A stretch of 64,000 nucleotides of DNA from Acetobacter indonesiensis (GTDB lineage: Bacteria; Pseudomonadota; Alphaproteobacteria; Acetobacterales; Acetobacteraceae). Made by a program: the position numbers and the translations under genes. The notes under the pieces are model-generated. The model was not told the origin of the DNA and did no database searches. It was given only the letters and a program-made list of their open reading frames with translations. Within the stretch, counting starts at the first letter, position 1. Each line of letters starts with the position of its first letter. This document shows, in pieces, positions 1 through 64,000 of the stretch. The stretch lies in assembly GCF_000963945.1 (NCBI RefSeq), contig NZ_BAMW01000002.1, positions 62,001 to 126,000 of the forward strand, in the 5' to 3' direction.

Positions 1-1266
1 CAGACCACTCACAGAGTTAGCGGAAAACTGGAGCTGCGCTACTTCACGGCGTTTTGCCGCTTCAACCAGATCAGCCGGGACGCCTTCTTTGCGGATTTTT
101 TCAAGAACACCGCGTAAATCAGCCATTGTTTTTGAAGAATCAGCCCCTTTGGGGAAAGCGGCCAAGGCTAGCCCAAACCCGGCTTCCTTTTTAGGGGCAT
201 ATTCAAACCCCGCAAACAGGGCTTTTCCTTGCGGCACCAGATCATACAATGCGCCACGCTGGCTGCCCAACACATCAGACAGAATATCAGCCGTTGCAAA
301 ATCCTGTGCTGTGCGGCCGGGCATTGGGAAGGCCAGTGTGGCAAACCCTACGGGGTAATCGGTCGGTAGCGTAATGGTGTGCGCTGTAGGGGCAACAGGG
401 GTTACTTTATGGCGTTCTGGCAGAGTTTTACGCGGAATATTCCCGAATGCCTCTTTCACCTGATCAAGCGTGGTGACCGGGTTTATATCGCCGGTAATAA
501 TCAGAATAGCATTGTTGGGCGCATACCATTTTTCATAAAAACCACGGAGCAGCGCGGCATTCGTTTTTTCAAAAGACGGGCGCGTGCCCAGCGCGTCTTT
601 TTCATACGGTGTTCCGGCAAACAGAATGGACTGCAACTGTTCAAGATAGCGATAAGCCGGGCTGGACAGATCGCGTGAGACCTCCTGCTCAATCGCGCCG
701 CGCTCCTTGCTCCAGTCCGCATCAGACAGGGTCAGGCCATTCATGCGCAGGGCTTCGATTTTCAGCAAAACGGGCAAATCGCGTGCCTGCGCCGTATAAA
801 AATACTGGGTTACGTCTTCAGTCGTATCCGCATTATAGCTGCCGCCCAGACGGGACCCGATTGCAGCTAACTGGTCTTTATCCAGCCCCTTGCTTCCGCG
901 GAACATCATATGTTCAAGCGCATGCGCGGTGCCGGGAAACCCAGCCGGGGCCTCGGCTGACCCCACAAGATAGTTGATTTCTGTTGTGACCACAGGCGCA
1001 AGCCTGTTCGGCACAATTACAACACGCAGCCCATTGGGCAATGTGGCCCGCACAACCTGTGCACTGCTAAGGGCGGCTGGTACCAATGCTGACGGCATGG
1101 AAGGGCCAGACGGCTGTGGCGCAGTTTGCTGCGCATACACAGGAACAGACAGCGCTGTGCCAGCCAGCAGCCCAGCCCCCAGAAGAAGACCGGACAGACG
1201 ATTTTTCGCCCCAGTTCTTGAGGAATGGCTCTGCTGATGAGGCGCGGAGGAAGCGTGAACCGTCAT
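1..1266 (-). CDS. M16 family zinc metallopeptidase (pitrilysin type), 3' end outside the window
   Basis: The frame opens at the ATG at 1266 and runs off the left edge without a stop, so about 422 residues of a longer protein are present. Residues about 22-46 form a signal peptide ending in VYAQQ, which predicts a periplasmic enzyme. The inverted zinc motif HALEH lies at about residues 115-119, and an acidic AIEQEV segment downstream supplies the expected third ligand. Known M16 proteases cleave peptides in an enclosed chamber, and bacterial members often sit as pairs of active and inactive subunits; the partner, if any, lies to the left. This copy keeps the catalytic motif, so it is the active type. 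The substrate is unknown. Confidence 0.88.
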   Translation of the reverse strand, partial: MTVHASSAPHQQSHSSRTGAKNRLSGLLLGAGLLAGTALSVPVYAQQTAPQPSGPSMPSALVPAALSSAQVVRATLPNGLRVVIVPNRLAPVVTTEINYLVGSAEAPAGFPGTAHALEHMMFRGSKGLDKDQLAAIGSRLGGSYNADTTEDVTQYFYTAQARDLPVLLKIEALRMNGLTLSDADWSKERGAIEQEVSRDLSSPAYRYLEQLQSILFAGTPYEKDALGTRPSFEKTNAALLRGFYEKWYAPNNAILIITGDINPVTTLDQVKEAFGNIPRKTLPERHKVTPVAPTAHTITLPTDYPVGFATLAFPMPGRTAQDFATADILSDVLGSQRGALYDLVPQGKALFAGFEYAPKKEAGFGLALAAFPKGADSSKTMADLRGVLEKIRKEGVPADLVEAAKRREVAQLQFSANSVSGL

Positions 1267-1318
1267 TCTGTTACCTTGTTTCTGCGCAGCGTTTGAAAGA
1301 AAGGGCAAACCGGGGCGT

Positions 1319-1978
1319 TCAGCCCCCAAAACCTGGAATAGCCAGTTTCTTGGCTACAGCGGACAACTGATGCCGACGCAATTCAGACCGTGCGCGGGCA
1401 TCTTCCGTCATATAATTCAACTGAATGGTATAACGCTGCCCCACAAACTGGCGGTGACCATGCCATGTGGTGGGACCGTTGGGGAAAATCAGCAATGTGC
1501 CGTCAACCGGCGGCACTTCCTTGGCGTAATCTTCAATATCATGCGGACCACGCAGTAGGCGCAGGCAGCCTTCCTGCTTTTCCCACGTCTCGCCCGCCGG
1601 GTTCAGATACAGCAGAATGGTAACGCGCTTTGCCAGCGAGTCCGTATGAATCCGACCATCTTTTTCCCGCGTGCGGCCACGGATTGTCAGCATGGATGGT
1701 GCATGGTCAAGATCAAGACCCAGCTTATCCGCTATCATCTGCCGCAGCTTTGGGCCTTCCATGGCATCAACCAGAGACTGCACCAAAGGCGACAGCGTCA
1801 GAGATGCGGGAGGGAAAGACCCGCCTGCCTGAATATCCGGCATGGCGGCAAACAGTCTGGGCAGATCATCCTTCCGAATGAAATTCGGCACCAGAACATG
1901 CGGAAAAGGATCGGTGCTGACTGGCGCGGCAGCCAACGCCGCATAGTCTGGCTGCACTGTAGTCTCTGACGTGGTCAT
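1319..1978 (-). CDS. 2OG-Fe(II) oxygenase (prolyl-4-hydroxylase-like)
   Basis: This 219-residue soluble protein has the facial triad of Fe(II)/2-oxoglutarate dioxygenases: H111 and D113 in IHTDS, a distal His in TTWHGH at about 173, and R182 to bind the 2-oxoglutarate carboxylate. The double-stranded beta-helix lies between residues about 95 and 190. The size and layout match prolyl-hydroxylase-like family members with no assigned substrate. It lies 52 nt downstream of the start of the M16 peptidase gene on the same strand, and nothing in the neighbourhood names its target. Hydroxylation of a protein or small molecule is inferred from the fold only. Confidence 0.82.
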   Translation of the reverse strand: MTTSETTVQPDYAALAAAPVSTDPFPHVLVPNFIRKDDLPRLFAAMPDIQAGGSFPPASLTLSPLVQSLVDAMEGPKLRQMIADKLGLDLDHAPSMLTIRGRTREKDGRIHTDSLAKRVTILLYLNPAGETWEKQEGCLRLLRGPHDIEDYAKEVPPVDGTLLIFPNGPTTWHGHRQFVGQRYTIQLNYMTEDARARSELRRHQLSAVAKKLAIPGFGG

Positions 1979-2123
1979 GCGTTTCGTCCAGATAGGAACT
2001 TGTCGTCGTCATGACCACGGTAGAAGGGAAGTGCAGCCGGAACAAGACTCTGGGCAGCTCTGTTCCTCATTCACAACAAATAATGGCAGACACCCTCCGT
2101 CATTTACGCCCTGATTTTTGCCT

Positions 2124-4085
2124 TTATGGCGCAATGGCCCTGTAGCAGGCATTGCGCTGGGCAAACTGCTTCACACCGGCAGGCAGCGTATTCAACCGTT
2201 CACTTTGCGCCAGCATGGCGCGGCCATCGGCTGACCATTTGGCAAGGCTGATACTGGGGTTACTGAAGCTGCCACTGACCCTGACCGGAATATCCAGCGC
2301 GAAACGGCCTGTTGTTTTTCCCTGCGTGCTAAAAATCAGATCAAACCAGCGGCGGTTCAGGTCAAAACGGGCATTGGCGGATAATGTGCCATCTGCTGTC
2401 TTGATCCGCATGGGCAATGCCTGCCCTACCCCACCATGCGAACTGACAACGCCCAGCAGGCATGACACGTCAGTAGCGCCTTTGGGTTTGTTAAACAGCA
2501 TGCTGATATCGGCTGATGCCGCCTGAATAATCTTTTTGTCCAACGCACCGCTGGTCATGGCCACAGCGGCAGCAATATCAGCTTTCTGCACTGCTGCGTT
2601 CAGGGTGTGCTGAGTTGCACTGGCCGTCATTTGCATATCAACCTGCCCCAGCAAAGGGACGGGTTTGAATCCCAATGCCCGACGAAACCTGTCAATATCA
2701 ACTTTGGCCAGGGCCACGTCGCCCTGTACACGGGCATTCCCTTTCTCCGCCGCGGCAATTTTACCCGACGCCTTTAGCGTAGCCCCCAGATAAGCCAGGG
2801 ACAGATTTCTGACCGCCATAAGCCCCGGTGTAACGGATGCTGACAAACTGGCGTCTGAGAAATGGTAGACGTTATAGGTCACCCCTTTAGCCGACAGCTT
2901 GGCGTCAATCAGCGGGTCGGGGTTGCTGCTGACATCCAGCACCATATCTGCGCCTGAGGGGTTGGATGCACCATCCTTACCCAGAAAGCTGTTCACATTC
3001 AGTTGGTCAAAAGCCACATCCGCTTTGACCTGATCCGGCTTGCCGCGCTCCCCTTCCATCAGGGATGCCTGCGTAATTGTCATGCTGTTGTTTTTTACAA
3101 CGCCCTTGCCTTGGGTCACGGCCCAGAAATTACCGGCGTGGGTAAACTGGCCTTCCATATGCAGCGGGATATCCTGCGGCAGATCCATCCCGGCAATCGT
3201 CATTAACGGATGCGATGTTGGCGTTTCTGCTGTCACTGCGCCAGACAGGCCATCCGCATTCAGCGGGTCGGTTGCGGTACCATCAAACGTGAATTTGAAA
3301 TCCCCTGACTGCCCCTTCACCACCATGCCGTAAGGTTTATGCGTCTGCCGCAGCGCGTCAAATGGCTGAAGCGTGGCGTCAAGCTGCACAGGTTGGCCGT
3401 TATAAGCCCCGTCCACCGTAAAGGACACCGGGGAACTGGCGTCCTTTGTGTTCAGCGTAATCGTGTTCAGGGTTGATCGGAACTCTGACCCATGTGCAGT
3501 GCGGTACGTAACATCACTGTTGTGCATCTGCACATCCAGCACCGTGGGGTAGCTGCTGCGGTCATCCGGGACAACCTGATCAGGCGATGTAATATCTGCT
3601 GCGGGCTCGTGCGGTTTGGCGGATGCCTCCCCCGGTATATCCTTGGTTTTGAAGCGCCAGTTGGGGTGGCGGTCTGGTGTACGCTCTACCAGAACATGAA
3701 TGTCGCTACCCGTCACATGGCGCACAAGCATGGGACCATGCAGAAGTGTAGAAAGTTTGATTTCGACACTCAGATGACCCACATCGACCATATCCGGTTT
3801 GCTACCGCCTGGAATATTGGCAACTTTTACCCCGCCAAGATCCAGCTTCAGCCAACGGCCGGGTGTCACAGACAGGCTTTCAACAGATACGTCGCGGCCC
3901 AGCATGGCTGTCGCCCGCCGCCCCACAAACGGGCCAAAATTAACATGGCTGACTGTCATCCACCCCACAACAACTGATGCAGCCGCAACACCACAAACAC
4001 CAGCACCCCCACACAGAAGCCAGAATCGCAGTGGCCGCTTGGCGGATTTTGCGGAAGATACGGTTTCAGGCTGCTGTGTCATGCT
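2124..4085 (-). CDS. AsmA family protein
   Basis: The ATG at 4085 is preferred because an AAGAGA ribosome site sits just upstream; the open frame extends 18 codons further without such support. The 653-residue product has a short cytoplasmic N-terminus, one transmembrane helix at about residues 21-43, and a long periplasmic region rich in beta-strand repeats, as in the AsmA/YhjG group. In enterobacteria these proteins form long grooves that bridge the envelope and help move phospholipid and assemble the outer membrane. The exact role here is inferred from the family. Two mla loci in the same window show that lipid-transport genes are scattered nearby. Confidence 0.85.
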   Translation of the reverse strand, partial: SMTQQPETVSSAKSAKRPLRFWLLCGGAGVCGVAAASVVVGWMTVSHVNFGPFVGRRATAMLGRDVSVESLSVTPGRWLKLDLGGVKVANIPGGSKPDMVDVGHLSVEIKLSTLLHGPMLVRHVTGSDIHVLVERTPDRHPNWRFKTKDIPGEASAKPHEPAADITSPDQVVPDDRSSYPTVLDVQMHNSDVTYRTAHGSEFRSTLNTITLNTKDASSPVSFTVDGAYNGQPVQLDATLQPFDALRQTHKPYGMVVKGQSGDFKFTFDGTATDPLNADGLSGAVTAETPTSHPLMTIAGMDLPQDIPLHMEGQFTHAGNFWAVTQGKGVVKNNSMTITQASLMEGERGKPDQVKADVAFDQLNVNSFLGKDGASNPSGADMVLDVSSNPDPLIDAKLSAKGVTYNVYHFSDASLSASVTPGLMAVRNLSLAYLGATLKASGKIAAAEKGNARVQGDVALAKVDIDRFRRALGFKPVPLLGQVDMQMTASATQHTLNAAVQKADIAAAVAMTSGALDKKIIQAASADISMLFNKPKGATDVSCLLGVVSSHGGVGQALPMRIKTADGTLSANARFDLNRRWFDLIFSTQGKTTGRFALDIPVRVSGSFSNPSISLAKWSADGRAMLAQSERLNTLPAGVKQFAQRNACYRAIAP

Positions 4086-4318
4086 GTCTCTTTTCCAAAC
4101 ATTGCGCGATGATGATCCACCTTGCCCGGCATGACACACGCGCCATTTCTAACCCCACACGGGTTACAGAACTCCCACCCATCAGGCAACGGGTGAGAGA
4201 CCGCATGATGGAGCATGGATCTGCCATCTGCGCCCACCACACAGCCGCTCTCTTCTGCAAGGCGTGTTGCCGTGATACGCAGCTTGTCTTTACCCTTTTT
4301 CCTTAAACTGGCTGGCGC

Positions 4319-5407
4319 ATGACACCATCCCCTTCTACAGCCCGAGAATCCCGCGCTGTTTTATCCGCCATGATGGCGGGTGTGATGATTCTGTTTTCCC
4401 TGTGGGTGGTACGGCCTTTTCTGCCCGCCACCATCTGGGCCGTGACCATAGGCATAACCACATGGCCCCTGCTGCTGCGTATTCAAAAACTGCTGTGGGG
4501 CAGCCGGGGGCTGGCCGTTTCTGTCACAACCCTGATTGCTTTGATCGTGTTTGTCTTGCCCTTCTGGCTGGCGACAACCACGGTCATGACCCATTCGGCT
4601 GACCTGATGCAGTTTGGTGAAACCGTCATGAAGTTTCGCCTGCCAGCAGAACCCGACTGGCTGGCCCACCTGCCGCTGGTTGGCCCAAAACTGACATCCC
4701 TGTGGCAGAGATTTGAAAATACCCGTGTGCCACAGCTGGTTGACAACATGGTGCCAGACACAGGGCACATTATCCGCTGGGTACTGAATTATCTTGGCGG
4801 TTTCAGCATGCTGGCCCTTCAGTTTTTACTCACGCTTATCATCATGGCCGTGCTGCACATGAAGGGAGAAGCAGCATCTGCACTCGTGCTGGATTTCGGA
4901 AATGCTTTGGCCGGACAGCGCGGCAAGGACATGGTTATGCTGGCAGGCCGCACCATTCGCGGGGTTGCTGTGGGTGTAACGGTAACCGCACTGGTTGAAA
5001 CCGCAGTGGGCGGATTGGGCATGAAAGTTACCGGTGTTCCGTGGGCCAGTGTTCTGATTGCCATTACGTTTATTGCCTGCCTGCTTCAGGCCGGACCGGG
5101 TGTGACACTTATCCCCGCAGTTTTATGGATGTATATTTTCCAAAGCCCGCTCAACGCCACTATTCTGTTAGCCGTTACCATTTTGACAATCGTGATTGAT
5201 AACGTGCTGCGCCCTTATCTGATCAGAAAGCAGGCCAACGTACCGCTTATTCTGATCATGCTGGGCGTGATTGGTGGCCTGTCGGCATTCGGGCTTGTCG
5301 GTATTTTTGTTGGGCCCGTTATTCTTTCCGTCACCTATACGCTGGTGAAAAGCTGGCTGGCGGAGGCCCGGGCAGCCTCCCCCACCACGGCCTCTGCCAA
5401 GCCCTAA
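4319..5407 (+). CDS. AI-2E family transporter (PerM/TqsA type permease)
   Basis: The 362-residue integral membrane protein has two N-terminal helices (residues about 15-60), a soluble insert, and a cluster of helices from about 165 to 350. The late motif GPVILSV (about residues 327-333) fits the conserved GP-rich end of the family. Members are proposed to export autoinducer-2 or act as ion antiporters, and none can be assigned by sequence. The stop overlaps the convergent uvrB stop by a few bases, so the two transcripts must run into each other. No convincing ribosome site precedes the ATG. Confidence 0.85.
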
Positions 5408-7671
5408 CTCCGACTACGGCCACGGCCTTTTTTGGGTTTTGGGTCGTAACCACCCCCACCCGGCCCCAGCGGCCGGGGCACCTGATCCTGTTTTTTGCGC
5501 CGACCGCCTGATTTCTGCCCTGCGGTCGATATCGGGGCCGGTGGGGGTTCTAGCCCCAGTTGCACGGCTTCCAGCCGTTTGATTTCATCACGCAGTCGGG
5601 CCGCAGTTTCAAATTCAAGGTTGGCTGCGGCTTCCCGCATACGCTTTTCAAGACCGCTGATAGCCGCATCCAGATCCTGACCCACAAATTCTGTCACGCC
5701 TGTGTCTTCATCCGGCGCGATGGTCACGTAATCCTGTTCAAAGACGGACGAGACAATGGTGCTGATATTTTTACGTACGCTTTGTGGCGTAATGCCGTGG
5801 GCTTCGTTCCACGCCATCTGCTTTTCCCTGCGGCGGGCTGTTTCTTCAATGGCATAGCGCAGGGAGTCTGTCATTTTATCAGCATAAAGCAGCACGCGGC
5901 CTTCGACGTTACGGGCGGCACGCCCAATGGTCTGAATCAGCGACGTGCGAGACCGCAAAAACCCTTCCTTATCGGCATCCAGAATAGCCACCAGTGAACA
6001 TTCCGGAATATCCAATCCCTCACGCAGAAGATTGATGCCAATCAGCACGTCAAACGCGCCCACGCGCAGGTCACGGATAATTTCAATCCGCTCTAGCGTA
6101 TCCACATCGGAATGCAGATACCGCACGCGAATACCGGCTTCATTCAGATAATCGGTCAGATCTTCCGCCATGCGTTTGGTCAGCGTTGTCACCAGAACGC
6201 GGCCACCCTTGGCTATGGTCAGACGGCATTCGGCCAGCAGATCATCCACCTGATGCTCGACCGGGCGAATATCAGTCACCGGATCAATCAGGCCGGTGGG
6301 GCGGATCACCTGTTCGGCAAACACGCCCTCGGTCCGTTCCATTTCCCACGGTCCGGGGGTCGCGCTGACAAAAACGGTCTGGGGGCGAAACTTATCCCAT
6401 TCCGCAAAATTAAGCGGCCTGTTGTCCAGACAGGAGGGCAACCGGAACCCGAATTCAGCCAATGTCGACTTACGGGCATTATCGCCCCGTTCCATGCCGC
6501 CAATCTGTGGCACCGTCACATGGCTTTCATCCACAATCAGCAGCGCGTCTTCTGGCAGATATTCAAACAATGTGGGCGGCGGGTCACCCGGCGCACGCCC
6601 GGACAGATAACGGGAGTAATTTTCAATCCCTTTGCACACACCAGTTGTTTCCAGCATTTCCAGATCAAACGTGGTGCGTTGGTCAAGGCGTTCGGCTTCC
6701 AGCAATTTGCCCTGCTGGGTAAAGCGGTCAAGCTGTTCGCGCAGTTCCTGCTTGATCCCTTTTATGGCCTGATTCAGCGTTGGCCGTGGCGTGACGTAAT
6801 GGCTGTTGGCGTAAATGGTTACTTCCTGCAAATCAGCCGTTTTTTCGCCTGTTAGCGGGTCAAATTCAATAATACCGTCAATTTCATCGCCAAACAGGGA
6901 AATACGCCAGGCTCTATCTTCGTTCTGCACGGGAAACACATCTATGGTTTCCCCGCGCACACGGAACGTGCCACGGGCAAAGGCGGCATCGTTCCGGCGG
7001 TATTGCAGTTCAACCAGACCACGCACCAGCCGGTCACGGTCAATTTCACCGCCCAATTCCAGCTTCACCACCATGCGGGAATAGGTTTCAACCGAGCCAA
7101 TACCGTAAATGCAGGACACAGACGCCACAATAATCACATCGTTGCGTTCCAGCAGCGCCTGCGTTGCCGCATGGCGCATCCGGTCAATCTGTTCGTTAAT
7201 CTGGCTGTCTTTTTCAATATAGGTATCAGACCGGGGCACATAGGCTTCTGGCTGATAGTAGTCATAGTAACTGACAAAATATTCCACAGCATTATGAGGG
7301 AAAAACTGCTTCATTTCCCCATAAAGCTGGGCAGCCAATGTTTTGTTGGGGGCCAGAATAAGTGTCGGTTTCTGTGTGGCCTCAATCATTTTGGCCATGG
7401 TAAAGGTTTTACCCGACCCCGTGACCCCCAGCAGCACCTGATCCCGTTCGTTTGCCTCTACCCCCTGCACAAGTTCCTTGATGGCCTGTGGCTGATCCCC
7501 GGCGGGTTCATAGTCTGAAACCACTTCCATCCGTTTCAGCTTGGGGCGCGCCGCCTGCTTTTCGGGCTTGAACAGCACAGGCGGCAAAGCCGCTGCTTTT
7601 TCACTTAGGGAGGACCGTTTGGTTCCCCGCGCAGCAGACGTGGCGGAGCGGGATGCGGAGTGTGTGGCCAT
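5404..7671 (-). CDS. uvrB: UvrABC system protein B
   Basis: UvrB is the damage-verifying helicase of nucleotide excision repair, receiving DNA from UvrA and recruiting UvrC. From the ATG at 7671 the protein has 755 residues. Walker A GVTGSGKT is at about 82-89, the beta-hairpin region follows with YYDYYQPE, a DESH box marks motif II, and the C-terminal UVR domain ([10 protein letters not shown]) binds UvrC. Compared with the roughly 670-residue enterobacterial protein it has about 45 extra N-terminal residues and a basic Gly/Lys/Arg-rich tail. A TTG start 12 codons upstream is possible but lacks a ribosome site. Confidence 0.97.
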
Positions 7672-7743
7672 GCTGTGCAAGATGGGGCACAGTACAGCAG
7701 CCTGCAAGAGGACAGAGAGTGTTATACCGCTGAAAAGCAGCTT

Positions 7744-8190
7744 TTATTGCATATGAAACAACAGGCGCGACAACGGGGTGTGTGACAACACAATCACAAT
7801 CATCCCCACCACAATGGCAATACGCCCACCATAGAAGGCATACGCCCGTGACACGTCATCACGGCTCGCCATATCCATGAAACGATCAATACCAACAAAG
7901 CCGTTTGCGGCACGCTGTGTCCGGTGCCGCGTCAGTTCATCATCCGACAAACCGGCGTCAGCAAACAGGGTGGCCGCATAGGTATCCAGATCATCCTTGC
8001 GATAGTGACTGATGCCACCTTGTCTAACAGATGCCGGACCTTCCCGCAGAAAAAACAGAATTTGCAATCGTTTTTCAGAAATACCAAGATAGTCTGCTGC
8101 CTGCCGTCTGGTAAGAATCTGCTGCCGTGGAAACTGAAAAACGGTTCCCGGCTCGCCTGACAGATCAACAAGGGGTTGCGGCTCTTTCAT
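7744..8190 (-). CDS. MerR/excisionase-type HTH protein with C-terminal membrane helix
   Basis: The 148-residue protein has an early helix-turn-helix (about residues 25-60) of the kind found in excisionases and MerR N-termini, with RRQAADYLGIS followed by a SHYRKDDLDTY wing. One hydrophobic helix of about 20 residues ends the protein (about 120-142). The HTH would therefore be tethered to the inner membrane, or it may be a structural rather than DNA-binding fold. The start at 8190 is chosen because the extra 30 residues upstream look like translated leader; neither start has a strong ribosome site. It lies between uvrB and the aldo/keto reductase on the same strand. Function unknown. Confidence 0.6.
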   Translation of the reverse strand: MKEPQPLVDLSGEPGTVFQFPRQQILTRRQAADYLGISEKRLQILFFLREGPASVRQGGISHYRKDDLDTYAATLFADAGLSDDELTRHRTQRAANGFVGIDRFMDMASRDDVSRAYAFYGGRIAIVVGMIVIVLSHTPLSRLLFHMQ

Positions 8191-8282
8191 GGTGTGCCAG
8201 CTTGCGAAAAAGGCCGCAGCAGAGTCAACGGAAAAGCCCGGTCTGCTGCCCTGCGGGCACAACAAGGCTGCGGCACACACCC

Positions 8283-8307
8283 AAAAAGGGAGCCATAAAG
8301 CTCCCTT
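8283..8307 (-). terminator. Rho-independent terminator of the aldo/keto reductase gene
   Basis: Read on the minus strand, an 8-bp perfect stem (AAGGGAGC/GCTCCCTT) with a 6-nt loop is followed by a run of five T, 12 nt after the reductase stop codon. Confidence 0.8.
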
Positions 8308-8318
8308 CTGGTCATCAG

Positions 8319-9302
8319 TCAGTCACGCGCAGGGGGCGCCATGAATTCAGGCCCCACAGGGTCTGTGATGTCACGGGTCAGAATGGCATCTATGGCTTTC
8401 ATATCTGCGTCATCCAGCGTCCAGCCAAATGCGTCATCCACCCCGCTGATCTGCTCGGGCTTTCTGGCCCCCCACAGGGCGATAGTAGGCCCACGGTCCA
8501 ACACCCAGCGAATAGCCAGTGCCAGCATGCTTTTACCGTGCTTGTCCGCAATGGCTTTCAGGTCCTCAACGGCCTGAAGATACTGCCCGAAACGCGGCTG
8601 CTGAAATTTGGGGTCACTGTTTCGCAGATCATCCCCGCCAAATTTACGGTCTGCCGTCATGCGGCCAGACAGTAACCCCCGGCATAAAGGCCCATAAGCC
8701 AGCACAACAAGATTATTCTGCACGGCATAGGGCAGAACATCTTTTTCAATCTCGCGCTCAAACAGGTTGTAAGGCGGCTGAATTGTCGCCAGCGGGGCAA
8801 ACTTCCGAAACTCCTCCATCTGTGCGGTGGAGAAGTTACTGACACCCAGAGCTCCCACCTTACCGGCTTTGACCAGTTTTTCGAGGGCGCGTGCCGTATC
8901 TTCAATCGGTGTTTTCGGGTCAGGCCAATGAACCTGATACAGGTCAATATGGTCGGTGCGTAGCCGACGCAGTGAATCCTCTATTTCCTGCTCAATTCGG
9001 GCGGGGCGACTGTCACGGAACACTTTTCCGTCCTGCCAGTTCAGCGCCACCTTTGTTGCCAGAATAACGCGCCCGCGTTTGCCTTCAAGCGCTCGGCCAA
9101 TGATTTCTTCTGAATGGCCAAACCCGTAAACCGGAGCGGTATCAATAACATTAATGCCCAGATCAAGGGCTTTATCAATCGTTCTTGCCGCGTTTTCGTC
9201 ATCGGGGCCACCCCACATTGACCCGCCAATGGCCCATGTGCCCAGCGCAATACGTGAAGCCGGTTTGGCAATGCCGGGGATGGTAAGCATATCTGCTGTC
9301 AT
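8319..9302 (-). CDS. Aldo/keto reductase
   Basis: This 327-residue TIM-barrel oxidoreductase uses NADPH to reduce aldehydes or ketones. The AKR tetrad is visible: Asp in DTAPVYG, Tyr in the same segment, Lys in ATKVAL and His in QVHWPD. The start at 9302 is preferred because AGGAAGGAG lies about 10 nt upstream, whereas the open frame extends 20 codons further without a site. The sequence is nearest to the general stress/AKR11-13 type with unknown physiological substrate. A strong terminator follows, so it is probably transcribed alone. Confidence 0.9.
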   Translation of the reverse strand: MTADMLTIPGIAKPASRIALGTWAIGGSMWGGPDDENAARTIDKALDLGINVIDTAPVYGFGHSEEIIGRALEGKRGRVILATKVALNWQDGKVFRDSRPARIEQEIEDSLRRLRTDHIDLYQVHWPDPKTPIEDTARALEKLVKAGKVGALGVSNFSTAQMEEFRKFAPLATIQPPYNLFEREIEKDVLPYAVQNNLVVLAYGPLCRGLLSGRMTADRKFGGDDLRNSDPKFQQPRFGQYLQAVEDLKAIADKHGKSMLALAIRWVLDRGPTIALWGARKPEQISGVDDAFGWTLDDADMKAIDAILTRDITDPVGPEFMAPPARD

Positions 9303-9516
9303 TCCTCGAGGTCTCCTTCCTGACGATGAACCAAAACAAAACAGGCTGCACCATACAAACATGCCACAGCCATTCTATCAAATTTAAGAAATACAGCCGT
9401 CACAGGTTGCATTGGAAAGGCGGGATGCTGCCATTCCCGCATATGGAAACAGATACCAGACTTAAAAACCCTCGAACACTTGACCGTAATCAGAAAATCG
9501 CTGCATTTTTTAAGGT

Positions 9517-9972
9517 ATGACACAGCCTACATCCTTCATGCCCCGCGTTGGCGTTCTGGCCGCCGTTCAGCACGGGTCTGACTTTCTGCTTGTTCAACGC
9601 GCCAATGCCCCGGATGCAGGGTTATGGGGTTTTCCCGGCGGGCGGGTCGAAGCTGGCGAAACACTTTTTCAGGCCGCCGAGCGAGAACTGACTGAAGAAA
9701 CCGGAATATGTGCCACGGCGTGTAGCGTTGTTGATGTGTTCGACAGCCTTCACCACACACCCGAAGGCACTTTGGCCTTTCACTATGTGATTATTGTTGT
9801 GCGCTGCACGATAGATAACAATACACCCTGCCCACCCCCGATTGCAGGGGATGACGCCGCTGATGCCCGCTGGTTTTCTTACGCGGATATTCAGGAACTC
9901 GGCGCACGGTCGAGCTCCCGCCTGGCTGGTCTCACAACACTCATGATGAAAAAAGCTGACAGTCCTTCATAA
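9517..9972 (+). CDS. NUDIX hydrolase
   Basis: The 151-residue protein has a complete Nudix box at about residues 41-64, from GGRVEAGE to RELTEETG, which binds the metal and cleaves nucleoside diphosphates linked to another moiety. The substrate cannot be told from the sequence; ADP-ribose and oxidised nucleotides are typical for short members. The start at 9517 has only a closely spaced AAGG; the next in-frame ATG at 9538 would also leave the fold intact. It converges on dsbB across a strong hairpin. Confidence 0.9.
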
Positions 9973-10014
9973 AATATTTTGGAAAATAAAATATCTTTCA
10001 AAATGTCCTATGAA

Positions 10015-10051
10015 GCAAAGAGTCAGAAAAGTCTGTCTTCTAACTCTTTGC
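10015..10051. terminator. Hairpin between convergent NUDIX and dsbB genes
   Basis: A 9-bp perfect inverted repeat (GCAAAGAGT/ACTCTTTGC) continues, after one mismatch, with AGAA/TTCT for another 4 bp. It sits between two gene ends that face each other, as expected for a shared transcription stop. There is no clean U-run on either side, so it may act as a barrier or RNA-stabilising stem instead. Confidence 0.5.
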
Positions 10052-10068
10052 GATGCTGCCTCTCTAAC

Positions 10069-10584
10069 TTAGTAAAAAATACGACGGGCCGTGTGTGCCA
10101 CACGATATTTCCAGACACAGAAAGCCACCAGAATACCCGCGGCATATAATCCACCCATCATGCTCATGGAAATAGGCAGATCAGGGATAAGATACGTTGG
10201 GGCATCACAAGGTTTGGAGGGCAGAAGCGGCATGGAGGCCAGTCGTTCGGCCATTGTATGACCACTGATGTGCGGCGCATGGCACCCCGGCAAAGGGCTG
10301 GGCCACCACTGCCATTCCACCCCAACGTGACAGGCCGCCAACCCGATAGAAGTCAACAGAACCGGGACAGCCAACCAGAGAACCGGCCCACCAGCCGCAC
10401 CCGGCAAAAGAATATCAACAACGCCAATCAGAATAAGGATGCGCCACGGCCACCGCTCTACCAAGCAGAGTTCGCACGGCATGATGTGCAGAACATGTTC
10501 CACCCACCACGCCACAGCAAGCGCCAAAATGCCTGCCAAAGCCAGAAACAGCCCCATTTTCCGATTAACCAGCGCAGCTTTCAC
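10069..10584 (-). CDS. dsbB: Disulfide bond formation protein B family
   Basis: DsbB reoxidises DsbA in the periplasm and passes electrons to quinone. The 171-residue protein has four hydrophobic helices (about 10-30, 46-62, 66-86 and 141-160), the first cysteine pair CELC at 37-40, and a second pair at C101 and C126 in the second periplasmic loop, the expected arrangement. The start is a GTG that overlaps the otsA stop by 4 nt (GTGA), so the gene is translationally coupled to the trehalose genes. That pairing has no obvious functional logic. Confidence 0.9.
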   Translation of the reverse strand: MKAALVNRKMGLFLALAGILALAVAWWVEHVLHIMPCELCLVERWPWRILILIGVVDILLPGAAGGPVLWLAVPVLLTSIGLAACHVGVEWQWWPSPLPGCHAPHISGHTMAERLASMPLLPSKPCDAPTYLIPDLPISMSMMGGLYAAGILVAFCVWKYRVAHTARRIFY

Positions 10585-11930
10585 GCGCGTTTCACCTTTG
10601 CCGCCAACATGCCAATAAAATCACGTGCCCAGCTTCCCGCTGTCACACGCCAGACATCGGGCTGCAAACGGTTCCACCGGTCACACCGCTCAGATTGCGC
10701 CATAGTGAGGGCTTTGTGCAAGGCGTCGGCTATTTCATCCGCATCATGTGGGTTGACCAGCAACGCATCTTCCATTTCAGGCGCGGCACCAGCAAAATGC
10801 GACAGAATCAGCACGCCGGGGTCTTTACCGTCCTGCGCGGCCACATATTCCTTGGCTACCAGATTCATGCCATCGCGCAGCGGGGTGACAAGGGCCGCAT
10901 CGGCCAGCCTGTAAAACCCTGCCAGCAATTCACGCGGTACCGGCTTTGTCAGATAACGGATCGGCGTCCAGTCAAAGTCTCCATACATGCCGTTGATACG
11001 GCCTGCGGCTTCATCAAGCTCCTCTTTCAGAAGCCGGTATTCTTCGACCTGCCCGCGTGAGACCGGAGTAATCTGAAGATAAACGACCTTGCCCTTATGT
11101 TCGGGGTACCGCTTCAAAAAAGCTTCATATCCCTTGAACCGCTCTGGCAGACCTTTGGAATAATCAAGCCGGTCAACACCGATAATAAAGGGTTTGCCGC
11201 GCAAACTTTCCTGCAACCGCAGCACTTCTGCATGCTCCAGACCGTCTCTGGCCTGTTCGGCAAAGCTTTCGGGGTCGATACCAATCGGGAAGACCTGTGC
11301 GCGTGCTTCTACGCCGCAGACGGAAAACCCGTCGTTCATATTGCGGGCGTCGTCCTCGGTTTGCAGGCCGATCACATCATAGGCGTGCATATTCCGCATC
11401 AGTCGCTCCGCACCGGGCAGCGCCTTCATCAAACTCCAGGGCGGGAACGGAATATGCAGGAAAAACCCGATTGGAGACGTAACGCCCAAATCACGCAGCG
11501 CCTGCCCCAGCGGGAATAAATGGTAATCATGAATCCAGATCAGATCACCCGGTTGCAGCAGCGGAAGAAGTTTTTCAGCAAAAAGCTGGTTTACATCCAG
11601 ATAGACCTCGCGGTCGGCGCGGGTATAGCTCATTAAACCTGCGCGATAGTGGCAAAGCGGCCAGAGAATACCGTTGGAGTATTTCTGATAGAAGCCATCA
11701 AACTCGCTATGGGTCAGATCAATGGTGGCGTAGGTAACATTGTCCACCTTATCAATACTGACTTCGCGCTCGGCTTTGTCCTCTTCCGGTATTTGCTGGC
11801 CAGACCAGCCAAACCACAGACATTGCCCTTCGCTCAGGGCGTCACGTAAGGCAACAGCTAGGCCCCCGGCGGGCTGCTGCCGGTCGCGGGCTGCAGGGAC
11901 ACGGTTGGATACAACAACAAGACGTCCCAT
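10581..11930 (-). CDS. otsA: Trehalose-6-phosphate synthase (UDP-forming)
   Basis: OtsA joins UDP-glucose and glucose 6-phosphate to give trehalose 6-phosphate. The GT20 protein is 449 residues from the ATG at 11930, which has GGAGGG in place and lies 2 nt past the otsB stop. Family signatures include the N-terminal VVSNRV, WIHDYHL, FFLHIPFP, and GVDRLDYSKG before the second Rossmann domain. It forms an otsB-otsA-dsbB operon. Trehalose made here would protect against osmotic, ethanol and acid stress, which fits the inferred acetic-acid habitat. Confidence 0.97.
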   Translation of the reverse strand: MGRLVVVSNRVPAARDRQQPAGGLAVALRDALSEGQCLWFGWSGQQIPEEDKAEREVSIDKVDNVTYATIDLTHSEFDGFYQKYSNGILWPLCHYRAGLMSYTRADREVYLDVNQLFAEKLLPLLQPGDLIWIHDYHLFPLGQALRDLGVTSPIGFFLHIPFPPWSLMKALPGAERLMRNMHAYDVIGLQTEDDARNMNDGFSVCGVEARAQVFPIGIDPESFAEQARDGLEHAEVLRLQESLRGKPFIIGVDRLDYSKGLPERFKGYEAFLKRYPEHKGKVVYLQITPVSRGQVEEYRLLKEELDEAAGRINGMYGDFDWTPIRYLTKPVPRELLAGFYRLADAALVTPLRDGMNLVAKEYVAAQDGKDPGVLILSHFAGAAPEMEDALLVNPHDADEIADALHKALTMAQSERCDRWNRLQPDVWRVTAGSWARDFIGMLAAKVKRA

Positions 11931-11932
11931 TT

Positions 11933-12733
11933 TCAGCCCTCCGTCCCGATACCAGCCACCAGAGACGCAAGCCATGTCCTGAAAGCCGCCGGCGTTGGGA
12001 AATCAGCGGGAATACGCAAGCCAATCCCCCCCAGTCTGACGGCTGTTTTAATGCCGTCTTCATCCGTCACGTCATCCCCCACAAAAACGGGTTTGCGCCC
12101 GGCAAAGGGAACCGTTTCCATCAACAGCGAGACCGCATAGCCTTTATCAATGCCGGTTGGCCGAATTTCCCACGCCATTTTTGCAGCCTGAAGATGAAAG
12201 GCACCGTCCGCATCACGCATCCAGCTTTCGGCGGCTTCCCGTATGGCGTTTCCCGCTTCCGGCGCGGCACGATAATGCAGCACAAAACCAGCCTGCTTGT
12301 GTTCCAGCCGCGTGCCGGGCCATGAGGCAACCAGCGCACGCGCTTCCTCAAGCCAATGAAAGGGAACTGTGGGCAGGGCTGCGCGCTCAATGGGGCCACC
12401 AGGGCGGTGTCGCACCGCTATGCCGTGCTCACCCGCAACAGCAAAGGGAATATCGCCCAGAAAATGGTCTATCTGGTCAATGGGGCGACCTGAAATAACA
12501 GCTAGCGCATCGCCACAGGCTGCACGCAGGTGCCGTAGGGTATCAGCCAGCCCTTCTGGCACAACCACGGCTTCCGGGCTGGGTGCGATATCAACAAGGG
12601 TTCCGTCAAAATCCAGAAGGAAAGCGGCCTGCGCCAGTGACGGAATCTGAGCCTTTTGATGGACTTCACTATCAGAAAGAGTACGGACCACGAGCACCTC
12701 GCCTTGCGTTATGCAGGCTGCATCACACCCCAT
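11933..12733 (-). CDS. otsB: Trehalose-6-phosphate phosphatase
   Basis: OtsB is the HAD-family phosphatase that completes trehalose synthesis. The HAD motif I DFDGTLVD is at about residues 41-48, VISGRP gives motif II, and the late VGDDVTDED gives motif IV. The 266-residue length is typical. The ATG at 12733 has no clear ribosome site; an internal GTG about 12 codons later, preceded by GCGAGG-like bases, is an alternative start that keeps the whole domain. It is the first gene of the otsB-otsA-dsbB operon. Confidence 0.93.
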   Translation of the reverse strand: MGCDAACITQGEVLVVRTLSDSEVHQKAQIPSLAQAAFLLDFDGTLVDIAPSPEAVVVPEGLADTLRHLRAACGDALAVISGRPIDQIDHFLGDIPFAVAGEHGIAVRHRPGGPIERAALPTVPFHWLEEARALVASWPGTRLEHKQAGFVLHYRAAPEAGNAIREAAESWMRDADGAFHLQAAKMAWEIRPTGIDKGYAVSLLMETVPFAGRKPVFVGDDVTDEDGIKTAVRLGGIGLRIPADFPTPAAFRTWLASLVAGIGTEG

Positions 12734-12820
12734 GGCATGTGATGAAAACCTGCTTCCAAACGATGCCGGAGCCGGTAACAGGGGGCAACCACCCTAGGGA
12801 ACAAGGCAGGCCCTGCATTC

Positions 12821-12856
12821 CTGAGGATACACCGCACGTCGTGGCTGTATCCTCAG
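12821..12856 (-). other. Inverted repeat overlapping the DUF2155 gene stop
   Basis: CTGAGGATAC at 12821-12830 and GTATCCTCAG at 12847-12856 form a 10-bp perfect stem with a 16-nt loop. On the minus strand it begins on the stop codon of the DUF2155 gene and lies about 90 nt upstream of otsB. There is no U-run, so it may be a 3' stabiliser or weak terminator rather than a classical terminator. Confidence 0.5.
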
Positions 12857-13464
12857 TATTCCCCCCCATATTCAGGGCTGGCTGGTGGTGTGCTTTTACC
12901 TGCCGGGGCTGGCCCCTGTGGTGCTGCATCCCCCCCCATACCATCACCACCTGCAGGTGGCGATGGCGGCGCTGCGGGTTGTGTCAGCACAGGCACAGCC
13001 GGTGTTGGCAGTGGTGGGGCTGCTGGTGCCACATCATTGCCTTCACACCGCACCATCCGCACATCATAAACCGCACTTTCAAACACGCCCAAACCGGGTT
13101 CGGCGGCCAGCATCCAGCCTTTGAATACGGCCCCATCCGGGTGCGTGTCATGCAGTTCCAGCCACCCTGCGGCATCCGGAGATAATGTTTTGGGCCGCTC
13201 CAGACAACGGCCCGCTGTAATGTCTAAACTCTTGTAATGCGCTGTCGTTCCAACAGGAATTGCAATCACATCCACATGCGCATCCAACCGGTCGAGCACA
13301 CGCACAACAGCCGTGCCTTTGCCCTGCCATGTGTTGGCAGGATAAATGGCGGGCGGAGCCAGTGGAGTCCCAACCGCATGAGCAGCCGAAATACCCATGC
13401 CACCCATAGCAACCGTCAGAGCGCTGGCAAGTATGGCGATAGACCGCAAACGAACACTTCTCAT
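12853..13464 (-). CDS. DUF2155 domain-containing exported protein
   Basis: The 203-residue protein has a signal peptide (about residues 1-30, ending ISAAHA), a DUF2155 domain (about 50-140) and a Pro/Gly/Ala-rich low-complexity tail that ends in tandem glycines. DUF2155 proteins are common in alphaproteobacteria, where the gene sits beside the NDUFA12 complex I gene, as it does here. No biochemical role is established. Its start overlaps the stop of the 72-residue gene upstream, which shows cotranscription and coupling. Confidence 0.82.
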   Translation of the reverse strand: MRSVRLRSIAILASALTVAMGGMGISAAHAVGTPLAPPAIYPANTWQGKGTAVVRVLDRLDAHVDVIAIPVGTTAHYKSLDITAGRCLERPKTLSPDAAGWLELHDTHPDGAVFKGWMLAAEPGLGVFESAVYDVRMVRCEGNDVAPAAPPLPTPAVPVLTQPAAPPSPPAGGDGMGGDAAPQGPAPAGKSTPPASPEYGGEY

Positions 13465-13679
13465 GCGTCGCGCCCTTGGTGGGGAGAAACAAGACCCGCC
13501 ACCAGTTCGGCCAGCCGATCACGCATTACCTGTTCGCTCACACCCATCAAGATCGCATCCTCAAACGCATCGCGGAGAACGTCCTGAACTTCCTGCCAGT
13601 TTTCTTCCAGCATTTTCAGTTTCTCTACGCAGGAGACAGGCTGACCATCATTCTGTGGCCAGATTATGGGCGTTGCCAT
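13461..13679 (-). CDS. Small conserved-looking protein of unknown function (72 aa)
   Basis: The protein is acidic and largely helical, without a signal peptide or membrane segment. It is supported as real by its position: its ATG overlaps the mlaD stop (TGATG) and its stop overlaps the DUF2155 start (ATGA), so it is locked in the middle of a four-gene operon. I do not recognise a family. A small cytosolic partner for an envelope protein is a guess only. Confidence 0.6.
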   Translation of the reverse strand: MATPIIWPQNDGQPVSCVEKLKMLEENWQEVQDVLRDAFEDAILMGVSEQVMRDRLAELVAGLVSPHQGRDA

Positions 13680-14227
13680 CAGGGTAGGTCGCCCTTGCCT
13701 GTGTCTGCCGCACCTGCCGGTTTATCCTTGGCGGCATCCTTGTTGGCGCGGGTCAGCGTATCCGTGACTGAGAAAATGAATTTGCTCAGCAACTGTTCCA
13801 GACTGATTGAGCCTTGAGTCTGGTTCACGGTGGCATCAGCTTTCAGGTTGCTGTCATCCCCACCCGGAGACAACGCAATATATTTACCACCCAGCAGACT
13901 ATCGCTGGTGATGATGGCAGCGCTGTCGGTCGGCAGTTTTATATCCGGCCGCACGGTGAAGGTCACTTCAGCTTTGAAGGTTGCAGGGTCAACCCGTTCA
14001 CTGACCACCTGCCCCACCGTAACACCGGCCAGACGCACGTCGGAACCCACACCCAACCCATCAATATGGGAAAAACTGGCGTGCAGGGGGTACCCGGTGC
14101 TGTCAGTCTTGCGGCCTTCCCCCACAATGGCGGCCACAAGCATAAGGGCGAGGGCAATCAGAACCACCACACCCGTGATAAGTTCAAGTGATGTGCGCCG
14201 TGAGGTACCTGCTGTTACCAAAGCCAT
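13679..14227 (-). CDS. mlaD: MCE-domain phospholipid transport protein MlaD
   Basis: MlaD is the hexameric MCE ring that binds phospholipid in the Mla pathway between inner and outer membranes. The 182-residue protein has one N-terminal transmembrane helix (about 13-35) and an MCE domain (about 44-125) with GLGVGSDVRLAGVTVGQV and the later LLGGKYIAL. A charged Ala/Lys-rich tail follows. The permease (mlaE) and ATPase (mlaF) genes that normally accompany it are not in this window; instead it follows an NDUFA12 gene. MlaA and MlaC are encoded 14 kb away. Confidence 0.9.
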   Translation of the reverse strand: MALVTAGTSRRTSLELITGVVVLIALALMLVAAIVGEGRKTDSTGYPLHASFSHIDGLGVGSDVRLAGVTVGQVVSERVDPATFKAEVTFTVRPDIKLPTDSAAIITSDSLLGGKYIALSPGGDDSNLKADATVNQTQGSISLEQLLSKFIFSVTDTLTRANKDAAKDKPAGAADTGKGDLP

Positions 14228-14282
14228 GAATCCTGTGCTCTCTTTTCTCTTCCCCTTCCCTTAGCAGGGAATACGTCAGAGA

Positions 14283-14651
14283 TCACGCATCAGGCGTCCA
14301 GGATTCATAATCCCCTGTTGCCTTAGGGCGTTGGCCGGTGCTGTAGGCGCTGCCGGATGGCCTGTAGCTTTGGGCTGTACCCGTCATGTTTGGCTGATAA
14401 GGAAGCTGCCATGGCTTGCGCTCTTCCTGCGGAATGGGCGCATCAAGCGTATGGTGCAACCAGCCCCACCATTCTGGCGGCACGGCTGATGGGTCTTCCC
14501 CTTTCAGGTAGATCACCCAGCGTTCTGGCCGATCAAGCCCACCGCCCCGACGGGCTGGCCCTGTCGATTCGTAATAGCAGCGCCCTTGTGCATCCTTGCC
14601 AATCAGGCGCCCTTTGCGGCGGGTGTACAGTCGTGTTCCGAGATTTGCCAT
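14283..14651 (-). CDS. NADH:ubiquinone oxidoreductase subunit NDUFA12 family protein
   Basis: This 122-residue protein matches the NDUFA12/B17.2 accessory or assembly subunit of complex I, conserved from alphaproteobacteria to mitochondria. Typical features are the GTRLYTRRKGRLIG start, RCYYES, and the WVIYLKGEDPSAVPPEWWGWLHH core. The ATG at 14651 gives the usual family N-terminus; the frame continues upstream to a TTG without support. It heads an operon with mlaD, a 72-residue protein and a DUF2155 gene. Confidence 0.9.
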   Translation of the reverse strand: MANLGTRLYTRRKGRLIGKDAQGRCYYESTGPARRGGGLDRPERWVIYLKGEDPSAVPPEWWGWLHHTLDAPIPQEERKPWQLPYQPNMTGTAQSYRPSGSAYSTGQRPKATGDYESWTPDA

Positions 14652-14832
14652 AAGCGGGATGATAAGACCGCACGCGCGGGGTGGTCCACGCCTTTTGACA
14701 GGCTTTTCGATCAACTGCGCTCGATTGGAAAAAAGTTATCCCCCATATCCTCGTTATACCGGGGTCTGTATAGTGTTGCAGGGCCTTCAACCGGGTTACA
14801 TCGCCCCTGGCACGCGGCGTAAAGTAGCCACC

Positions 14833-16395
14833 ATGACAAGAGCCAGACGCCATTGGAACGGTGTGCTCATGAGCACACTCGAAGCCGCAGCAGACCCGGA
14901 CGCACCCCTCCGCTCCGTCACGCTGCCCGCTGAGTGGGATGCAGACGCAGCCGCTGCGCTGGCCCAACTCATCCCCGGTACAGACGCCATTACCCTGTCC
15001 CACGCGACGGCACGGTGGGTGGACGCCCTGACACAGGATGATGCAACAGCACGCTCCCTGACATGGTTGCTGCTGACCCGTCAGGCCGCCCCGACAGAAG
15101 CCGTCTGGGCCTGCGCGTTCGACCGCGCACCGGGCTTTGTTGTGAATCTTGCGGCTTTTGTCACACCCGGTGAAGGCTTTGCCGCAGAAACCTTTGTCGC
15201 GGCGCTGCGGCTGCTGGCCGGTGTTTTGCGCAATGCTGCAAACACCACGGCAGACCAGCGGAATGGCGAATTACCCCTGCCCGATCTGTTCGCCCCGCAA
15301 CAGGACACGGTGACGGCTTCTGCCATAACAGGTCAGGAAACGCAGTCGATGCCCCCGCGCATTGCGGGCGATATTCTGCTGACCAATCTGGATGCTTGTC
15401 TGGCCGGAGTCGGTCTTGATTATGATAGCGAAGATGGACGGGCGGCAGCCTGCGCCATTGCCACGCTGGCAACCCTGACAGCCCATTCAGGCTGTGGGCC
15501 GGAAACCCTGCCCCTGCCGCCTGTGCGTACAGTGCTGCCCGGATTAAGCGAAACGCTGCGCGCCGTCTGGAATGATGCGGCGGTTGAAACAGAAAACCCG
15601 CTTGACCTGATTGAAACAGGATTTTCAACTTCCGGCCCAGTGGATGGTCTACTGGGCGTTGAAGCCTGTGGTCTGGCCCCTGTCTTTTCGCTTCTGCGGC
15701 CGGATGGGCGTCTGGCCGCAAGCACGCAGCACCGCCTGCACGCGCGTGACTTTACAACAGAAACGGCACTGGCGGCAGCACTGGCGGGCGAAGATGTTCT
15801 GCCGCTGCCCGGCTCTACAGCCCATATGGCCATGTACCGGGCGTTGACAGGCTTTATTGACCGCATGCCCGCCCGGCCTGACCCGGCAGCCCAGCCAATG
15901 CGCCGCAAACTTGAACGCGGCATGCGGCGTGCGCTACCCCAGCGCCATGGTGGGTTTACACAAAAAACGGCCATTGGCGGCCACCGCCTGTTCCTGCGTA
16001 CGGGGGAATATGAAGATGGCACATTGGGTGAATTGTCCCTGACCCCAACGCGTGAAAGCGCCATGGTCAAAGGCCTGATGGAAAGCTTTGGCGAGGCCGT
16101 CAGCATTGGCCTGCAATATGGCGCACCGCTTGAGGAATATGTGAGCAGCTTTGCCTATTCCTGCTTCGGGCCATCCGGCACGGTAGAGGGCGACCCTGTC
16201 GCCACCTATGCGACATCCATGCTGGACTACGCATTCCGGGCACTTTCAGAGGCTTATCTGGATAAAAAGCTGCCTGACGGCCCGCATCAGGACATGCAGG
16301 GTGACCCCGACCCGCTTCTGCCGCTTGATTTCCCTGGCGATGAGAGCGACCCTACCCCCCGCAAACGTGGAAGCCTGCGGTTGGTTGTCAGCTAA
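14833..16395 (+). CDS. TSCPD-domain protein derived from class II ribonucleotide reductase (no catalytic domain)
   Basis: The 520-residue protein carries in its C-terminal third the TSCPD module of vitamin-B12-dependent ribonucleotide reductase NrdJ: GGFTQKTAIGGHRLFLRTGE, then YEDGTLGELSL, SIGLQYGAPLEEYV and ATSMLDYAFRAL. A segment before it (GLLGVEACGLAPVFSLL) resembles the end of the NrdJ barrel. The N-terminal half does not show the radical-forming cysteines or substrate motifs, so it is not a reductase. It could be a regulatory or scaffold relic. The ATG at 14833 is preferred; ATG 14869 is an alternative start. Upstream in-frame codons run antisense through NDUFA12. Confidence 0.75.
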   Translation: MTRARRHWNGVLMSTLEAAADPDAPLRSVTLPAEWDADAAAALAQLIPGTDAITLSHATARWVDALTQDDATARSLTWLLLTRQAAPTEAVWACAFDRAPGFVVNLAAFVTPGEGFAAETFVAALRLLAGVLRNAANTTADQRNGELPLPDLFAPQQDTVTASAITGQETQSMPPRIAGDILLTNLDACLAGVGLDYDSEDGRAAACAIATLATLTAHSGCGPETLPLPPVRTVLPGLSETLRAVWNDAAVETENPLDLIETGFSTSGPVDGLLGVEACGLAPVFSLLRPDGRLAASTQHRLHARDFTTETALAAALAGEDVLPLPGSTAHMAMYRALTGFIDRMPARPDPAAQPMRRKLERGMRRALPQRHGGFTQKTAIGGHRLFLRTGEYEDGTLGELSLTPTRESAMVKGLMESFGEAVSIGLQYGAPLEEYVSSFAYSCFGPSGTVEGDPVATYATSMLDYAFRALSEAYLDKKLPDGPHQDMQGDPDPLLPLDFPGDESDPTPRKRGSLRLVVS

Positions 16396-16461
16396 TACAG
16401 CCGACTGTGGCTCCCGCCAGATCGGAGCCAGCAGGCCTGTCATCTTGAACGGAGAGTAAAC

Positions 16462-16926
16462 ATGAGCACGACCCCCGAAGCCCGTCTTGCCGCGCTGAAC
16501 ATTACCCTGCCAACCCCCGCCGCCCCGGTTGCCAATTACGTTGCCACTGTGCAGACTGGCAACCTGCTGGTTGTGTCCGGTCAGTTGCCGCTGGCTGATG
16601 GCAAACTGTTTGCCACCGGTAAGCTGGGAGACGCTGTGTCTGTTGAAACAGCGGTTGAAGCCGCCCGTTACAGCATGATCAACGTCATCGCACAGGTTAA
16701 AGCTGCCGTTGGTGACCTAAGCCGTGTGAAACGGGTGGTACGTCTGGGGGGCTTTATTGCCTGCACCCCTGACTTCACCAGCCATGCTGCTGTCATGAAC
16801 GGCGCGTCTGATCTGGCCGTAGATGTTTTTGGTGATGCTGGCCGCCATGCCCGTTCTACCGTGGGCGTCCCTTCCCTGCCGCTGGATGCGCCGGTTGAAG
16901 TGGAAGGGCTGTTTGAAATCGACTGA
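16462..16926 (+). CDS. RidA family protein (enamine/imine deaminase-like)
   Basis: The 154-residue protein belongs to the YjgF/YER057c/UK114 fold, which hydrolyses reactive enamines such as 2-aminoacrylate. The conserved late segment ARSTVGVPSLPLDAPVEVE contains the Arg that binds substrate carboxylate in true RidA. It is a little longer than archetypal RidA (about 128) and belongs to the 150-residue subgroup whose activity is less certain. GGAGAG precedes the ATG. It is followed after 15 nt by the FemAB-like gene. Confidence 0.88.
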   Translation: MSTTPEARLAALNITLPTPAAPVANYVATVQTGNLLVVSGQLPLADGKLFATGKLGDAVSVETAVEAARYSMINVIAQVKAAVGDLSRVKRVVRLGGFIACTPDFTSHAAVMNGASDLAVDVFGDAGRHARSTVGVPSLPLDAPVEVEGLFEID

Positions 16927-16941
16927 GTAAAAGGAGTTACA

Positions 16942-18090
16942 ATGCCCGACTGGTCTGTTTCTCTCCATGACGGCATTCACTCTCTAACGGCTTCTGCATG
17001 GGATTCCTGTGCAGGAGCAGACAATCCTTTTGTCAGTCATGCTTTTCTATCCGCGCTGGAAGACAGTGGCTCTGTCTGCCGCCGCACGGGCTGGATGCCA
17101 CGGCATGTCAGCCTCCACGCCCCGGATGGCACATTGGCGGCCGTCTGCCCTGCGTATCTGAAGGGTCATTCGTGGGGCGAGTATGTTTTTGACCAAGGCT
17201 GGGCCCGGGCTTTTGAAGCCGCTGGCGGCCAATATTACCCCAAATTACAAATCGCCGTGCCGTTTACCCCGGCATCTGGCCCGCGCCTGCTGATTCACCC
17301 CACTGCCCCTCCAGAGTCTGCGGCTGTTCTGGCAGATGCCCTTCGACAAATCTGCGGTGATACCGGTCTGTCCTCCGCGCATGTAACCTTCTGTCAGGAA
17401 CAGGAAAGCACGCTGATGGCCGGCCGTGGCTGGTTGCCCCGGCTTGGGCTGCAATATCACTGGCATAATCAGGGTTATCAAAGTTTTGAGGATTTTCTGG
17501 GGGCCTTATCGTCCCGCAAGCGCAAAGCCCTGCGTCGCGAACGTCGGGACGCCAATGCGGCGGGTTTAAGTTTCCACACCCTGCGCGGAAGTGACATTTC
17601 CCAGCAGGACTGGGACGCTTTTTACAGATTTTATCACAACACGGTCGATCGCAAATGGGGCAGCGCTTATCTGACGCCAAGCTTCTTTCCCATGCTTTCC
17701 GAACGATTGGGCGACCGGGTCGTGTTGATGGTTGCCCGCAATGGCACGGAAACCGTCGCTGCCGCCCTGAATTTTCTGGGTGGCGATACCCTCTATGGCC
17801 GCAACTGGGGATGTGAGGGTAACTGGCCGTTTCTACATTTTGAACTCTGCTATTATCGCGCCATCGATTTTGCCATTGAGCACGGCCTGAAACGGGTGGA
17901 GGCTGGCGCACAGGGCGAGCACAAAATTCAACGAGGCTACAGCCCCAGCTTTACCCATTCCGCCCACTGGATAGAAAACCCGTCCTTTCGCGCCAGCGTC
18001 AGTGCCTTTCTGGAACAGGAACGCGCGGCCATGGCAGAAGAGGCTCTGGCTCTCGACCAACTCTCTCCTTATCGACGGGATGAAACCTGA
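16942..18090 (+). CDS. FemAB-like / DUF482 family acyltransferase-fold protein
   Basis: The 382-residue protein matches the DUF482 (FemAB-like) group, often labelled GNAT or peptidoglycan-synthesis related. Visible family segments include NPFVSHAFLSALEDSG near the start, the basic SSRKRKALRRERRDA in the middle and GAQGEHKIQRGY near the end. The fold transfers an acyl or aminoacyl group; the acceptor is unknown. It follows ridA closely, and AAGGAG lies before the ATG, so the two are probably one operon. Confidence 0.8.
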   Translation: MPDWSVSLHDGIHSLTASAWDSCAGADNPFVSHAFLSALEDSGSVCRRTGWMPRHVSLHAPDGTLAAVCPAYLKGHSWGEYVFDQGWARAFEAAGGQYYPKLQIAVPFTPASGPRLLIHPTAPPESAAVLADALRQICGDTGLSSAHVTFCQEQESTLMAGRGWLPRLGLQYHWHNQGYQSFEDFLGALSSRKRKALRRERRDANAAGLSFHTLRGSDISQQDWDAFYRFYHNTVDRKWGSAYLTPSFFPMLSERLGDRVVLMVARNGTETVAAALNFLGGDTLYGRNWGCEGNWPFLHFELCYYRAIDFAIEHGLKRVEAGAQGEHKIQRGYSPSFTHSAHWIENPSFRASVSAFLEQERAAMAEEALALDQLSPYRRDET

Positions 18091-18404
18091 CTGGCCACGG
18101 CGTAAAATTAACGCGTTCTAATGGCCTGTTCTGTCCAACATCGACATCATGACGGTTTTGTAGAAAGCGAAGTTCAACACCTTCTGCCTGGTGGCCCTCC
18201 AGACCGCCTGACTGTGTTTACACACTACATTCCCCTACCCGGTCACTGGCATCCTTTCTTCCAAATCGTTTCTGATTTTGGTCCCATGAAACTGGCTAAA
18301 ACCTTGGGTAGCCGTGCCATAGCATTGTCCCGAGCCCATTTTTTGCGTATGCCAGCAGAACAATTTTAGCCCGCCCCTTCCCCATGAGACTGGCAGCAGG
18401 ACCG
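18091..18404. other. Intergenic region of 314 nt before folD
   Basis: I see no tRNA, strong hairpin or convincing gene here. An open frame of 82 codons (18121-18369, plus) has no ribosome site and unlikely composition, so I do not call it. The stretch probably holds the folD promoter. Confidence 0.5.
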
Positions 18405-19313
18405 ATGAGCACATCCACCCCCTTTCCTTCTGATCATCACGCCACCCTGATTGATGGCAAAGGTTTTGCCGCGGACCTGCGCGCCAAAATTCGTGAGGAT
18501 GTCCGCACGTTCCATGACGAACATGGCGTAACCCCCGGTCTGGCAGTCATTCTGGTAGGGAATGACCCGGCCAGCGAAGTGTATGTGCGGAACAAGGCTA
18601 TTCAGACGCATCATGCAGGCATGCGCTCTTTCATGCACATGCTGCCTGAAACAACGTCTGAACCCGAACTTCTGGCCCTGATTGAACGTCTGAACAACGA
18701 CCCGGAAATTCACGGTATTCTGGTTCAGCTTCCCCTGCCAAACGGGCTTGATGCGCGCCGGGTGACAAACGCCATTCGCCCGGAAAAAGACGTTGATGGT
18801 CTCGGTGAAATCAACGCCGGGCGTCTGGCCATTGACCTGCCCAGCCTTGTGCCCTGCACGCCGCTAGGCTGCCTGATGCTTCTGAAAGACCAGTTGGGCG
18901 ACATGCGGGGCCAGCACGCCGTGGTCATTGGTGCCTCCAATCTGGTAGGCAAGCCTCTGGCTCTGTTGTTGCTGGCAGAAGGGTGCACAGTCTCCATAGC
19001 GCACATCCATACGCGTGACACGGCGGCGCTGGCACGGCAGGCTGATATTCTCGTGGTTGCCACGGGCGTTCGTGAACTGGTACATGGTGACTGGATTAAA
19101 CCCGGTGCCACCGTGATTGACGTCGGCATTACGCGCGTCACCCTAGAAAACGGCAAAACCAAACTGGTTGGGGATGTCGTATTTGATGAAGCCGTGAAGG
19201 TTGCTGGCCGCATCACCCCTGTTCCAGGTGGTGTTGGCCCCATGACCATTGCGTGCCTGCTCAAGAACACCCTGACCGCCGCCCGCCTTCTGGTGACAGG
19301 AAAACCGGAATGA
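18405..19313 (+). CDS. folD: Methylenetetrahydrofolate dehydrogenase / cyclohydrolase
   Basis: FolD interconverts 5,10-methylene-, methenyl- and 10-formyl-tetrahydrofolate with NADP. The 302-residue protein has the substrate motif YVRNKAIQ with its catalytic Lys, VQLPLP, PEKDVDG, and the cofactor site GASNLVGKP, as in the E. coli enzyme, then [11 protein letters not shown] near the end. The ATG at 18405 has AGGA just upstream; an open extension of seven codons is unlikely. Its stop overlaps the metF start, making a one-carbon operon. Confidence 0.96.
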
Positions 19314-20059
19314 GCTTATCCCGCCTGTCTGTTGAACTCATCCCCCGTACAAACGAAGCCCTGCTGGATGATGTTGCACGTGTGAAAACGTTGCTGCCTG
19401 CGGCTGACACGCTGAATATTCCAGATCTGATGCGCTTTCCCCTACGAAGCTGGGATGCTGCGGCGCTGGTGCGTCCTCATTTCCCGAGTGTCGTGCCGCA
19501 TGTCCGGGCCATTGATATTGCTCCGGATGCCACGTTGCCGGGTGCTGATCAGGACGGTTTGAAAGACGTTCTGGTGGTGCATGGTGACCCACCGGCAGAT
19601 CTTTCCCATCGCACTTACCCCAACAGCACCGAAAGCATTATCCGCCGCTATAAAAAGGAAGCCCCGCACTTACGGGTTTATGCGGCATTCGATCCGTATC
19701 GGCGTGCGCCATGGCGCGAGCTGGAAGATGTTGCCCGCAAGAAAGAAGCCGGAGCCGAAGGCTTTTTCACGCAGCCGGTTTTTGATCTGAAGCTGTTTGA
19801 TCTGTGTCAGGAATGGCTCCAGAACGAAACCGTGTTCTGGGGACTATCACCTGTTATTGGCCCCAAATCACGCTCTTACTGGGAAACGACCAACCATGTC
19901 GTGTTTCCCAAAAATTTTGAACCAACGCTGGATGCCAATATCCACTTTGCCCAGACGGTGTTGCGTACCCTTTCGAACCAGAAAGGCAGCGTTTATCTGA
20001 TGCCACTTCGGGTCAAGCTTGATCAGTATTTACCCCCGTTGCTTGAGGCACTTGAGTAA
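19310..20059 (+). CDS. Methylenetetrahydrofolate reductase-like protein (short form)
   Basis: Overlapping the folD stop by 4 nt, this 249-residue protein has the TIM-barrel pattern of MTHFR, with LVVHGDPP and [11 protein letters not shown] in place of the usual folate- and flavin-binding segments. It is roughly 40 residues shorter than E. coli MetF and divergent, including an altered N-terminus. Coupling to folD supports a role in making 5-methyl-THF for methionine synthesis. It could instead be a related THF-binding protein, so I leave the symbol off. Confidence 0.75.
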
Positions 20060-20112
20060 ATATTCCGACCACTTCACACTCCCTCTTGCCGATTGCATGA
20101 AAAGGTTCTGAC

Positions 20113-22263
20113 ATGGCGTTTTTTCTTCTTGGCTGGCATGGTGGGCTGGTAGGATACACAGGTTGGCACCTCCAGACGGCCTCCTTTGCAGATATCCTGT
20201 CCGGGTCAGTCTCACCTGTTATCATGCATGATGATGGCACGCTTGAGCCTTGCGGGGCATTTATCACGCCAACGCCATTAGAGAATTCAGACTCAATTGC
20301 GCTGAAAGTGAATCATCGCACTGTTTCAGATCGCAATGGCTTTCTAGAGTTGGTTGATCATCAGGCCACATGGGAATCATTCATTCCTGTTCAGACAACC
20401 TTACTTCCCATTCTGAAAGATCTGACAACGCGCAGTTGGCATGAGGCGGATAAGTGGGTCGGCAAAGCACATTGCACTGAACACCACCTTCATCTTGGTG
20501 ATCGCCATTGGTCGATTGGAACACTGAATGCTGAAAAATCCGGAGAAACGGTCACGCTCTGGAATACAGATGCACCTGATCGTGTAACGTATAAGCTGTG
20601 TCCTTCACGGGCTCTCTCGTCCTTGCTGGAAACACTGAACGAGCGTTTGCAAGCGGGTGAAATACGATCCAGCGTCACCACACCCTGGGCTGATAGTGGC
20701 ACTCTGCGGGAAACTCTTGCGAACGCCAGCTTTGCCCCGCACCGCACCGACTATCTGCTTCATCTTTCCCGCCAATGTGCCCTGTTTGAAATCTGGGACC
20801 TCGCTACAGGGTTTCTGGCCTGTGCGCGGCAGCAGGACTCAAATCCTGACTTCATTTACTTCGCTGCAATTCTTGCCTTGCGTGCACAGCAACATGACAG
20901 CGCCGCACAGCTTTTGGCAGAAGCTCTGACAACACGCTTTCCGGACTCAAATATTCTGGAAAAAACGGCAACCCTACGCGCGCGTCTGGCACAGGGCGAA
21001 AACACGCTGCTTCTGCTTCCTCAAACGCTTGAGGAAGCTAAGGTGCCCATGTTTGACAGGCTATTTGACCTGTTAATGGTTCCCCTTCCTCTGTCAGACC
21101 AGGACGGTAAGGACATACAGCAAGCCTACAGCATGCGTTTTGAAGACATGAGCGGCCAGCACGATATGACGCACCGCTTAAAACTTCTGACAGCAGAAGC
21201 CCATTATAATGGCGTAAGCTATTGGGAAGAAGTCAACATGGGGCACGTCGCGTGGTTGGCGGGCCTGCGTAAGGAAGCCGATGCACATTATGCGTCAGCG
21301 CGAAAACTGGCGATTGAAAGCCACATTCACCCCATTCATTATAATTGTGGCGTCTTTTCCTGGTTGAGTGAAGCAGACTGCGCTGCGCTCTCCAGCCGTT
21401 CCGTTCCAGACCGTCTTGGTGTTTCTCAGTGGGAGTGGCAGTTCAGTCCGGAAGACGATGCAACGGTTTTACCATCCGAAGTTTGTCTGGTGTTCGGGTG
21501 TGATAAAGGATATTTCCGCTTCATCCCGAAACTTATCCTTTCGCTCATCCGGGCCAGTCGCGCTAATCCGACTACCGGCTTTATTCAGTTGTGCATTGGC
21601 GTTGACCAACCCACCATGGAACAACTGACGTTTCTGACGAAAACGGCTGAATGGCTTGTTGCCAACAACTCCCGAGTGCGGCTCAATTTTGCGCATGGTA
21701 CTCTGGCCTATCGGGACGGCGCGACCTACACAGCCATCCGTTATCTGATGCTCCCAGAAATTACAGCTCGCTTCAGTTGCCCCCTTATTACAGCAGATTG
21801 CGACGGCTACTTCCCATCTGATTTCGTGTCACTATGGCAGGACATGAAAGCATCGGCGGATTACGGGTTCAGACTGTATGCCTATAATCGGGAAGGCAAA
21901 CAGGTCATGGGCGAACCATGGGGCTTCGGGGCCGGTATTTCTTACTTTGGGGAAGCTGACCGTATTCCCGCCATTGCCCATTTTCTGAACGACTATTTGA
22001 ACACGGCCTATAATCCGCAGAATCCGACCAACTGGTGTGTGGATCAATGCGCACTGGCTGCGGCTTTCAAACGCTTTGTCGCACCGAAATGGGATGAATT
22101 GCGCATCAAATTCATGGACGAAGGCACACCCCTGATGGTTATGCCGCATCATGTGGGCGGCAAAGATGCCCTTCTGGCACATGAAGGGTCTTTTTCCATG
22201 GTGGATGTTGTGAGCGAACTGGCACGATACACACCAGAACCACCCCTCACCCCTCCCTCCTGA
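20113..22263 (+). CDS. Large glycosyltransferase-like protein of unknown function (716 aa)
   Basis: I do not recognise a named family. The first ~200 residues are beta-rich, about 240-440 are helical and look like TPR-type repeats, and about 455-700 resemble a GT-A glycosyltransferase: a VFGCDKGYF start, then ITADCDGYF containing a DxD-like metal motif, and a NWCVDQCAL segment where GT8-type enzymes have late conserved residues. There is no signal peptide, so it is cytosolic. It may use a nucleotide sugar to modify a protein or glycan. It stands alone, followed by a strong terminator, and its AT content is slightly above its neighbours. Confidence 0.65.
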   Translation: MAFFLLGWHGGLVGYTGWHLQTASFADILSGSVSPVIMHDDGTLEPCGAFITPTPLENSDSIALKVNHRTVSDRNGFLELVDHQATWESFIPVQTTLLPILKDLTTRSWHEADKWVGKAHCTEHHLHLGDRHWSIGTLNAEKSGETVTLWNTDAPDRVTYKLCPSRALSSLLETLNERLQAGEIRSSVTTPWADSGTLRETLANASFAPHRTDYLLHLSRQCALFEIWDLATGFLACARQQDSNPDFIYFAAILALRAQQHDSAAQLLAEALTTRFPDSNILEKTATLRARLAQGENTLLLLPQTLEEAKVPMFDRLFDLLMVPLPLSDQDGKDIQQAYSMRFEDMSGQHDMTHRLKLLTAEAHYNGVSYWEEVNMGHVAWLAGLRKEADAHYASARKLAIESHIHPIHYNCGVFSWLSEADCAALSSRSVPDRLGVSQWEWQFSPEDDATVLPSEVCLVFGCDKGYFRFIPKLILSLIRASRANPTTGFIQLCIGVDQPTMEQLTFLTKTAEWLVANNSRVRLNFAHGTLAYRDGATYTAIRYLMLPEITARFSCPLITADCDGYFPSDFVSLWQDMKASADYGFRLYAYNREGKQVMGEPWGFGAGISYFGEADRIPAIAHFLNDYLNTAYNPQNPTNWCVDQCALAAAFKRFVAPKWDELRIKFMDEGTPLMVMPHHVGGKDALLAHEGSFSMVDVVSELARYTPEPPLTPPS

Positions 22264-22267
22264 CAAT

Positions 22268-22304
22268 AAAAAGGGGAAGGCGTTTTCACGCTTTCCCCCT
22301 TTTA
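22268..22304. terminator. Bidirectional Rho-independent terminator
   Basis: AAAAAGGGGAAGGCG and CGCTTTCCCCCTTTT form a long stem around a short loop, with A-tract on one side and T-tract on the other. It lies just after the 716-residue gene and 50 nt before the end of the convergent YbhB gene, so it can stop both transcripts. Confidence 0.85.
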
Positions 22305-22352
22305 ATAACGACAAATACCCCACACTCTTCAGCCAGAAAAACCTGTTTTGGT

Positions 22353-22847
22353 TTACGGCGCTTTGCCACCATAAACTGCCGTCAGGCTTGCTGAACCAAG
22401 GCTATGGTGATGCACCATGAACCCTACAAGCGCAGGGCTGGAGTCAGGCGTGACCTCAAGGTTGGGCACATCAAGCGCGTGCACCTTGAACACATAATGG
22501 TGCACTGGCCCCGGGGGCGGCGCAGCGCCACCGTAGCCGGGCACACCAAAATCAGTCCGAATCTGGAGCGCGCCTTCTGGCAGACCGCCTTTACCTGACC
22601 CTGCTCCTTCTGGCAGCGCGGTAACCGTGGCGGGAATATTCGCAACAACCCAGTGCCACCACCCTGACCCCGTTGGGGCATCCGGGTCATACACGGTAAT
22701 CACGAAGCTTTTTGTGCCGTCCGGAGCCCCCTTCCATTCCAGCGCGGGGGACAAATTCTGCCCGGTTTGCCCCATGCCGTTGTACACCTGCGCCTGCGGC
22801 AGGGGTGCGCCCTCGGTAAATGCCGGGCTTGAGAGAACAAACGTCAT
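22353..22847 (-). CDS. YbhB/YbcL family Raf kinase inhibitor-like protein (PEBP fold)
   Basis: The 164-residue protein has the PEBP signatures YDPDAPTGSGWWHWVVANIP and GPVHHYVFKVHALD, forming the anion-binding pocket of phosphatidylethanolamine-binding proteins. No signal peptide is present, so this is the cytoplasmic YbhB type. Bacterial functions are mostly unassigned. AAGGAGG precedes its ATG, and a 72-residue gene lies 15 nt upstream on the same strand. Confidence 0.9.
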   Translation of the reverse strand: MTFVLSSPAFTEGAPLPQAQVYNGMGQTGQNLSPALEWKGAPDGTKSFVITVYDPDAPTGSGWWHWVVANIPATVTALPEGAGSGKGGLPEGALQIRTDFGVPGYGGAAPPPGPVHHYVFKVHALDVPNLEVTPDSSPALVGFMVHHHSLGSASLTAVYGGKAP

Positions 22848-22862
22848 GGTGCTTCCTCCTTG

Positions 22863-23081
22863 TTACCAGTTGCGGCTGATCAGCCAGAATTCTTCAGATG
22901 TCAGGGTAATGGCTTTCCCGGCATCAGATTCGGCAGCGGCAGCGGCCAAAGCTTCAATCCGTTCAATCATGATGATTTTACGCTGATGCGCTTCAGATGC
23001 CTCGTTAGTAGCCTGTAAAACGCCCAGAGACGTTTTGGCGGCTTTGGCAACGCGGTCAGCATCAAGCAATGCGTAGGACAT
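22863..23081 (-). CDS. Small Ala-rich protein of unknown function (72 aa)
   Basis: The start at 23081 is chosen because GGGAAG lies eight bases upstream and the frame above it looks non-coding. The product is helical, Ala/Glu-rich, without a membrane segment, and ends in a Trp-containing SRNW tail. Its 15-nt spacing to the YbhB-type gene suggests one transcript. I do not recognise a family. Confidence 0.55.
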   Translation of the reverse strand: MSYALLDADRVAKAAKTSLGVLQATNEASEAHQRKIIMIERIEALAAAAAESDAGKAITLTSEEFWLISRNW

Positions 23082-23305
23082 GGTTTTTCTTCCCGTTTTT
23101 ATACAAACACGCTTTAGTCTGAACGTCGTACGCCTGCGTATCAAGACCGGATGTGACGCACCACCCATTCGCGATTTTGCAGACCGTATCGCCACCACCT
23201 TCCATACGCCGCCGTGTGCCTGACGCATCAGGGCTGACAAGGTTCGACCAAAAACCCCATTCTTCTCTGGCGTGGGAGCCGCCTATTGCGTAAACCCGTC
23301 CGGCC

Positions 23306-24421
23306 ATGAGCGACCGCACCGAAGATTTTGATTTCCACCTGCCCGAAAGCCTGATTGCGCAGGAACCCGCCCGCCCGCGTGAAAGCGCCCGCCTGCTGGA
23401 TGTACCAGAGCATGGCGCGTTTCATGACCGGCATGTCTCTGACCTGCCGTCACTGTTGCGACAGGGAGATCTGCTGGTCGCAAACGATACAGCCGTTATC
23501 CGTGCGCAACTGCATGCGTTGCGGGGGGAAGCCCGCATTGGCATCACACTTGACCGTATCCTGCCCGATACCAGCTGGCATGTTCTGGTGCGCAATGCCC
23601 GCCGCCTGCGCGTAGGCGATACGCTGACCTTTACCGGTAGCCCCCACACAGCGGACGTGCTGGCGCGGGAGGAAGGCGGCGGGGCAATCCTGCGTTTTTC
23701 AGCGCAAGGGGCTGCATTTGATGCCTTTCTGAAAGATGTTGGGGCGCTGGCCCTACCACCTTACATCCACCGCCCCAATGGCCCTACCACGCAGGATGAC
23801 ACCGACTACGCCACCATTTTTGCCGAGCACAAAGGAGCCGTGGCAGCCCCCACCGCCGGATTGCACTTCACCCCGTCCCTGCTTCAGGCAGTCGATGCGA
23901 CAGGCGCTGAACGCTGTACTCTGACCCTGCATGTGGGCGCAGGCACCTTTCTGCCTGTCAGAGAGAACGATATCTCCAAACACCATATGCATGCTGAACG
24001 CGGCATCATTACCCAGCAGACAGCTGACCGCATCAATGCGGTACGACGGGCTGGAGGGCGTATCATTGCTGTGGGGACAACAAGCCTGCGCCTGCTGGAA
24101 AGTGCGGCTGATGAAAATGGTCATGTGCATGCTTTTGATCAGGAAACATCCATTTTCATCCGGCCCGGCTACAAATTCAGGGCGGTTGATCTGCTTATGA
24201 CCAACTTCCATTTGCCACGGTCAACATTGTTTATGCTGGTCAGTGCTTTTGCCGGGACCGAACGGATGCGCGCCGCCTATAACCATGCCGTCACGTCGGG
24301 CTATCGTTTCTATTCCTACGGGGATGCCTGCCTGCTGCGTTGCGCCAACCCCATTGACGCCCACCGTCGCACCCATCAGAACACCGTCCCTCTATCAGGT
24401 GAGGCTGGAGCATCGTCATGA
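23306..24421 (+). CDS. queA: S-adenosylmethionine:tRNA ribosyltransferase-isomerase
   Basis: QueA moves the ribosyl part of SAM onto 7-aminomethyl-7-deazaguanine in tRNA to make epoxyqueuosine. The 371-residue protein has the family landmarks [35 protein letters not shown], and the [14 protein letters not shown] segment. It opens the queuosine block; its stop overlaps the tgt start (ATGA). The ATG at 23306 is the natural family start. Confidence 0.97.
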
Positions 24422-25578
24422 CCCGTTTTAACTGGACCTGCGAACGCACGGATGGTGCTGCCCGCGCAGGCATGCTGCATACAGCCCATGGCCCCGTTGC
24501 AACGCCAACATTCATGCCGGTTGGTACCGTTGGCACGGTCAAGGCCATGACCATGGATGCGGTGCGGTCAACGGGTGCTGGTATTGTGCTGGGCAACACC
24601 TATCACCTGATGCTGCGCCCCGGCGCGGAACGTGTGCGCCAGTTGGGCGGGCTGCACAAATTCATGGACTGGTCTGGCCCCATTCTGACTGATTCTGGCG
24701 GCTTTCAGGTTATGTCGCTGGGGGCGTTGCGCAAACTTGACCAGGACGGCGTGACGTTCAAATCGCACATTGATGGGTCAGCCCACCGTCTGACACCAGA
24801 AAGCTCGACCGACATTCAGCATGCGCTGGATGCCACCATCACCATGTGTTTTGATGAATGTCCGGCTCTGCCTGCCGCCCCTGACGTCATTGCCAAATCC
24901 ATGCGGCTTTCCATGCGCTGGGCCGCGCGCTCCCGCGAGGCTTTTGTGCAGCGTGAGGGGTATGGTCAATTTGGAATTGTTCAGGGGGGCACGGAATCCG
25001 ACCTCCGTGCAGAAAGCGTAAAAGCCCTGACCGATATCGGGTTTGAAGGCTACGCCATTGGTGGTCTTGCGGTTGGAGAGGGGCAGGAACTGATGTTCGC
25101 GACCCTCGATACCACTGTGCCGCTTATGCCGCAGACTGCGCCCCGCTATCTGATGGGCGTTGGCACCCCGGATGATCTGCTGGGCAGCGTCATGCGCGGT
25201 GTGGATATGTTCGATTGTGTCATGCCTACCCGGGCTGGCCGCACGGCACGCGCCTATACAGAACGCGGCACCCTGAACCTTCGGAACGCCCGCCATGCAA
25301 ATGATGCGCGTCCTATTTCGCCGCATTGTGACTGTCTGGCCTGTTCACGCCACAGCCGCGCCTATCTGCATCATCTGTTCCGGGCCAATGAAATACTCGG
25401 CCCCATGCTGCTGACATGGCATAATATTGCCTATTATCAGCGCCTGATGCGCCAGATTCGTGAAGCCATTGTTGAAGGCCGCCTTGCTGCTCTGGCCACA
25501 CACCTGCGCGCTGAATGGGCTGCCGAAGACTGGACAGAAGATGAAATGCCTCAACCGGTTATTCCACCTGTCGCATAA
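24418..25578 (+). CDS. tgt: tRNA-guanine transglycosylase
   Basis: Tgt swaps guanine 34 of GUN-anticodon tRNAs for preQ1. The 386-residue protein shows the conserved GNTYHL, the catalytic-Asp region [17 protein letters not shown], the second Asp in DCVMPTR, and the zinc site C-x-C-x2-C followed by a His (CDCLAC). It overlaps queA by 4 nt, so the two are translationally coupled. Confidence 0.97.
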
Positions 25579-25718
25579 ACACGCTCCCGCCCCCATTCCC
25601 AGAATGGGAGCTTACGCGACAGCTTTAGGCCGGCTGAAAAAATGCACAGGATCATTTACCCTGCGCCTGTTTTCTCCAAAGCCTTTGCCCGACAAATGCA
25701 CTCCTCCGGCGATTGCTG

Positions 25719-26849
25719 ATGTCTGATACGCCGCCTCTCCAGCCCGCCCTGTCTGAAACGCGCAGTCAAAAACTGGCCGCCCGTATTCGGGAAAAAGCGC
25801 TGGCACTGGGGTTTGACGCTATCGGATTCTGCCCGGCCCATCTGGGGCCAGAAGTGCGCACCCGCCTGACGGACTTTCTGGTGCAGGGGTATCATGGCGA
25901 AATGGGCTGGCTGGCTGACCGGGCCGACCAACGCGCGCACCCACAGGCCTTATGGCCCGAAGCCCGCAGTGTCATTGCGCTTGGCCTTTCCTACACGCCT
26001 GAAGGAGATGCCCTGGCAACACTGCGTAAGCCAGAGTGCGGCAATATTTCTGTTTATGCGCGGCACCGTGATTATCATGACCTGATCAAAGGCATGCTGA
26101 AACATCTGGCCCAATTTGTTGTCAAAGAAGGCCGGGATGCACTGAATGTGTCTGCACAGAGCCAGCACGCCACGGATACGCCGCAGGTTAAAGTCTTTGT
26201 CGATACGGCCCCTGTGGCGGAAAAACCCTTAGCCGCGCAGGCTGGCCTTGGCTGGCAGGGCAAACACACCAATCTGGTGTCCCGCACACAGGGAAGCTGG
26301 CTTTTTCTGGGTGAAATCTACACGACGCTCGATTTACCGCCCTCGCCCCCTTCCGGTGGCAGTTGTGGAAGCTGCACGCGTTGCCTGACCGCCTGCCCCA
26401 CGCAGGCCTTTCCCGAACCCTATAAAATGGATGCGCGCCGCTGCATTTCCTATCTGACCATCGAACATGCAGGCCCTATTCCACTGGCATTACGCCCCGC
26501 TATTGGCACTCATATTTACGGTTGCGATGACTGTCTGGCCGTTTGCCCCTGGAACCGCTTTGCCCAAGTTTCACGGCAGATCAAACTCCAGCCGCGCCCT
26601 GATCTGATTGCGCCAGAATTGGCAACGCTTAGCCAACTGGATGATGCGGCTTTCCGTCAGATGTTTTCTGGTTCTCCCATCAAACGTATTGGGCGTAATC
26701 GCTTCATACGAAATGTGCTGATCGCTATAGGGAACAGCAAACAACCCGCCCTTCTGCCCCATGCACAGACCCTGACCAGTGACGCAGACCCGATTGTTGC
26801 TGAAGCAGCCCAGTGGGCAACCACACGCTTGATGGACCAACAGGCATGA
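25719..26849 (+). CDS. queG: Epoxyqueuosine reductase
   Basis: QueG reduces epoxyqueuosine to queuosine using cobalamin and two [4Fe-4S] clusters. The 376-residue protein has both ferredoxin-type clusters ([12 protein letters not shown], and [10 protein letters not shown]), plus DTAPVAEK and AGLGWQGK typical of the family. The ATG at 25719 is chosen over a TTG two codons earlier. With queA and tgt it covers the last three steps of the pathway. Its stop overlaps the next gene. Confidence 0.96.
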
Positions 26850-27085
26850 GCGCCCATTTACGGAAACGCACCCTCATTCTGTCCGGGCATGACACTAGCG
26901 TGGCGCTGGAGCCCGAATTCTGGGAGGTGCTTGAAGATGTGGCGCAAAGCCAGAAACTCGCCCTGCCCGCCTTGGTTGCCAAAGTCGATTCCGCCCGTAC
27001 ACCGCCCCATTCTCTAGCCTCTGCCCTGCGGGTTTATGCTCTCAACTGGTTACGCCAGCAGTTAAATACCGACACCGAAGCATAA
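26846..27085 (+). CDS. Ribbon-helix-helix domain protein (RHH_4 type)
   Basis: The 79-residue protein begins with a strand [16 protein letters not shown] and continues with two helices ([12 protein letters not shown], and [14 protein letters not shown]), the layout of the RHH_4 family of alphaproteobacteria. Such proteins are predicted DNA-binding regulators but their targets are unknown. The ATG overlaps the queG stop by 4 nt, so it is the last member of the queA-tgt-queG transcript unit. Confidence 0.8.
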
Positions 27086-27269
27086 CTTAGTGCCAAGCTT
27101 GACCCGCGCACGGCCTGTTTTTACGCCATGGCAGAACAAGGCAGCCATAACAGCGTTACCTGTATGCTGCCTTCTCTTGCGGCCCATCTGGTTGCTATGA
27201 TGGTGCAAAGGCGAAACCCCGGCCCTATATAGAATGGCTGGAAAGCGGAAACGGGTTGAAGCAGACAGA

Positions 27270-28097
27270 ATGGCTATTTGGGGTAAGATTTTCGGGGGTG
27301 TTGCCGGTTTTGCCATGGGTGGCCCGGTTGGGGCTGCACTGGGCACCGCCTTGGGCCACGCTGCGGACAAAGGCACGCTGCTTCAGCCGCCTGCTGGTGG
27401 CTGGAGTGACCGATGGGCGGCGCGCGCCAATCCAGACCCAAGCGGCGCGGCAACATTCATGGCCGCTAAACTGGCTGCCGCCATGGGCAAAAAGGAACAG
27501 CTTTACGGGTTAAGCAGCGTTATTTTGTGCGCCAAGCTGGCCAAATGCGATGCCCCGGTTAATCGACGCGAAATCAACGCGTTCAAGGCCCGCTTTCAGG
27601 TTCCGGCTGAAAATATGCGCGAACTGGGGCGACTGTTTGATATGTCGCGCCAGCGCACGGACGATTATGAAGGCTTTGCCCGCGAACTGGGGCAGGCCTA
27701 CGCTAACGATAAGCAACCGCTGGAAGACCTTCTGGCCATCCTGTTTACAATCGCCCGGGCCGATCTGGCCGCTGATGAACCGCTGACCAAAGAGGAAACG
27801 CAGTTTCTCCAGCGCGTCCATGCTCTGTTCGGTCTTAGCAGAGGCGCGTGGGAGCGGGCCGAGCAAGGACGGGCGCGCCCCGCCATGGCTGAGGAAGACG
27901 CTTACGTCATCATGGGTGTGGAGTCCTCGCTCTCAAACGAAGAAATCCGCGCCCATTGGAAAACACTCGTGCGCCAGTATCACCCCGATGTGATGGCAGC
28001 GCGACAGGCCACGCCAGCAGAAATTGCCGAGGCTTCCGCCAAGATTTCCCGCATTAACGCAGCATGGGACCTCATCAAGCGTGAAAGAGGACTGTAA
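27270..28097 (+). CDS. TerB-like plus J-domain co-chaperone (DjlA-like)
   Basis: The 275-residue protein begins with a glycine-rich hydrophobic segment (about residues 5-35) that could insert into the membrane, continues with an all-helical TerB-like domain (about 75-190) and ends with a DnaJ domain (about 205-275) with the HPD tripeptide in YHPD. This is the layout of DjlA, a membrane co-chaperone that activates DnaK. The ATG at 27270 is taken as the start, since the twelve codons above it look like leader. Confidence 0.82.
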   Translation: MAIWGKIFGGVAGFAMGGPVGAALGTALGHAADKGTLLQPPAGGWSDRWAARANPDPSGAATFMAAKLAAAMGKKEQLYGLSSVILCAKLAKCDAPVNRREINAFKARFQVPAENMRELGRLFDMSRQRTDDYEGFARELGQAYANDKQPLEDLLAILFTIARADLAADEPLTKEETQFLQRVHALFGLSRGAWERAEQGRARPAMAEEDAYVIMGVESSLSNEEIRAHWKTLVRQYHPDVMAARQATPAEIAEASAKISRINAAWDLIKRERGL

Positions 28098-28215
28098 ACG
28101 CCTTGTTGCAAGGAGCCTGAACAGACAACCGCACCATGATGCAGGGGGCGAATGCTGGCCGGACACAGCGCACGCAACTGCGGCATTCAGGCAACAGGGT
28201 ATGGAAAAATCACAA

Positions 28216-28253
28216 TTCAGACTGAACCCAAGGGTCTGAAGCGCGCTTTTTTT
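28216..28253 (+). terminator. Rho-independent terminator after the DjlA-like gene
   Basis: TTCAGAC/GTCTGAA makes a 7-bp stem, directly followed by the self-complementary AGCGCGCT and a run of seven T. It ends the transcript coming from 27270-28097. Confidence 0.65.
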
Positions 28254-28388
28254 CCTCTACCCTGCCTTATGCGCAGAGAAGCCCTGCATTGCGTAGTGCC
28301 GTTCTCGTGGTAGACAAGGCGGCAGAATCTACCTGCCCGCGGGCAGGTGAAGGTAAGGATGCGTCACAGGGTGAAGGTGAAGGCGGCA

Positions 28389-29258
28389 ATGAATTCAGGA
28401 CGGAACGGTATGCGGCTCCGCCCTTGCGGTCAGGCGCAGGATGGTCAGACCCGGGCAGGCTTTTCGGCGTATCGCCGTCTTATATCCCGCTCTTCTTTCG
28501 TGGCGTTGTCGGCATTGACATTGGCCGGTTGCAGCGGGCTCCGCACACCGCCGCCCAAAGACCCCGATGCCCTTGCAGAATACAAGCAGGCCAACGATCC
28601 TTACGAGCCGCTTAACCGCAAGATTTACAACGTCACCATGACGTTTGATAAATGGGCTTTGCGCCCGGTTGCCAAAGCGTATGTCTGGTCCGTACCGCGC
28701 CCTGTGCGTAATTCGCTGGGCAACATGATTACCACCATGAACGAGCCCTCCGTGTTCTTTAACGATGTGGGCGCTGGTAAGCCCCGCCGTGCCGGGGATG
28801 CGTTTGTGCGGTGGTGCATCAATATGTCCGTCGGGATTGGCGGCCTGATTGATGTGGCGAAAATGGCTGGATACCCTCATCATGACAATGATGGCGGTTT
28901 GACACTGGCCAACTGGGGTATTCCGTCCGGCCCCTACCTGTTTCTGCCCATGGGTCCATCATCCTTCCGTGATGGCATCGGTTACGGCATTGACCAGGGG
29001 CTTTCCCCTTGGAACTATGTGCCGCGCGGTTACGGGCTGGTCAGCTTCAACTGGGCCTACAATATGCTGGCGATTGTTCAGGGCCGTTCTGCACATCTTG
29101 ATGAGCTTGATGCTCTTCAGCGTGATGCGCTCGACCCATACGCTACCATTCGCAGTGCGTACCAGCAGCAGCGTAAAGCGCAGATTGAAGCGCTTAAAAA
29201 CGACCACCGGGCGACTGTTCCTCTGTGGTACCATGTCAAGAACGAACAACAAGGGTAA
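28389..29258 (+). CDS. mlaA: MlaA (VacJ) family lipoprotein
   Basis: MlaA is the outer-membrane channel that removes misplaced phospholipid from the outer leaflet. The protein has a long N-terminal leader ending in the lipobox LAGC (Cys about residue 49 from this start), then DPYEPLNRKIY, WALRPVAKAY, NMITTMNEPSVFFND, and GLTLANWGIPSGPYLFLP typical of the family. ATG 28410 (with GGACGGAACGG upstream) and 28359 are alternative starts. MlaC follows immediately; MlaD is 14 kb away and MlaE/MlaF are not in this window. Confidence 0.92.
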   Translation: MNSGRNGMRLRPCGQAQDGQTRAGFSAYRRLISRSSFVALSALTLAGCSGLRTPPPKDPDALAEYKQANDPYEPLNRKIYNVTMTFDKWALRPVAKAYVWSVPRPVRNSLGNMITTMNEPSVFFNDVGAGKPRRAGDAFVRWCINMSVGIGGLIDVAKMAGYPHHDNDGGLTLANWGIPSGPYLFLPMGPSSFRDGIGYGIDQGLSPWNYVPRGYGLVSFNWAYNMLAIVQGRSAHLDELDALQRDALDPYATIRSAYQQQRKAQIEALKNDHRATVPLWYHVKNEQQG

Positions 29259-29265
29259 CACTGAC

Positions 29266-29895
29266 ATGACATTTTTCTCTGGCCGTCGCCTTGTTCTGGG
29301 TTCTCTGGCCCTGCTGTGTGCTGGCGGGCTGTCCATTATGCCTGCGCACGCTGCGCAGAACACAAAGCAGTTTATCGAAGGCTTTGGTAAGCAGCTTGTT
29401 GCCATCGTCAATAGCCCGGTTTCTCTTCCTGAAAAGAAAGAGAAGGTCATGCCGCTTATCCAGAAAAACGTGGATATCGATGCCATTGGCCGTTACTGCC
29501 TTGGGCGCTACTGGAAACTGGCAACGCCTGCCCAGCAGAAAGAATACCTCGAACTGTTCCATCAGGTGCTGGTAAACGCCATTACGGACAAACTGGGCGA
29601 TTATCGCGGTGTCAGCTTCACCATCGGCAGCGTGACCAAATCAGGTGAAGACGAAGCCGTTGAAGCCACCCTGCTGCGCCCACAGCAGCCCCCGGCAACC
29701 ATGCAGTGGATTGTCAATTCCGCCACGGGTTCTGAAAAAGTGGTCGATGTGATTGGCGAAGGTGCAAGCCTGCGTCTGACCCAGCGTCAGGATTATTCCT
29801 CTTACATCGCGCGGAACGGTGGCAGTGTGGACGCGCTGATCAGCGCCCTGAAGCGCCAGATTGCGCATCACACCGCAGCAGCGACCCAGAACTGA
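29266..29895 (+). CDS. mlaC: MlaC/Ttg2D periplasmic phospholipid-binding protein
   Basis: MlaC shuttles phospholipid between MlaA and the inner-membrane MlaFEDB complex. The 209-residue protein has a signal peptide (residues 1-29, ending PAHAA), the family pattern PLIQKNVDIDAIGRYCLGRYW, then YLELFHQVLVNAITDKLGDY, and RQDYSSYIARNGG near the end. AAGGG stands about ten bases before the ATG, 7 nt after mlaA, so the two are one operon. Confidence 0.92.
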   Translation: MTFFSGRRLVLGSLALLCAGGLSIMPAHAAQNTKQFIEGFGKQLVAIVNSPVSLPEKKEKVMPLIQKNVDIDAIGRYCLGRYWKLATPAQQKEYLELFHQVLVNAITDKLGDYRGVSFTIGSVTKSGEDEAVEATLLRPQQPPATMQWIVNSATGSEKVVDVIGEGASLRLTQRQDYSSYIARNGGSVDALISALKRQIAHHTAAATQN

Positions 29896-29922
29896 GTTTT
29901 TCACTCAAACGCGTCTGATTTC

Positions 29923-29958
29923 AAAAAAGGCATCTTGCGGCGGCAAGGTGCCTTTTTT
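29923..29958 (+). terminator. Rho-independent terminator of mlaA-mlaC
   Basis: AAAAAAGGCATCTTGC pairs with GCAAGGTGCCTTTTTT around a GGCG loop, with one G-U pair. The T-run follows directly. It also borders the end of the convergent GNAT gene. Confidence 0.88.
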
Positions 29959-29970
29959 ACGTCCGCCCCC

Positions 29971-30513
29971 TTAAATCTGACGACGTGATTTTGAGAACAC
30001 ATCTGGCCTGCTTGACGCCCGAATACTTTCATACACGATCATGGTCTGACCATTCCGGGTGAATGTTTCACACTCGCGCATCCCGATTCCTTTCAGAATG
30101 CTACGCGATGCCAGATTGCTCTCTTTCGCGACGGCAATAACCCGCCTGATCCCGGCATCATGGGTGAAATTGAGCGCAGCATTCGCGGCTTCCCGTGCAA
30201 TGCCTCGGCCACTGGCCCACGGGTAAAGAGCAAAACGCAGGCCAAAACCGCGACCATCCGGGCGATCATGAATACCGGTCATGCCCACAAACTGACCATT
30301 TTCACGAATGGTGAAGATACCAACCTTGTGGCAAGCCCAGAAGGCAATGTCGTCTGCCATTTCCTGCTCGGCCTGCTGGCGTGTGCACACACCGCCCAGC
30401 ATTTGCCCAAAGGCACCGCCATCGGCTTTCAGGCGCACCATGTCTTCCATGTCACGCCAGGTAACAGGCTGAAGCGTCAGGCGGCCTGTGCGCACGGTGC
30501 GGGCGTCAGACAT
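29971..30513 (-). CDS. GNAT family N-acetyltransferase (RimJ/RimL type)
   Basis: The 180-residue protein starts with TGRLTLQPVTWRD, the usual opening of RimJ/RimL enzymes, carries the acetyl-CoA loop YPWASGRGIAREA, and ends with SRSILKGIGM. Members acetylate the alpha-amino group of ribosomal or other proteins, or small amines, so the substrate is open. It converges on mlaC across a terminator. Confidence 0.86.
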   Translation of the reverse strand: MSDARTVRTGRLTLQPVTWRDMEDMVRLKADGGAFGQMLGGVCTRQQAEQEMADDIAFWACHKVGIFTIRENGQFVGMTGIHDRPDGRGFGLRFALYPWASGRGIAREAANAALNFTHDAGIRRVIAVAKESNLASRSILKGIGMRECETFTRNGQTMIVYESIRASSRPDVFSKSRRQI

Positions 30514-30640
30514 TGGTTTTTCTAGCTAACACAAGGGGTAGATACACAAACACCCCATTATGGGGCGTCCGGTTAGGCACAGAACCTGAAAAGAAAATCA
30601 GAACGGACAGATGCCTCATCAGACATCCATCCGCCAGAAA

Positions 30641-32320
30641 TCAGCGTGCAATCGGCCGGTAACGGATGCGGCCCGGTTCGGTGGCATCAGCGCCCAGACG
30701 GCGCCGTTTGTCTTCTTCATAGGCTTCGAAGTTACCTTCAAACCATTCGACGTGGGAATCCCCTTCGAAGGCCAGAATGTGCGTTGCCAGACGGTCAAGG
30801 AACCAGCGATCATGGGTAATAACCACGGCGCAACCGGGGAATTCGGCCAGTGCTTCTTCAAGCGCACGCAGGGTATCGACGTCCAGATCGTTGGTTGGTT
30901 CGTCCAGCAGCAGAACGTTACTTTCTTGACGCAGCATCTTGGCCAGATGCACGCGGTTGCGTTCACCACCTGACAGAATACCGACTTTCTTCTGCTGGTC
31001 TGACCCTTTGAAGTTAAAGGCCCCGACATAGGCACGTGATGGCACAGCCCGTTTGCCCAGATAGATAACATCTGTCCCGCCAGAAATTTCTTCCCACACG
31101 GTTTTGTTCGGGTCCAGATCATCACGGGACTGGTCAACATAACCCAGCTTCACGGTTTCGCCGATTTTCAGCTCACCAGAATCTGGCTTTTCAGCGCCCA
31201 CAATCATTTTGAACAGGGTTGATTTACCCGCACCGTTCGGGCCGATAACCCCCACAATGCCACCGGGAGGCAGCTTGAAGCTCAGGTCATCAATCAGCAG
31301 ACGGTCACCAAACCCTTTGGTCAGATGGTCAGCTTCAATGACCGTGCCGCCCAGACGCGGGCCGGGGGCGATAACGATGTCAGCGACCGTGTTCTGCTTT
31401 TCAGCGCTCTGCGCCAGCATTTCTTCATAGCGCGCAATACGCGATTTGCTTTTGGCCTGACGCGCCTTCGGGCTGGACCCAATCCATTCCTGTTCAGCAG
31501 CAAGGGCACGCTGACGGGCGCTTTCTTCCTTTTCTTCCTGTGCCAGACGCTTACGCTTCTGTTCAAGCCAGGAAGAATAGTTGCCTTCAAACGGAATACC
31601 GCGACCCCGTTCGATTTCAAGAATCCAGTTGGTCACGTTGTCCAAGAAGTAACGGTCATGGGTAATGACCATGACGGTGCCCTGATAGTCGCGCAGTGTC
31701 CGCTCAAGCCACGCAACGCTTTCAGCGTCAAGATGGTTGGTTGGTTCGTCCAGCAGCAGAATGTCGGGCTTTTCAATCAGCAGACGGCACAGGGCAACAC
31801 GGCGACGCTCACCACCAGACAGTTTGTCTACGGGGCTGTCAGCCGGCGGGCAACGCAGGGCGTCCAGCGCGATTTCAAGCTTGCGGTCCAGTTCCCAACC
31901 GTCACCGGCGTCAATTTTTTCCTGCAATTCGGCCTGTTCAGCCAGCAGGGCATTCATTTCATCGTCTTCCATAGGCTCGGCAAAGCGCATGGAAATTTCG
32001 TTAAAGCGGTCAACGGCCTTTTTCAGGTCACCAAAGCCCAGCGCCACGTTTTCGCCAACTGTCAGTTTGGGATCGAGCTGTGGTTCCTGCTCAAGATACC
32101 CAACCTTAACACCGTCAGCGGCCCAGGCCTCGCCACCATATTCCTTATCAATCCCGGCCATGATTTTCAGCAGGGTTGATTTACCGGCACCGTTTACGCC
32201 CAGAACACCAATTTTCACGCCCGGAAGGAAGGACAGCGTAATGCCCTTGAACACTTCACGGCCACCGGGATAGGACTTTGTCAGATCCTTCATCACATAG
32301 ACGTATTGATATGGTGCCAT
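30641..32320 (-). CDS. ettA: Energy-dependent translational throttle protein EttA (ABC-F)
   Basis: EttA is an ABC-F ATPase that binds the ribosomal E site and gates the first peptide bond according to ATP supply. The 559-residue protein has two ABC modules, with Walker A at GVNGAGKST and GPNGAGKST, signature [11 protein letters not shown] and [11 protein letters not shown], and [20 protein letters not shown] boxes, linked by a charged P-site tRNA interaction motif (about residues 245-310). The ATG at 32320 is preferred over an upstream extension that translates non-homologous sequence. Confidence 0.96.
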
Positions 32321-32383
32321 GAGATGAACCCCCGCAGATAAATCGGTAAAAAAGAGTCTATAAGGACGTGAAAGGCATAAACC

Positions 32384-32457
32384 TGCGCCCGGCAGGACTT
32401 GAACCCGCAACCTAGCCGTTATGAGCGGCCCGCTCTAACCAATTGAGCTACGGGCGC
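32384..32457 (-). tRNA. tRNA with CAU anticodon, probably tRNA-Ile2 (or elongator Met)
   Basis: The minus strand folds into a full cloverleaf: 7-bp acceptor stem GCGCCCG/CGGGCGC, D stem GCTC/GAGC, anticodon stem GGCCG/CGGCT with loop CTCATAA, and T stem GCGGG/CCTGC. The anticodon is CAU. It has C4-G69 and C5-G68 pairs, which are the TilS recognition pairs of E. coli tRNA-Ile2, and it lacks the 1-72 mismatch of initiator tRNA, so Ile2 (lysidine) is favoured. CCA is not encoded. Confidence 0.88.
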
Positions 32458-32470
32458 GCAGGTGGCTCCC

Positions 32471-32498
32471 TGATTACGCAATCAGACACATTTGGCAA
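32471..32498 (-). promoter_or_regulatory. Candidate promoter of the CAU tRNA
   Basis: On the minus strand TTGCCA is separated by 16 nt from TAATCA, about 14 nt upstream of the tRNA 5' end. The -35 and spacing match the tRNA-Asp promoter in this window. Confidence 0.4.
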
Positions 32499-32612
32499 GA
32501 CTTCCGTGTGTGAAAAGTGATGTAACGCCTCTCTATTCTGTTCCTGCTTGGCAAGTTGCATCCTGACGGATAGGGTCGGCATCCGTATTTTATCCATACT
32601 GGAGCAGCCTTA

Positions 32613-33140
32613 ATGGACGTGTCGAAAATCTCCCCCGGTAAAGATGTGCCGTTCGATATTAACGTGGTGATCGAAATCCCGCAGGGGTCTTCCGTCAAAT
32701 ACGAAGTAGACAAGGACAGTGGTGCCATTTTTGTTGACCGCTTCCTGTTTACGCCCATGGCTTATCCCACGGCTTATGGCTTCATTCCCGGCACGCTGGC
32801 CGCTGATGGAGACCCGACCGATGCTCTGGTTTTGACACCTGCCAACGTAGTGCCCGGTTCCGTTATCCGCTCACGCCCCATTGGTGTGCTGAAGATGGAA
32901 GACGAATCCGGTCAGGACGAAAAAATCATCTGCGTGCCGCATGACAAAATTCACCCGCAGTTCAGCAAGGTGGAAAGCATTCAGGACCTGCCGGAAATCA
33001 CGGTAAAGGCCATTGAACACTTCTTTACCCGCTACAAGGATCTGGAGCCCGGCAAGTGGGTTAAAGTGACCGGCTGGGGCACAAAGGAAGAAGCCGCAGA
33101 CTTCATCCGCAGTGGTGTTGAAGCCGCAAAAGCAAAATAA
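32613..33140 (+). CDS. ppa: Inorganic pyrophosphatase (family I)
   Basis: Ppa hydrolyses pyrophosphate to pull biosynthetic reactions forward. The 175-residue protein has the metal site DGDPTDALVL, the family YGFIPGT, and the later KVTGWG segment, with IEIP near the start. GGAG lies before the ATG. It diverges from the tRNA gene and is transcribed on its own, ending in a terminator. Confidence 0.96.
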   Translation: MDVSKISPGKDVPFDINVVIEIPQGSSVKYEVDKDSGAIFVDRFLFTPMAYPTAYGFIPGTLAADGDPTDALVLTPANVVPGSVIRSRPIGVLKMEDESGQDEKIICVPHDKIHPQFSKVESIQDLPEITVKAIEHFFTRYKDLEPGKWVKVTGWGTKEEAADFIRSGVEAAKAK

Positions 33141-33198
33141 AGGCCTACAGCCTTTATCCTGCCAGATACCGTCCCGCACGGTATTCTGAGCCTTTGAG

Positions 33199-33234
33199 AC
33201 CGGAGAGTGCCCACGGGCAGCCTCCGGTTTTTTT
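33199..33234 (+). terminator. Rho-independent terminator of ppa
   Basis: ACCGGAG pairs with CTCCGGT, with an inner GCCC/GGGC stem, and is followed by seven T. A second small stem (ATACCGT/ACGGTAT, 33167-33185) precedes it. Confidence 0.88.
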
Positions 33235-33392
33235 GTGCCCGTTACCCTGCCCGCAGAATAGCCGCCATAAACCAGTCCACGGTTTTATATTTCATACCAT
33301 GAGTGTGAAATATCTTCCCAAAACACAGGATTATCAAACCACCGGAACAGAGAGACAGTCAGGCCATCGCAACGCAAAGGTCTTATCGGTTC

Positions 33393-34220
33393 ATGCCAGA
33401 AGCCAACCCCATAGCGCAGACTAAAGCCCAGCAGCCTGTGCTGTTTCTGCCTCATGGCGGCGGTCCCTGCTTTTTCATGGATTGGCCCGATACGTGGGAT
33501 AACATGGCAGCCTACCTGCGCAGCGTCAGCCATACGCTTCCGCAAAAACCCGATGCCATTTTAGTGGTGTCTGGCCATTGGGAAACGGATATGCCCACAG
33601 TCACCTCTGGCTCGCACCCGTCTCTTCTTTATGATTACTACGGGTTCCCCGCACACACGTATCAGTTACGCTATCCGGCTGTAGGGGCACCCCACATTGC
33701 CACCAAGGTAACGCAACTGCTTCAACAGGCCGGAATCCCGGCAAAAGAGGATGCACAGCGTGGGTTCGACCATGGCGTTTTCATCCCGCTGATGCTCGCT
33801 TTTGAAAACGCGGACATCCCGGTTGTCGAACTCTCCCTGCAACAGGATCTGGATCCAGCGCTCCATCTTCGCATCGGGGCGGCTCTGGCTTCCCTACGGG
33901 AGCAGAATATCCTGATTATCGGCACGGGAATGACGTATCATAATCTGCGCCATTTCATGACGGCAGACCCTCGGTCTGATGCGGCTTCGCGTCAGTTTGA
34001 TGCCTGGCTGGCAAACGCCATTAGTCTGCCAGCCCCACAGCGAAATGATGCGCTTACCCATTGGCAGGATGCGCCCGCCGCCCGAATCTGCCACCCGCGA
34101 GAGGAGCACCTTCTGCCGCTGATGGTCGTGGCTGGCGCTGCGGGCACAGACACGGGCGTGCGCACGTATACGGATACCGTCATGGGGAAGGCACTTTCTG
34201 CCTTCAGTTTCGGTGTCTGA
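33393..34220 (+). CDS. DODA-type extradiol aromatic ring-opening dioxygenase (YgiD-like)
   Basis: The 275-residue class III dioxygenase has the metal-binding His residues in LPHGGGP, VSGHWE and the later FDHGVFIPL and HPREEHLLPL segments. Related E. coli YgiD opens 4,5-DOPA in vitro, but many bacterial members have unknown substrates. No other aromatic degradation gene is adjacent, so the substrate is open. The start at 33393 gives the usual N-terminus. Confidence 0.87.
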   Translation: MPEANPIAQTKAQQPVLFLPHGGGPCFFMDWPDTWDNMAAYLRSVSHTLPQKPDAILVVSGHWETDMPTVTSGSHPSLLYDYYGFPAHTYQLRYPAVGAPHIATKVTQLLQQAGIPAKEDAQRGFDHGVFIPLMLAFENADIPVVELSLQQDLDPALHLRIGAALASLREQNILIIGTGMTYHNLRHFMTADPRSDAASRQFDAWLANAISLPAPQRNDALTHWQDAPAARICHPREEHLLPLMVVAGAAGTDTGVRTYTDTVMGKALSAFSFGV

Positions 34221-34327
34221 AATTTTTCCCGGCAGAGCACAAACCGGGTTTTCCCACGTTATCGCTTCGCGAACACGGAAAAGCCCCTCTGCCATCCCTC
34301 TTCCTTTTCTGGTCAAGGATTAGTCCC

Positions 34328-34939
34328 ATGTCTAAAAAAACAGTCGCCTGCACTTTTGCCCTGCTTGGGCTCGCAGCCTCGCTTGGCTTGGCACAGGCAG
34401 AAGGCACAGCCCCCATCAAGGTTGAAAGCGGCACCTACAAGGTTGAGCCCGGCCATACACAGGTTGTGTTCTCGTTGCTGCATTTCGGTTTTACACACTA
34501 TTCAGGTCTGTTCTCTGACGTCAGCGGCACGCTGACCCTCAACAGCGCCCATCCTGCTGCCTCCAAGCTGGAAGTCTCCATTCCCGTCAGCAGCGTGCAG
34601 ACCACCAGTGACAAATTGACCGCCGAGCTGAAAGAAGCGGATTGGTTTGATGCCGCCAAATACCCAGCCGCTACCTTTGTTTCCACTCAGGTCACTCCTG
34701 ATGGAAAAGGCGGTGCAACCATTACCGGCAACTTCACACTGCATGGTGTTACCAAGCCGATTACGCTTCAGGCGCATTACGTTGGCTCGGGCGTAAACCC
34801 GATGGATAAAGCTTACACCGTTGGGTTTCAGGCTACCGGCGTTATCAAACGCAGTGATTACGGTGTAAAAACCTACGTTCCGATGGTCGGCGACGATGTG
34901 GCCCTGACAATTGCAGGAGCCTTTGAAAAGCAGAAATAA
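34328..34939 (+). CDS. YceI family periplasmic protein
   Basis: The 203-residue protein has a signal peptide (about 1-24, ending GLAQA) and a YceI lipocalin-like barrel that binds polyprenoid lipid: YKVEPGHTQVVFSLLHFGF, then ADWFDAAKYP, GNFTLHGVTKPI and IKRSDYGVKTYVP. AAGGA stands eight bases before the ATG. Members are induced by high pH or oxidative stress in other bacteria; the role here is inferred. Confidence 0.93.
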   Translation: MSKKTVACTFALLGLAASLGLAQAEGTAPIKVESGTYKVEPGHTQVVFSLLHFGFTHYSGLFSDVSGTLTLNSAHPAASKLEVSIPVSSVQTTSDKLTAELKEADWFDAAKYPAATFVSTQVTPDGKGGATITGNFTLHGVTKPITLQAHYVGSGVNPMDKAYTVGFQATGVIKRSDYGVKTYVPMVGDDVALTIAGAFEKQK

Positions 34940-35091
34940 TTTTCTGCCCCACACCGTTCTGGGTGGAGGGAGGCTTGAGACTTGGCCCTCTCCATCAAGA
35001 CATTTTTCCGTCAGGCCAGACAATTTTCTTCTCTAACCCTCTGGTCCAGCACAAAAAACGTATCCGCTTCATTTTTTTTACACAAACCCTG

Positions 35092-35119
35092 TTGCCAAAC
35101 GAAAAATCCCCGTTATAAA
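35092..35119 (+). promoter_or_regulatory. Sigma-70-type promoter of tRNA-Asp
   Basis: TTGCCA, 16 nt spacer, TATAAA, ending about 41 nt before the mature tRNA. The match to the vegetative consensus is good. Confidence 0.65.
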
Positions 35120-35160
35120 GCCCCACATACCGACGCACACTACTGGTGAGCGTCAAGATT

Positions 35161-35237
<77 letters not shown>

Positions 35238-35394
35238 CTTTCTCTTAAAATAAGAAATGGCGCGTTCTGATACGCTTTGCATCACAAAGCAGTTCAGAAA
35301 GATTGATTAATTTCCAAGATATTCTTGGTAAAAATCAGCTGTGCCTTTTAGCCCATTTATTCTCAACATGCTGATTGCAAATACCCGTCCCATA

Positions 35395-35427
35395 ATAAAA
35401 AAGGATGGAAGATCTCTCCCCCATCCC
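35395..35427 (-). terminator. Rho-independent terminator of the M20 hydrolase gene
   Basis: On the minus strand GGATGG and CCATCC close a stem followed by six T, about 25 nt after the stop of the hydrolase gene. Confidence 0.65.
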
Positions 35428-35452
35428 TATCTTTTTAGACCCTCGATAATCG

Positions 35453-36703
35453 CTATGACGTAAGTCGAGTGTCAGCGGCCAGAACAGCGTGCAGCAAAAC
35501 ATTTGCCCCGGCTGTTGCATCGTCCGGTTCTGCGCTTTCTGCTTCGTTATGACTGATACCCTTCCAACAGGGTACAAAAATCATGGCCGTAGGGGCCACT
35601 TTGGCCACATAGACAGCATCATGCCCCGCACCGGACACAATATCACGCATGGAATACCCTAGCGCCTGCGCACTTTCACGCACACACCCCACACACAGCG
35701 GGTCAAAATGTACGGCAGCTGAAACCCATGTGGGCGTAATCTCCATCTCCACACCGCACACTGTCGCCTGATCTTCCATACGCTGTCGGAACTCCTGCTC
35801 CATAGCCTCCAGCACATCATCATCCGGATGGCGCAGATCAACCGTAAAGCGCACTTCTCCCGGCACCACGTTGCTGCTGGCAGGAAGACAGTCAATTATG
35901 CCTACAGTCCCCAAACCATCTGGGGCGTGATCAACCGCAACCTGATGCACACCCTCAATCATGCGCGCAGCCGCCCACAATGCGTCAGACCGCATGGTCA
36001 TGGGGGTTGTACCAGCATGTGCATCCTGCCCTTTGACGCAGACAGTATACCAGCGCATGCCCTGCACACCCTGTACCACGCCAATTGTCCGCTCCTCGGC
36101 TTCAAGCACGGGGCCTTGTTCAATATGCAATTCAAAATAGGCAGCAGCCGGATGTTGGCCGCAAACTTCCGTGCCAGAAAACCCTATTTTTTCAAGCGCA
36201 TCCCCCAAGATAATGCCAGCACGATCAGACCGCCCGCGTGCAAACGCCTCGGTGAACACACCGCCAAAAACACCTGATGCCAACATGGGCGGGGTGAAAC
36301 GGGCCCCTTCCTCGTTCGTCCAGTTTACAATTTCTATCGGATGCCGTGTGGTTATGCCGGCAGTATGCAATGCCCGTAAAACCGCAATGCCACCCAATAC
36401 ACCCAGAATCCCGTCAAACTTCCCGCCTGTTGGCTGCGTATCCAGATGACTGCCAATCATGATGGGAGGAAGCGTGTTGTCTTCGCCAGCCCTGCGCGCA
36501 AACTGGTTACCCATGGAATCAAAGGTCACATCACAGCCCAACGCCGCGCAGGTCTGTGCAAACCATGTGCGTACCCGTGCATCATCATCGGACAACGCCA
36601 GACGACAAATCCCCCCTTTGGGAGTACCGCCAAACTGTGCCGTGTGCATCAGGTCCTGCCACAAAGCACCCCCATCAACCACCATATTGCTCTGTGTGAC
36701 CAT
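35453..36703 (-). CDS. M20 family Zn-dependent hydrolase (N-carbamoyl-amino acid hydrolase / allantoate amidohydrolase type)
   Basis: The 416-residue protein shows the dinuclear-metal ligands of the carbamoyl-amino-acid hydrolase branch: GSHLDTQPTGGKFDG, NWTNEEGARF, ELHIEQGPVLE and the late GAGHDA. These enzymes cleave the ureido group of N-carbamoyl-L-amino acids, ureidopropionate or allantoate, releasing ammonia and CO2. Which one is not readable. It belongs to the minus-strand arm of the amino-acid-derivative cluster, next to a hydroxyacid dehydrogenase and an amidinohydrolase-like gene, which favours a ureido or guanidino substrate. Confidence 0.9.
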   Translation of the reverse strand: MVTQSNMVVDGGALWQDLMHTAQFGGTPKGGICRLALSDDDARVRTWFAQTCAALGCDVTFDSMGNQFARRAGEDNTLPPIMIGSHLDTQPTGGKFDGILGVLGGIAVLRALHTAGITTRHPIEIVNWTNEEGARFTPPMLASGVFGGVFTEAFARGRSDRAGIILGDALEKIGFSGTEVCGQHPAAAYFELHIEQGPVLEAEERTIGVVQGVQGMRWYTVCVKGQDAHAGTTPMTMRSDALWAAARMIEGVHQVAVDHAPDGLGTVGIIDCLPASSNVVPGEVRFTVDLRHPDDDVLEAMEQEFRQRMEDQATVCGVEMEITPTWVSAAVHFDPLCVGCVRESAQALGYSMRDIVSGAGHDAVYVAKVAPTAMIFVPCWKGISHNEAESAEPDDATAGANVLLHAVLAADTRLTS

Positions 36704-36770
36704 GTCCGCCCTCTATTTCTGAAAAAAAATTGAAAATAAAAACTCTTTCCTTGTTAAAGAATTTTTTGGG

Positions 36771-37712
36771 TCAGTATCCTTTTTCCGGGTCACACAACAA
36801 AGACGGCCGTTCGCCCCGCCCCATTTGCGCGATCACATCCGCTACATATCGCGCCTGCATGGTGCGAGACGCTTCAGACGCGACATGGGGGGTAATGGTG
36901 ATGCGCGGGTGTGCCCACAAGGCTGACTCTGCTGGCAGCGGTTCCGGGGTGACAACATCCAGCACGGCACCACCGATCACGCCGTCATCCAGTGCTTGCA
37001 GCAGATCAGCCTGATTAACGTGGTCCCCACGACCCACATTGATAAACCCTGCCCCACGCGGAAGATTTCGCAAAAACGCGCTATCAACCAAGCCTCTGGT
37101 TTCAGGCGTGCTGGGTAGAAGGTTAACCAGAATATCACATTCTTTTAGAAAATCCGTTAAGCGGTCCTTACCGGAAAAAACCTTAATCCCTGCCACCTGC
37201 CCGTCTGAGCGACGCCAGCCAGAAACCTGAAAACCAACGCGGGCTAGATGGCTGGCAACCTGACTTCCTAGATGGCCTAACCCCATAACCCCTATGCGTG
37301 TTTCAGCACAGGTTCGGGCTACACCATTATAAGACCATTTATGCGTGGCCTGTTGCTGCGCCCATGTGCGTGCATCACGCAACAGCCCAATAGCCGCCCA
37401 TGTGACGTAATCTGCCATCAGACCAACCGTCTGCTCCCCGCCCATGCGCACAAGCGGCACATGCTGCGGAAAATCAGGGGAGCGCAGCAGATGGTCAACA
37501 CCTGCACCCGTGCATAAAATCGCTTTTACATCTGTTAGATTTTTGAAATGATCATCTTCCGGTTTCCACACCAGAACGTAATCATCTTGGCTGGGCTGCA
37601 CTCTGGCGTGATACCATGAACAGACGTTCAGATCAGGTGCTACATCAGCAAAAGCTTTCCGCCAGCTTTCAAATTGCTCTGCCCCATCTGCACTGACAAT
37701 CAGTCTGACCAT
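36771..37712 (-). CDS. D-2-hydroxyacid dehydrogenase (glyoxylate/hydroxypyruvate reductase A-like)
   Basis: The 313-residue protein has the NAD(P)-binding motif GLGHLG, the catalytic Arg in INVGRGDHV and the catalytic His in TPHVAS. It is nearest to GhrA in layout, with a C-terminal end CDPEKGY typical of that group. It reduces a 2-keto acid such as glyoxylate or hydroxypyruvate. GGAGG sits before the ATG at 37712. In this cluster it could handle a 2-oxo acid produced by the aldolase or the oxygenase. Confidence 0.9.
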   Translation of the reverse strand: MVRLIVSADGAEQFESWRKAFADVAPDLNVCSWYHARVQPSQDDYVLVWKPEDDHFKNLTDVKAILCTGAGVDHLLRSPDFPQHVPLVRMGGEQTVGLMADYVTWAAIGLLRDARTWAQQQATHKWSYNGVARTCAETRIGVMGLGHLGSQVASHLARVGFQVSGWRRSDGQVAGIKVFSGKDRLTDFLKECDILVNLLPSTPETRGLVDSAFLRNLPRGAGFINVGRGDHVNQADLLQALDDGVIGGAVLDVVTPEPLPAESALWAHPRITITPHVASEASRTMQARYVADVIAQMGRGERPSLLCDPEKGY

Positions 37713-37756
37713 TTTATATCCTCCACCCACTGCAACTTTTAGCCATCAAAACAGAA

Positions 37757-37789
37757 AACCCTGCCTCTTGCCACGCAAGACGCAGGGTT
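37757..37789 (-). terminator. Rho-independent terminator of the amidinohydrolase-like gene
   Basis: AACCCTGC and GCAGGGTT enclose an inner TCTTGC/GCAAGA stem around a short loop, and on the minus strand a U-rich stretch follows. It separates this gene from the downstream dehydrogenase gene, so the dehydrogenase must have readthrough or its own promoter. Confidence 0.8.
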
Positions 37790-37852
37790 GCTTTCTGGCC
37801 TACTGACAAGCCCTGCTCACCATTTTAGGGGTGCTTACTTGCCTGTTGGCCC

Positions 37853-38725
37853 TCAGGCTGGCAGCAGTGATTTTCTACGCAATGGCATGGTCATGCAATG
37901 CACACTGCCGCCCCCGCGTGAAAACTGGTTGAGTTCCGGGTCAAGCACGGTCAGCCCTTCAGCGCGAAGCATGTCATTGATGCGCACGGAATGACGGGGG
38001 CTGACAACGCGTTCCCGCCCAAGTGCCAGCACATTGCACCCCATGTCCCGCATTGCTTCCTTATAAGAAACCGGCAGCAGACGAATACCCTGCGCACGGA
38101 ACCAGTCCAGATCTTCATCCGCAATGCAATCAACAGCCGCAATTGCCAGATTTTCTGCCACCATGGTGAAAATAACATCCAGATGCAGAAAATGCTCAGG
38201 GAAGCGGATCATCCGGCATGTCCAGCCAGCTTCCTCAAACCAGCTGATGAATTCGGCAGCCCCGGCTTCATCCGTGCGGCCACCACTGACACCGACTGCC
38301 AGCAGGCCAGGGCGAATAATATGAATATCCCCGCCTTCAATATTGCCTTTGGTGCAGGTCTTCCAGATTTCATCTTCACCATAGAAAGACCGGATTTCAG
38401 CTTCCTCGCCCACACGCTCCTGACGGAACAGGCGGGTTACCACCGTGCCAAATGGCGTGGTCTGTGAACTGTCACGAGTATAGACCTGATAGGGCATACC
38501 CTCCTGCGGCTTCAGAAAATGGCAGGAAACATCTGCACCCTTCAGGGTAGAAACCAGCTCCGCAAACTGGGCGTTCAAGGCTGCACGATCAATCGTGCCT
38601 CCATTGGCCATTGTCTGGATGGCAATATCATTGCTGGGAATCCACTGATAATACTCAGGCGGGCACAGGAGTACATCAGCCAGATCACCGGTTTCGCTGT
38701 CAATAAACCACCGGTTTGCTTGCAT
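37853..38725 (-). CDS. Amidinotransferase/dimethylargininase-like hydrolase
   Basis: The 290-residue protein belongs to the guanidino-modifying superfamily (DDAH, arginine deiminase, amidinotransferase). The nucleophile C277 lies in GGGSVHCMTMPL, the catalytic His is H181 in FLHLDV, and the acid/substrate motif is E130-G-G-D. The N-terminal TRD (83-85) contacts substrate carboxylate in relatives. It should hydrolyse a guanidino group to a ureido group or an amine. The ureido product would then suit the M20 hydrolase further downstream on the same strand. Confidence 0.85.
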   Translation of the reverse strand: MQANRWFIDSETGDLADVLLCPPEYYQWIPSNDIAIQTMANGGTIDRAALNAQFAELVSTLKGADVSCHFLKPQEGMPYQVYTRDSSQTTPFGTVVTRLFRQERVGEEAEIRSFYGEDEIWKTCTKGNIEGGDIHIIRPGLLAVGVSGGRTDEAGAAEFISWFEEAGWTCRMIRFPEHFLHLDVIFTMVAENLAIAAVDCIADEDLDWFRAQGIRLLPVSYKEAMRDMGCNVLALGRERVVSPRHSVRINDMLRAEGLTVLDPELNQFSRGGGSVHCMTMPLRRKSLLPA

Positions 38726-39130
38726 TGCTGAAATCCTTAGATTGCTGAATTCTTCCTGACGGTAACGAATTTAAAACGGTTCCAAAATAAGAATAAACCG
38801 TAGTTCACTTTATAAATCTGTTAATCATCTCATCCAGCCCTCATCATAAAACCCCGTTCTGAACCCAAAACTGGCATTTTTTGGGCGCTGCCGGGGGTTC
38901 TCTACCGCACGGCCACATCGTTACACCTTCGTCTGGTGGCCCATCTGGCAATCATTCCCCTCTTGCATCTTTTTCCCATAAGCCGCAGGCTTTGGAGGGA
39001 GACAGACAGAAACCGGAGAACACACTGGCCATTTCGCTGGCAAAATAGCAGAATAAGCACGCTCGCTTTTCACTTCTTGCTCTTTGCGTTTGCCGTTTCA
39101 CTCTATGCTGCATGTTATATCTGACAAAGG
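38726..39130. promoter_or_regulatory. 405-nt divergent control region between the amidinohydrolase and LysR genes
   Basis: No gene is convincing here; a 62-codon plus frame (38936-39124) has no ribosome site. At 38776-38801 ACGGTT and AACCGT form an inverted repeat with a 14-nt gap in an AT-rich stretch, a plausible operator for the adjacent LysR regulator. Promoters for both arms should lie here. Confidence 0.5.
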
Positions 39131-40120
39131 ATGCGCCAGATCCGCATGACACGATCAACCAAAACTCCGCCAAGCCCCAAGCCTTCCGCAGGGCAGAAGC
39201 GCAGGCGTTCAAATGGCTTTCATGGTCAGGTATCAGAGGTTGATCTGCGCCTGCTGCGTGTCTTTCATACTGTTGCCGAACAAGGCGGCTTTTCCGCCGC
39301 TGAAATTGCACTGGGCAAAAGCAAATCTTCTATCAGTCTGGATATTTCTGCGCTGGAAACCCGGCTGGGCCTCAGGCTGTGTCTGCGCGGGCGAAGTGGC
39401 TTTGCCCTGACGGGGGAAGGTCGCGCCGTGCTGGAGGCAACGCAGGAATTGTTGCAGGACATCCAGCGTTTTCAGCAGCGGGTCAACCAGATTAGCGGCC
39501 TGCTCTCGGGCACATTCAAACTATACGTCCCTGACAATATTCAGACACACGGTGAAACACCGTTGGTGCGGGCCATAGAAGCGTTTACCACGCAGCACCC
39601 CAATGTGTTTCTAACCGTCCATTCCGCCTCCACCCGTGAAGTGGAAGTTGCTGTCATGAACGGGCAGGCAACTGCGGGCATAGCCCTTTATCCGCAGAAT
39701 ATGCCAGGCATCCACGGTACCCCTTTGGTGGCAGAAGCGCTGAATCTGTATTGTGGTGCGCGTCATCCGCTGTTTGCCGTGCCTGAAGACAAAATTACGG
39801 TTGAGACACTGGCTGAACAACGCATGATTGCCGTGGCGGAAGCCGCAACCTCCCCCCAGTGGGATAAAGTGCGATCACATATGTCCTATCACGCTGCGGC
39901 TGAAAATGTGGATGCCCGCGCTCTGCTGATTTTATCGGGCAATTTTATCGGGTTTCTGCCCGAAGCCTTTGCCAAACCCTTGGTAGACCGCAGCCTTCTG
40001 CGTCGCATCAGTTTCAATAATCTTCAGCTTATAACCTATTTCCATTTTCTCGCGCGCACATCTCCTGAAACAGGATTGATGGTCGAAACCTTCCGCGCCC
40101 TTCTGGAAGAGTCTTACTAA
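39131..40120 (+). CDS. LysR-family transcriptional regulator
   Basis: The 329-residue protein has an N-terminal winged HTH (about residues 37-95: VDLRLLRVFHTVAEQGGFSA, then KSKSSISLDISALE), preceded by a basic tail, and a periplasmic-binding-protein-like effector domain (about 120-325). It is at the head of the plus-strand arm, diverging from the amidinohydrolase gene, so it is the likely regulator of the whole cluster. AAAGG abuts the ATG. Its TAA overlaps an ATG (TAATG) of the transporter frame, suggesting coupling. Confidence 0.92.
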   Translation: MRQIRMTRSTKTPPSPKPSAGQKRRRSNGFHGQVSEVDLRLLRVFHTVAEQGGFSAAEIALGKSKSSISLDISALETRLGLRLCLRGRSGFALTGEGRAVLEATQELLQDIQRFQQRVNQISGLLSGTFKLYVPDNIQTHGETPLVRAIEAFTTQHPNVFLTVHSASTREVEVAVMNGQATAGIALYPQNMPGIHGTPLVAEALNLYCGARHPLFAVPEDKITVETLAEQRMIAVAEAATSPQWDKVRSHMSYHAAAENVDARALLILSGNFIGFLPEAFAKPLVDRSLLRRISFNNLQLITYFHFLARTSPETGLMVETFRALLEESY

Positions 40121-40239
40121 TGGCTTCTCTGCGCCTTTTTTCCAGGCCAGCCCTTTCATACCGCGCAACGGCGTCTGGGCGATCGGACCAGTCTTCTTCG
40201 GTATTTGGCCACCACCCACACCCTCAAGGCTTGAGGTCT

Positions 40240-41793
40240 ATGTTCCGCAAAAGTCTTCTGGCTTTTGCAATCAGTCTTGGCGTCAGCACAGCCCTACCTT
40301 TTGCCGCATCCGCGCAGGATGCTGCGGGCGATGTGCCTTCGTTTGTGCAGAACGGTACCCTGACGGTGTGTACAAACCCTACCCTTCCGCCCATGACATT
40401 TGTCAAAGGGTCTGACGCCAGCAAGCCAGAAGGGATGGATATTGACGTTGCACAAGCGCTTGCCCAGCGTTGGCATGCCAAGCTGTCGATTATTCCTATG
40501 GATTTCACGGGGTTGTTTCCCAGCTTGGGGGCACAGCGATGCGGTATGGTGTTGAGTGGCATTATTCAGCTACCTGCCCGTGAGAAGAATTTTGATGCCA
40601 TAGCCTATCAGGATACTGCCCTGACCGTTGTGGCACGCGCCAATACTGCCCCCATCACCAGCATGGCCGATCTATCCGGCAAAACCATTGCCGTGCAGTC
40701 GGGCACCAGCTACGCCACACGCATCAACCGTGAGAATGAAGCCCTGACCGCGGCGGGCAAACTGCCAATCATCATTCAGCAATACCCCACGGAAGACCAA
40801 GTGGTGCAACAGGTGCTGATTGGCCGGGTTTTTGCTTTTGTCAGTCAGGATGTTGAACTTTATTTCCGACAAAAACAGCTTCATGGAAAAGTCAGGATTA
40901 TTCTCAAACCTGATTACCCTGACTATCGACATTTTGCGGTCTATTTCCGTAAAAATGCCCAAGACCGCATAATGGTACAGACCGCCATTGCTGCACTTGA
41001 GCAAGATGGCACCTTACAGGCCTCGCGCCAGAAATGGTCTATCTCTGCTCAGTCCGAGCAGGCTCTGACACAGGATGAAAGCGCATCTTCCTTTAACTGG
41101 AGCGCCTTTTTCTCTGCATTGACTTCTCTGGCGTTTTTCAAGGGGGCCTGTATTACACTGGCTGTGGCGCTGTTATCTCACGCCATTGCCATTGTTATTT
41201 CCATCCCCATGGCTATCACCCTGAACGGACGGGGCAATTCTGTTCTCAAAGCTGTGCTGAAAACCTACGTTTCCGTGTTTCGCGGTGCGCCGACATTGTT
41301 GCAGCTTCTCTTTATCTGGAATGCCCTACCGCAATTTTTCCCTATTTTCCGGGAACAATGGTTTACCCCATTTCTGGCCACGCTCGTCGCACTGGCAATT
41401 AACGAATCAGCCTATCAGGTCGAAATCAATCGTTCCGCGCTTAGCGCCGTTGATGCCGGGCAAGAACTGGCAGCCGATGCCTTGGGCATGAACCGCAAGC
41501 AGGTTTACCGCCACGTTATTTTTCCGCAGGCACTTCGTATTGCGCTGCCCCCCACCATTAATGACTTCATCAGCCTGTTAAAAACCACGTCTCTGGCTTC
41601 CGTCATTTCCTTACAGGAACTGCTTGCCATCACGCAGGTTCAGGTTGCCCGCACCTTTGAATTTACCGAATATTACGCTGCGGCTTTGGTCTATTATCTG
41701 GCCATGGTGTTCTTTTTCCTGTTCCTGCAAAAGCGTGTTGAACGGCGTTTTTCCTGGGCAGACCGTAAGAAGGCTTCCGCCAATGCATCCTGA
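40240..41793 (+). CDS. Polar amino acid ABC transporter, fused solute-binding protein and permease
   Basis: The 517-residue protein joins a signal peptide (about 1-26), a substrate-binding domain of the GlnH/HisJ type (about 35-265) and a five-helix BPD_transp permease (about 305-500) with the EAA motif ELAADALGMNRKQVYRHVIFPQ. Fusion of these units is known in some amino-acid systems. The ATG at 40240 is preferred since it begins with a signal peptide; an upstream ATG at 40120 overlaps the LysR stop and has GGAAGAG before it. It should import a polar amino acid or derivative. Confidence 0.9.
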   Translation: MFRKSLLAFAISLGVSTALPFAASAQDAAGDVPSFVQNGTLTVCTNPTLPPMTFVKGSDASKPEGMDIDVAQALAQRWHAKLSIIPMDFTGLFPSLGAQRCGMVLSGIIQLPAREKNFDAIAYQDTALTVVARANTAPITSMADLSGKTIAVQSGTSYATRINRENEALTAAGKLPIIIQQYPTEDQVVQQVLIGRVFAFVSQDVELYFRQKQLHGKVRIILKPDYPDYRHFAVYFRKNAQDRIMVQTAIAALEQDGTLQASRQKWSISAQSEQALTQDESASSFNWSAFFSALTSLAFFKGACITLAVALLSHAIAIVISIPMAITLNGRGNSVLKAVLKTYVSVFRGAPTLLQLLFIWNALPQFFPIFREQWFTPFLATLVALAINESAYQVEINRSALSAVDAGQELAADALGMNRKQVYRHVIFPQALRIALPPTINDFISLLKTTSLASVISLQELLAITQVQVARTFEFTEYYAAALVYYLAMVFFFLFLQKRVERRFSWADRKKASANAS

Positions 41794-42568
41794 CCTTCAA
41801 CAGCCTGACGCCGCCCTCAGCGCAGCCCCATCTGAAAGCGCCATGATTTCGGTCCGGAATATGAGCAAACTTTATGGTGAGTTTGTTGCGCTTGATCGGT
41901 TGAACTTCGATGTGCAACAGGGCGAAAAAATAGTGGTGCTGGGGCCGTCTGGGTCTGGCAAATCCACCCTGATTCGTACCTTCAACAGAATTGAACCGCA
42001 TGACAGCGGCAGTATTCTGATTGATGGGAAAGTTATTGATGAAAAAACCAACCTTACCCAGCTACGCTGCATGGTGGGGATGGTGTTTCAGAACTACAAT
42101 CTGTTTCCACATCTAAGCGTGTTGGATAACTGTACTCTTGCGCCGCAGTTAGTACGCAACACCCCCAAAAAAGAAGCGGAAGACATGGCCCGCCGCTTTT
42201 TGGAGCAAGTAGGAATTCCTGAACAAGCCAACAAATATCCCATCCAGTTGTCAGGGGGCCAGCAACAGCGTGTCGCAATCGCCCGTGCCCTGTGCATGCA
42301 ACCGGAGGTGATGTTATTTGATGAACCGACTGCTGCACTGGACCCTGAAGCCATTACAGGAGTGGTCAGCATTATGAACACGCTGGCTGAACAGGGCATT
42401 ACAACGCTGTGTGTAACACACGAAATGGCGTTTAGCCGTCATATTGCTGATAAGATCATTTTCATGGATCGCGGCCGTATTCTGGAAATTACCCCACCAG
42501 AGACATTCTTCACCACCCCGCAGACTGAACGCGCGCAGGCCTTCCTTGACCAGATGATCCGCTACTAA
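41783..42568 (+). CDS. Polar amino acid ABC transporter ATP-binding protein
   Basis: The 261-residue ATPase has Walker [11 protein letters not shown]-loop, signature [15 protein letters not shown], Walker [15 protein letters not shown] and the H-loop [10 protein letters not shown], and is nearest to the GlnQ/HisP group. It overlaps the end of the fused transporter gene by 11 nt. ATG 41783 is chosen; an internal ATG at 41843 would also give a complete ATPase. Confidence 0.94.
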
Positions 42569-42662
42569 CCCTCACACACGAGCAGTATCAAAAGTAAGAT
42601 TTACAACATTTCAAACGAAATACCCGCTGGTTCATTATTAAATTGAAATGAAGTTATTACCC

Positions 42663-42680
42663 GGGCGGATGCTTCCGCCC
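42663..42680 (+). other. Perfect hairpin between the ABC ATPase and the TonB-receptor gene
   Basis: GGGCGGA and TCCGCCC pair around a TGCT tetraloop. There is no U-run after it, so it may partly block or stabilise the transcript between the transporter and receptor genes. Confidence 0.5.
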
Positions 42681-42818
42681 TCGTAAACAGGGGGTTTTCA
42701 TGACCAGCAGTTCTGTACTCACTTTCCTGGAACCGCTTTGTCCACTCCCCATCCGGTCAGCTGACCGGCTGTTTACGGCGTTCTCCCCCGTATCCTCATG
42801 GCAGCACTGGATGGCATC

Positions 42819-45134
42819 ATGACATATTTTTCGCGCCCCCAGTTTTCCTCGGCACCGCGCGTTGCCCGTAGTGTTCGGCATCGTCTGGCCATGACAGCTT
42901 TGCTGCTCGGCTCTACAACCAGCTTGCCAGCGCTGGCGGCTTCTGTAGCAACACACGGCAAACCGGCCGCGCATCCAACCGCAACCCCGGTGCACCATAC
43001 CGCACCCGTCCGTATGCGCCGCACACCGCACCACAGCACGTCCCCTGAAGATATTCAGGTTGTTCGCTCCCGCACGGCACGGTTCCATTCCCAAGCCGGC
43101 ACCGTCAATGTCATGAGCGGTCAGGAACTGCGTGAACTGCACGTAGAAAGCCCCAAGGAAATTGCCGCCTTTACGCCCGGTGTTACCGCCGTAAACGCGA
43201 CGTCTGGCAGCACGCCTATTTTCTCCATTCGTGGTGTTGGGCTGGATGACTATGTTGGCACAAACATGGGCGGCATCGGCATCTATCTGGATGGCATGTT
43301 TGCGCCCTATCCCGCGCTGTATAACGGGCAGATGCTCGACATTGAAAACGTGATTGTTGAAAAAGGCCCACAAGGTTTTGACATGGGTCGCAGCACCACG
43401 GGTGGCAGCGTCAACATTGAATCCGTCAAACCCTCTGATAAATTTGGCGGCTATCTGGACTGGGGCTACAGTAGCTACAATACCAATACCGGAAAATTTG
43501 CCGTCAACGTGCCTATTACCAAAAAAATATTCAACCGTACGGCGTTCAGCTACACTAAAGGCGATGGTTGGCAGCATGATCTGCACACAGACAAACGCTA
43601 TGGCGCGCAAGATCTGTTGGCCATTCGTAACCTGACCAAATTTGTCATTGATGACAAATCATCTCTGCTGTTGAACATTCACTACACACGCGACCGTGGC
43701 ACCCCCATGTCCCCACAGGATACGGACGGCGATGCCGTAAACGGTCTGGCAGACGGTACAATTGGTGTCGGCCCCAATGCGTATTATAACCGCGTCAATG
43801 TCGGGTCCAGCCGCGTCGGACGCAAGGAAGATGGCGGCGGTGTATCAGTCAATTACGAACATCTGTTCAATTTCGGTGTGTTTTCATCATCAACCGGTAT
43901 TGATTTCTATCGTCGCAATACGTTTGACAACTACGACGGTGAAGCCGCGCAGGTTGCCGATTACCACTGGGATGATACCTATATTGCGCAATCGCATGAC
44001 ATGCACCTGCGCACCAATATTGGAAAAATCTTTCATCTGACCGTTGGTATCTACGAATCTTATGACAAGATTGACGGCACGTACACCAGCTATCGCGCCT
44101 TCCAGTTCGGTGTTCCGCAAGCCAATCTGGCTAACCATTTCTCGCAGCAGAATCTGTCAACGGGTGTCTATGTCAACACCGTAACCAACATTACCCATAA
44201 TCTGGACTTCATTGCTGCAGGCCGGTTCTCTTACGATGAACGTGGTTTCCATGGCGGCACACGGGATGTTGACGGTATTTTCGGCGGAGTGCCGGGGGCA
44301 AACCTGTCATATTTGAACACCAGCCACAATTATCCACGGTTCACTGGCCGCGTTGGGCTGCGTTATCAGGTTGTGCCAGGCACCTATCTGTATGCCAGCA
44401 TCTCCAACGGCTACAAGGCCGGAACCTATTTTGCCGCCCCTGTTTCTGCACCGCAGGCGCTTGATTACGTCAAACCTGAAAACCTGATTGCTTACGAAGT
44501 TGGTGTGAAGTCCAGCCTGTTTAAAAACCGTCTTTCGATCGAAGGCTCTTTGTTCGATTATGAATATCATAATCGTCAAACGCTGTTCGTGGCTGAAATG
44601 CCGGGTAACACTACGTCGCTAAGCCTCGGCCCCATTTCACGCGCAAGAACACGCGGGGGGGAACTGTCATCCACCCTGCATAACATTGTGCCTAACCTCG
44701 ATCTACGCGGGTCATTTGCTTATCTGGATGCGCAGGCTATCAGCGCAGTCAACAATATTGGCGGCCTGCCGCTTCTTTCAAACGTCACGGCCCATTCCGC
44801 GTTGCCGTTCGCCCCGCGTTTCTCATGGAGCGCCGTGGCCCGCTACGGCGTAGATGTAAACCGTTATCGCGTCACATTGCAGGCCAGCTATACATGGAAA
44901 GACAACATGCTGGTGGCGTTGGGTGACCCGAATGGTAAAACCAACAAAATCAGTTCCATGGGCCTGCGTATGGAACTCTCCCCCAAAAGCAGCAAATGGA
45001 CAGCTGCCGTCTATGTTGACAACATGCTGAACAAGCACGGCAACACCTACTCCTTTACCGGCAGTGACAACAGCCGTGCACAATATCTGCAAACCCCACG
45101 TTGGGTGGGTGTTGATCTGCACTATAATTTCTGA
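42819..45134 (+). CDS. TonB-dependent outer-membrane receptor
   Basis: The 771-residue protein has a signal peptide ending about LPALAA, a plug domain (about 80-210: VMSGQELRELHVESPKEIAAFTPG, then SIRGVGLDDYVG), and a 22-strand barrel ending in HYNF, with the terminal Phe expected for outer-membrane proteins. The start at 42819 (M8 of the frame) is one option; 42798 and 42891 also exist. It sits in the amino-acid-derivative cluster, so it likely imports the same compound or a large conjugate of it across the outer membrane. Confidence 0.92.
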   Translation: MTYFSRPQFSSAPRVARSVRHRLAMTALLLGSTTSLPALAASVATHGKPAAHPTATPVHHTAPVRMRRTPHHSTSPEDIQVVRSRTARFHSQAGTVNVMSGQELRELHVESPKEIAAFTPGVTAVNATSGSTPIFSIRGVGLDDYVGTNMGGIGIYLDGMFAPYPALYNGQMLDIENVIVEKGPQGFDMGRSTTGGSVNIESVKPSDKFGGYLDWGYSSYNTNTGKFAVNVPITKKIFNRTAFSYTKGDGWQHDLHTDKRYGAQDLLAIRNLTKFVIDDKSSLLLNIHYTRDRGTPMSPQDTDGDAVNGLADGTIGVGPNAYYNRVNVGSSRVGRKEDGGGVSVNYEHLFNFGVFSSSTGIDFYRRNTFDNYDGEAAQVADYHWDDTYIAQSHDMHLRTNIGKIFHLTVGIYESYDKIDGTYTSYRAFQFGVPQANLANHFSQQNLSTGVYVNTVTNITHNLDFIAAGRFSYDERGFHGGTRDVDGIFGGVPGANLSYLNTSHNYPRFTGRVGLRYQVVPGTYLYASISNGYKAGTYFAAPVSAPQALDYVKPENLIAYEVGVKSSLFKNRLSIEGSLFDYEYHNRQTLFVAEMPGNTTSLSLGPISRARTRGGELSSTLHNIVPNLDLRGSFAYLDAQAISAVNNIGGLPLLSNVTAHSALPFAPRFSWSAVARYGVDVNRYRVTLQASYTWKDNMLVALGDPNGKTNKISSMGLRMELSPKSSKWTAAVYVDNMLNKHGNTYSFTGSDNSRAQYLQTPRWVGVDLHYNF

Positions 45135-45142
45135 CCCCTTAC

Positions 45143-45173
45143 GCTCCATGCCTGCATCCACGCGGCATGGAGC
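45143..45173 (+). other. 10-bp hairpin downstream of the TonB-receptor gene
   Basis: GCTCCATGCC (45143-45152) and GGCATGGAGC (45164-45173) form a strong stem. Only a C-rich tail follows, so it is not a clear terminator; it may set the ratio of receptor to downstream enzymes. Confidence 0.5.
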
Positions 45174-45191
45174 CCCTTTCAGGATTATCTG

Positions 45192-46037
45192 ATGCGACTG
45201 GATGTTTTTAAAACATTGTGGGGTGACTTCCGCCCCTGGACCGCTGCACTAGAAGACCTGAAACAGGCCGGTTTTACCGGTATTGAAGCCCGTATTCCGG
45301 CAACATTACAGGAAGCACAGCAGAACGCAGACATTCTGGCTGGCGAGAACATTCCCTATATCGCCATTGCCATGACGGGTGGCGGCGTCATCCCCCGCCA
45401 GTCTGCAAGTATTGAGGACCATCTGCACGATCTGCGCGCAGCACTAGAACGCGCTGCCTGCATGAAGCCGCGCTTTATTAACGTGCTGGGGGGGAACGAC
45501 CGCTGGTCTGCCACGCAACAAGCAGATTTCATTAACCGCGCCCATGCAATCGGGCAGGATATGGGGCTGTTATGCAGTTTTGAAACCCATCGTTCGCGCA
45601 TTTTGGCAACACCTTGGGTTACACTTGATGTTTTACCACATCTGTCTCCCGATGTTCTGTTTACCGCAGATATCAGCCACTGGGTTGTCAGTTGTGAACG
45701 ACTGCTGGATGATCCGCTCGACGATTTCTCCGCTTTTCTTGATCGGGTGCACCACGTTCAGGCCCGCATAGGGTATGATCAGGGGCCACAGGTGCCACAC
45801 CCTGCTGCGCCCGAACATGCTGCGGCCCTGCGTTTTCATCAGCATATCTGGGAACAGATATGGCAGGCGCAAAAAGCACGTGGCTATCAGGTCACAACAC
45901 TAACACCAGAATGTGGGCCAGATGGTTATCTGCACACTTTGCCGTTCACCAATGCCCCGATTGCCGATTTGTGGAGCCTGAATGTCTGGATAGGCCAGAC
46001 AGAGCAAGCCCATTTCAAACAGTTCATGACCCGCTGA
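45192..46037 (+). CDS. Xylose-isomerase-like TIM barrel protein (sugar phosphate isomerase/epimerase family)
   Basis: The 281-residue TIM barrel keeps the metal-binding pattern of the family: an ETHR Glu at about 136, an Asp/His in TADISHWV, a His in [13 protein letters not shown] and a late Glu in TPECGPDGY. Members isomerise or epimerise sugars, inosose or hydroxypyruvate. Substrate unknown. AGGA precedes the ATG, and it is followed closely by the oxygenase gene, so the two should act on the same compound. Confidence 0.83.
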
Positions 46038-46057
46038 CCCTTACCGGAGACACAGAC

Positions 46058-47116
46058 ATGACCGAACAGACCCCAACGGCAGAACAGACTGAAACATTCA
46101 CGTCCATCCCGGTGGTCAATATTGCCGGTTTATACAGTGAAAATCCGGAAGACCGTAAAGCCGTGGCGGAGGAACTGGGGCAGGCAGCACGCAATGTGGG
46201 CTTCCTTTATATCTCCGGCCATCAGGTTCCGGCTGATCTGATCAAGAATGTGCGCGAGGCCGCAAAGAACTTCTTTGCCCTGCCGTTTGATCAGAAAATG
46301 GAATACTACATTGGCACATCCGCAACCCACAAAGGTTTCGTACCCGAAGGGGAGGAAGTGTATGGTTCTGGCCGCCCAGACCATAAGGAAGCCTTTGACA
46401 TCGGGTTTGAAGTGCCGTCCGATAATCCACTGGTAAAAGCTGGCACACCGTTATTAGGGCCCAATAACTGGCCGACCGTGCCGGGCTTCAAGGACGCTGC
46501 ACAGGCTTACTACAAAGCCGTATTTGCTCTGGGGCGGACGCTGTTTCGGGGGTTTGCTCTGGCGCTTGATCTGCCTGAAACGTATTTTGACGATCACGCC
46601 AATTTCCCACCGTCCAAATTGCGTATGATCCACTACCCCTACGATGCGGAAGCACAGGATGCGCCGGGCATTGGGGCCCATACCGATTATGAATGCTTTA
46701 CCATCCTGCTGGCAGACCAACCGGGGCTGGAAGTCATGAACGGCCATGGTGACTGGATTGACGCCCCCCCTATTCCCGGTGCGTTTGTTGTCAACATTGG
46801 TGATATGCTTGAAGTCATGACCGCAGGGGCGTTTGTGGCCACCGCCCACCGGGTGCGCAGCGTGAAGGAAGAACGATATTCGTTTCCTCTTTTCTATGCC
46901 TGCGACTATCATACCCAGATTCGACCACTGCCTGCCTTTGCAACCGGCAATCAGGATTACGAGACCATTACCATTGGCGAGCATATGTGGGCGCAGGCAC
47001 TGCAAACCTACCAGTATCTTGCCCGCCGCGTGCAGGAGGGCACACTTTCCCTGCCTGACGGAGCACGCAAAACAGCAACCTTTGGCCATTTCAACCGGGC
47101 CAAATCCACACACTAA
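46058..47116 (+). CDS. Isopenicillin-N-synthase-family 2-oxoglutarate/Fe(II) dioxygenase
   Basis: The 352-residue protein has the DIOX_N segment ([19 protein letters not shown]) and the 2OG-FeII core: H208 and D210 in GAHTDYE, H264 in TAHRV, and the R273-x-S275 pair that holds 2-oxoglutarate. Bacterial relatives hydroxylate amino acids and other small molecules. In this cluster it is the likely first step that makes the imported compound breakable. The ATG at 46058 has GGAGA about nine bases upstream. Confidence 0.92.
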
Positions 47117-47155
47117 CCCGATTGTGGATTTTTATTGATAACAGGACGTGTTTTG

Positions 47156-47902
47156 ATGTCTCTTGCCCCTACAGCCACGACCGAACAGGAACTGCGCGAA
47201 GAACTGGCTGCCGCTTACCGCCTTATGGCGCATTTCAACATGACAGATCTGGTTTATACACACCTGTCTGTTCGTTTACCCGGTGAGCAGCATCGTTTTC
47301 TGGTCAACCCTTACGGGTTACTGTTTGAAGAAATTACAGCCAGCTCTCTGGTCATTGTCGATGCTGATGGCCAACCGAAGCAGGAAACAACATGGCCAGT
47401 TAACCCGGCTGGTTTTGTTATTCATTCTGCCATTCATCGTAGTCGGCCAGATGCAGCATGCGTCATGCATACGCACACGGTACCGGGCATGGTTGTTGCC
47501 GCACAGGATCAGAAAATCCTGCCGTTAAACCAGATGAATATTGAGTTTTATGGGGCTGTCGCTTTTCACAGTTACGAGGGCATTGCCGCAGATGACAATC
47601 TAAGCGAACGCGACCGTCTGGTGCGTGACCTTGGAACCCATTCGGCCCTTATTCTGCAAAATCATGGGCTGTTGACTGTGGGTGCGACCGTAGCGCAGGC
47701 GTTTTACCGTATGTATTATATGGAACAGGCCTGCCGTATTCAGATAGCGGCGCAGGCTACAGGCGTCCCCCTGCATATGCCATCAGAAGAAAAAATTCTT
47801 CGTACAAAAAAGCAGTTTGACGAAGATCCTGATCAGGGAAAACTTATCTGGCAGGCGCTACGGCGCAAACTGGACAGAGAGCAGCCAGATTACAAAAACT
47901 GA
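47156..47902 (+). CDS. Class II aldolase/adducin family protein
   Basis: The 248-residue protein has the metal-binding His pair in CVMHTHT and a later His in LQNHGLL, with the Glu in the SYEGIA region likely taking part. Such enzymes cleave or decarboxylate aldol-type substrates, usually phosphorylated sugars or hydroxy acids. It is the last gene of the plus-strand arm, 40 nt after the oxygenase gene. AGGA lies nine bases before the ATG. Confidence 0.88.
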   Translation: MSLAPTATTEQELREELAAAYRLMAHFNMTDLVYTHLSVRLPGEQHRFLVNPYGLLFEEITASSLVIVDADGQPKQETTWPVNPAGFVIHSAIHRSRPDAACVMHTHTVPGMVVAAQDQKILPLNQMNIEFYGAVAFHSYEGIAADDNLSERDRLVRDLGTHSALILQNHGLLTVGATVAQAFYRMYYMEQACRIQIAAQATGVPLHMPSEEKILRTKKQFDEDPDQGKLIWQALRRKLDREQPDYKN

Positions 47903-47916
47903 CACCCTCTGCCTTT

Positions 47917-47944
47917 TCTGCTCCGGTATAACAACTGGAGCAGA
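47917..47944. terminator. Hairpin between convergent aldolase and ahpD genes
   Basis: TCTGCTCC and GGAGCAGA form an 8-bp stem with a 12-nt loop, located exactly between two facing gene ends. A U-run is lacking, so the terminator reading is moderate. Confidence 0.4.
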
Positions 47945-47949
47945 GACAC

Positions 47950-48477
47950 TTAGTCGCCTAGTGCAGCAGCACCCTGAAGGGCCACGGCAACAGCATGAAC
48001 TGTTGCGGCAATACGGGCCGCAGTCTGTACGGCCTCTGCACTCAAGGCTTCACGCACAATTTTTTCGTGGCTGGTGACGCACAGATCACACCCGTTGATA
48101 ACGGAGACAGCCAAAGACCACAGTTCAAAATCCGCTTTTTCGACACCGGGACGGCCAATAACGCTCATGCGCAATTGTGCTGGCATTTTTGCGTAATCAC
48201 CGCCCGCCATGTGCACAAAGCGGTAATAGATATTGTTCATACCCATGATCGCAGCAGCAGCTTTAGCAGCACTCAACGCTTCTGGGGAAAGCTTGTCGCC
48301 AAATTCTGCAACAATCGCTTTTGTGACCTCATCATTACGAGATGCAATGGCGGAGACAACAAAGGTACCAGCAAGCTGCTGCGGGGTCAGCGTGATATCA
48401 TTGGCGAGCGAGCCGAGGTTCAGCCTCAGATCCTTCGCATAGTCGGGAAGACGATCCTTCAGGGAGTCAATGGACAT
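47950..48477 (-). CDS. ahpD: Alkyl hydroperoxide reductase AhpD
   Basis: The 175-residue AhpD-fold protein has the complete catalytic set E118, C130, C133 and H137 in [20 protein letters not shown]. In M. tuberculosis, AhpD passes electrons from a lipoamide-containing adaptor to AhpC, and here the residue numbers match closely. It lies downstream of ahpC on the same strand, with a 256-nt gap that holds a hairpin. Confidence 0.92.
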
Positions 48478-48681
48478 CAGATAATCCGTATGAAAAGGGG
48501 GAGGAAAAACAGGGAAGGCGTCAGCCACCCTTTGCCAGACATTTGCCCAGCTACATCACCAGACCACGCCCCACCGCTCTTGTTCAGGGCGATACCGGCT
48601 GTCGGGTCAGACACATTGTTTGGGTTGGCCCACAAAGGCTGAATGTACGCCACAGGGAGGCATCGCCCCCTGTGGGAACAT

Positions 48682-48718
48682 CCGCCAGACCAGATCCGTT
48701 TTGGGTCTGATCTGGCGG
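48682..48718 (-). other. Interrupted 14-bp hairpin in the ahpC-ahpD gap
   Basis: CCGCCAGA pairs with TCTGGCGG, and inside AGATCC pairs with GGGTCT (one G-U). It lies 16 nt downstream of the ahpC stop and has no U-run. It could trim or protect the transcript so ahpC outweighs ahpD. Confidence 0.5.
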
Positions 48719-48733
48719 TTCGTCATCTAAAGA

Positions 48734-49276
48734 TCAGACTTTGATGAAGTCGTCACCCTGTTTCCAGTTACAGGGGCACAGTTCATCGCTCTGCAGACCG
48801 TCGAGAATACGCAGGATTTCCTGCGGGTTACGGCCAACAGACAGATCATTGACGGACACGTGGCGGATGATGCCCTGCGGATCAACCACAAAGGTTGCGC
48901 GCAGTGCCACACCAGCGTCTTTCGCCATAACGCCCGTGCCTTCGGTCAGCTCACGCTTGATGTCGGCCAGCATCGGGATCGGCAGATCCTTCAGGTCGTC
49001 GTGGTGCAAGCGCCAGTTCAGGTGAACGAACTCGCTGTCGATAGAAACGCCATAAACAACGGCATCACGGTCAGCAAAGTCTTTGGCCAGTTTGCCAAAC
49101 GCCACGATTTCAGTCGGGCAGACAAACGTGAAGTCTTTCGGCCAGAAGAAAACAATCTTCCACTTACCAGCGTCAGATTTGTCAGAAATCTGAACGAACT
49201 GGCCTTTAAGGCCTTCTGCACCACCGGGAACGGCGGTCAGATCAAAGCTTGGGAACTTATCGCCAACAGTCAGCAT
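48734..49276 (-). CDS. ahpC: Alkyl hydroperoxide reductase AhpC (typical 2-Cys peroxiredoxin)
   Basis: The 180-residue peroxiredoxin has the peroxidatic C53 in FVCPTE and a late C167-x-C169 (LCPCNW). That C-x-C end is like the M. tuberculosis AhpC partner of AhpD, rather than the enterobacterial AhpC that pairs with AhpF. No ahpF is in the window. AAGGAG lies eight bases before the ATG at 49276. The gene diverges from oxyR. Confidence 0.95.
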   Translation of the reverse strand: MLTVGDKFPSFDLTAVPGGAEGLKGQFVQISDKSDAGKWKIVFFWPKDFTFVCPTEIVAFGKLAKDFADRDAVVYGVSIDSEFVHLNWRLHHDDLKDLPIPMLADIKRELTEGTGVMAKDAGVALRATFVVDPQGIIRHVSVNDLSVGRNPQEILRILDGLQSDELCPCNWKQGDDFIKV

Positions 49277-49327
49277 AAGCTTGCTCCTTGTTATTGGGCA
49301 CATGCTACAACGGCACACAGGCACCGC

Positions 49328-49420
49328 TGTCTGGACAGTATGTATGGCGCGACACGTCCATTCATGCCAATGAATATTTTATATTAAAACAATCGGAATG
49401 ATCGATTAACCGTCCAGACA
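49328..49420. promoter_or_regulatory. ahpC/oxyR divergent control region
   Basis: The 207-nt gap contains an AATCG-N7-CGATT inverted repeat (49391-49407), which also fits the T-N11-A pattern of LysR-type sites, next to an AT-rich stretch. It is bracketed by a 9-bp inverted repeat TGTCTGGAC (49328-49336) and GTCCAGACA (49412-49420). OxyR binding here is inferred. Confidence 0.5.
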
Positions 49421-49483
49421 CTGTGCCCTAAAACAGAATCATGCCTACCGCGCCCTAGCCAGCCATAAACCGTAAGGTCTGCC

Positions 49484-50440
49484 ATGCTTCCTCTGCCATC
49501 AGCCCAGCAGCTTCGTTATCTTATCGCGCTGTCAGAACTACGCCATTTCGGGCGGGCGGCGGCAGCCTGTGCAGTAACCCAATCGACCCTGTCAGCAGGG
49601 ATTATGGCGCTTGAACGCCAGCTTGATGCGCAATTGCTTGATCGCACAGTGGGTAAGAAAGTTGTTTTTACCCCACTGGGGCACGAAATCGCGCAAAAAG
49701 GGCGGCAGGCGTTAGAAGCACTGGAAGCCGTGCCCCAACTGGCTGCTGCGGCGCGCACCCCCCTGACCGGCCCCATGCGGATTGGCATTATTCCCACCAT
49801 TGGCCCGTTTCTGATCGAACCGCTGGTCAAGATCATCCGCGCACGTTTTCCACAGATTGTTCTGTCATTGACGGAAGACACAACTGAGCATCTGCTTGAA
49901 AAACTGTCTCTTGGCCGGTTGGACATGCTGGTTCTGGCCATGCCATGCCTGTGTGATGGCACGGAAACCCTGCCCCTGTGGCGTGACCCATTTCAGGTTA
50001 TCATGCCTGACAACCACCCGCTGGGAAAACTGGCCCATGTGCCGGTAGAACGGCTGGAAGACCAGCAGATGGTCATGATGGAAGATGGCCACTGCCTGCG
50101 TGAACAGACTCTGGCAGTGTGCCGTCAGGGCCGAAGCTGGGATAGTTCGGACGGAGAAGGCGACTCCACATTCACCGCTACATCCCTACACACCATGGTC
50201 GATATGGTTGAACTTGGCCTTGGCATTGGGGTTGTGCCGTCACTCGCCATAGAAAACGGGCTGCTGGAAAACCATAATGTAAAGGCCCGTCCTTTATCTG
50301 GCGGCCCTGTGTGGCGCACAATCGGGCTGGCCTGGCGGCCACGCTCACCCCGCTCGGCTGATTTCCAGACCCTGGCAAAAGCGTTTGACACTCTTGCCCC
50401 TACTGCTCAGGCTACGCGGGTGGCCGATAGTTCGCTTTGA
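49484..50440 (+). CDS. oxyR: Hydrogen-peroxide-inducible genes activator OxyR
   Basis: The 318-residue LysR-type regulator has an N-terminal HTH (about 1-65) and the OxyR peroxide switch C204 and C213, in GHCLREQ and AVC, spaced by nine residues as in E. coli OxyR (C199/C208). It also keeps the GLGIGVVPSLA segment. It diverges from ahpC, its likely target. AAGG lies before the ATG. Confidence 0.94.
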   Translation: MLPLPSAQQLRYLIALSELRHFGRAAAACAVTQSTLSAGIMALERQLDAQLLDRTVGKKVVFTPLGHEIAQKGRQALEALEAVPQLAAAARTPLTGPMRIGIIPTIGPFLIEPLVKIIRARFPQIVLSLTEDTTEHLLEKLSLGRLDMLVLAMPCLCDGTETLPLWRDPFQVIMPDNHPLGKLAHVPVERLEDQQMVMMEDGHCLREQTLAVCRQGRSWDSSDGEGDSTFTATSLHTMVDMVELGLGIGVVPSLAIENGLLENHNVKARPLSGGPVWRTIGLAWRPRSPRSADFQTLAKAFDTLAPTAQATRVADSSL

Positions 50441-50524
50441 GTAAAGAATGCAGGCTGTGTTGCCAAAAAAGCAGCAAAACAGCGGTGCACAGAAAGAAAT
50501 CGCGCCAAAACAGGGTGTGAAACA

Positions 50525-50553
50525 TTGACTCGTACTGGCTGGGCCGGTATGTG
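50525..50553 (+). promoter_or_regulatory. Candidate promoter of rpmJ
   Basis: TTGACT, a 17-nt spacer and TATGTG sit about 54 nt before the L36 start. It is inside the 166-nt gap after oxyR. Confidence 0.45.
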
Positions 50554-50606
50554 CCCACACAACTTGTTTCCAGTTCCATTAAAGCATCGGCGGAGTAAGA
50601 CGGGCC

Positions 50607-50732
50607 ATGAAAATCAGAAACAGCCTGAAATCGGCCAAGGTGCGCGATAAAGATTGCCGTGTCGTACGGCGTCGCGGCCGGGTTTACGTTATCAACAAGA
50701 AGAACCCCCGCATGAAAGCCCGTCAGGGCTGA
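50607..50732 (+). CDS. rpmJ: 50S ribosomal protein L36 (zinc-free form)
   Basis: The 41-residue basic protein [16 protein letters not shown] then [15 protein letters not shown] is unmistakably L36. It has a single Cys instead of the C-x2-C...C-x4-H set, so it is the non-zinc C-minus type, as in E. coli YkgO and most alphaproteobacteria. GGAG is about 13 nt before the ATG. It is too short for most ORF thresholds. A terminator follows, and no paralogue is visible in the window. Confidence 0.96.
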
Positions 50733-50785
50733 TCCATGTCGTCTCCGGCCTTTCCTGGCTGGCTTTTGACGCATGACATGTGCGC

Positions 50786-50823
50786 AACCCGTTTTTCCGC
50801 CAGCCGGAGAAACGGGTTTTTGC
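50786..50823 (+). terminator. Rho-independent terminator of rpmJ
   Basis: AACCCGTTTTTCCG pairs with CGGAGAAACGGGTT (14 bp, one T-G pair) around a five-base loop, with a T-run after it. The T-run ends three bases before the best start of the TPR gene. Confidence 0.9.
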
Positions 50824-50825
50824 GT

Positions 50826-51530
50826 ATGAAGCCGTTATGTCTGGCTCTGTCATTAGCCAGCGCTGGTGTCAGCTTAACCAGCATCACAGTTCAAGCAGCG
50901 CCCACTGCTCCCAAACCGGCGGCTCCCAGCACTACGGCACCTGACCAGCACGGTCCCAAGCAGCCTGATTCTGCGGCTAACCAGACGCCTGCCAGCACCA
51001 CAACGCCTGACGGCAAGCCGCACGGGCAAAAAGCCAAGAAACTCACCGTTGAGGAACAGATTACTCAACTGGCTGAACAACTGGCCCACGCCAAAACACC
51101 CGAAGAAGCCCACGCGCTGGAAACCATGTTGGAGAGCCTGCGGTCTGGCCATTTATCACCGACCACACAGCTTTTGCTCCGCCGGGCACAGAAAGATCTG
51201 GCTACTGAAAAACCGGATGATGCTGTGGAAGATCTTGGTGATGCCATTGCGCTTCAGCCCGACCAATCCATTCTCTGGCGCTCTCGGGCACAGATGCGGC
51301 TGGCAGCGGGGGATTTTGCCGGGTCTGTAAAAGATCTGGGGGAAGCCCTTCAGCGTGACCCAAAGGACGCGCAGGCCTGGGCATTGCTGTCAACGGTTGA
51401 AGAGCACCGCAAGGACGGACCAGCGGCTCTGAAAGCCTGGCAGAAAGTTCTGGAACTCAACCCCATGGCAGACAAAAACCATAAACATCTGGACGCACTG
51501 CACATCAAGGCTTTTGGTCAGCCCACCTAA
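50826..51530 (+). CDS. TPR-repeat exported protein
   Basis: The 234-residue protein starts with a signal peptide (about 1-24, ending VQAAP), continues with a Pro/Ala/Thr-rich linker, a helical region, and two to three TPR-like units (about 120-225: DAVEDLGDAIALQPDQSILW and SVKDLGEALQRDPKDAQAW). It is likely a periplasmic scaffold. The ATG at 50826 starts right after the rpmJ terminator and has no ribosome site; earlier in-frame ATGs would run through that terminator. Function unknown. Confidence 0.75.
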   Translation: MKPLCLALSLASAGVSLTSITVQAAPTAPKPAAPSTTAPDQHGPKQPDSAANQTPASTTTPDGKPHGQKAKKLTVEEQITQLAEQLAHAKTPEEAHALETMLESLRSGHLSPTTQLLLRRAQKDLATEKPDDAVEDLGDAIALQPDQSILWRSRAQMRLAAGDFAGSVKDLGEALQRDPKDAQAWALLSTVEEHRKDGPAALKAWQKVLELNPMADKNHKHLDALHIKAFGQPT

Positions 51531-51609
51531 AGGGTGCCGCCGCCTTTTCCACACCACGCTTAATACGCGTTCGTTACAGCCTGCTCTGACAGTCTGCGCT
51601 CCATGGCGC

Positions 51610-52548
51610 TTAGGCCTGCCGATTCTCGATCAGGCTTTTGCGAATTTTCCGGCCTCGTTCAATACGATCAACAATATAGTCTTCATCGCCCCACCGAATA
51701 GCGCGGGCCATGGCCTGCGCATCTTCCATGAAGCGGGCCAGCATCTCCAGCAAAGCATCCCGATTCAGCAGGAAAATATCGCGCCACATAATGGGGTCTG
51801 ACGCTGCAATACGGGTAAAATCCCGAAAACCAGACGCCGCAAAATCCAACACCTCAGACCGGGTTTCATCCGCCAGATCATCCGCAGTGCCACAAATAGT
51901 GAAGGCCAGCAGATGCGGCAGATGGCTAACCATTGCACAGACGCGATCATGATGAGCGGGTGCCATCTCCCGCAACCGCGCACCGCACCGCTCCCACAAG
52001 GTTCGCACGGCTTTCACGGCGTCAGCAGGGGTAGACTCCAATGGGGTCAGCAAACACCAGCGATCTTCAAACAACGTCGCAAAACCAGCATCTGGCCCGG
52101 AAAACTCCGTCCCTGCCATGGGGTGAGCCGGGACATACGGGACATCTGGTCGCAGATAAGGGGTAATTGCTTCGATAACGGAAACCTTGGTTGACCCAAC
52201 TTCGGTCAAAATAGCGCCGGGACGCATGGCAGGCAGTACAGAAGCCGCCACCGGGCCCATTGCGCCAACAGGCACACACAGCATGACGCAGTCAGCCACT
52301 ACCGCAGCCTGGGCCGCATCGGTCGTGACCTCATCAGCGATTCCAAGTTCCGCCACGCGGGCACATACCTCGGGGGAAATATCAACCGCGATAACCCGAC
52401 GGGCCAGCGTGCCATATTCCTTGGCGCGACGCAGCACGGAGGACCCGATCAGCCCCGGACCAACAACCACCAGCGTATCAAACACCGGCGCTATTTCCTC
52501 GGCCGAGGGGACGGGGGCTCTGTCTGGAGCACAGGCGGCGGTGTCCAT
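51610..52548 (-). CDS. Prephenate/arogenate dehydrogenase family protein
   Basis: The 312-residue protein has the NAD(P)-binding motif GPGLIGSS (about 30-37), EVGSTKVSV, PAHPMAGTEFSG, and MVSHLPH, all standard for the TyrA/TyrC dehydrogenase core. It oxidatively decarboxylates prephenate or arogenate for tyrosine synthesis. Alphaproteobacterial members are often cyclohexadienyl dehydrogenases (TyrC). It sits 4 nt from the hpnL gene end on the same strand, so hpnL-tyrC may be one transcript. An N-terminal tail of about 24 residues is extra. Confidence 0.92.
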   Translation of the reverse strand: MDTAACAPDRAPVPSAEEIAPVFDTLVVVGPGLIGSSVLRRAKEYGTLARRVIAVDISPEVCARVAELGIADEVTTDAAQAAVVADCVMLCVPVGAMGPVAASVLPAMRPGAILTEVGSTKVSVIEAITPYLRPDVPYVPAHPMAGTEFSGPDAGFATLFEDRWCLLTPLESTPADAVKAVRTLWERCGARLREMAPAHHDRVCAMVSHLPHLLAFTICGTADDLADETRSEVLDFAASGFRDFTRIAASDPIMWRDIFLLNRDALLEMLARFMEDAQAMARAIRWGDEDYIVDRIERGRKIRKSLIENRQA

Positions 52549-52552
52549 TCCC

Positions 52553-53614
52553 TTATTCCTTCACCACAGATGAACCGGGGCTGTAGGGAGGAATATCCGG
52601 CTTTACCGATGCACTCACACTGGGGGTGCGCAGCCCCCGCATTTCCATGAACTGCCACAGCAACAGGACGGGAATACCAATTGCGAGCTCCCGCCCACGA
52701 CGCAGCAGGGACAGGCCGAGCGAAACCGAGGAATCGATGCCAAACGTGTGGCCCAGTGCCATGTAAGCGCCTTCCTGCACACCCAAGCTGCCGGGCACCA
52801 GAAACCCAAGTGACATGACCGCGCACGTCACGCCTTCAATCGCTACGGCATTCGGCAGACTAAGCGGCGCGCCCAGAAAGCCCGCTGTCAGCCACAACAT
52901 CCCCGCGCTGCCCAACCACCCCGCAAGATGATAGGTTGCAGACAGGCAGATACGGCCGGGGTGGCTCCAGACCTGCTCCATCCGCTCCTGCACATCATCC
53001 GCGCCGTTCAGGACGCTATCGTGCCACTGGGAGGCCAGACTGCGGGTAAACATCCCTCCGAACCGCCGGAAAATATGGCCACCATGCTTCTGGGTCCAGA
53101 TAAAGCCGGCCGTGCCCGCAATCAGAAAAACCGCACCGATAATCACCGGCATGACAAACGGGCTGTTGCGTTGGTGCGCCACCAAAAACGCAACCCCAAG
53201 CAACACGAACGCGACCTGCCCCATAACCTCGGTGGTGATATCCACCAGATTGGCGCATGCGGCTTCGGGCAGATCAATCTGCCGGGACTTCCGGCCATGT
53301 AGCCCATGGCCGGAACACGTTGCGCGAATCCCGATCACAATGCCCCCAAGCTGGGAGAAAGGCAGACAGGTGGCTGCGGCGTCCCGCACCATGCGCGCGC
53401 CCAGCAGGCGAAGGTATCCGATCTCGGGCACAGCCGCATGCCAGGCCAGACCCAGCACGCCATCCACTACCAACTGACAGCATACCATCAGAAGGAAGCC
53501 GCCCAGACCAATACGCATGACAGCATGCACAACGGACCCAACGCCGCTCCATGCCATAGCTGCAGTAATGGCCACCAGGCCTAACAAAGTCAGAAAAATT
53601 GTAAGCTTCTTCAA
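52553..53614 (-). CDS. hpnL: HpnL-type flippase-like membrane protein
   Basis: The 353-residue protein has about seven to eight hydrophobic helices and belongs to the lysylphosphatidylglycerol synthetase/glycosyltransferase-associated TM family. Its landmarks are LPFSQLGGIVIGIRA, and the SLGFLVPGSLGVQEGAYM segment. Being divergent from hpnA marks it as HpnL, a suspected hopanoid transporter or flippase. It is transcribed away from the hpn operon, with tyrC behind it. Confidence 0.85.
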   Translation of the reverse strand: MKKLTIFLTLLGLVAITAAMAWSGVGSVVHAVMRIGLGGFLLMVCCQLVVDGVLGLAWHAAVPEIGYLRLLGARMVRDAAATCLPFSQLGGIVIGIRATCSGHGLHGRKSRQIDLPEAACANLVDITTEVMGQVAFVLLGVAFLVAHQRNSPFVMPVIIGAVFLIAGTAGFIWTQKHGGHIFRRFGGMFTRSLASQWHDSVLNGADDVQERMEQVWSHPGRICLSATYHLAGWLGSAGMLWLTAGFLGAPLSLPNAVAIEGVTCAVMSLGFLVPGSLGVQEGAYMALGHTFGIDSSVSLGLSLLRRGRELAIGIPVLLLWQFMEMRGLRTPSVSASVKPDIPPYSPGSSVVKE

Positions 53615-53698
53615 GGGCTAAGCTCTGTCTGCCGGAGATACTCACCTGATGCGCCGTATGCCCAAAAGCACACGGTTCATCCAGCGGGGTGTGGTCGC

Positions 53699-53714
53699 AA
53701 GTGACCGATCACTT
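53699..53714. promoter_or_regulatory. Palindrome in the hpnL/hpnA divergent region
   Basis: AAGTGA and TCACTT with a 4-nt gap lie in the 206-nt spacer, about 107 nt before the hpnA start. It looks like an operator for a dimeric regulator; none is named. Confidence 0.35.
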
Positions 53715-53820
53715 ACACCAGCACAGGGTCTGGCGCCACCGTGGGTGTCAGGATAAAGAAACAATCCAGCTTTTCGGGTTCAGGCCCATCACCCTTATAC
53801 CCTTGTGGGAGCGCACTTTT

Positions 53821-54816
53821 ATGACCGCTTATACGCTCGTAACCGGCGCAACAGGTTTTGTTGGGTCTGCTGTTGCCCGCACCCTGCTGGAACGCGGACA
53901 CACCCTGCGGCTTATGGTGCGCGAAGGCAGTGACCGCCGGAATATTGCCGATATCCCGGCTGAACTGGTCGAGGGCGATCTGTCCCGCCCGGATACCTTT
54001 GCCCGCGCGGTAGAAGGGTGCCGCTATGTGTTTCATGTTGCTGCCGATTACCGCCTGTGGGTGCCTGACCCTGCCCCCATGATGACCGCCAATGTCGAGG
54101 GTACACGATTGCTGATGCTGGCCGCCCAGAACGCCGGAGTGGAGCGGATTGTCTATTGCTCCTCCGTTGCGGCACTGGGCTTGATTGGCGATGGCACGGA
54201 ATCCGACGAAAACACACCGGTGCAGGAACACGGTGTGATCGGTATCTATAAGCGGTCAAAATATCGTGCGGAGCAGGAAGTGCTGCGCATGGTGCGTGAA
54301 AACAACCTGCCCGCAGTCATTGTAAATCCCTCCACCCCTGTTGGGCCACGGGATATCAAACCCACCCCCACCGGGCAGATGATTCTGGATTGCGCGGCTG
54401 GCCGTATGCCCGCTTATGTCGATACAGGCGTGAACATTGTGCATGTGGACGACGTGGCAGAAGGCCACGCCCTTGCCCTTGAACGCGGCGTCATTGGCGA
54501 AAAATATATTCTGGGAGGTGAAAACTTCCTGTTGAGAGACCTGTTCGCCATGGTTTCTGAAATTGCGCATGTGCCCCCTCCGCGCATCAGCCTGCCGCAA
54601 GGTGTCATCTGGCCAGTTGCTGTGGTGTCTGAATGGCTATCACGCAGCTTCGGGTTCTCGCCCCGCGTCACACGCGAAATGCTGGCGATGTCACGCAAGA
54701 AGATGTTCTTTTCTTCAGAAAAAGCCATCACGGAACTGGGCTATGCGCCCCGCCCCGCCCGCAAGGCCGTAGAGGACGCCATTACGTGGTTCCGTAACAA
54801 TGGAATGCTGAAATAA
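53821..54816 (+). CDS. hpnA: Hopanoid-associated sugar epimerase HpnA
   Basis: The 331-residue short-chain dehydrogenase/epimerase has the NAD motif TGATGFVGS (about 8-16), YKRSKYRAE with the catalytic Tyr-x3-Lys, and VNPSTPVGPRDIKPTPTG, typical of HpnA. It is the first gene of the hpn operon; GGGAGCG lies before the ATG at 53821, and the longer open frame above it is untranslated leader. HpnA is linked to synthesis of the sugar-derived side chain; its exact substrate is unsettled. Confidence 0.93.
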   Translation: MTAYTLVTGATGFVGSAVARTLLERGHTLRLMVREGSDRRNIADIPAELVEGDLSRPDTFARAVEGCRYVFHVAADYRLWVPDPAPMMTANVEGTRLLMLAAQNAGVERIVYCSSVAALGLIGDGTESDENTPVQEHGVIGIYKRSKYRAEQEVLRMVRENNLPAVIVNPSTPVGPRDIKPTPTGQMILDCAAGRMPAYVDTGVNIVHVDDVAEGHALALERGVIGEKYILGGENFLLRDLFAMVSEIAHVPPPRISLPQGVIWPVAVVSEWLSRSFGFSPRVTREMLAMSRKKMFFSSEKAITELGYAPRPARKAVEDAITWFRNNGMLK

Positions 54817-54828
54817 GGAGGCCGGGGG

Positions 54829-56073
54829 ATGATTTTCGGGCTGGCCGTTCTTTCGGCACTCATCTGGTTCGGGCTCATGTTTTTCCATGGGTCCTTCTGG
54901 CAGGGCGGCCCTATTCTTCGCCCCTCCAGCCCGCAGAAAAGCCCGGCGGATATCGCGCCTGATGTCACGGTCATTATCCCGGCGCGTGATGAAGCAGAAT
55001 CCATCCAGACAGCCCTTGGCTCCCTGCTGGCGCAGGATTACCCCGGCAAGCTGTCCCTCATTCTGGTCAACGACCGCAGCGAGGATAATACTGGTGCATT
55101 GGCCCGCAGCCTGCCTGACCCCAAAGGCCGCCTGACTGTTCTGGACGGTGCTGACCCCGCCCCCGGCTGGAGTGGCAAGCTATGGGCTGTCGCACAGGGC
55201 GTGGCCGAAGCCCGCCGGCGTCAGGAGACCAACCGGGGTTATATCCTGTTCACGGATGCAGACATTGTTCATGCTCCGGCCCATGTTTCCACTCTTGTTG
55301 CCAAAGCCCAGACCGATGCCCTGCATATGGTCTCTGAAATGGTGGAGCTTCAGTGCGAAAGCCTGCCAGAACGGGCGCTGGTCCCTGCGTTTGTGTTCTT
55401 TTTCGCGCTGCTCTACCCCTTCGCAAAGGTCAATGACCCCAAAAGCCTGACAGCCGGCGCTGCGGGGGGCACCATTTTGGTACGCCGTGATACACTGGCT
55501 GAAATTGGCGGAATCGAAGCCCTCAAGGGTGCGCTGATTGATGACTGCACACTGGCGCGCTGCATCAAACAGGCAGGCGGCCGCCTGTATCTGGGCCATT
55601 CCTGTCTGGCAAAATCCATCCGCCCCTACCCGCACACCAGCGACGTCTGGCGCATGATCACACGCACCGCCTATGTGCAGCTTCGGTTTTCACCGATTCT
55701 TCTGGTGCTGACTGTACTGGCCATGCTGGTGGTCTGGGTTGCCCCCGGCGCTATTGCCCTTCTGGCCCATGGCCCTGCGCGCTGGGTCGGTTTGGCAACA
55801 TGGCTGGTATCAGTCGGGTCGTTTCTGCCCACATTGCGCCGTTTCCGGCTGTCGCCCCTGTGGGCGCTGACACTGCCGTTTGTGGCTCTTTTTTATACGG
55901 CAGCAACCGTGGGCTCGGCCATCAATCATTATTGCGGGCGCGGCGTGGTCTGGAAAAACCGGGCCTATACAGATGCAATCCCCAATGATGGCCGCACAAA
56001 CCCAGCTGACCTGACACCCTCACACCCTCAACCGAGTCGGCCCCGACACCAAGGCACCGGTAGCGGCCAGTAA
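54829..56073 (+). CDS. hpnB: Hopene-associated glycosyltransferase HpnB
   Basis: The 414-residue protein has an N-terminal helix, a GT2 domain with IIPARDEAESI, LVNDRSEDNT and FTDADIVH (the D-x-D metal motif), plus DDCTLARCIK, followed by three C-terminal helices (about 285-370). It is membrane-bound and is predicted to glycosylate a hopanoid intermediate. AAGGAGG is six bases before the ATG. It lies 12 nt after hpnA. Confidence 0.92.
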   Translation: MIFGLAVLSALIWFGLMFFHGSFWQGGPILRPSSPQKSPADIAPDVTVIIPARDEAESIQTALGSLLAQDYPGKLSLILVNDRSEDNTGALARSLPDPKGRLTVLDGADPAPGWSGKLWAVAQGVAEARRRQETNRGYILFTDADIVHAPAHVSTLVAKAQTDALHMVSEMVELQCESLPERALVPAFVFFFALLYPFAKVNDPKSLTAGAAGGTILVRRDTLAEIGGIEALKGALIDDCTLARCIKQAGGRLYLGHSCLAKSIRPYPHTSDVWRMITRTAYVQLRFSPILLVLTVLAMLVVWVAPGAIALLAHGPARWVGLATWLVSVGSFLPTLRRFRLSPLWALTLPFVALFYTAATVGSAINHYCGRGVVWKNRAYTDAIPNDGRTNPADLTPSHPQPSRPRHQGTGSGQ

Positions 56074-56179
56074 GAGACCCGACATTACGCGACCTTAGCA
56101 GCTTCGCCCCACCCGACTATGCCCACAGGGAACAGGTGGGAGTAGGCATGCCAGATCAGAGCGTGTAAAGCTCCGCCCT

Positions 56180-57067
56180 ATGATAGCCAATCACGCAGAA
56201 CCCAGCATGACTGAACCATCTTCTGTATGGGGAAAAGCTGACGTTTCCTCTGGCAAGGGAGCATCAGATGAAAACTTTCCAGTCGGATCGTTCCTGATCA
56301 GCAAAGCCCTGCGCCCGCATGTTCATGCCTATTACGCCTATGCACGCGTGATTGATGATATTGCTGACTGCGAAACCCTGACCCCGGACGAAAAGCTGGC
56401 TCGCCTGAACGCCATGGAAGATGTGCTGTTGGGCAAGCGCGAAGCCATTATGCGGCCAGACTCCATGAGCGCTGCGGTTTTACGCGCATCCTTGACGCGT
56501 ACAGGGGTTCCGTTTGAAACCGCGACAGATCTGATTATTGCGTTTCGGGATGATTCCCGTGGCGTCGAATACAAAACCTGGGACGACCTGCTGCATTACT
56601 GCAAATATTCAGCAAACCCGGTCGGTCGTTTTCTGATTCACCTGCACCGGGAAAGTGCAAACGCCTTTGCCGCGTCTGATGCCCTGTGCACATCGCTTCA
56701 GATTCTCAATCATTTGCAGGATTGCCAGAAAGACCTGCAACGCTTGAATCGCTGCTATATGCCATCAGACATGATGGCTCTGGCAGGCGTCACGCAGGAT
56801 GATCTGCTGGCTGGCCGCACAAGCCCGCGTCTGCGCCGTGTGTTCAACACCTTGCTTGATGGCGTGGATGACCTGAACACTCAGGCCTCTGCGTTACCCA
56901 CCCATATTCAGGACCGCCGGTTCCGTATGGAATGTGCTGCAATTGTTGAACTGGCCAAACGCCTGACGCTGCGCCTGCGCCGGGAAGACCCGCTGGCCGG
57001 GCGCGTTGCCCTGAAACGGGCAGATGCCTTGCATGCAGCCGGTGCGGCCCTGCGGGCGTGGTCTTGA
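56180..57067 (+). CDS. hpnC: Squalene synthase HpnC (presqualene/hydroxysqualene step)
   Basis: The 295-residue trans-isoprenyl synthase has the first Asp-rich motif in YAYARVIDDIAD, and YCKYSANPVGRFLI and LQILNHLQDCQKDLQRLNRCYMP, the second Asp pair region. HpnC converts presqualene diphosphate to hydroxysqualene in the HpnCDE route. The start at 56180 has no clear ribosome site, and ATG 56207 is an alternative. It is second-row in the operon, between hpnB and hpnD. Confidence 0.93.
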   Translation: MIANHAEPSMTEPSSVWGKADVSSGKGASDENFPVGSFLISKALRPHVHAYYAYARVIDDIADCETLTPDEKLARLNAMEDVLLGKREAIMRPDSMSAAVLRASLTRTGVPFETATDLIIAFRDDSRGVEYKTWDDLLHYCKYSANPVGRFLIHLHRESANAFAASDALCTSLQILNHLQDCQKDLQRLNRCYMPSDMMALAGVTQDDLLAGRTSPRLRRVFNTLLDGVDDLNTQASALPTHIQDRRFRMECAAIVELAKRLTLRLRREDPLAGRVALKRADALHAAGAALRAWS

Positions 57068-57138
57068 GCTTTCCCATTTCGGGAAGTGCTGTAAAAGACC
57101 GTGTTTCAGATAACCATGAACAGACAGGTGGAAAGCGC

Positions 57139-58029
57139 GTGACAGCCGAAGACATCCAGACGCATGACAAGCCAACCCCGCTTGGGTGTGATCCGGCAGA
57201 TCTGGCCTGGGTGGAAAGCACCGTAAAACAGGCTGGTACGTCCTTTGCCGCTGGTATGCGCATTCTGCCGCCCATGCGCCGTTATGGCATGTACGCCATT
57301 TACGCCTTCTGCCGCGTGGTGGATGACATTGCCGACGGCAGCGAACCAATGGAAGAACGCAAGGCAGGTCTTGAAGCATGGCATGCCCGCATAGCCGACC
57401 TGTATGACGGCAAAGCGCAAGACCCGCTTGACCGCGTGCTGCTGGCCACCATCCGCTTCTTTTCCCTGCGTCAGGCTGACTTTGATGCCGTCATTGACGG
57501 TATGATCATGGACGCCGAAAACACCATTGTCGCCCCAGACGAAAAAACGCTTGATCAATATTGTGATCGTGTTGCTTCAGCCGTGGGCCGCCTGTCTGTG
57601 CGTATCTTTGGCGACAGTTCAGAAGAGGCTGATAAAGTGGCCTTCCATCTGGGGCGTGCCTTACAGATTACCAACATCCTGCGCGATATTGCCGAAGATG
57701 CTGCCCGCGGCCGCCTGTATCTGCCCGCAGACCTGCTGACCCGTTTCAACGTCCCGCACGACCCCATCAAGGCCCTGTCTGCACCCGGCCTGCAAAGTGT
57801 AGCCACTATTCTGGCAGCCCGCGCGCAAGACCACTTCCGCTCTGCCTTTGCCACCATGCGGAAATGCAACGGCAAGGCCATGCTGCCTGCCCGCATTATG
57901 GGTGCCAGCTACGAGGCCATTCTGGTGGCCCTGCGCAAACGGGGCTGGGCAAGCGCTGACCTGCTCAATCGCCCCCATACCAGCAAGCTGGGCAAGATTT
58001 TCTGGCTGACAGCCTCCTACCTTCCATAA
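57139..58029 (+). CDS. hpnD: Presqualene diphosphate synthase HpnD
   Basis: HpnD joins two farnesyl diphosphates to presqualene diphosphate. The 296-residue protein has YAFCRVVDDIADG as the first Asp-rich motif, YCDRVASAVGRLSVRIFG, and LQITNILRDIAEDAARGRLYLP as the second. A GTG at 57139 (GGTGGA upstream) is chosen, as the product then starts like other family members; the open frame runs up to a GTG at 57058 that would overlap hpnC. Confidence 0.93.
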   Translation: MTAEDIQTHDKPTPLGCDPADLAWVESTVKQAGTSFAAGMRILPPMRRYGMYAIYAFCRVVDDIADGSEPMEERKAGLEAWHARIADLYDGKAQDPLDRVLLATIRFFSLRQADFDAVIDGMIMDAENTIVAPDEKTLDQYCDRVASAVGRLSVRIFGDSSEEADKVAFHLGRALQITNILRDIAEDAARGRLYLPADLLTRFNVPHDPIKALSAPGLQSVATILAARAQDHFRSAFATMRKCNGKAMLPARIMGASYEAILVALRKRGWASADLLNRPHTSKLGKIFWLTASYLP

Positions 58030-58052
58030 TAGCAGGCACAAGGCAGACAGAC

Positions 58053-59351
58053 ATGGCAGGTACCCTGCATATTATTGGCGGCGGCATGGCCGGACTGGCC
58101 GCAGCGGTAGAAGTTGCGGGTTCAGGCAAGAAAGTCGTGCTGCATGAAGCCGGACGGGCCTGTGGGGGCCGCGCGCGCTCCTATGAAGACCGTCAGCTTG
58201 GCTGCCGCATTGATAATGGCAACCATCTATTGCTGTCTGCCAACAAAACCGTATTCCGCTATCTGGCCATGACAGGGGCAACCGACACCCTGACCGGCCC
58301 GGAAGAACCAATTTTCCCATTTGTTGATCTGGCTGAAGACGCCCGCTGGACACTCGATCTGTCACGCGGCCGCGTGCCGTGGTGGGTCTTTCAGCCTCAT
58401 CGCCGCGTGCCCGACATGCGCGTGATCGAACTCCTCAGCCTGAAAAAGCTGATGGATGCCGGGGAAGACCAAACCGTATCAGAATGTCTGCTGCCGGGCG
58501 CGCTTTCGCGTCGGCTGCTTGAACCCTTCGCCATTTCTGCGCTCAATACCTCCTGCGAGACAGGGAGTGCGGCTTTGCTTGGGGCTGTCGTGCGCGAATC
58601 CCTGTCACTTGGCGGCAAAGCCTGTGTGCCGTGGTATGCGCGTGAAGGTCTTTCTGAATCACTGGTTGACCCGGCGATTGCGCATTTACAGATTATGCAG
58701 GCCGAAATCCGGACCCAAAGCCGCATTGGCGGTCTGGACATAGACCGCGGCCGTGTCACCGCGCTGCACGGGCCGGAGGGGGCCATCCCCCTTACGGATG
58801 AAGACTGTGTCATTCTGGCGGTCCCTGCCCCCGTTGCCTCCAGCCTGTTAGCGAACCGTGTGGCCGGTTTCAGCGCGCCCGATGCCTTTGAGAGCATTCT
58901 GAACCTGCATTTCCGTCTGAATGACGCACCTCGCCCAATGGGGTCATTCGCCAAAAGCGGCTTTATGGGGCTGGTTGGCAGCATCGCGGAATGGGTGTTT
59001 CTGCGCGATAATATCCTGTCTGTTACGGTCAGTGCAGCAAACCGCTTTGCAGATCAGGACCAAGACGCCCTGGCCAGCACAATCTGGCACGATGTGCGCC
59101 GCGCCTGTGACCCTGTTCTGGCAGAAGCCCTGCCCCTGACGCCCCCCCAGCAAAGAGTGGTGTGGGAAAAACGTGCGACCTTTGCCGCAACCCCAGACCA
59201 GAACCGTCTGCGCCCCGGCGCAGCAACGTCTCTGGTCAATCTGGCGCTGGCGGGTGACTGGACGGCAACAGGTTTGCCCGCCACATTAGAAGGCGCAATG
59301 CGATCTGGCGTGCGTGCCGTGCATACATTGGGGCTACGCAGCCCTGTATGA
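58053..59351 (+). CDS. hpnE: Hydroxysqualene dehydroxylase HpnE
   Basis: HpnE uses FAD to reduce hydroxysqualene to squalene. The 432-residue amine-oxidase-type flavoprotein has the dinucleotide motif IIGGGMAGLAAAVE (about 6-19), the GG-doublet segment ACGGRARS, and the C-terminal FAD motif LALAGDWTATGLPATLEGAM. It lies 23 nt after hpnD. With hpnC and hpnD it completes squalene synthesis. Confidence 0.94.
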   Translation: MAGTLHIIGGGMAGLAAAVEVAGSGKKVVLHEAGRACGGRARSYEDRQLGCRIDNGNHLLLSANKTVFRYLAMTGATDTLTGPEEPIFPFVDLAEDARWTLDLSRGRVPWWVFQPHRRVPDMRVIELLSLKKLMDAGEDQTVSECLLPGALSRRLLEPFAISALNTSCETGSAALLGAVVRESLSLGGKACVPWYAREGLSESLVDPAIAHLQIMQAEIRTQSRIGGLDIDRGRVTALHGPEGAIPLTDEDCVILAVPAPVASSLLANRVAGFSAPDAFESILNLHFRLNDAPRPMGSFAKSGFMGLVGSIAEWVFLRDNILSVTVSAANRFADQDQDALASTIWHDVRRACDPVLAEALPLTPPQQRVVWEKRATFAATPDQNRLRPGAATSLVNLALAGDWTATGLPATLEGAMRSGVRAVHTLGLRSPV

Positions 59352-59406
59352 TGTGTGCCGCCAGACTATTCTGACCCAACGCTGAAACCAAAAAGGAACA
59401 ATCGAC

Positions 59407-61377
59407 ATGGCCGCTGATGGCAGCGCTTTTTCAGATACCACCGTGTCCAGGGAGACACTGGATCGCGCAGTCAAAAACGCTCATGCCGCATTGGGCAAAC
59501 GCCAGCAGGCCGATGGCCACTGGGTGTACGAGCTTGAAGCCGATGCGACCATCCCGGCAGAATATGTACTGCTTGAACATTATCTCAACCGCATTGATGA
59601 CGGGCTACAGCAGAAAATTGGCAATTATCTGCGTCGCACCCAAAGTGCAGACCACAATGGCTGGGCTCTGTACCACAACGGCAAGTTTGACCTTTCAGCC
59701 TCTGTGAAAGCCTATTTCGCGCTGAAAGCGATCGGGGATGATATCAACGCCCCCCACATGCAGCGCGCGCGTGAAGCCATTCATGATCATGGTGGCGCAG
59801 AACGCACAAACGTGTTTACCCGCTGCCAGATGGCGCTGTTTGGTGATGTGCCATGGCGCGCCACACCGGTTATGCCGGTTGAACTGATGTTGCTGCCGCG
59901 CAAAGCATTCTTTTCTATCTGGAATATGTCTTACTGGTCACGCACGGTCATTGCGCCCCTGCTGGTGCTTGCCGCGCTGCGCCCGATTGCCATCAACCCC
60001 CGGCAGATTCACATTCGGGAACTGTTCGTGACACCACCGGAAGCCGTCAAGGACTGGATTCGTGGTCCTTACCGCTCGGTCTGGGGTCGCGCCTTCAAAG
60101 GGCTTGATGCTGTTCTGCGCCCTGTTCTGCCATTTATCCCGACCAAAACGCACGAGAAGGCTATCAAGGCTGCCATCGATTTCATTGAACCCCGCCTGAA
60201 CGGCGAAGACGGGCTTGGTGCCATTTACCCCGCTATGGCCAATGTCGTGATGATGTATCGTGCTCTGGGTGTGCCGGATGAAGATCCGCGCGCTGTCACC
60301 GCATGGAAAGCAGTCCAGAAACTACTGGTTATCAAGGATGATGAAGCCTACTGCCAGCCGTGCGTGTCCCCCATTTGGGATACGGGGCTGTCCGGGCATG
60401 CCATGCTTGAAGCCGCATCTGGCCCCAACGGCATTCAGCCTGAAGAAACACTGATCGAACTGCGGAAAGCCAGCGCATGGCTGCGTGATAAGCAGATTCT
60501 TGATGTTGAAGGGGACTGGGCCATCAACAAACCCGGTCTGGCACCAGGTGGCTGGGCGTTCCAATACGGCAACGACCATTATCCGGATGTGGATGACACG
60601 GCTGTGGTCGGGATGTTGCTCCACCGTGAAGGCGACCCTGCGAACGCCGAGGCACTGGCACGCGCCCGCCAGTGGATTATTGGCATGCAAAGCACCAATG
60701 GGGGCTGGGGTGCCTTTGATATCGATAACGACAAGGAATTGCTGAACCACATTCCGTTTTCAGACCACGGGGCACTTCTTGACCCTCCGACAGCGGATGT
60801 TACGGCGCGCTGCATTTCTTTTCTGGCGCAGCTTGGCAACCCGGAAGACCAGCCAATCATTGACCGGGCCATTGAATATCTGCGCAAGGATCAGGAAGAA
60901 GATGGTTCCTGGTTTGGTCGATGGGGCACAAACTACATTTACGGAACGTGGTCCGTGCTTTGCGCCTTCAACGCTGCCGGGATATCGCATGATGACCCGG
61001 CTGTTGTGAAGGCCGTGGAATGGCTGCGTTCTGTTCAGCGGCCGGAAGGCGGCTGGGGTGAAGGCTGTGAATCATATGAAGGCGGCGCACACGGCACCTA
61101 TGGTGAAAGCCTGCCCTCACAGACAGCATGGGCCGTGTTGGGCATGATGGCCGCAGGCCGCCGTGATGATCCAGCCGTGTCACGGGGTATCGCGTGGCTG
61201 GCTGAACAGCAGGACGATAACGGCGAATGGCATGAAGACCCATACAACGCCGTTGGCTTCCCGAAGGTGTTCTACCTGCGGTACCACGGTTACAAGCAGT
61301 TCTTCCCGCTGATGGCCATGGCGCGTTATCGCAATCTGGAAAGCAGCAATACCCGCCGGGTGGCCTTCGGGTTCTAA
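59407..61377 (+). CDS. shc: Squalene-hopene cyclase
   Basis: Shc (HpnF) folds squalene into hopene or hopanol at the membrane. The 656-residue protein carries the catalytic DVDDTA (about residues 394-399), the second Asp/Cys-rich segment near the end, and several QW motifs (QQADGHW, QSTNGGWGAFD, QRPEGGWGEG, QQDDNGEW). The length is typical. It is 55 nt after hpnE and 9 nt before hpnG, so it is a core member of the operon. Confidence 0.98.
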   Translation: MAADGSAFSDTTVSRETLDRAVKNAHAALGKRQQADGHWVYELEADATIPAEYVLLEHYLNRIDDGLQQKIGNYLRRTQSADHNGWALYHNGKFDLSASVKAYFALKAIGDDINAPHMQRAREAIHDHGGAERTNVFTRCQMALFGDVPWRATPVMPVELMLLPRKAFFSIWNMSYWSRTVIAPLLVLAALRPIAINPRQIHIRELFVTPPEAVKDWIRGPYRSVWGRAFKGLDAVLRPVLPFIPTKTHEKAIKAAIDFIEPRLNGEDGLGAIYPAMANVVMMYRALGVPDEDPRAVTAWKAVQKLLVIKDDEAYCQPCVSPIWDTGLSGHAMLEAASGPNGIQPEETLIELRKASAWLRDKQILDVEGDWAINKPGLAPGGWAFQYGNDHYPDVDDTAVVGMLLHREGDPANAEALARARQWIIGMQSTNGGWGAFDIDNDKELLNHIPFSDHGALLDPPTADVTARCISFLAQLGNPEDQPIIDRAIEYLRKDQEEDGSWFGRWGTNYIYGTWSVLCAFNAAGISHDDPAVVKAVEWLRSVQRPEGGWGEGCESYEGGAHGTYGESLPSQTAWAVLGMMAAGRRDDPAVSRGIAWLAEQQDDNGEWHEDPYNAVGFPKVFYLRYHGYKQFFPLMAMARYRNLESSNTRRVAFGF

Positions 61378-61386
61378 AGGGGTTTT

Positions 61387-62091
61387 ATGTCACACTCTGC
61401 TCAGCCTTCCCCGCACAAACCGGGAATTCTGGTTGGCCTGAAGGCCGAAGCCAAATTCATCCGACAGGTTTTTCCACGTGCGGCTATTGCCGCAAGTGGG
61501 GCAACCCGTGCCGGGGCACAGCGGGAAGCCGCCCGACTGGCAGCCTGTGGGGCTGACTGCCTGCTGTCTTTCGGGCTGGCCGCAGGGCTTGACCCTGCCC
61601 TGCCTGCAGGCACGCTGATTGTGCCAGACAAAGTATCGGCATGGGGTACCCTCTATAATACAGACCCAACCCTGCGGCATATTCTGGGTGCGAGCCAGAC
61701 AGGCGTGAATGGCGGCGCGTTACTGCACAGTGATACCGTTGTTCTAAATGCTGCTGACAAAGCTTCTCTCTTTGCTGAATCACAGTGCAAGGCACTGGAT
61801 ATGGAAAGCGGCTTTCTCGCCCGCGTGGCGGATGAAGCTGGTCTGCCCTTTGCTGTGTTGCGTGTGGTGTGTGACCCTGCAACGCGGTCCCTTCCCGCCA
61901 TTGCGGGCACCGTTCTGTCACCCGATGGGGGCCTGAAGGTTGGGGCACTGCTGGGTTCTCTACTCCGTCACCCCGGCCAGATTCCGGGCCTGATAAAACT
62001 GGGGCAAGACGCCGGACGCGCCCGTACCGCCATGCAGCAGTTTCTGACCAAACAGCAGACACTCCCTGCCTTTACGCAGCTAATCGGCTAA
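61387..62091 (+). CDS. hpnG: Hopanoid-associated phosphorylase HpnG
   Basis: HpnG is a nucleosidase/phosphorylase thought to remove adenine from adenosylhopane on the way to ribosylhopane and bacteriohopanetetrol. The 234-residue protein starts with GILVGLKAEAKFIRQV and has the family LSFGLAAGLDPALPAGTL and ALDMESGF motifs. It ends the hpn operon here; the radical-SAM hpnH gene that makes adenosylhopane is not in this window. Confidence 0.93.
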   Translation: MSHSAQPSPHKPGILVGLKAEAKFIRQVFPRAAIAASGATRAGAQREAARLAACGADCLLSFGLAAGLDPALPAGTLIVPDKVSAWGTLYNTDPTLRHILGASQTGVNGGALLHSDTVVLNAADKASLFAESQCKALDMESGFLARVADEAGLPFAVLRVVCDPATRSLPAIAGTVLSPDGGLKVGALLGSLLRHPGQIPGLIKLGQDAGRARTAMQQFLTKQQTLPAFTQLIG

Positions 62092-62195
62092 TTCAAACGC
62101 GCTGATTACCCTCGCACAGCCCCAAAACTGGTCTGCTTGTTTACAGGCTCTGCATGACGTTTTTTTGAAAAAATCACGCTCAGTGCGCCGTATCA

Positions 62196-62222
62196 ATAAC
62201 GGATAGGCAGAGTTACCGTTAT
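62196..62222 (+). promoter_or_regulatory. Inverted repeat upstream of ackA
   Basis: ATAACGG and CCGTTAT (7 bp, 13-nt gap) lie 45 nt before the ackA start in the 175-nt space after hpnG, in an AT-rich setting. It may be an operator. Confidence 0.35.
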
Positions 62223-62266
62223 CCTTATAGGGTCTCATCCGCCTTATAACGAGAAGGGAAACCGGG

Positions 62267-63493
62267 GTGTCAGACGTCATACTGGCTTTTAACTGTGGTT
62301 CGTCCAGTCTGAAATTCACCTTGTTTCAGCTTGATACCACAGATGGCGCGCCATCCGTGCTGGCTCATGGCGCTGTTGAAACAACGCCTGATGCGCCGCG
62401 TTTCCATGCAACGGCCAGCAACGGCACAGTTCTGGCTGATCAGACATGGGCACATCCGGATGCTCCCACTGCATCCGCCCCGTTTTCTCTTGGCCCATTG
62501 TTTGAGTGGATAGAAAGCCATCTAGCTGGCGGAAAAATTATCGCGGTTGGGCATCGGGTTGTGCATGGCGGCCCGCATTTTATTTCACCCGTGCTCATCA
62601 CGCCTGACATTCTGGCAGAACTGGAAAAGCTGACTCCGTTTGCCCCATTGCACCAACCCGTTACCCTAGCCCCTATCAAAGTCATTGCTGCGGAACGCCC
62701 ATCGCTTCCCCAGATTGCCTGTTTTGACACTGGCTTTCACCACACCATGCCCGCCATCGCACATCTGCTGCCGATACCCCGTCATTATGAAGATGTGGGT
62801 GTCAGACGGTATGGGTTTCATGGCTTGTCTTATGCTTACATTGCCTCCCGCCTGCCAGAGCTGGACCCCAAACTGGCACAAGGGCGCGTCATTGTGGCGC
62901 ATCTGGGTAGCGGAGCCAGCCTGTGCGCCCTGAAAAACGGAAAAAGTGTTGAAACAACAATGGGGTTTTCTGCACTTGATGGTCTCATGATGGGCACCCG
63001 ATGCGGTGCCATAGACCCCGGCGTTTTACTGTACATGATGCAGGAAGAAGGAGCAGGCTGGCACACGATTGTTGATACGCTTTACCATCATTCCGGTCTG
63101 TTAGGTGTGTCAGGCGTTGCCGCAGACATGCGCTCCCTGCGCGAGCATGTGGCCGAACAAACCTCACAGGCCGCTAATGCGCGTGAGGCGCTTGATCTGT
63201 TTGCTTACCGTGTGGTGCGTGAAATTGGCGCACTAACTGCGCTACTTGGGGGACTGGATGGTCTGATTTTCACGGCGGGAATAGGCGAACATGATGCCGC
63301 CCTCCGGTCGGAAGTGTGCTCTGCCCTGCGCTGGCTTGGTATAAGACTGGACACGAACGCCAACCAGCAACACGCCCCTGTCATCAGCACATCAGACAGC
63401 GCCATCATCGTTCGGGTCGAACCAACCAATGAAGAACTGATGATCTGCCTGAATGTTCTCCAGACAGCGCCAAACCTGACACAGCAGCCCTAA
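62267..63493 (+). CDS. ackA: Acetate kinase
   Basis: AckA converts acetyl phosphate and ADP to acetate and ATP. The 408-residue protein starts with a GTG, with AAGGGA upstream, and has the ASKHA phosphate motif NCGSSSLKF (about 9-17), GHRVVHGG, RYGFHGLS, the second AHLGSGAS, and FTAGIGEHD. A phosphoketolase gene starts 88 nt further on, so the pair should channel pentose phosphates to acetate with ATP gain. Confidence 0.96.
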   Translation: MSDVILAFNCGSSSLKFTLFQLDTTDGAPSVLAHGAVETTPDAPRFHATASNGTVLADQTWAHPDAPTASAPFSLGPLFEWIESHLAGGKIIAVGHRVVHGGPHFISPVLITPDILAELEKLTPFAPLHQPVTLAPIKVIAAERPSLPQIACFDTGFHHTMPAIAHLLPIPRHYEDVGVRRYGFHGLSYAYIASRLPELDPKLAQGRVIVAHLGSGASLCALKNGKSVETTMGFSALDGLMMGTRCGAIDPGVLLYMMQEEGAGWHTIVDTLYHHSGLLGVSGVAADMRSLREHVAEQTSQAANAREALDLFAYRVVREIGALTALLGGLDGLIFTAGIGEHDAALRSEVCSALRWLGIRLDTNANQQHAPVISTSDSAIIVRVEPTNEELMICLNVLQTAPNLTQQP

Positions 63494-63580
63494 CCACAAT
63501 GCCCCATTGGGTACCGCAGAAGCCGTTATCAAACCTTTCCCGCCCAAGCTGACCATGACATCTGAAAGGACGTTGTTCAC

Positions 63581-64000
63581 ATGAGCACCCACTCCCTTCC
63601 CGCTCCACTTTCAGCCAATGATCTGACCCTGTTCAACAAATGGTGGCACGCGGCCAATTATCTGTCTGTCGGGCAGATCTATCTTCTGCGCAACGCCTTG
63701 CTGCGCGAACCGCTAAAACTGGACGATGTCAAAAAACGGCTGCTGGGCCACTGGGGTACAACGCCGGGCCTGAATTTTATCTGGCTGCATCTGAACCGTA
63801 TTATCCGTGAGCAGAACCACGACATTCTCTTTATTGCCGGTCCCGGCCACGGTGCCCCCGGACTGATTGCCTCCACATGGATGGAAGGCACCTACACAGA
63901 CTATTTTCCCGATGTCACACAGGATGAGGAAGGCATGACCCGCCTTTTTCGTCAATTTTCGTTCCCCGGCGGTATTCCCAGCCACGCGGCAGCCACCACC
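63581..64000 (+). CDS. Phosphoketolase, 5' part (continues beyond the window)
   Basis: Phosphoketolase splits xylulose 5-phosphate or fructose 6-phosphate with phosphate and ThDP to acetyl phosphate. The 140 residues present match the family N-terminus: [44 protein letters not shown] and [13 protein letters not shown] complete protein has about 790 residues, so four fifths lie to the right. AAAGGA lies about 11 nt before the ATG. It probably shares a transcript with ackA. Confidence 0.93.

Follow-up and report, generated by a model that had tools for sequence, protein, structure and literature searches.

Gene content and conserved residues

The window analysed here, a 64,000-nucleotide stretch of DNA from Acetobacter indonesiensis, holds ten genes between positions 35453 and 47902, which open frames and Pfam matches place in two divergent arms flanking a gene for a LysR-type regulator (table 1). 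All ten frames are open at the coordinates listed and match the families given there above cut-off, which bears out the layout described in the original prediction, and the checked catalytic and metal-binding residues are conserved in orthologues with rare exceptions. The intergenic region between the divergent DDAH-like and LysR genes carries a block conserved in an alignment of seven Acetobacter regions; no palindrome of the T-N11-A LysR-box type was common to the 33 intergenic regions compared.

Table 1. Features of the locus, with positions in the window.
Feature	Position	Strand	Family or basis
M20 Zn hydrolase, hydantoinase/carbamoylase type (N-carbamoyl-amino-acid hydrolase)	35453..36703	-	TIGR01879
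GhrA-like D-2-hydroxyacid dehydrogenase	36771..37730	-	PF02826
Guanidino-acid hydrolase, ADI/DDAH superfamily (DDAH-like)	37853..38725	-	PF02274, PF19420
Conserved intergenic block, possible operator/promoter	38781..38832 (approximate bounds from alignment)		7 Acetobacter regions
LysR-type regulator	39131..40120	+	PF03466, PF00126
Fused SBP_bac_3 + permease, amino-acid ABC importer	40120 or 40240..41793	+	PF00497, PF00528
ABC importer ATPase, GlnQ-like	about 41783..42568	+	PF00005
TonB-dependent receptor, optional module	42798..45134	+	PF00593, PF07715
AP_endonuc_2 TIM-barrel protein, sugar isomerase/epimerase-like, optional module	45192..46037	+	PF01261
IPNS-like Fe(II)/2OG oxygenase, optional module	about 46058..47116	+	PF14226, PF03171
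Protein with class II aldolase fold, proposed to decarboxylate a 2-hydroxy/2-oxo acid oxidatively with Fe	47135 or 47156..47902	+	class II aldolase/adducin Pfam

The central enzyme, the DDAH-like protein (PF02274, 87 bits; PF19420, 63.5 bits), keeps D85, R104, E130, R150, and C277 in 65/65 sequences and H181 and D183 in 64/65, the remaining one having a gap. The catalytic Glu, His, and Cys of guanidino-modifying hydrolases (E130, H181, C277) are thus present, as are the two substrate-binding Asp of the xTRD and HLD motifs (D85, D183) and, in a DDAH numbering assigned by alignment, the two carboxylate-binding Arg. According to the available part of PMC9007349, guanidino and ureido enzymes of this superfamily are told apart by an Asp pair at the substrate-binding positions where CtlX has Asn; the protein studied here has Asp at both, for which reason a CtlX citrullinase identity was rejected. 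Its residues make a guanidino acid the very likely substrate, as originally supposed. It widely misses the cut-offs of seven NCBIfam models for DDAH, arginine deiminase (ADI), and arginine dihydrolase, ArgZ among them (44-74 bits against cut-offs of 300-1025).

The fused importer, a 557-aa frame, matches PF00497 at 81-306 and PF00528 at 362-545, and its binding domain carries R114 and D204 in 46/46 sequences. In a MAFFT alignment, R114 coincides with the Arg of HisJ and D204 lies one column off its Asp, two residues that we take to contact the alpha-amino acid part of the ligand, and Asn46 stands in place of the HisJ side-chain residue Asp11. The associated ATPase (PF00005, 132 bits) reaches 273.2 bits with the GlnQ model, under its cut-off of 379, and the dehydrogenase (PF02826, 156.5 bits) 209.5 bits with the GhrA model, under its cut-off of 403; R234, E263, and H282 of the latter are found in 33, 32, and 33 of 33 sequences. 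The M20 protein exceeds the TIGR01879 cut-off (440.9 against 204 bits) and keeps H86, D88, D97, E131, E132, H193, H229, N278, and R291 in 19/19 sequences. Its relatives in the PDB include N-carbamoyl-beta-alanine amidohydrolase (8c46, 2.7e-117), which ranks before AllC and ureidoglycolate hydrolases, and it does not reach the AllC equivalog TIGR03176 (257.8 < 597.75). A route through allantoin and ureidoglycolate, using the M20 and GhrA-like enzymes, was set aside on these two grounds.

In many loci the TonB-dependent receptor keeps the position it has here, and in two (L031 and L032) a receptor 49% identical to it lies beyond the aldolase-fold gene instead. The TIM-barrel protein (PF01261, 37.1 bits) conserves E131, D160, H188, and E240 in 33/33 sequences. 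Its structural model (pLDDT 85.4) best matches UlaE (3cqj, E 3.8e-8, 13% identity), the 50 Foldseek matches listed being mostly generic sugar isomerases, epimerases, and their relatives; since these matches are generic and no PDB sequence match was found at 0.01, we assign it no reaction. The IPNS-like oxygenase, whose nearest solved structures are 9ovh (2.2e-66) and 6jyv (7.3e-57), displays the HxD...H and RxS signature of Fe(II)/2OG enzymes (H209, D211, H265, and R274 in 31/31 sequences, S276 in 30/31), and by similarity would resemble ethylene-forming enzyme. Together, these three genes resemble an optional entry stage, serving a substrate that is larger or modified.

Co-inheritance across the Acetobacteraceae

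From a distributional perspective, the genes of this cluster are not accidental neighbors. Among 249 genomes sampled from the family, the DDAH-like gene (at least 69% identity) occurs in 22, and the fused importer (at least 59%) in the identical 22, which span 8 genera; the hypergeometric value for this shared distribution is 5.6e-32, a figure that ignores phylogeny and is thus no true probability. The two genes lie within 5 kb of each other in 17 of these genomes, and on separate contigs or more than 1 Mb apart in the other 5. At wider thresholds, the DDAH-like gene (E<=1e-30) is present in 71 genomes and the aldolase-fold gene (at least 64% identity) in 76, with 63 genomes having both. Plain linkage fails to explain this overlap, because in the 41 of these 63 genomes that fall outside the 22, the genes are on separate contigs or more than 40 kb apart. 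Within Acetobacter itself, the cut-offs give all or nothing: two of the 6 sampled genomes have the DDAH-like, importer, and aldolase-fold genes, and four have none of them. No pairing of DDAH-like and aldolase-fold genes turned up outside the family with the cut-offs applied.

We also compared the gene content of 51 loci from acetic acid bacteria, counting neighbors by tblastn. The TIM-barrel gene is found in 32/51, the 2-hydroxyacid dehydrogenase gene is linked in 25/51, and the M20 gene in 17/51, and the linkage of the cluster genes recurs in rearranged form among relatives. The core consists of the importer, the DDAH-like protein, and the aldolase-fold protein, often with the 2-hydroxyacid dehydrogenase; the M20 gene is optional, and so, as one module, are those for the TonB receptor, TIM barrel, and Fe/2OG oxygenase. 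Homology searches show joint inheritance of the importer, the presumed guanidino-acid hydrolase, and the aldolase-fold protein. The neighborhood comparison proposed with the original prediction hence finds the gene set co-occurring elsewhere and upholds the idea of a joint uptake-and-breakdown unit, while of the predicted ureido hydrolysis, an enzyme of the N-carbamoyl-amino-acid type is indeed at hand, though in part of the loci only. Genes for Voltage_CLC, Nramp, RNase E/G, NYN, and glycosyltransferase proteins flank some loci, and we judge them unrelated because they differ between groups.

These observations bear on the view that the locus serves ordinary arginine use, its DDAH-like protein being an arginine deiminase with which the other genes are loosely associated. 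If the conservation of the checked ADI/DDAH catalytic residues and of both carboxylate-binding Arg agrees with such an identity, the cut-offs of the ADI, DDAH, and ArgZ models are all widely missed and the co-occurrence with the importer and aldolase-fold genes is too tight for incidental association, which makes this view decidedly unlikely.

The aldolase-fold protein and its neighbors in relatives

The last gene of the rightward arm encodes a protein of the PRK07044 subfamily whose three His are conserved. At the sequence level and under three alignment settings, the FucA residues Glu73 and Tyr113 are absent from it in 51/51 sequences, and of the FucA substrate residues Asn29, Thr43, Gly44, Ser71, and Ser72, Gly44 alone is retained. 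Its nearest characterized folds include the iron oxygenases NovR, TqaM, and POD (pyruvic oxime dioxygenase), with sequence similarities of 96.4, 95.1, and 63.9 bits; identity to NovR/TqaM-type enzymes is 24-29%, and a motif of the type vN..GF.iHs is common to it and TqaM. A His triad on an aldolase II fold devoid of the FucA catalytic residues, which in the accessible portion of PMC11841055 distinguishes POD from FucA, is what we find here as in NovR, TqaM, and POD; the same portion describes spatial replacements for the FucA residues in POD. As far as the available text of PMC13111500 and PMC12192607 goes, NovR and TqaM are non-heme iron oxidative decarboxylases, NovR/CloR decarboxylating a 2-oxo acid twice in succession (PMC13111500). 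On this basis, we propose that the protein is a three-His iron oxygenase of the NovR/TqaM type.

The originally predicted order of reactions, in which a guanidino amino acid is hydroxylated by the Fe/2OG enzyme, cleaved by a class II aldolase, converted from guanidino to ureido by the DDAH-like enzyme, and hydrolyzed by the M20 enzyme, now appears quite unlikely. The TIM-barrel, IPNS-like, and aldolase-fold genes are indeed contiguous in full clusters, and a gene of the HpcH/HpaI type, a 2-oxo-acid aldolase family, is divergent from the DDAH-like gene in one locus (L106) and has a clustered homolog in two others (L099, L104). However, aldol cleavage is unsupported because the protein is without Glu73 and Tyr113 and close to iron oxygenases, and hydroxylation as a first step is doubtful because the whole oxygenase module is optional, 8/51 acetic-acid-bacterium loci having the DDAH-like, importer, and aldolase-fold genes without it. 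That the protein is instead of the POD type, the cluster acting on an oxime or N-hydroxy compound to free nitrite, seems highly improbable given its lower similarity to POD than to NovR or TqaM and the fact that no N-hydroxylating enzyme was recognized in the window's cluster.

The surroundings of homologous genes offer further hints. In Acetobacteraceae other than acetic acid bacteria, another importer (SBP_bac_8 with PotA/B/C) accompanies the dehydrogenase and aldolase-fold pair: the dehydrogenase gene adjoins in 7/8 aldolase-fold loci, PotA in 6/8, an FAD amino-acid oxidase is nearby in 6/8, and an ADI-family protein with guanidino residues occurs in 2/8. Adding two loci that have none of these (L112 and L133) gives 7, 6, 6, and 2 of 10, and in 7 of these 10 loci outside the acetic-acid-bacterium genera the homolog directly beside the gene is 41-46% identical to our dehydrogenase; the 10 were chosen loci, and 54 non-core genomes hold the aldolase-fold gene at the 64% threshold. 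An aminotransferase gene adjoins the DDAH-like gene in Novacetimonas (L066) and Caenispirillum (L087, L119), in A. oeni (L037) a GABA transaminase (TIGR00700, 541.9 > 506.65) takes the place of M20, and in L124 an omega-aminotransferase AptA (756.1 > 500) is 2.4 kb away from the DDAH-like gene. In Hyphomicrobiales, an importer adjoins the DDAH-like gene in L079 and L118 (the latter being the same record as L080).

A possible route for guanidino amino acids

We tentatively favor, with somewhat less than even confidence, a conserved system for the aerobic breakdown of arginine or a closely similar guanidino alpha-amino acid; its substrate and step order we infer from the genes. The imported amino acid would lose its alpha-amino group to an aminotransferase or FAD amino-acid oxidase, enzymes linked in relatives and not in the window, and the GhrA-like dehydrogenase would reduce the resulting 2-oxo acid to a D-2-hydroxy acid. 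With O2, the aldolase-fold enzyme would then release the carboxyl carbon as CO2, leaving an omega-guanidino acid shorter by one carbon (4-guanidinobutyrate if arginine is the substrate), which the DDAH-like enzyme may convert to the omega-ureido acid, unless deimination comes earlier, and the M20 or another hydrolase to an omega-amino acid, GABA or beta-alanine. In its favor are the identical distribution of importer and DDAH-like genes, unlinked in five genomes, the overlap of DDAH-like and aldolase-fold genes, and the alternative importer, dehydrogenase, FAD oxidase, ADI-family, aminotransferase, GABA transaminase, and AptA genes of relatives' loci, together with the residue and fold comparisons and the Asp pair, read against the available portions of the cited sources, and the Arg and Asp of the binding domain, aligned with or one column from their HisJ counterparts.

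The DDAH-like enzyme could also act first, giving a citrulline-type acid that, after transamination and a NovR-like double oxidative decarboxylation, yields 3-ureidopropionate and, through the M20 enzyme, beta-alanine. The double decarboxylation attributed to NovR/CloR, the amidohydrolase among the M20 relatives, the AptA-type gene near one DDAH-like gene, and the Hyphomicrobiales importers speak for such a sequence, which we nonetheless hold to be unlikely: it leaves the position of the dehydrogenase beside the aldolase-fold gene (7/8 loci) unexplained.

With regard to the hydroxy-acid route, we see as a possible but rather doubtful generalization that a dehydrogenase and an aldolase-fold iron oxygenase shorten an arginine-type skeleton by one carbon with O2, that a DDAH-type hydrolase and a carbamoylase replace urea-releasing ureohydrolases, and that the NovR/TqaM fold operates in primary metabolism, hidden as "class II aldolase" in many genomes. 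An arginase-family search of the bacterium's own genome gave one match, of 60 bits, on another contig. No published description of the gene set is among the open-licence PMC matches listed, where the initial remark that no named pathway has this exact set is uncontradicted. If true, the pathway would give a function to the PRK07044-type genes annotated as class II aldolases, found at 64% identity or more in 76 of the 249 genomes sampled, and would add aerobic use of guanidino nitrogen to the physiology of acetic acid bacteria. The role of these aldolase-fold proteins becomes testable with a few purified enzymes, and the co-inherited core is a defined assay target even if the exact substrate differs.

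In Pseudomonas, the arginine transaminase route runs via 2-ketoarginine and 4-guanidinobutyrate. The same 4-guanidinobutyrate and GABA-level intermediates would result here, but decarboxylation would fall to a dehydrogenase and an iron oxygenase, and a DDAH-type hydrolase and M20 enzyme would stand in for the urea-releasing guanidinobutyrase. DDAH, arginine deiminase, and arginine dihydrolase share with our protein the catalytic triad and the guanidino- and carboxylate-binding residues, whereas it falls below every curated cut-off and sits in a cluster with importer, dehydrogenase, and aldolase-fold genes; the putative citrullinase CtlX, of the same superfamily, differs by its two Asn in the available part of its description (PMC9007349). 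The M20 protein, a predicted N-carbamoyl-amino-acid hydrolase, shares the hydantoinase/carbamoylase subfamily with N-carbamoyl-beta-alanine and N-carbamoyl-L-amino-acid hydrolases, and is not AllC by cut-off. In pyruvic oxime dioxygenase, too, three His, there an iron site, sit on an aldolase fold whose sequence lacks Glu73 and Tyr113, but that enzyme is less similar and acts on an oxime, as given in the accessible parts of PMC5216522 and PMC11841055. Finally, NovR/CloR and TqaM resemble the window's protein in their aldolase II fold and three His, the FucA catalytic residues being absent from the latter, yet they are biosynthetic and distant in sequence, whereas ours belongs to a catabolic-looking cluster.

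Gene content of the cluster and its distribution

All ten genes that the original prediction had assigned to this proposed amino-acid catabolic cluster are open frames where it placed them and match their Pfam families. The cluster lies in a region (34-50 kb) of slightly lower GC content (0.519-0.539 in 2-kb steps) than most of the window, and the DDAH-like gene encodes a probable guanidino-acid hydrolase of the ADI/DDAH superfamily. The closest relatives of this gene, 95% identical, come from A. senegalensis and A. tropicalis, and the window accordingly belongs to an Acetobacter genome. Upstream of the DDAH-like gene, a block strongly conserved in seven Acetobacter, in which the intergenic region outside the block is mostly not conserved, may from its sequence be an operator or promoter.

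Features in the window and in related loci (L-numbers, loci from relatives' genomes)
Feature	Source	Coordinates	Strand	Remark
tRNA-Asp gene	window	35161-35237		adjoins left arm of cluster
M20 carbamoylase-type hydrolase	window	35453-36703	-	
GhrA-like D-2-hydroxyacid dehydrogenase (2HADH)	window	36771-37730	-	
DDAH-like	window	37853-38725	-	
Conserved block	window	38781-38832		approximate; ~40-50 bp
LysR	window	39131-40120	+	
Fused importer	window	40240-41793	+	
TonB receptor	window	42798-45134	+	
TIM barrel	window	45192-46037	+	
Oxygenase	window	46058-47116	+	
'Aldolase'	window	47156-47902	+	
Frames resembling AhpD (CMD), AhpC and a LysR/OxyR gene	window	47950-50440		right of cluster; named by eye
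NYN/OST-HTH domain gene	L040 (Komagataeibacter)	9185-9949	opposite	between M20 and TIM barrel
Stretch between 'aldolase' and oxygenase	L101 (Gluconacetobacter group)	5470-18300		
ADI-family paralogue	L107	14411-15595		
ADI-family paralogue	L109	13883-14893		

The gene set does recur in other genomes. Among 249 Acetobacteraceae genomes, the DDAH-like protein is found in 71 (E<=1e-30), the fused SBP_bac_3-permease importer in 26 (E<=1e-80), the Fe/2OG oxygenase in 30 (E<=1e-60), the class-II-aldolase-fold protein (hereafter the 'aldolase') in 121 (E<=1e-70) and M20 in 169 (E<=1e-120). At ortholog level, the DDAH-like protein (at least 69%) and the importer (at least 59%) are confined to the same 22 genomes, all of which carry the 'aldolase' (at least 64%), and the 11 genomes with the oxygenase (at least 70%) all fall among them; co-occurrence probabilities computed for this profile ignore phylogeny. 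Four more importer matches (45-47%) were excluded from the 22; the two that were fetched, L110 and L111, have the binding protein and the permease in separate frames, and the fetched stretches gave no DDAH-like match.

The 71 DDAH-like and 76 'aldolase' (at least 64%) carriers overlap in 63 genomes, leaving eight with the former only and thirteen with the latter only. When the 22 are set aside, the 'aldolase' occurs in 41 of 49 DDAH-like genomes versus 54 of 227 overall, and in none of the 41 are the two genes on one contig and within 40 kb of each other. Within a class-wide sample of 337 genomes, the DDAH-like protein (E<=1e-50) was found in 16 and the 'aldolase' (E<=1e-85) in two, with both only in the window's own genome, so that at these cut-offs the pairing belongs to Acetobacteraceae.

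Shuffled loci and a second arrangement

Scanning one genome per species with the DDAH-like protein as query yielded 63 loci, 51 of them from acetic acid bacteria (L031-L076, L081, L082, L090-L092), onto which all window proteins were mapped by tblastn, counting unbroken frames that covered at least 80% of the query at 49% identity or more. The importer is present in 42/51, the 'aldolase' in 37/51, the TIM barrel in 32/51, 2HADH in 25/51 and M20 in 17/51, contig or locus ends accounting for some absences. The oxygenase accompanies the TIM barrel in all 32 loci (ending at the locus edge in three, in two pieces in one), and eight loci (L046, L052, L057, L066, L069, L070, L090, L091) have the DDAH-like gene, importer and 'aldolase' without this pair; the optional TonB receptor/TIM barrel/oxygenase module may, as a guess, be a front end for a larger or modified substrate. 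Gene order varies: in Komagataeibacter (L038-L041) a single strand carries the DDAH-like, M20, TIM-barrel, oxygenase and 'aldolase' genes, and Novacetimonas has a reduced set of importer, LysR, DDAH-like, aminotransferase and 'aldolase' genes. That membership is kept despite shuffled order argues for joint selection, and the cluster is real and more than accidental. In L101 the optional module takes another form, with a TauD-type dioxygenase, a TonB receptor-like frame, an MFS transporter, a GFO/IDH/MocA oxidoreductase and a luciferase-like monooxygenase; no TIM-barrel match was found in this stretch.

Acetobacteraceae outside the acetic acid genera show a second, independent arrangement, SBP_bac_8-2HADH-'aldolase'-PotA-PotB-PotC with a divergent FAD amino-acid oxidase (DAO), fullest in L098, L105 and L109. 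Across the eight family 'aldolase' loci examined (at least 64%), 2HADH is adjacent in seven, PotA in six and DAO near in six, and in two (L107, L109) a member of the ADI family that keeps the guanidino residues lies 3' of the cluster. The same enzymes beside a different importer support their acting together. Neither 2HADH, PotA, DAO nor an ADI-family protein was found by the 'aldolase' of L112 (a 49% paralogue) or L133 (outside the family). The L107 and L109 paralogues are 28-29% identical to the window protein and keep the Asp pair and Glu/His/Cys. Elsewhere in the family (L104, L106, L099), an HpcH/HpaI aldolase-family gene and an MFS transporter, or homologues of these, lie beside the DDAH-like gene, as does a GlcD-like FAD 2-hydroxyacid dehydrogenase or homologue in L104 and L106.

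Outside the family, the neighbours of the DDAH-like gene include Pot-type importers in L118 (= L080), L120 and L131 and the omega-aminotransferase AptA in L124; in L119 there is an aminotransferase that shares 60% identity with the Caenispirillum one. Distant 'aldolase' homologues occur nearby in L122 and L123 (30-32%) and L128 (45%), the L122 neighbourhood being possibly incidental because phosphofructokinase is also there. No partner genes were found near the DDAH-like gene in L121, L125, L129 and L132; in L125 a ureohydrolase-like gene lies at a distance of about 5 kb. In L085 and L086, which carry more divergent DDAH-like genes (50-52%), the gene immediately 5' is of the aspartate-semialdehyde dehydrogenase type, assigned by score in L085 (515.0 > 223) and by clustering only in L086.

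Proposed route and substrate class

The general idea of an uptake-and-breakdown system finds partial support, unlike its aldol step. The importer would bring in an arginine-type amino acid, which an aminotransferase (L066, L087, L119) or, in other genera, DAO would convert to a 2-oxo acid; 2HADH would reduce this to a 2-hydroxy acid, the 'aldolase', as an oxidative decarboxylase, would yield an omega-guanidino acid, the DDAH-like enzyme would turn this into an omega-ureido acid and M20 would release an omega-amino acid. In A. oeni a GABA transaminase occupies the M20 position, and together these proteins make one consistent route. It stands on protein families, residues and co-occurrence, and it is the substrate, step order and iron use by the aldolase-fold protein that we infer. 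An Amidohydro_3 protein (relatives of A. nitrogenifigens) and an Amidohydro_1 protein (Novacetimonas), in or near the cluster, may or may not stand in for the non-universal M20. Among the matches listed from the open-licence literature, we found neither laboratory data on nor a description of this gene set, which may have been published elsewhere; the proposed route is directly testable.

One point against the proposed route comes from the importer's binding protein: at the position of Asp11 in HisJ and ArgT it carries Asn (46/46), and the ligand's side chain may thus not be strongly cationic. DDAH-like orthologues keep Glu, His, Cys, two guanidino-holding Asp and two Arg throughout, and both Arg align with residues of P. 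aeruginosa DDAH that we take to bind the carboxylate. Guanidino and ureido substrates can be told apart in this superfamily at the two Asp positions: according to PMC9007349, Asn fills both in the citrullinase CtlX, whereas the window's enzyme has Asp at both, so that its substrate is most likely a guanidino carboxylic acid.
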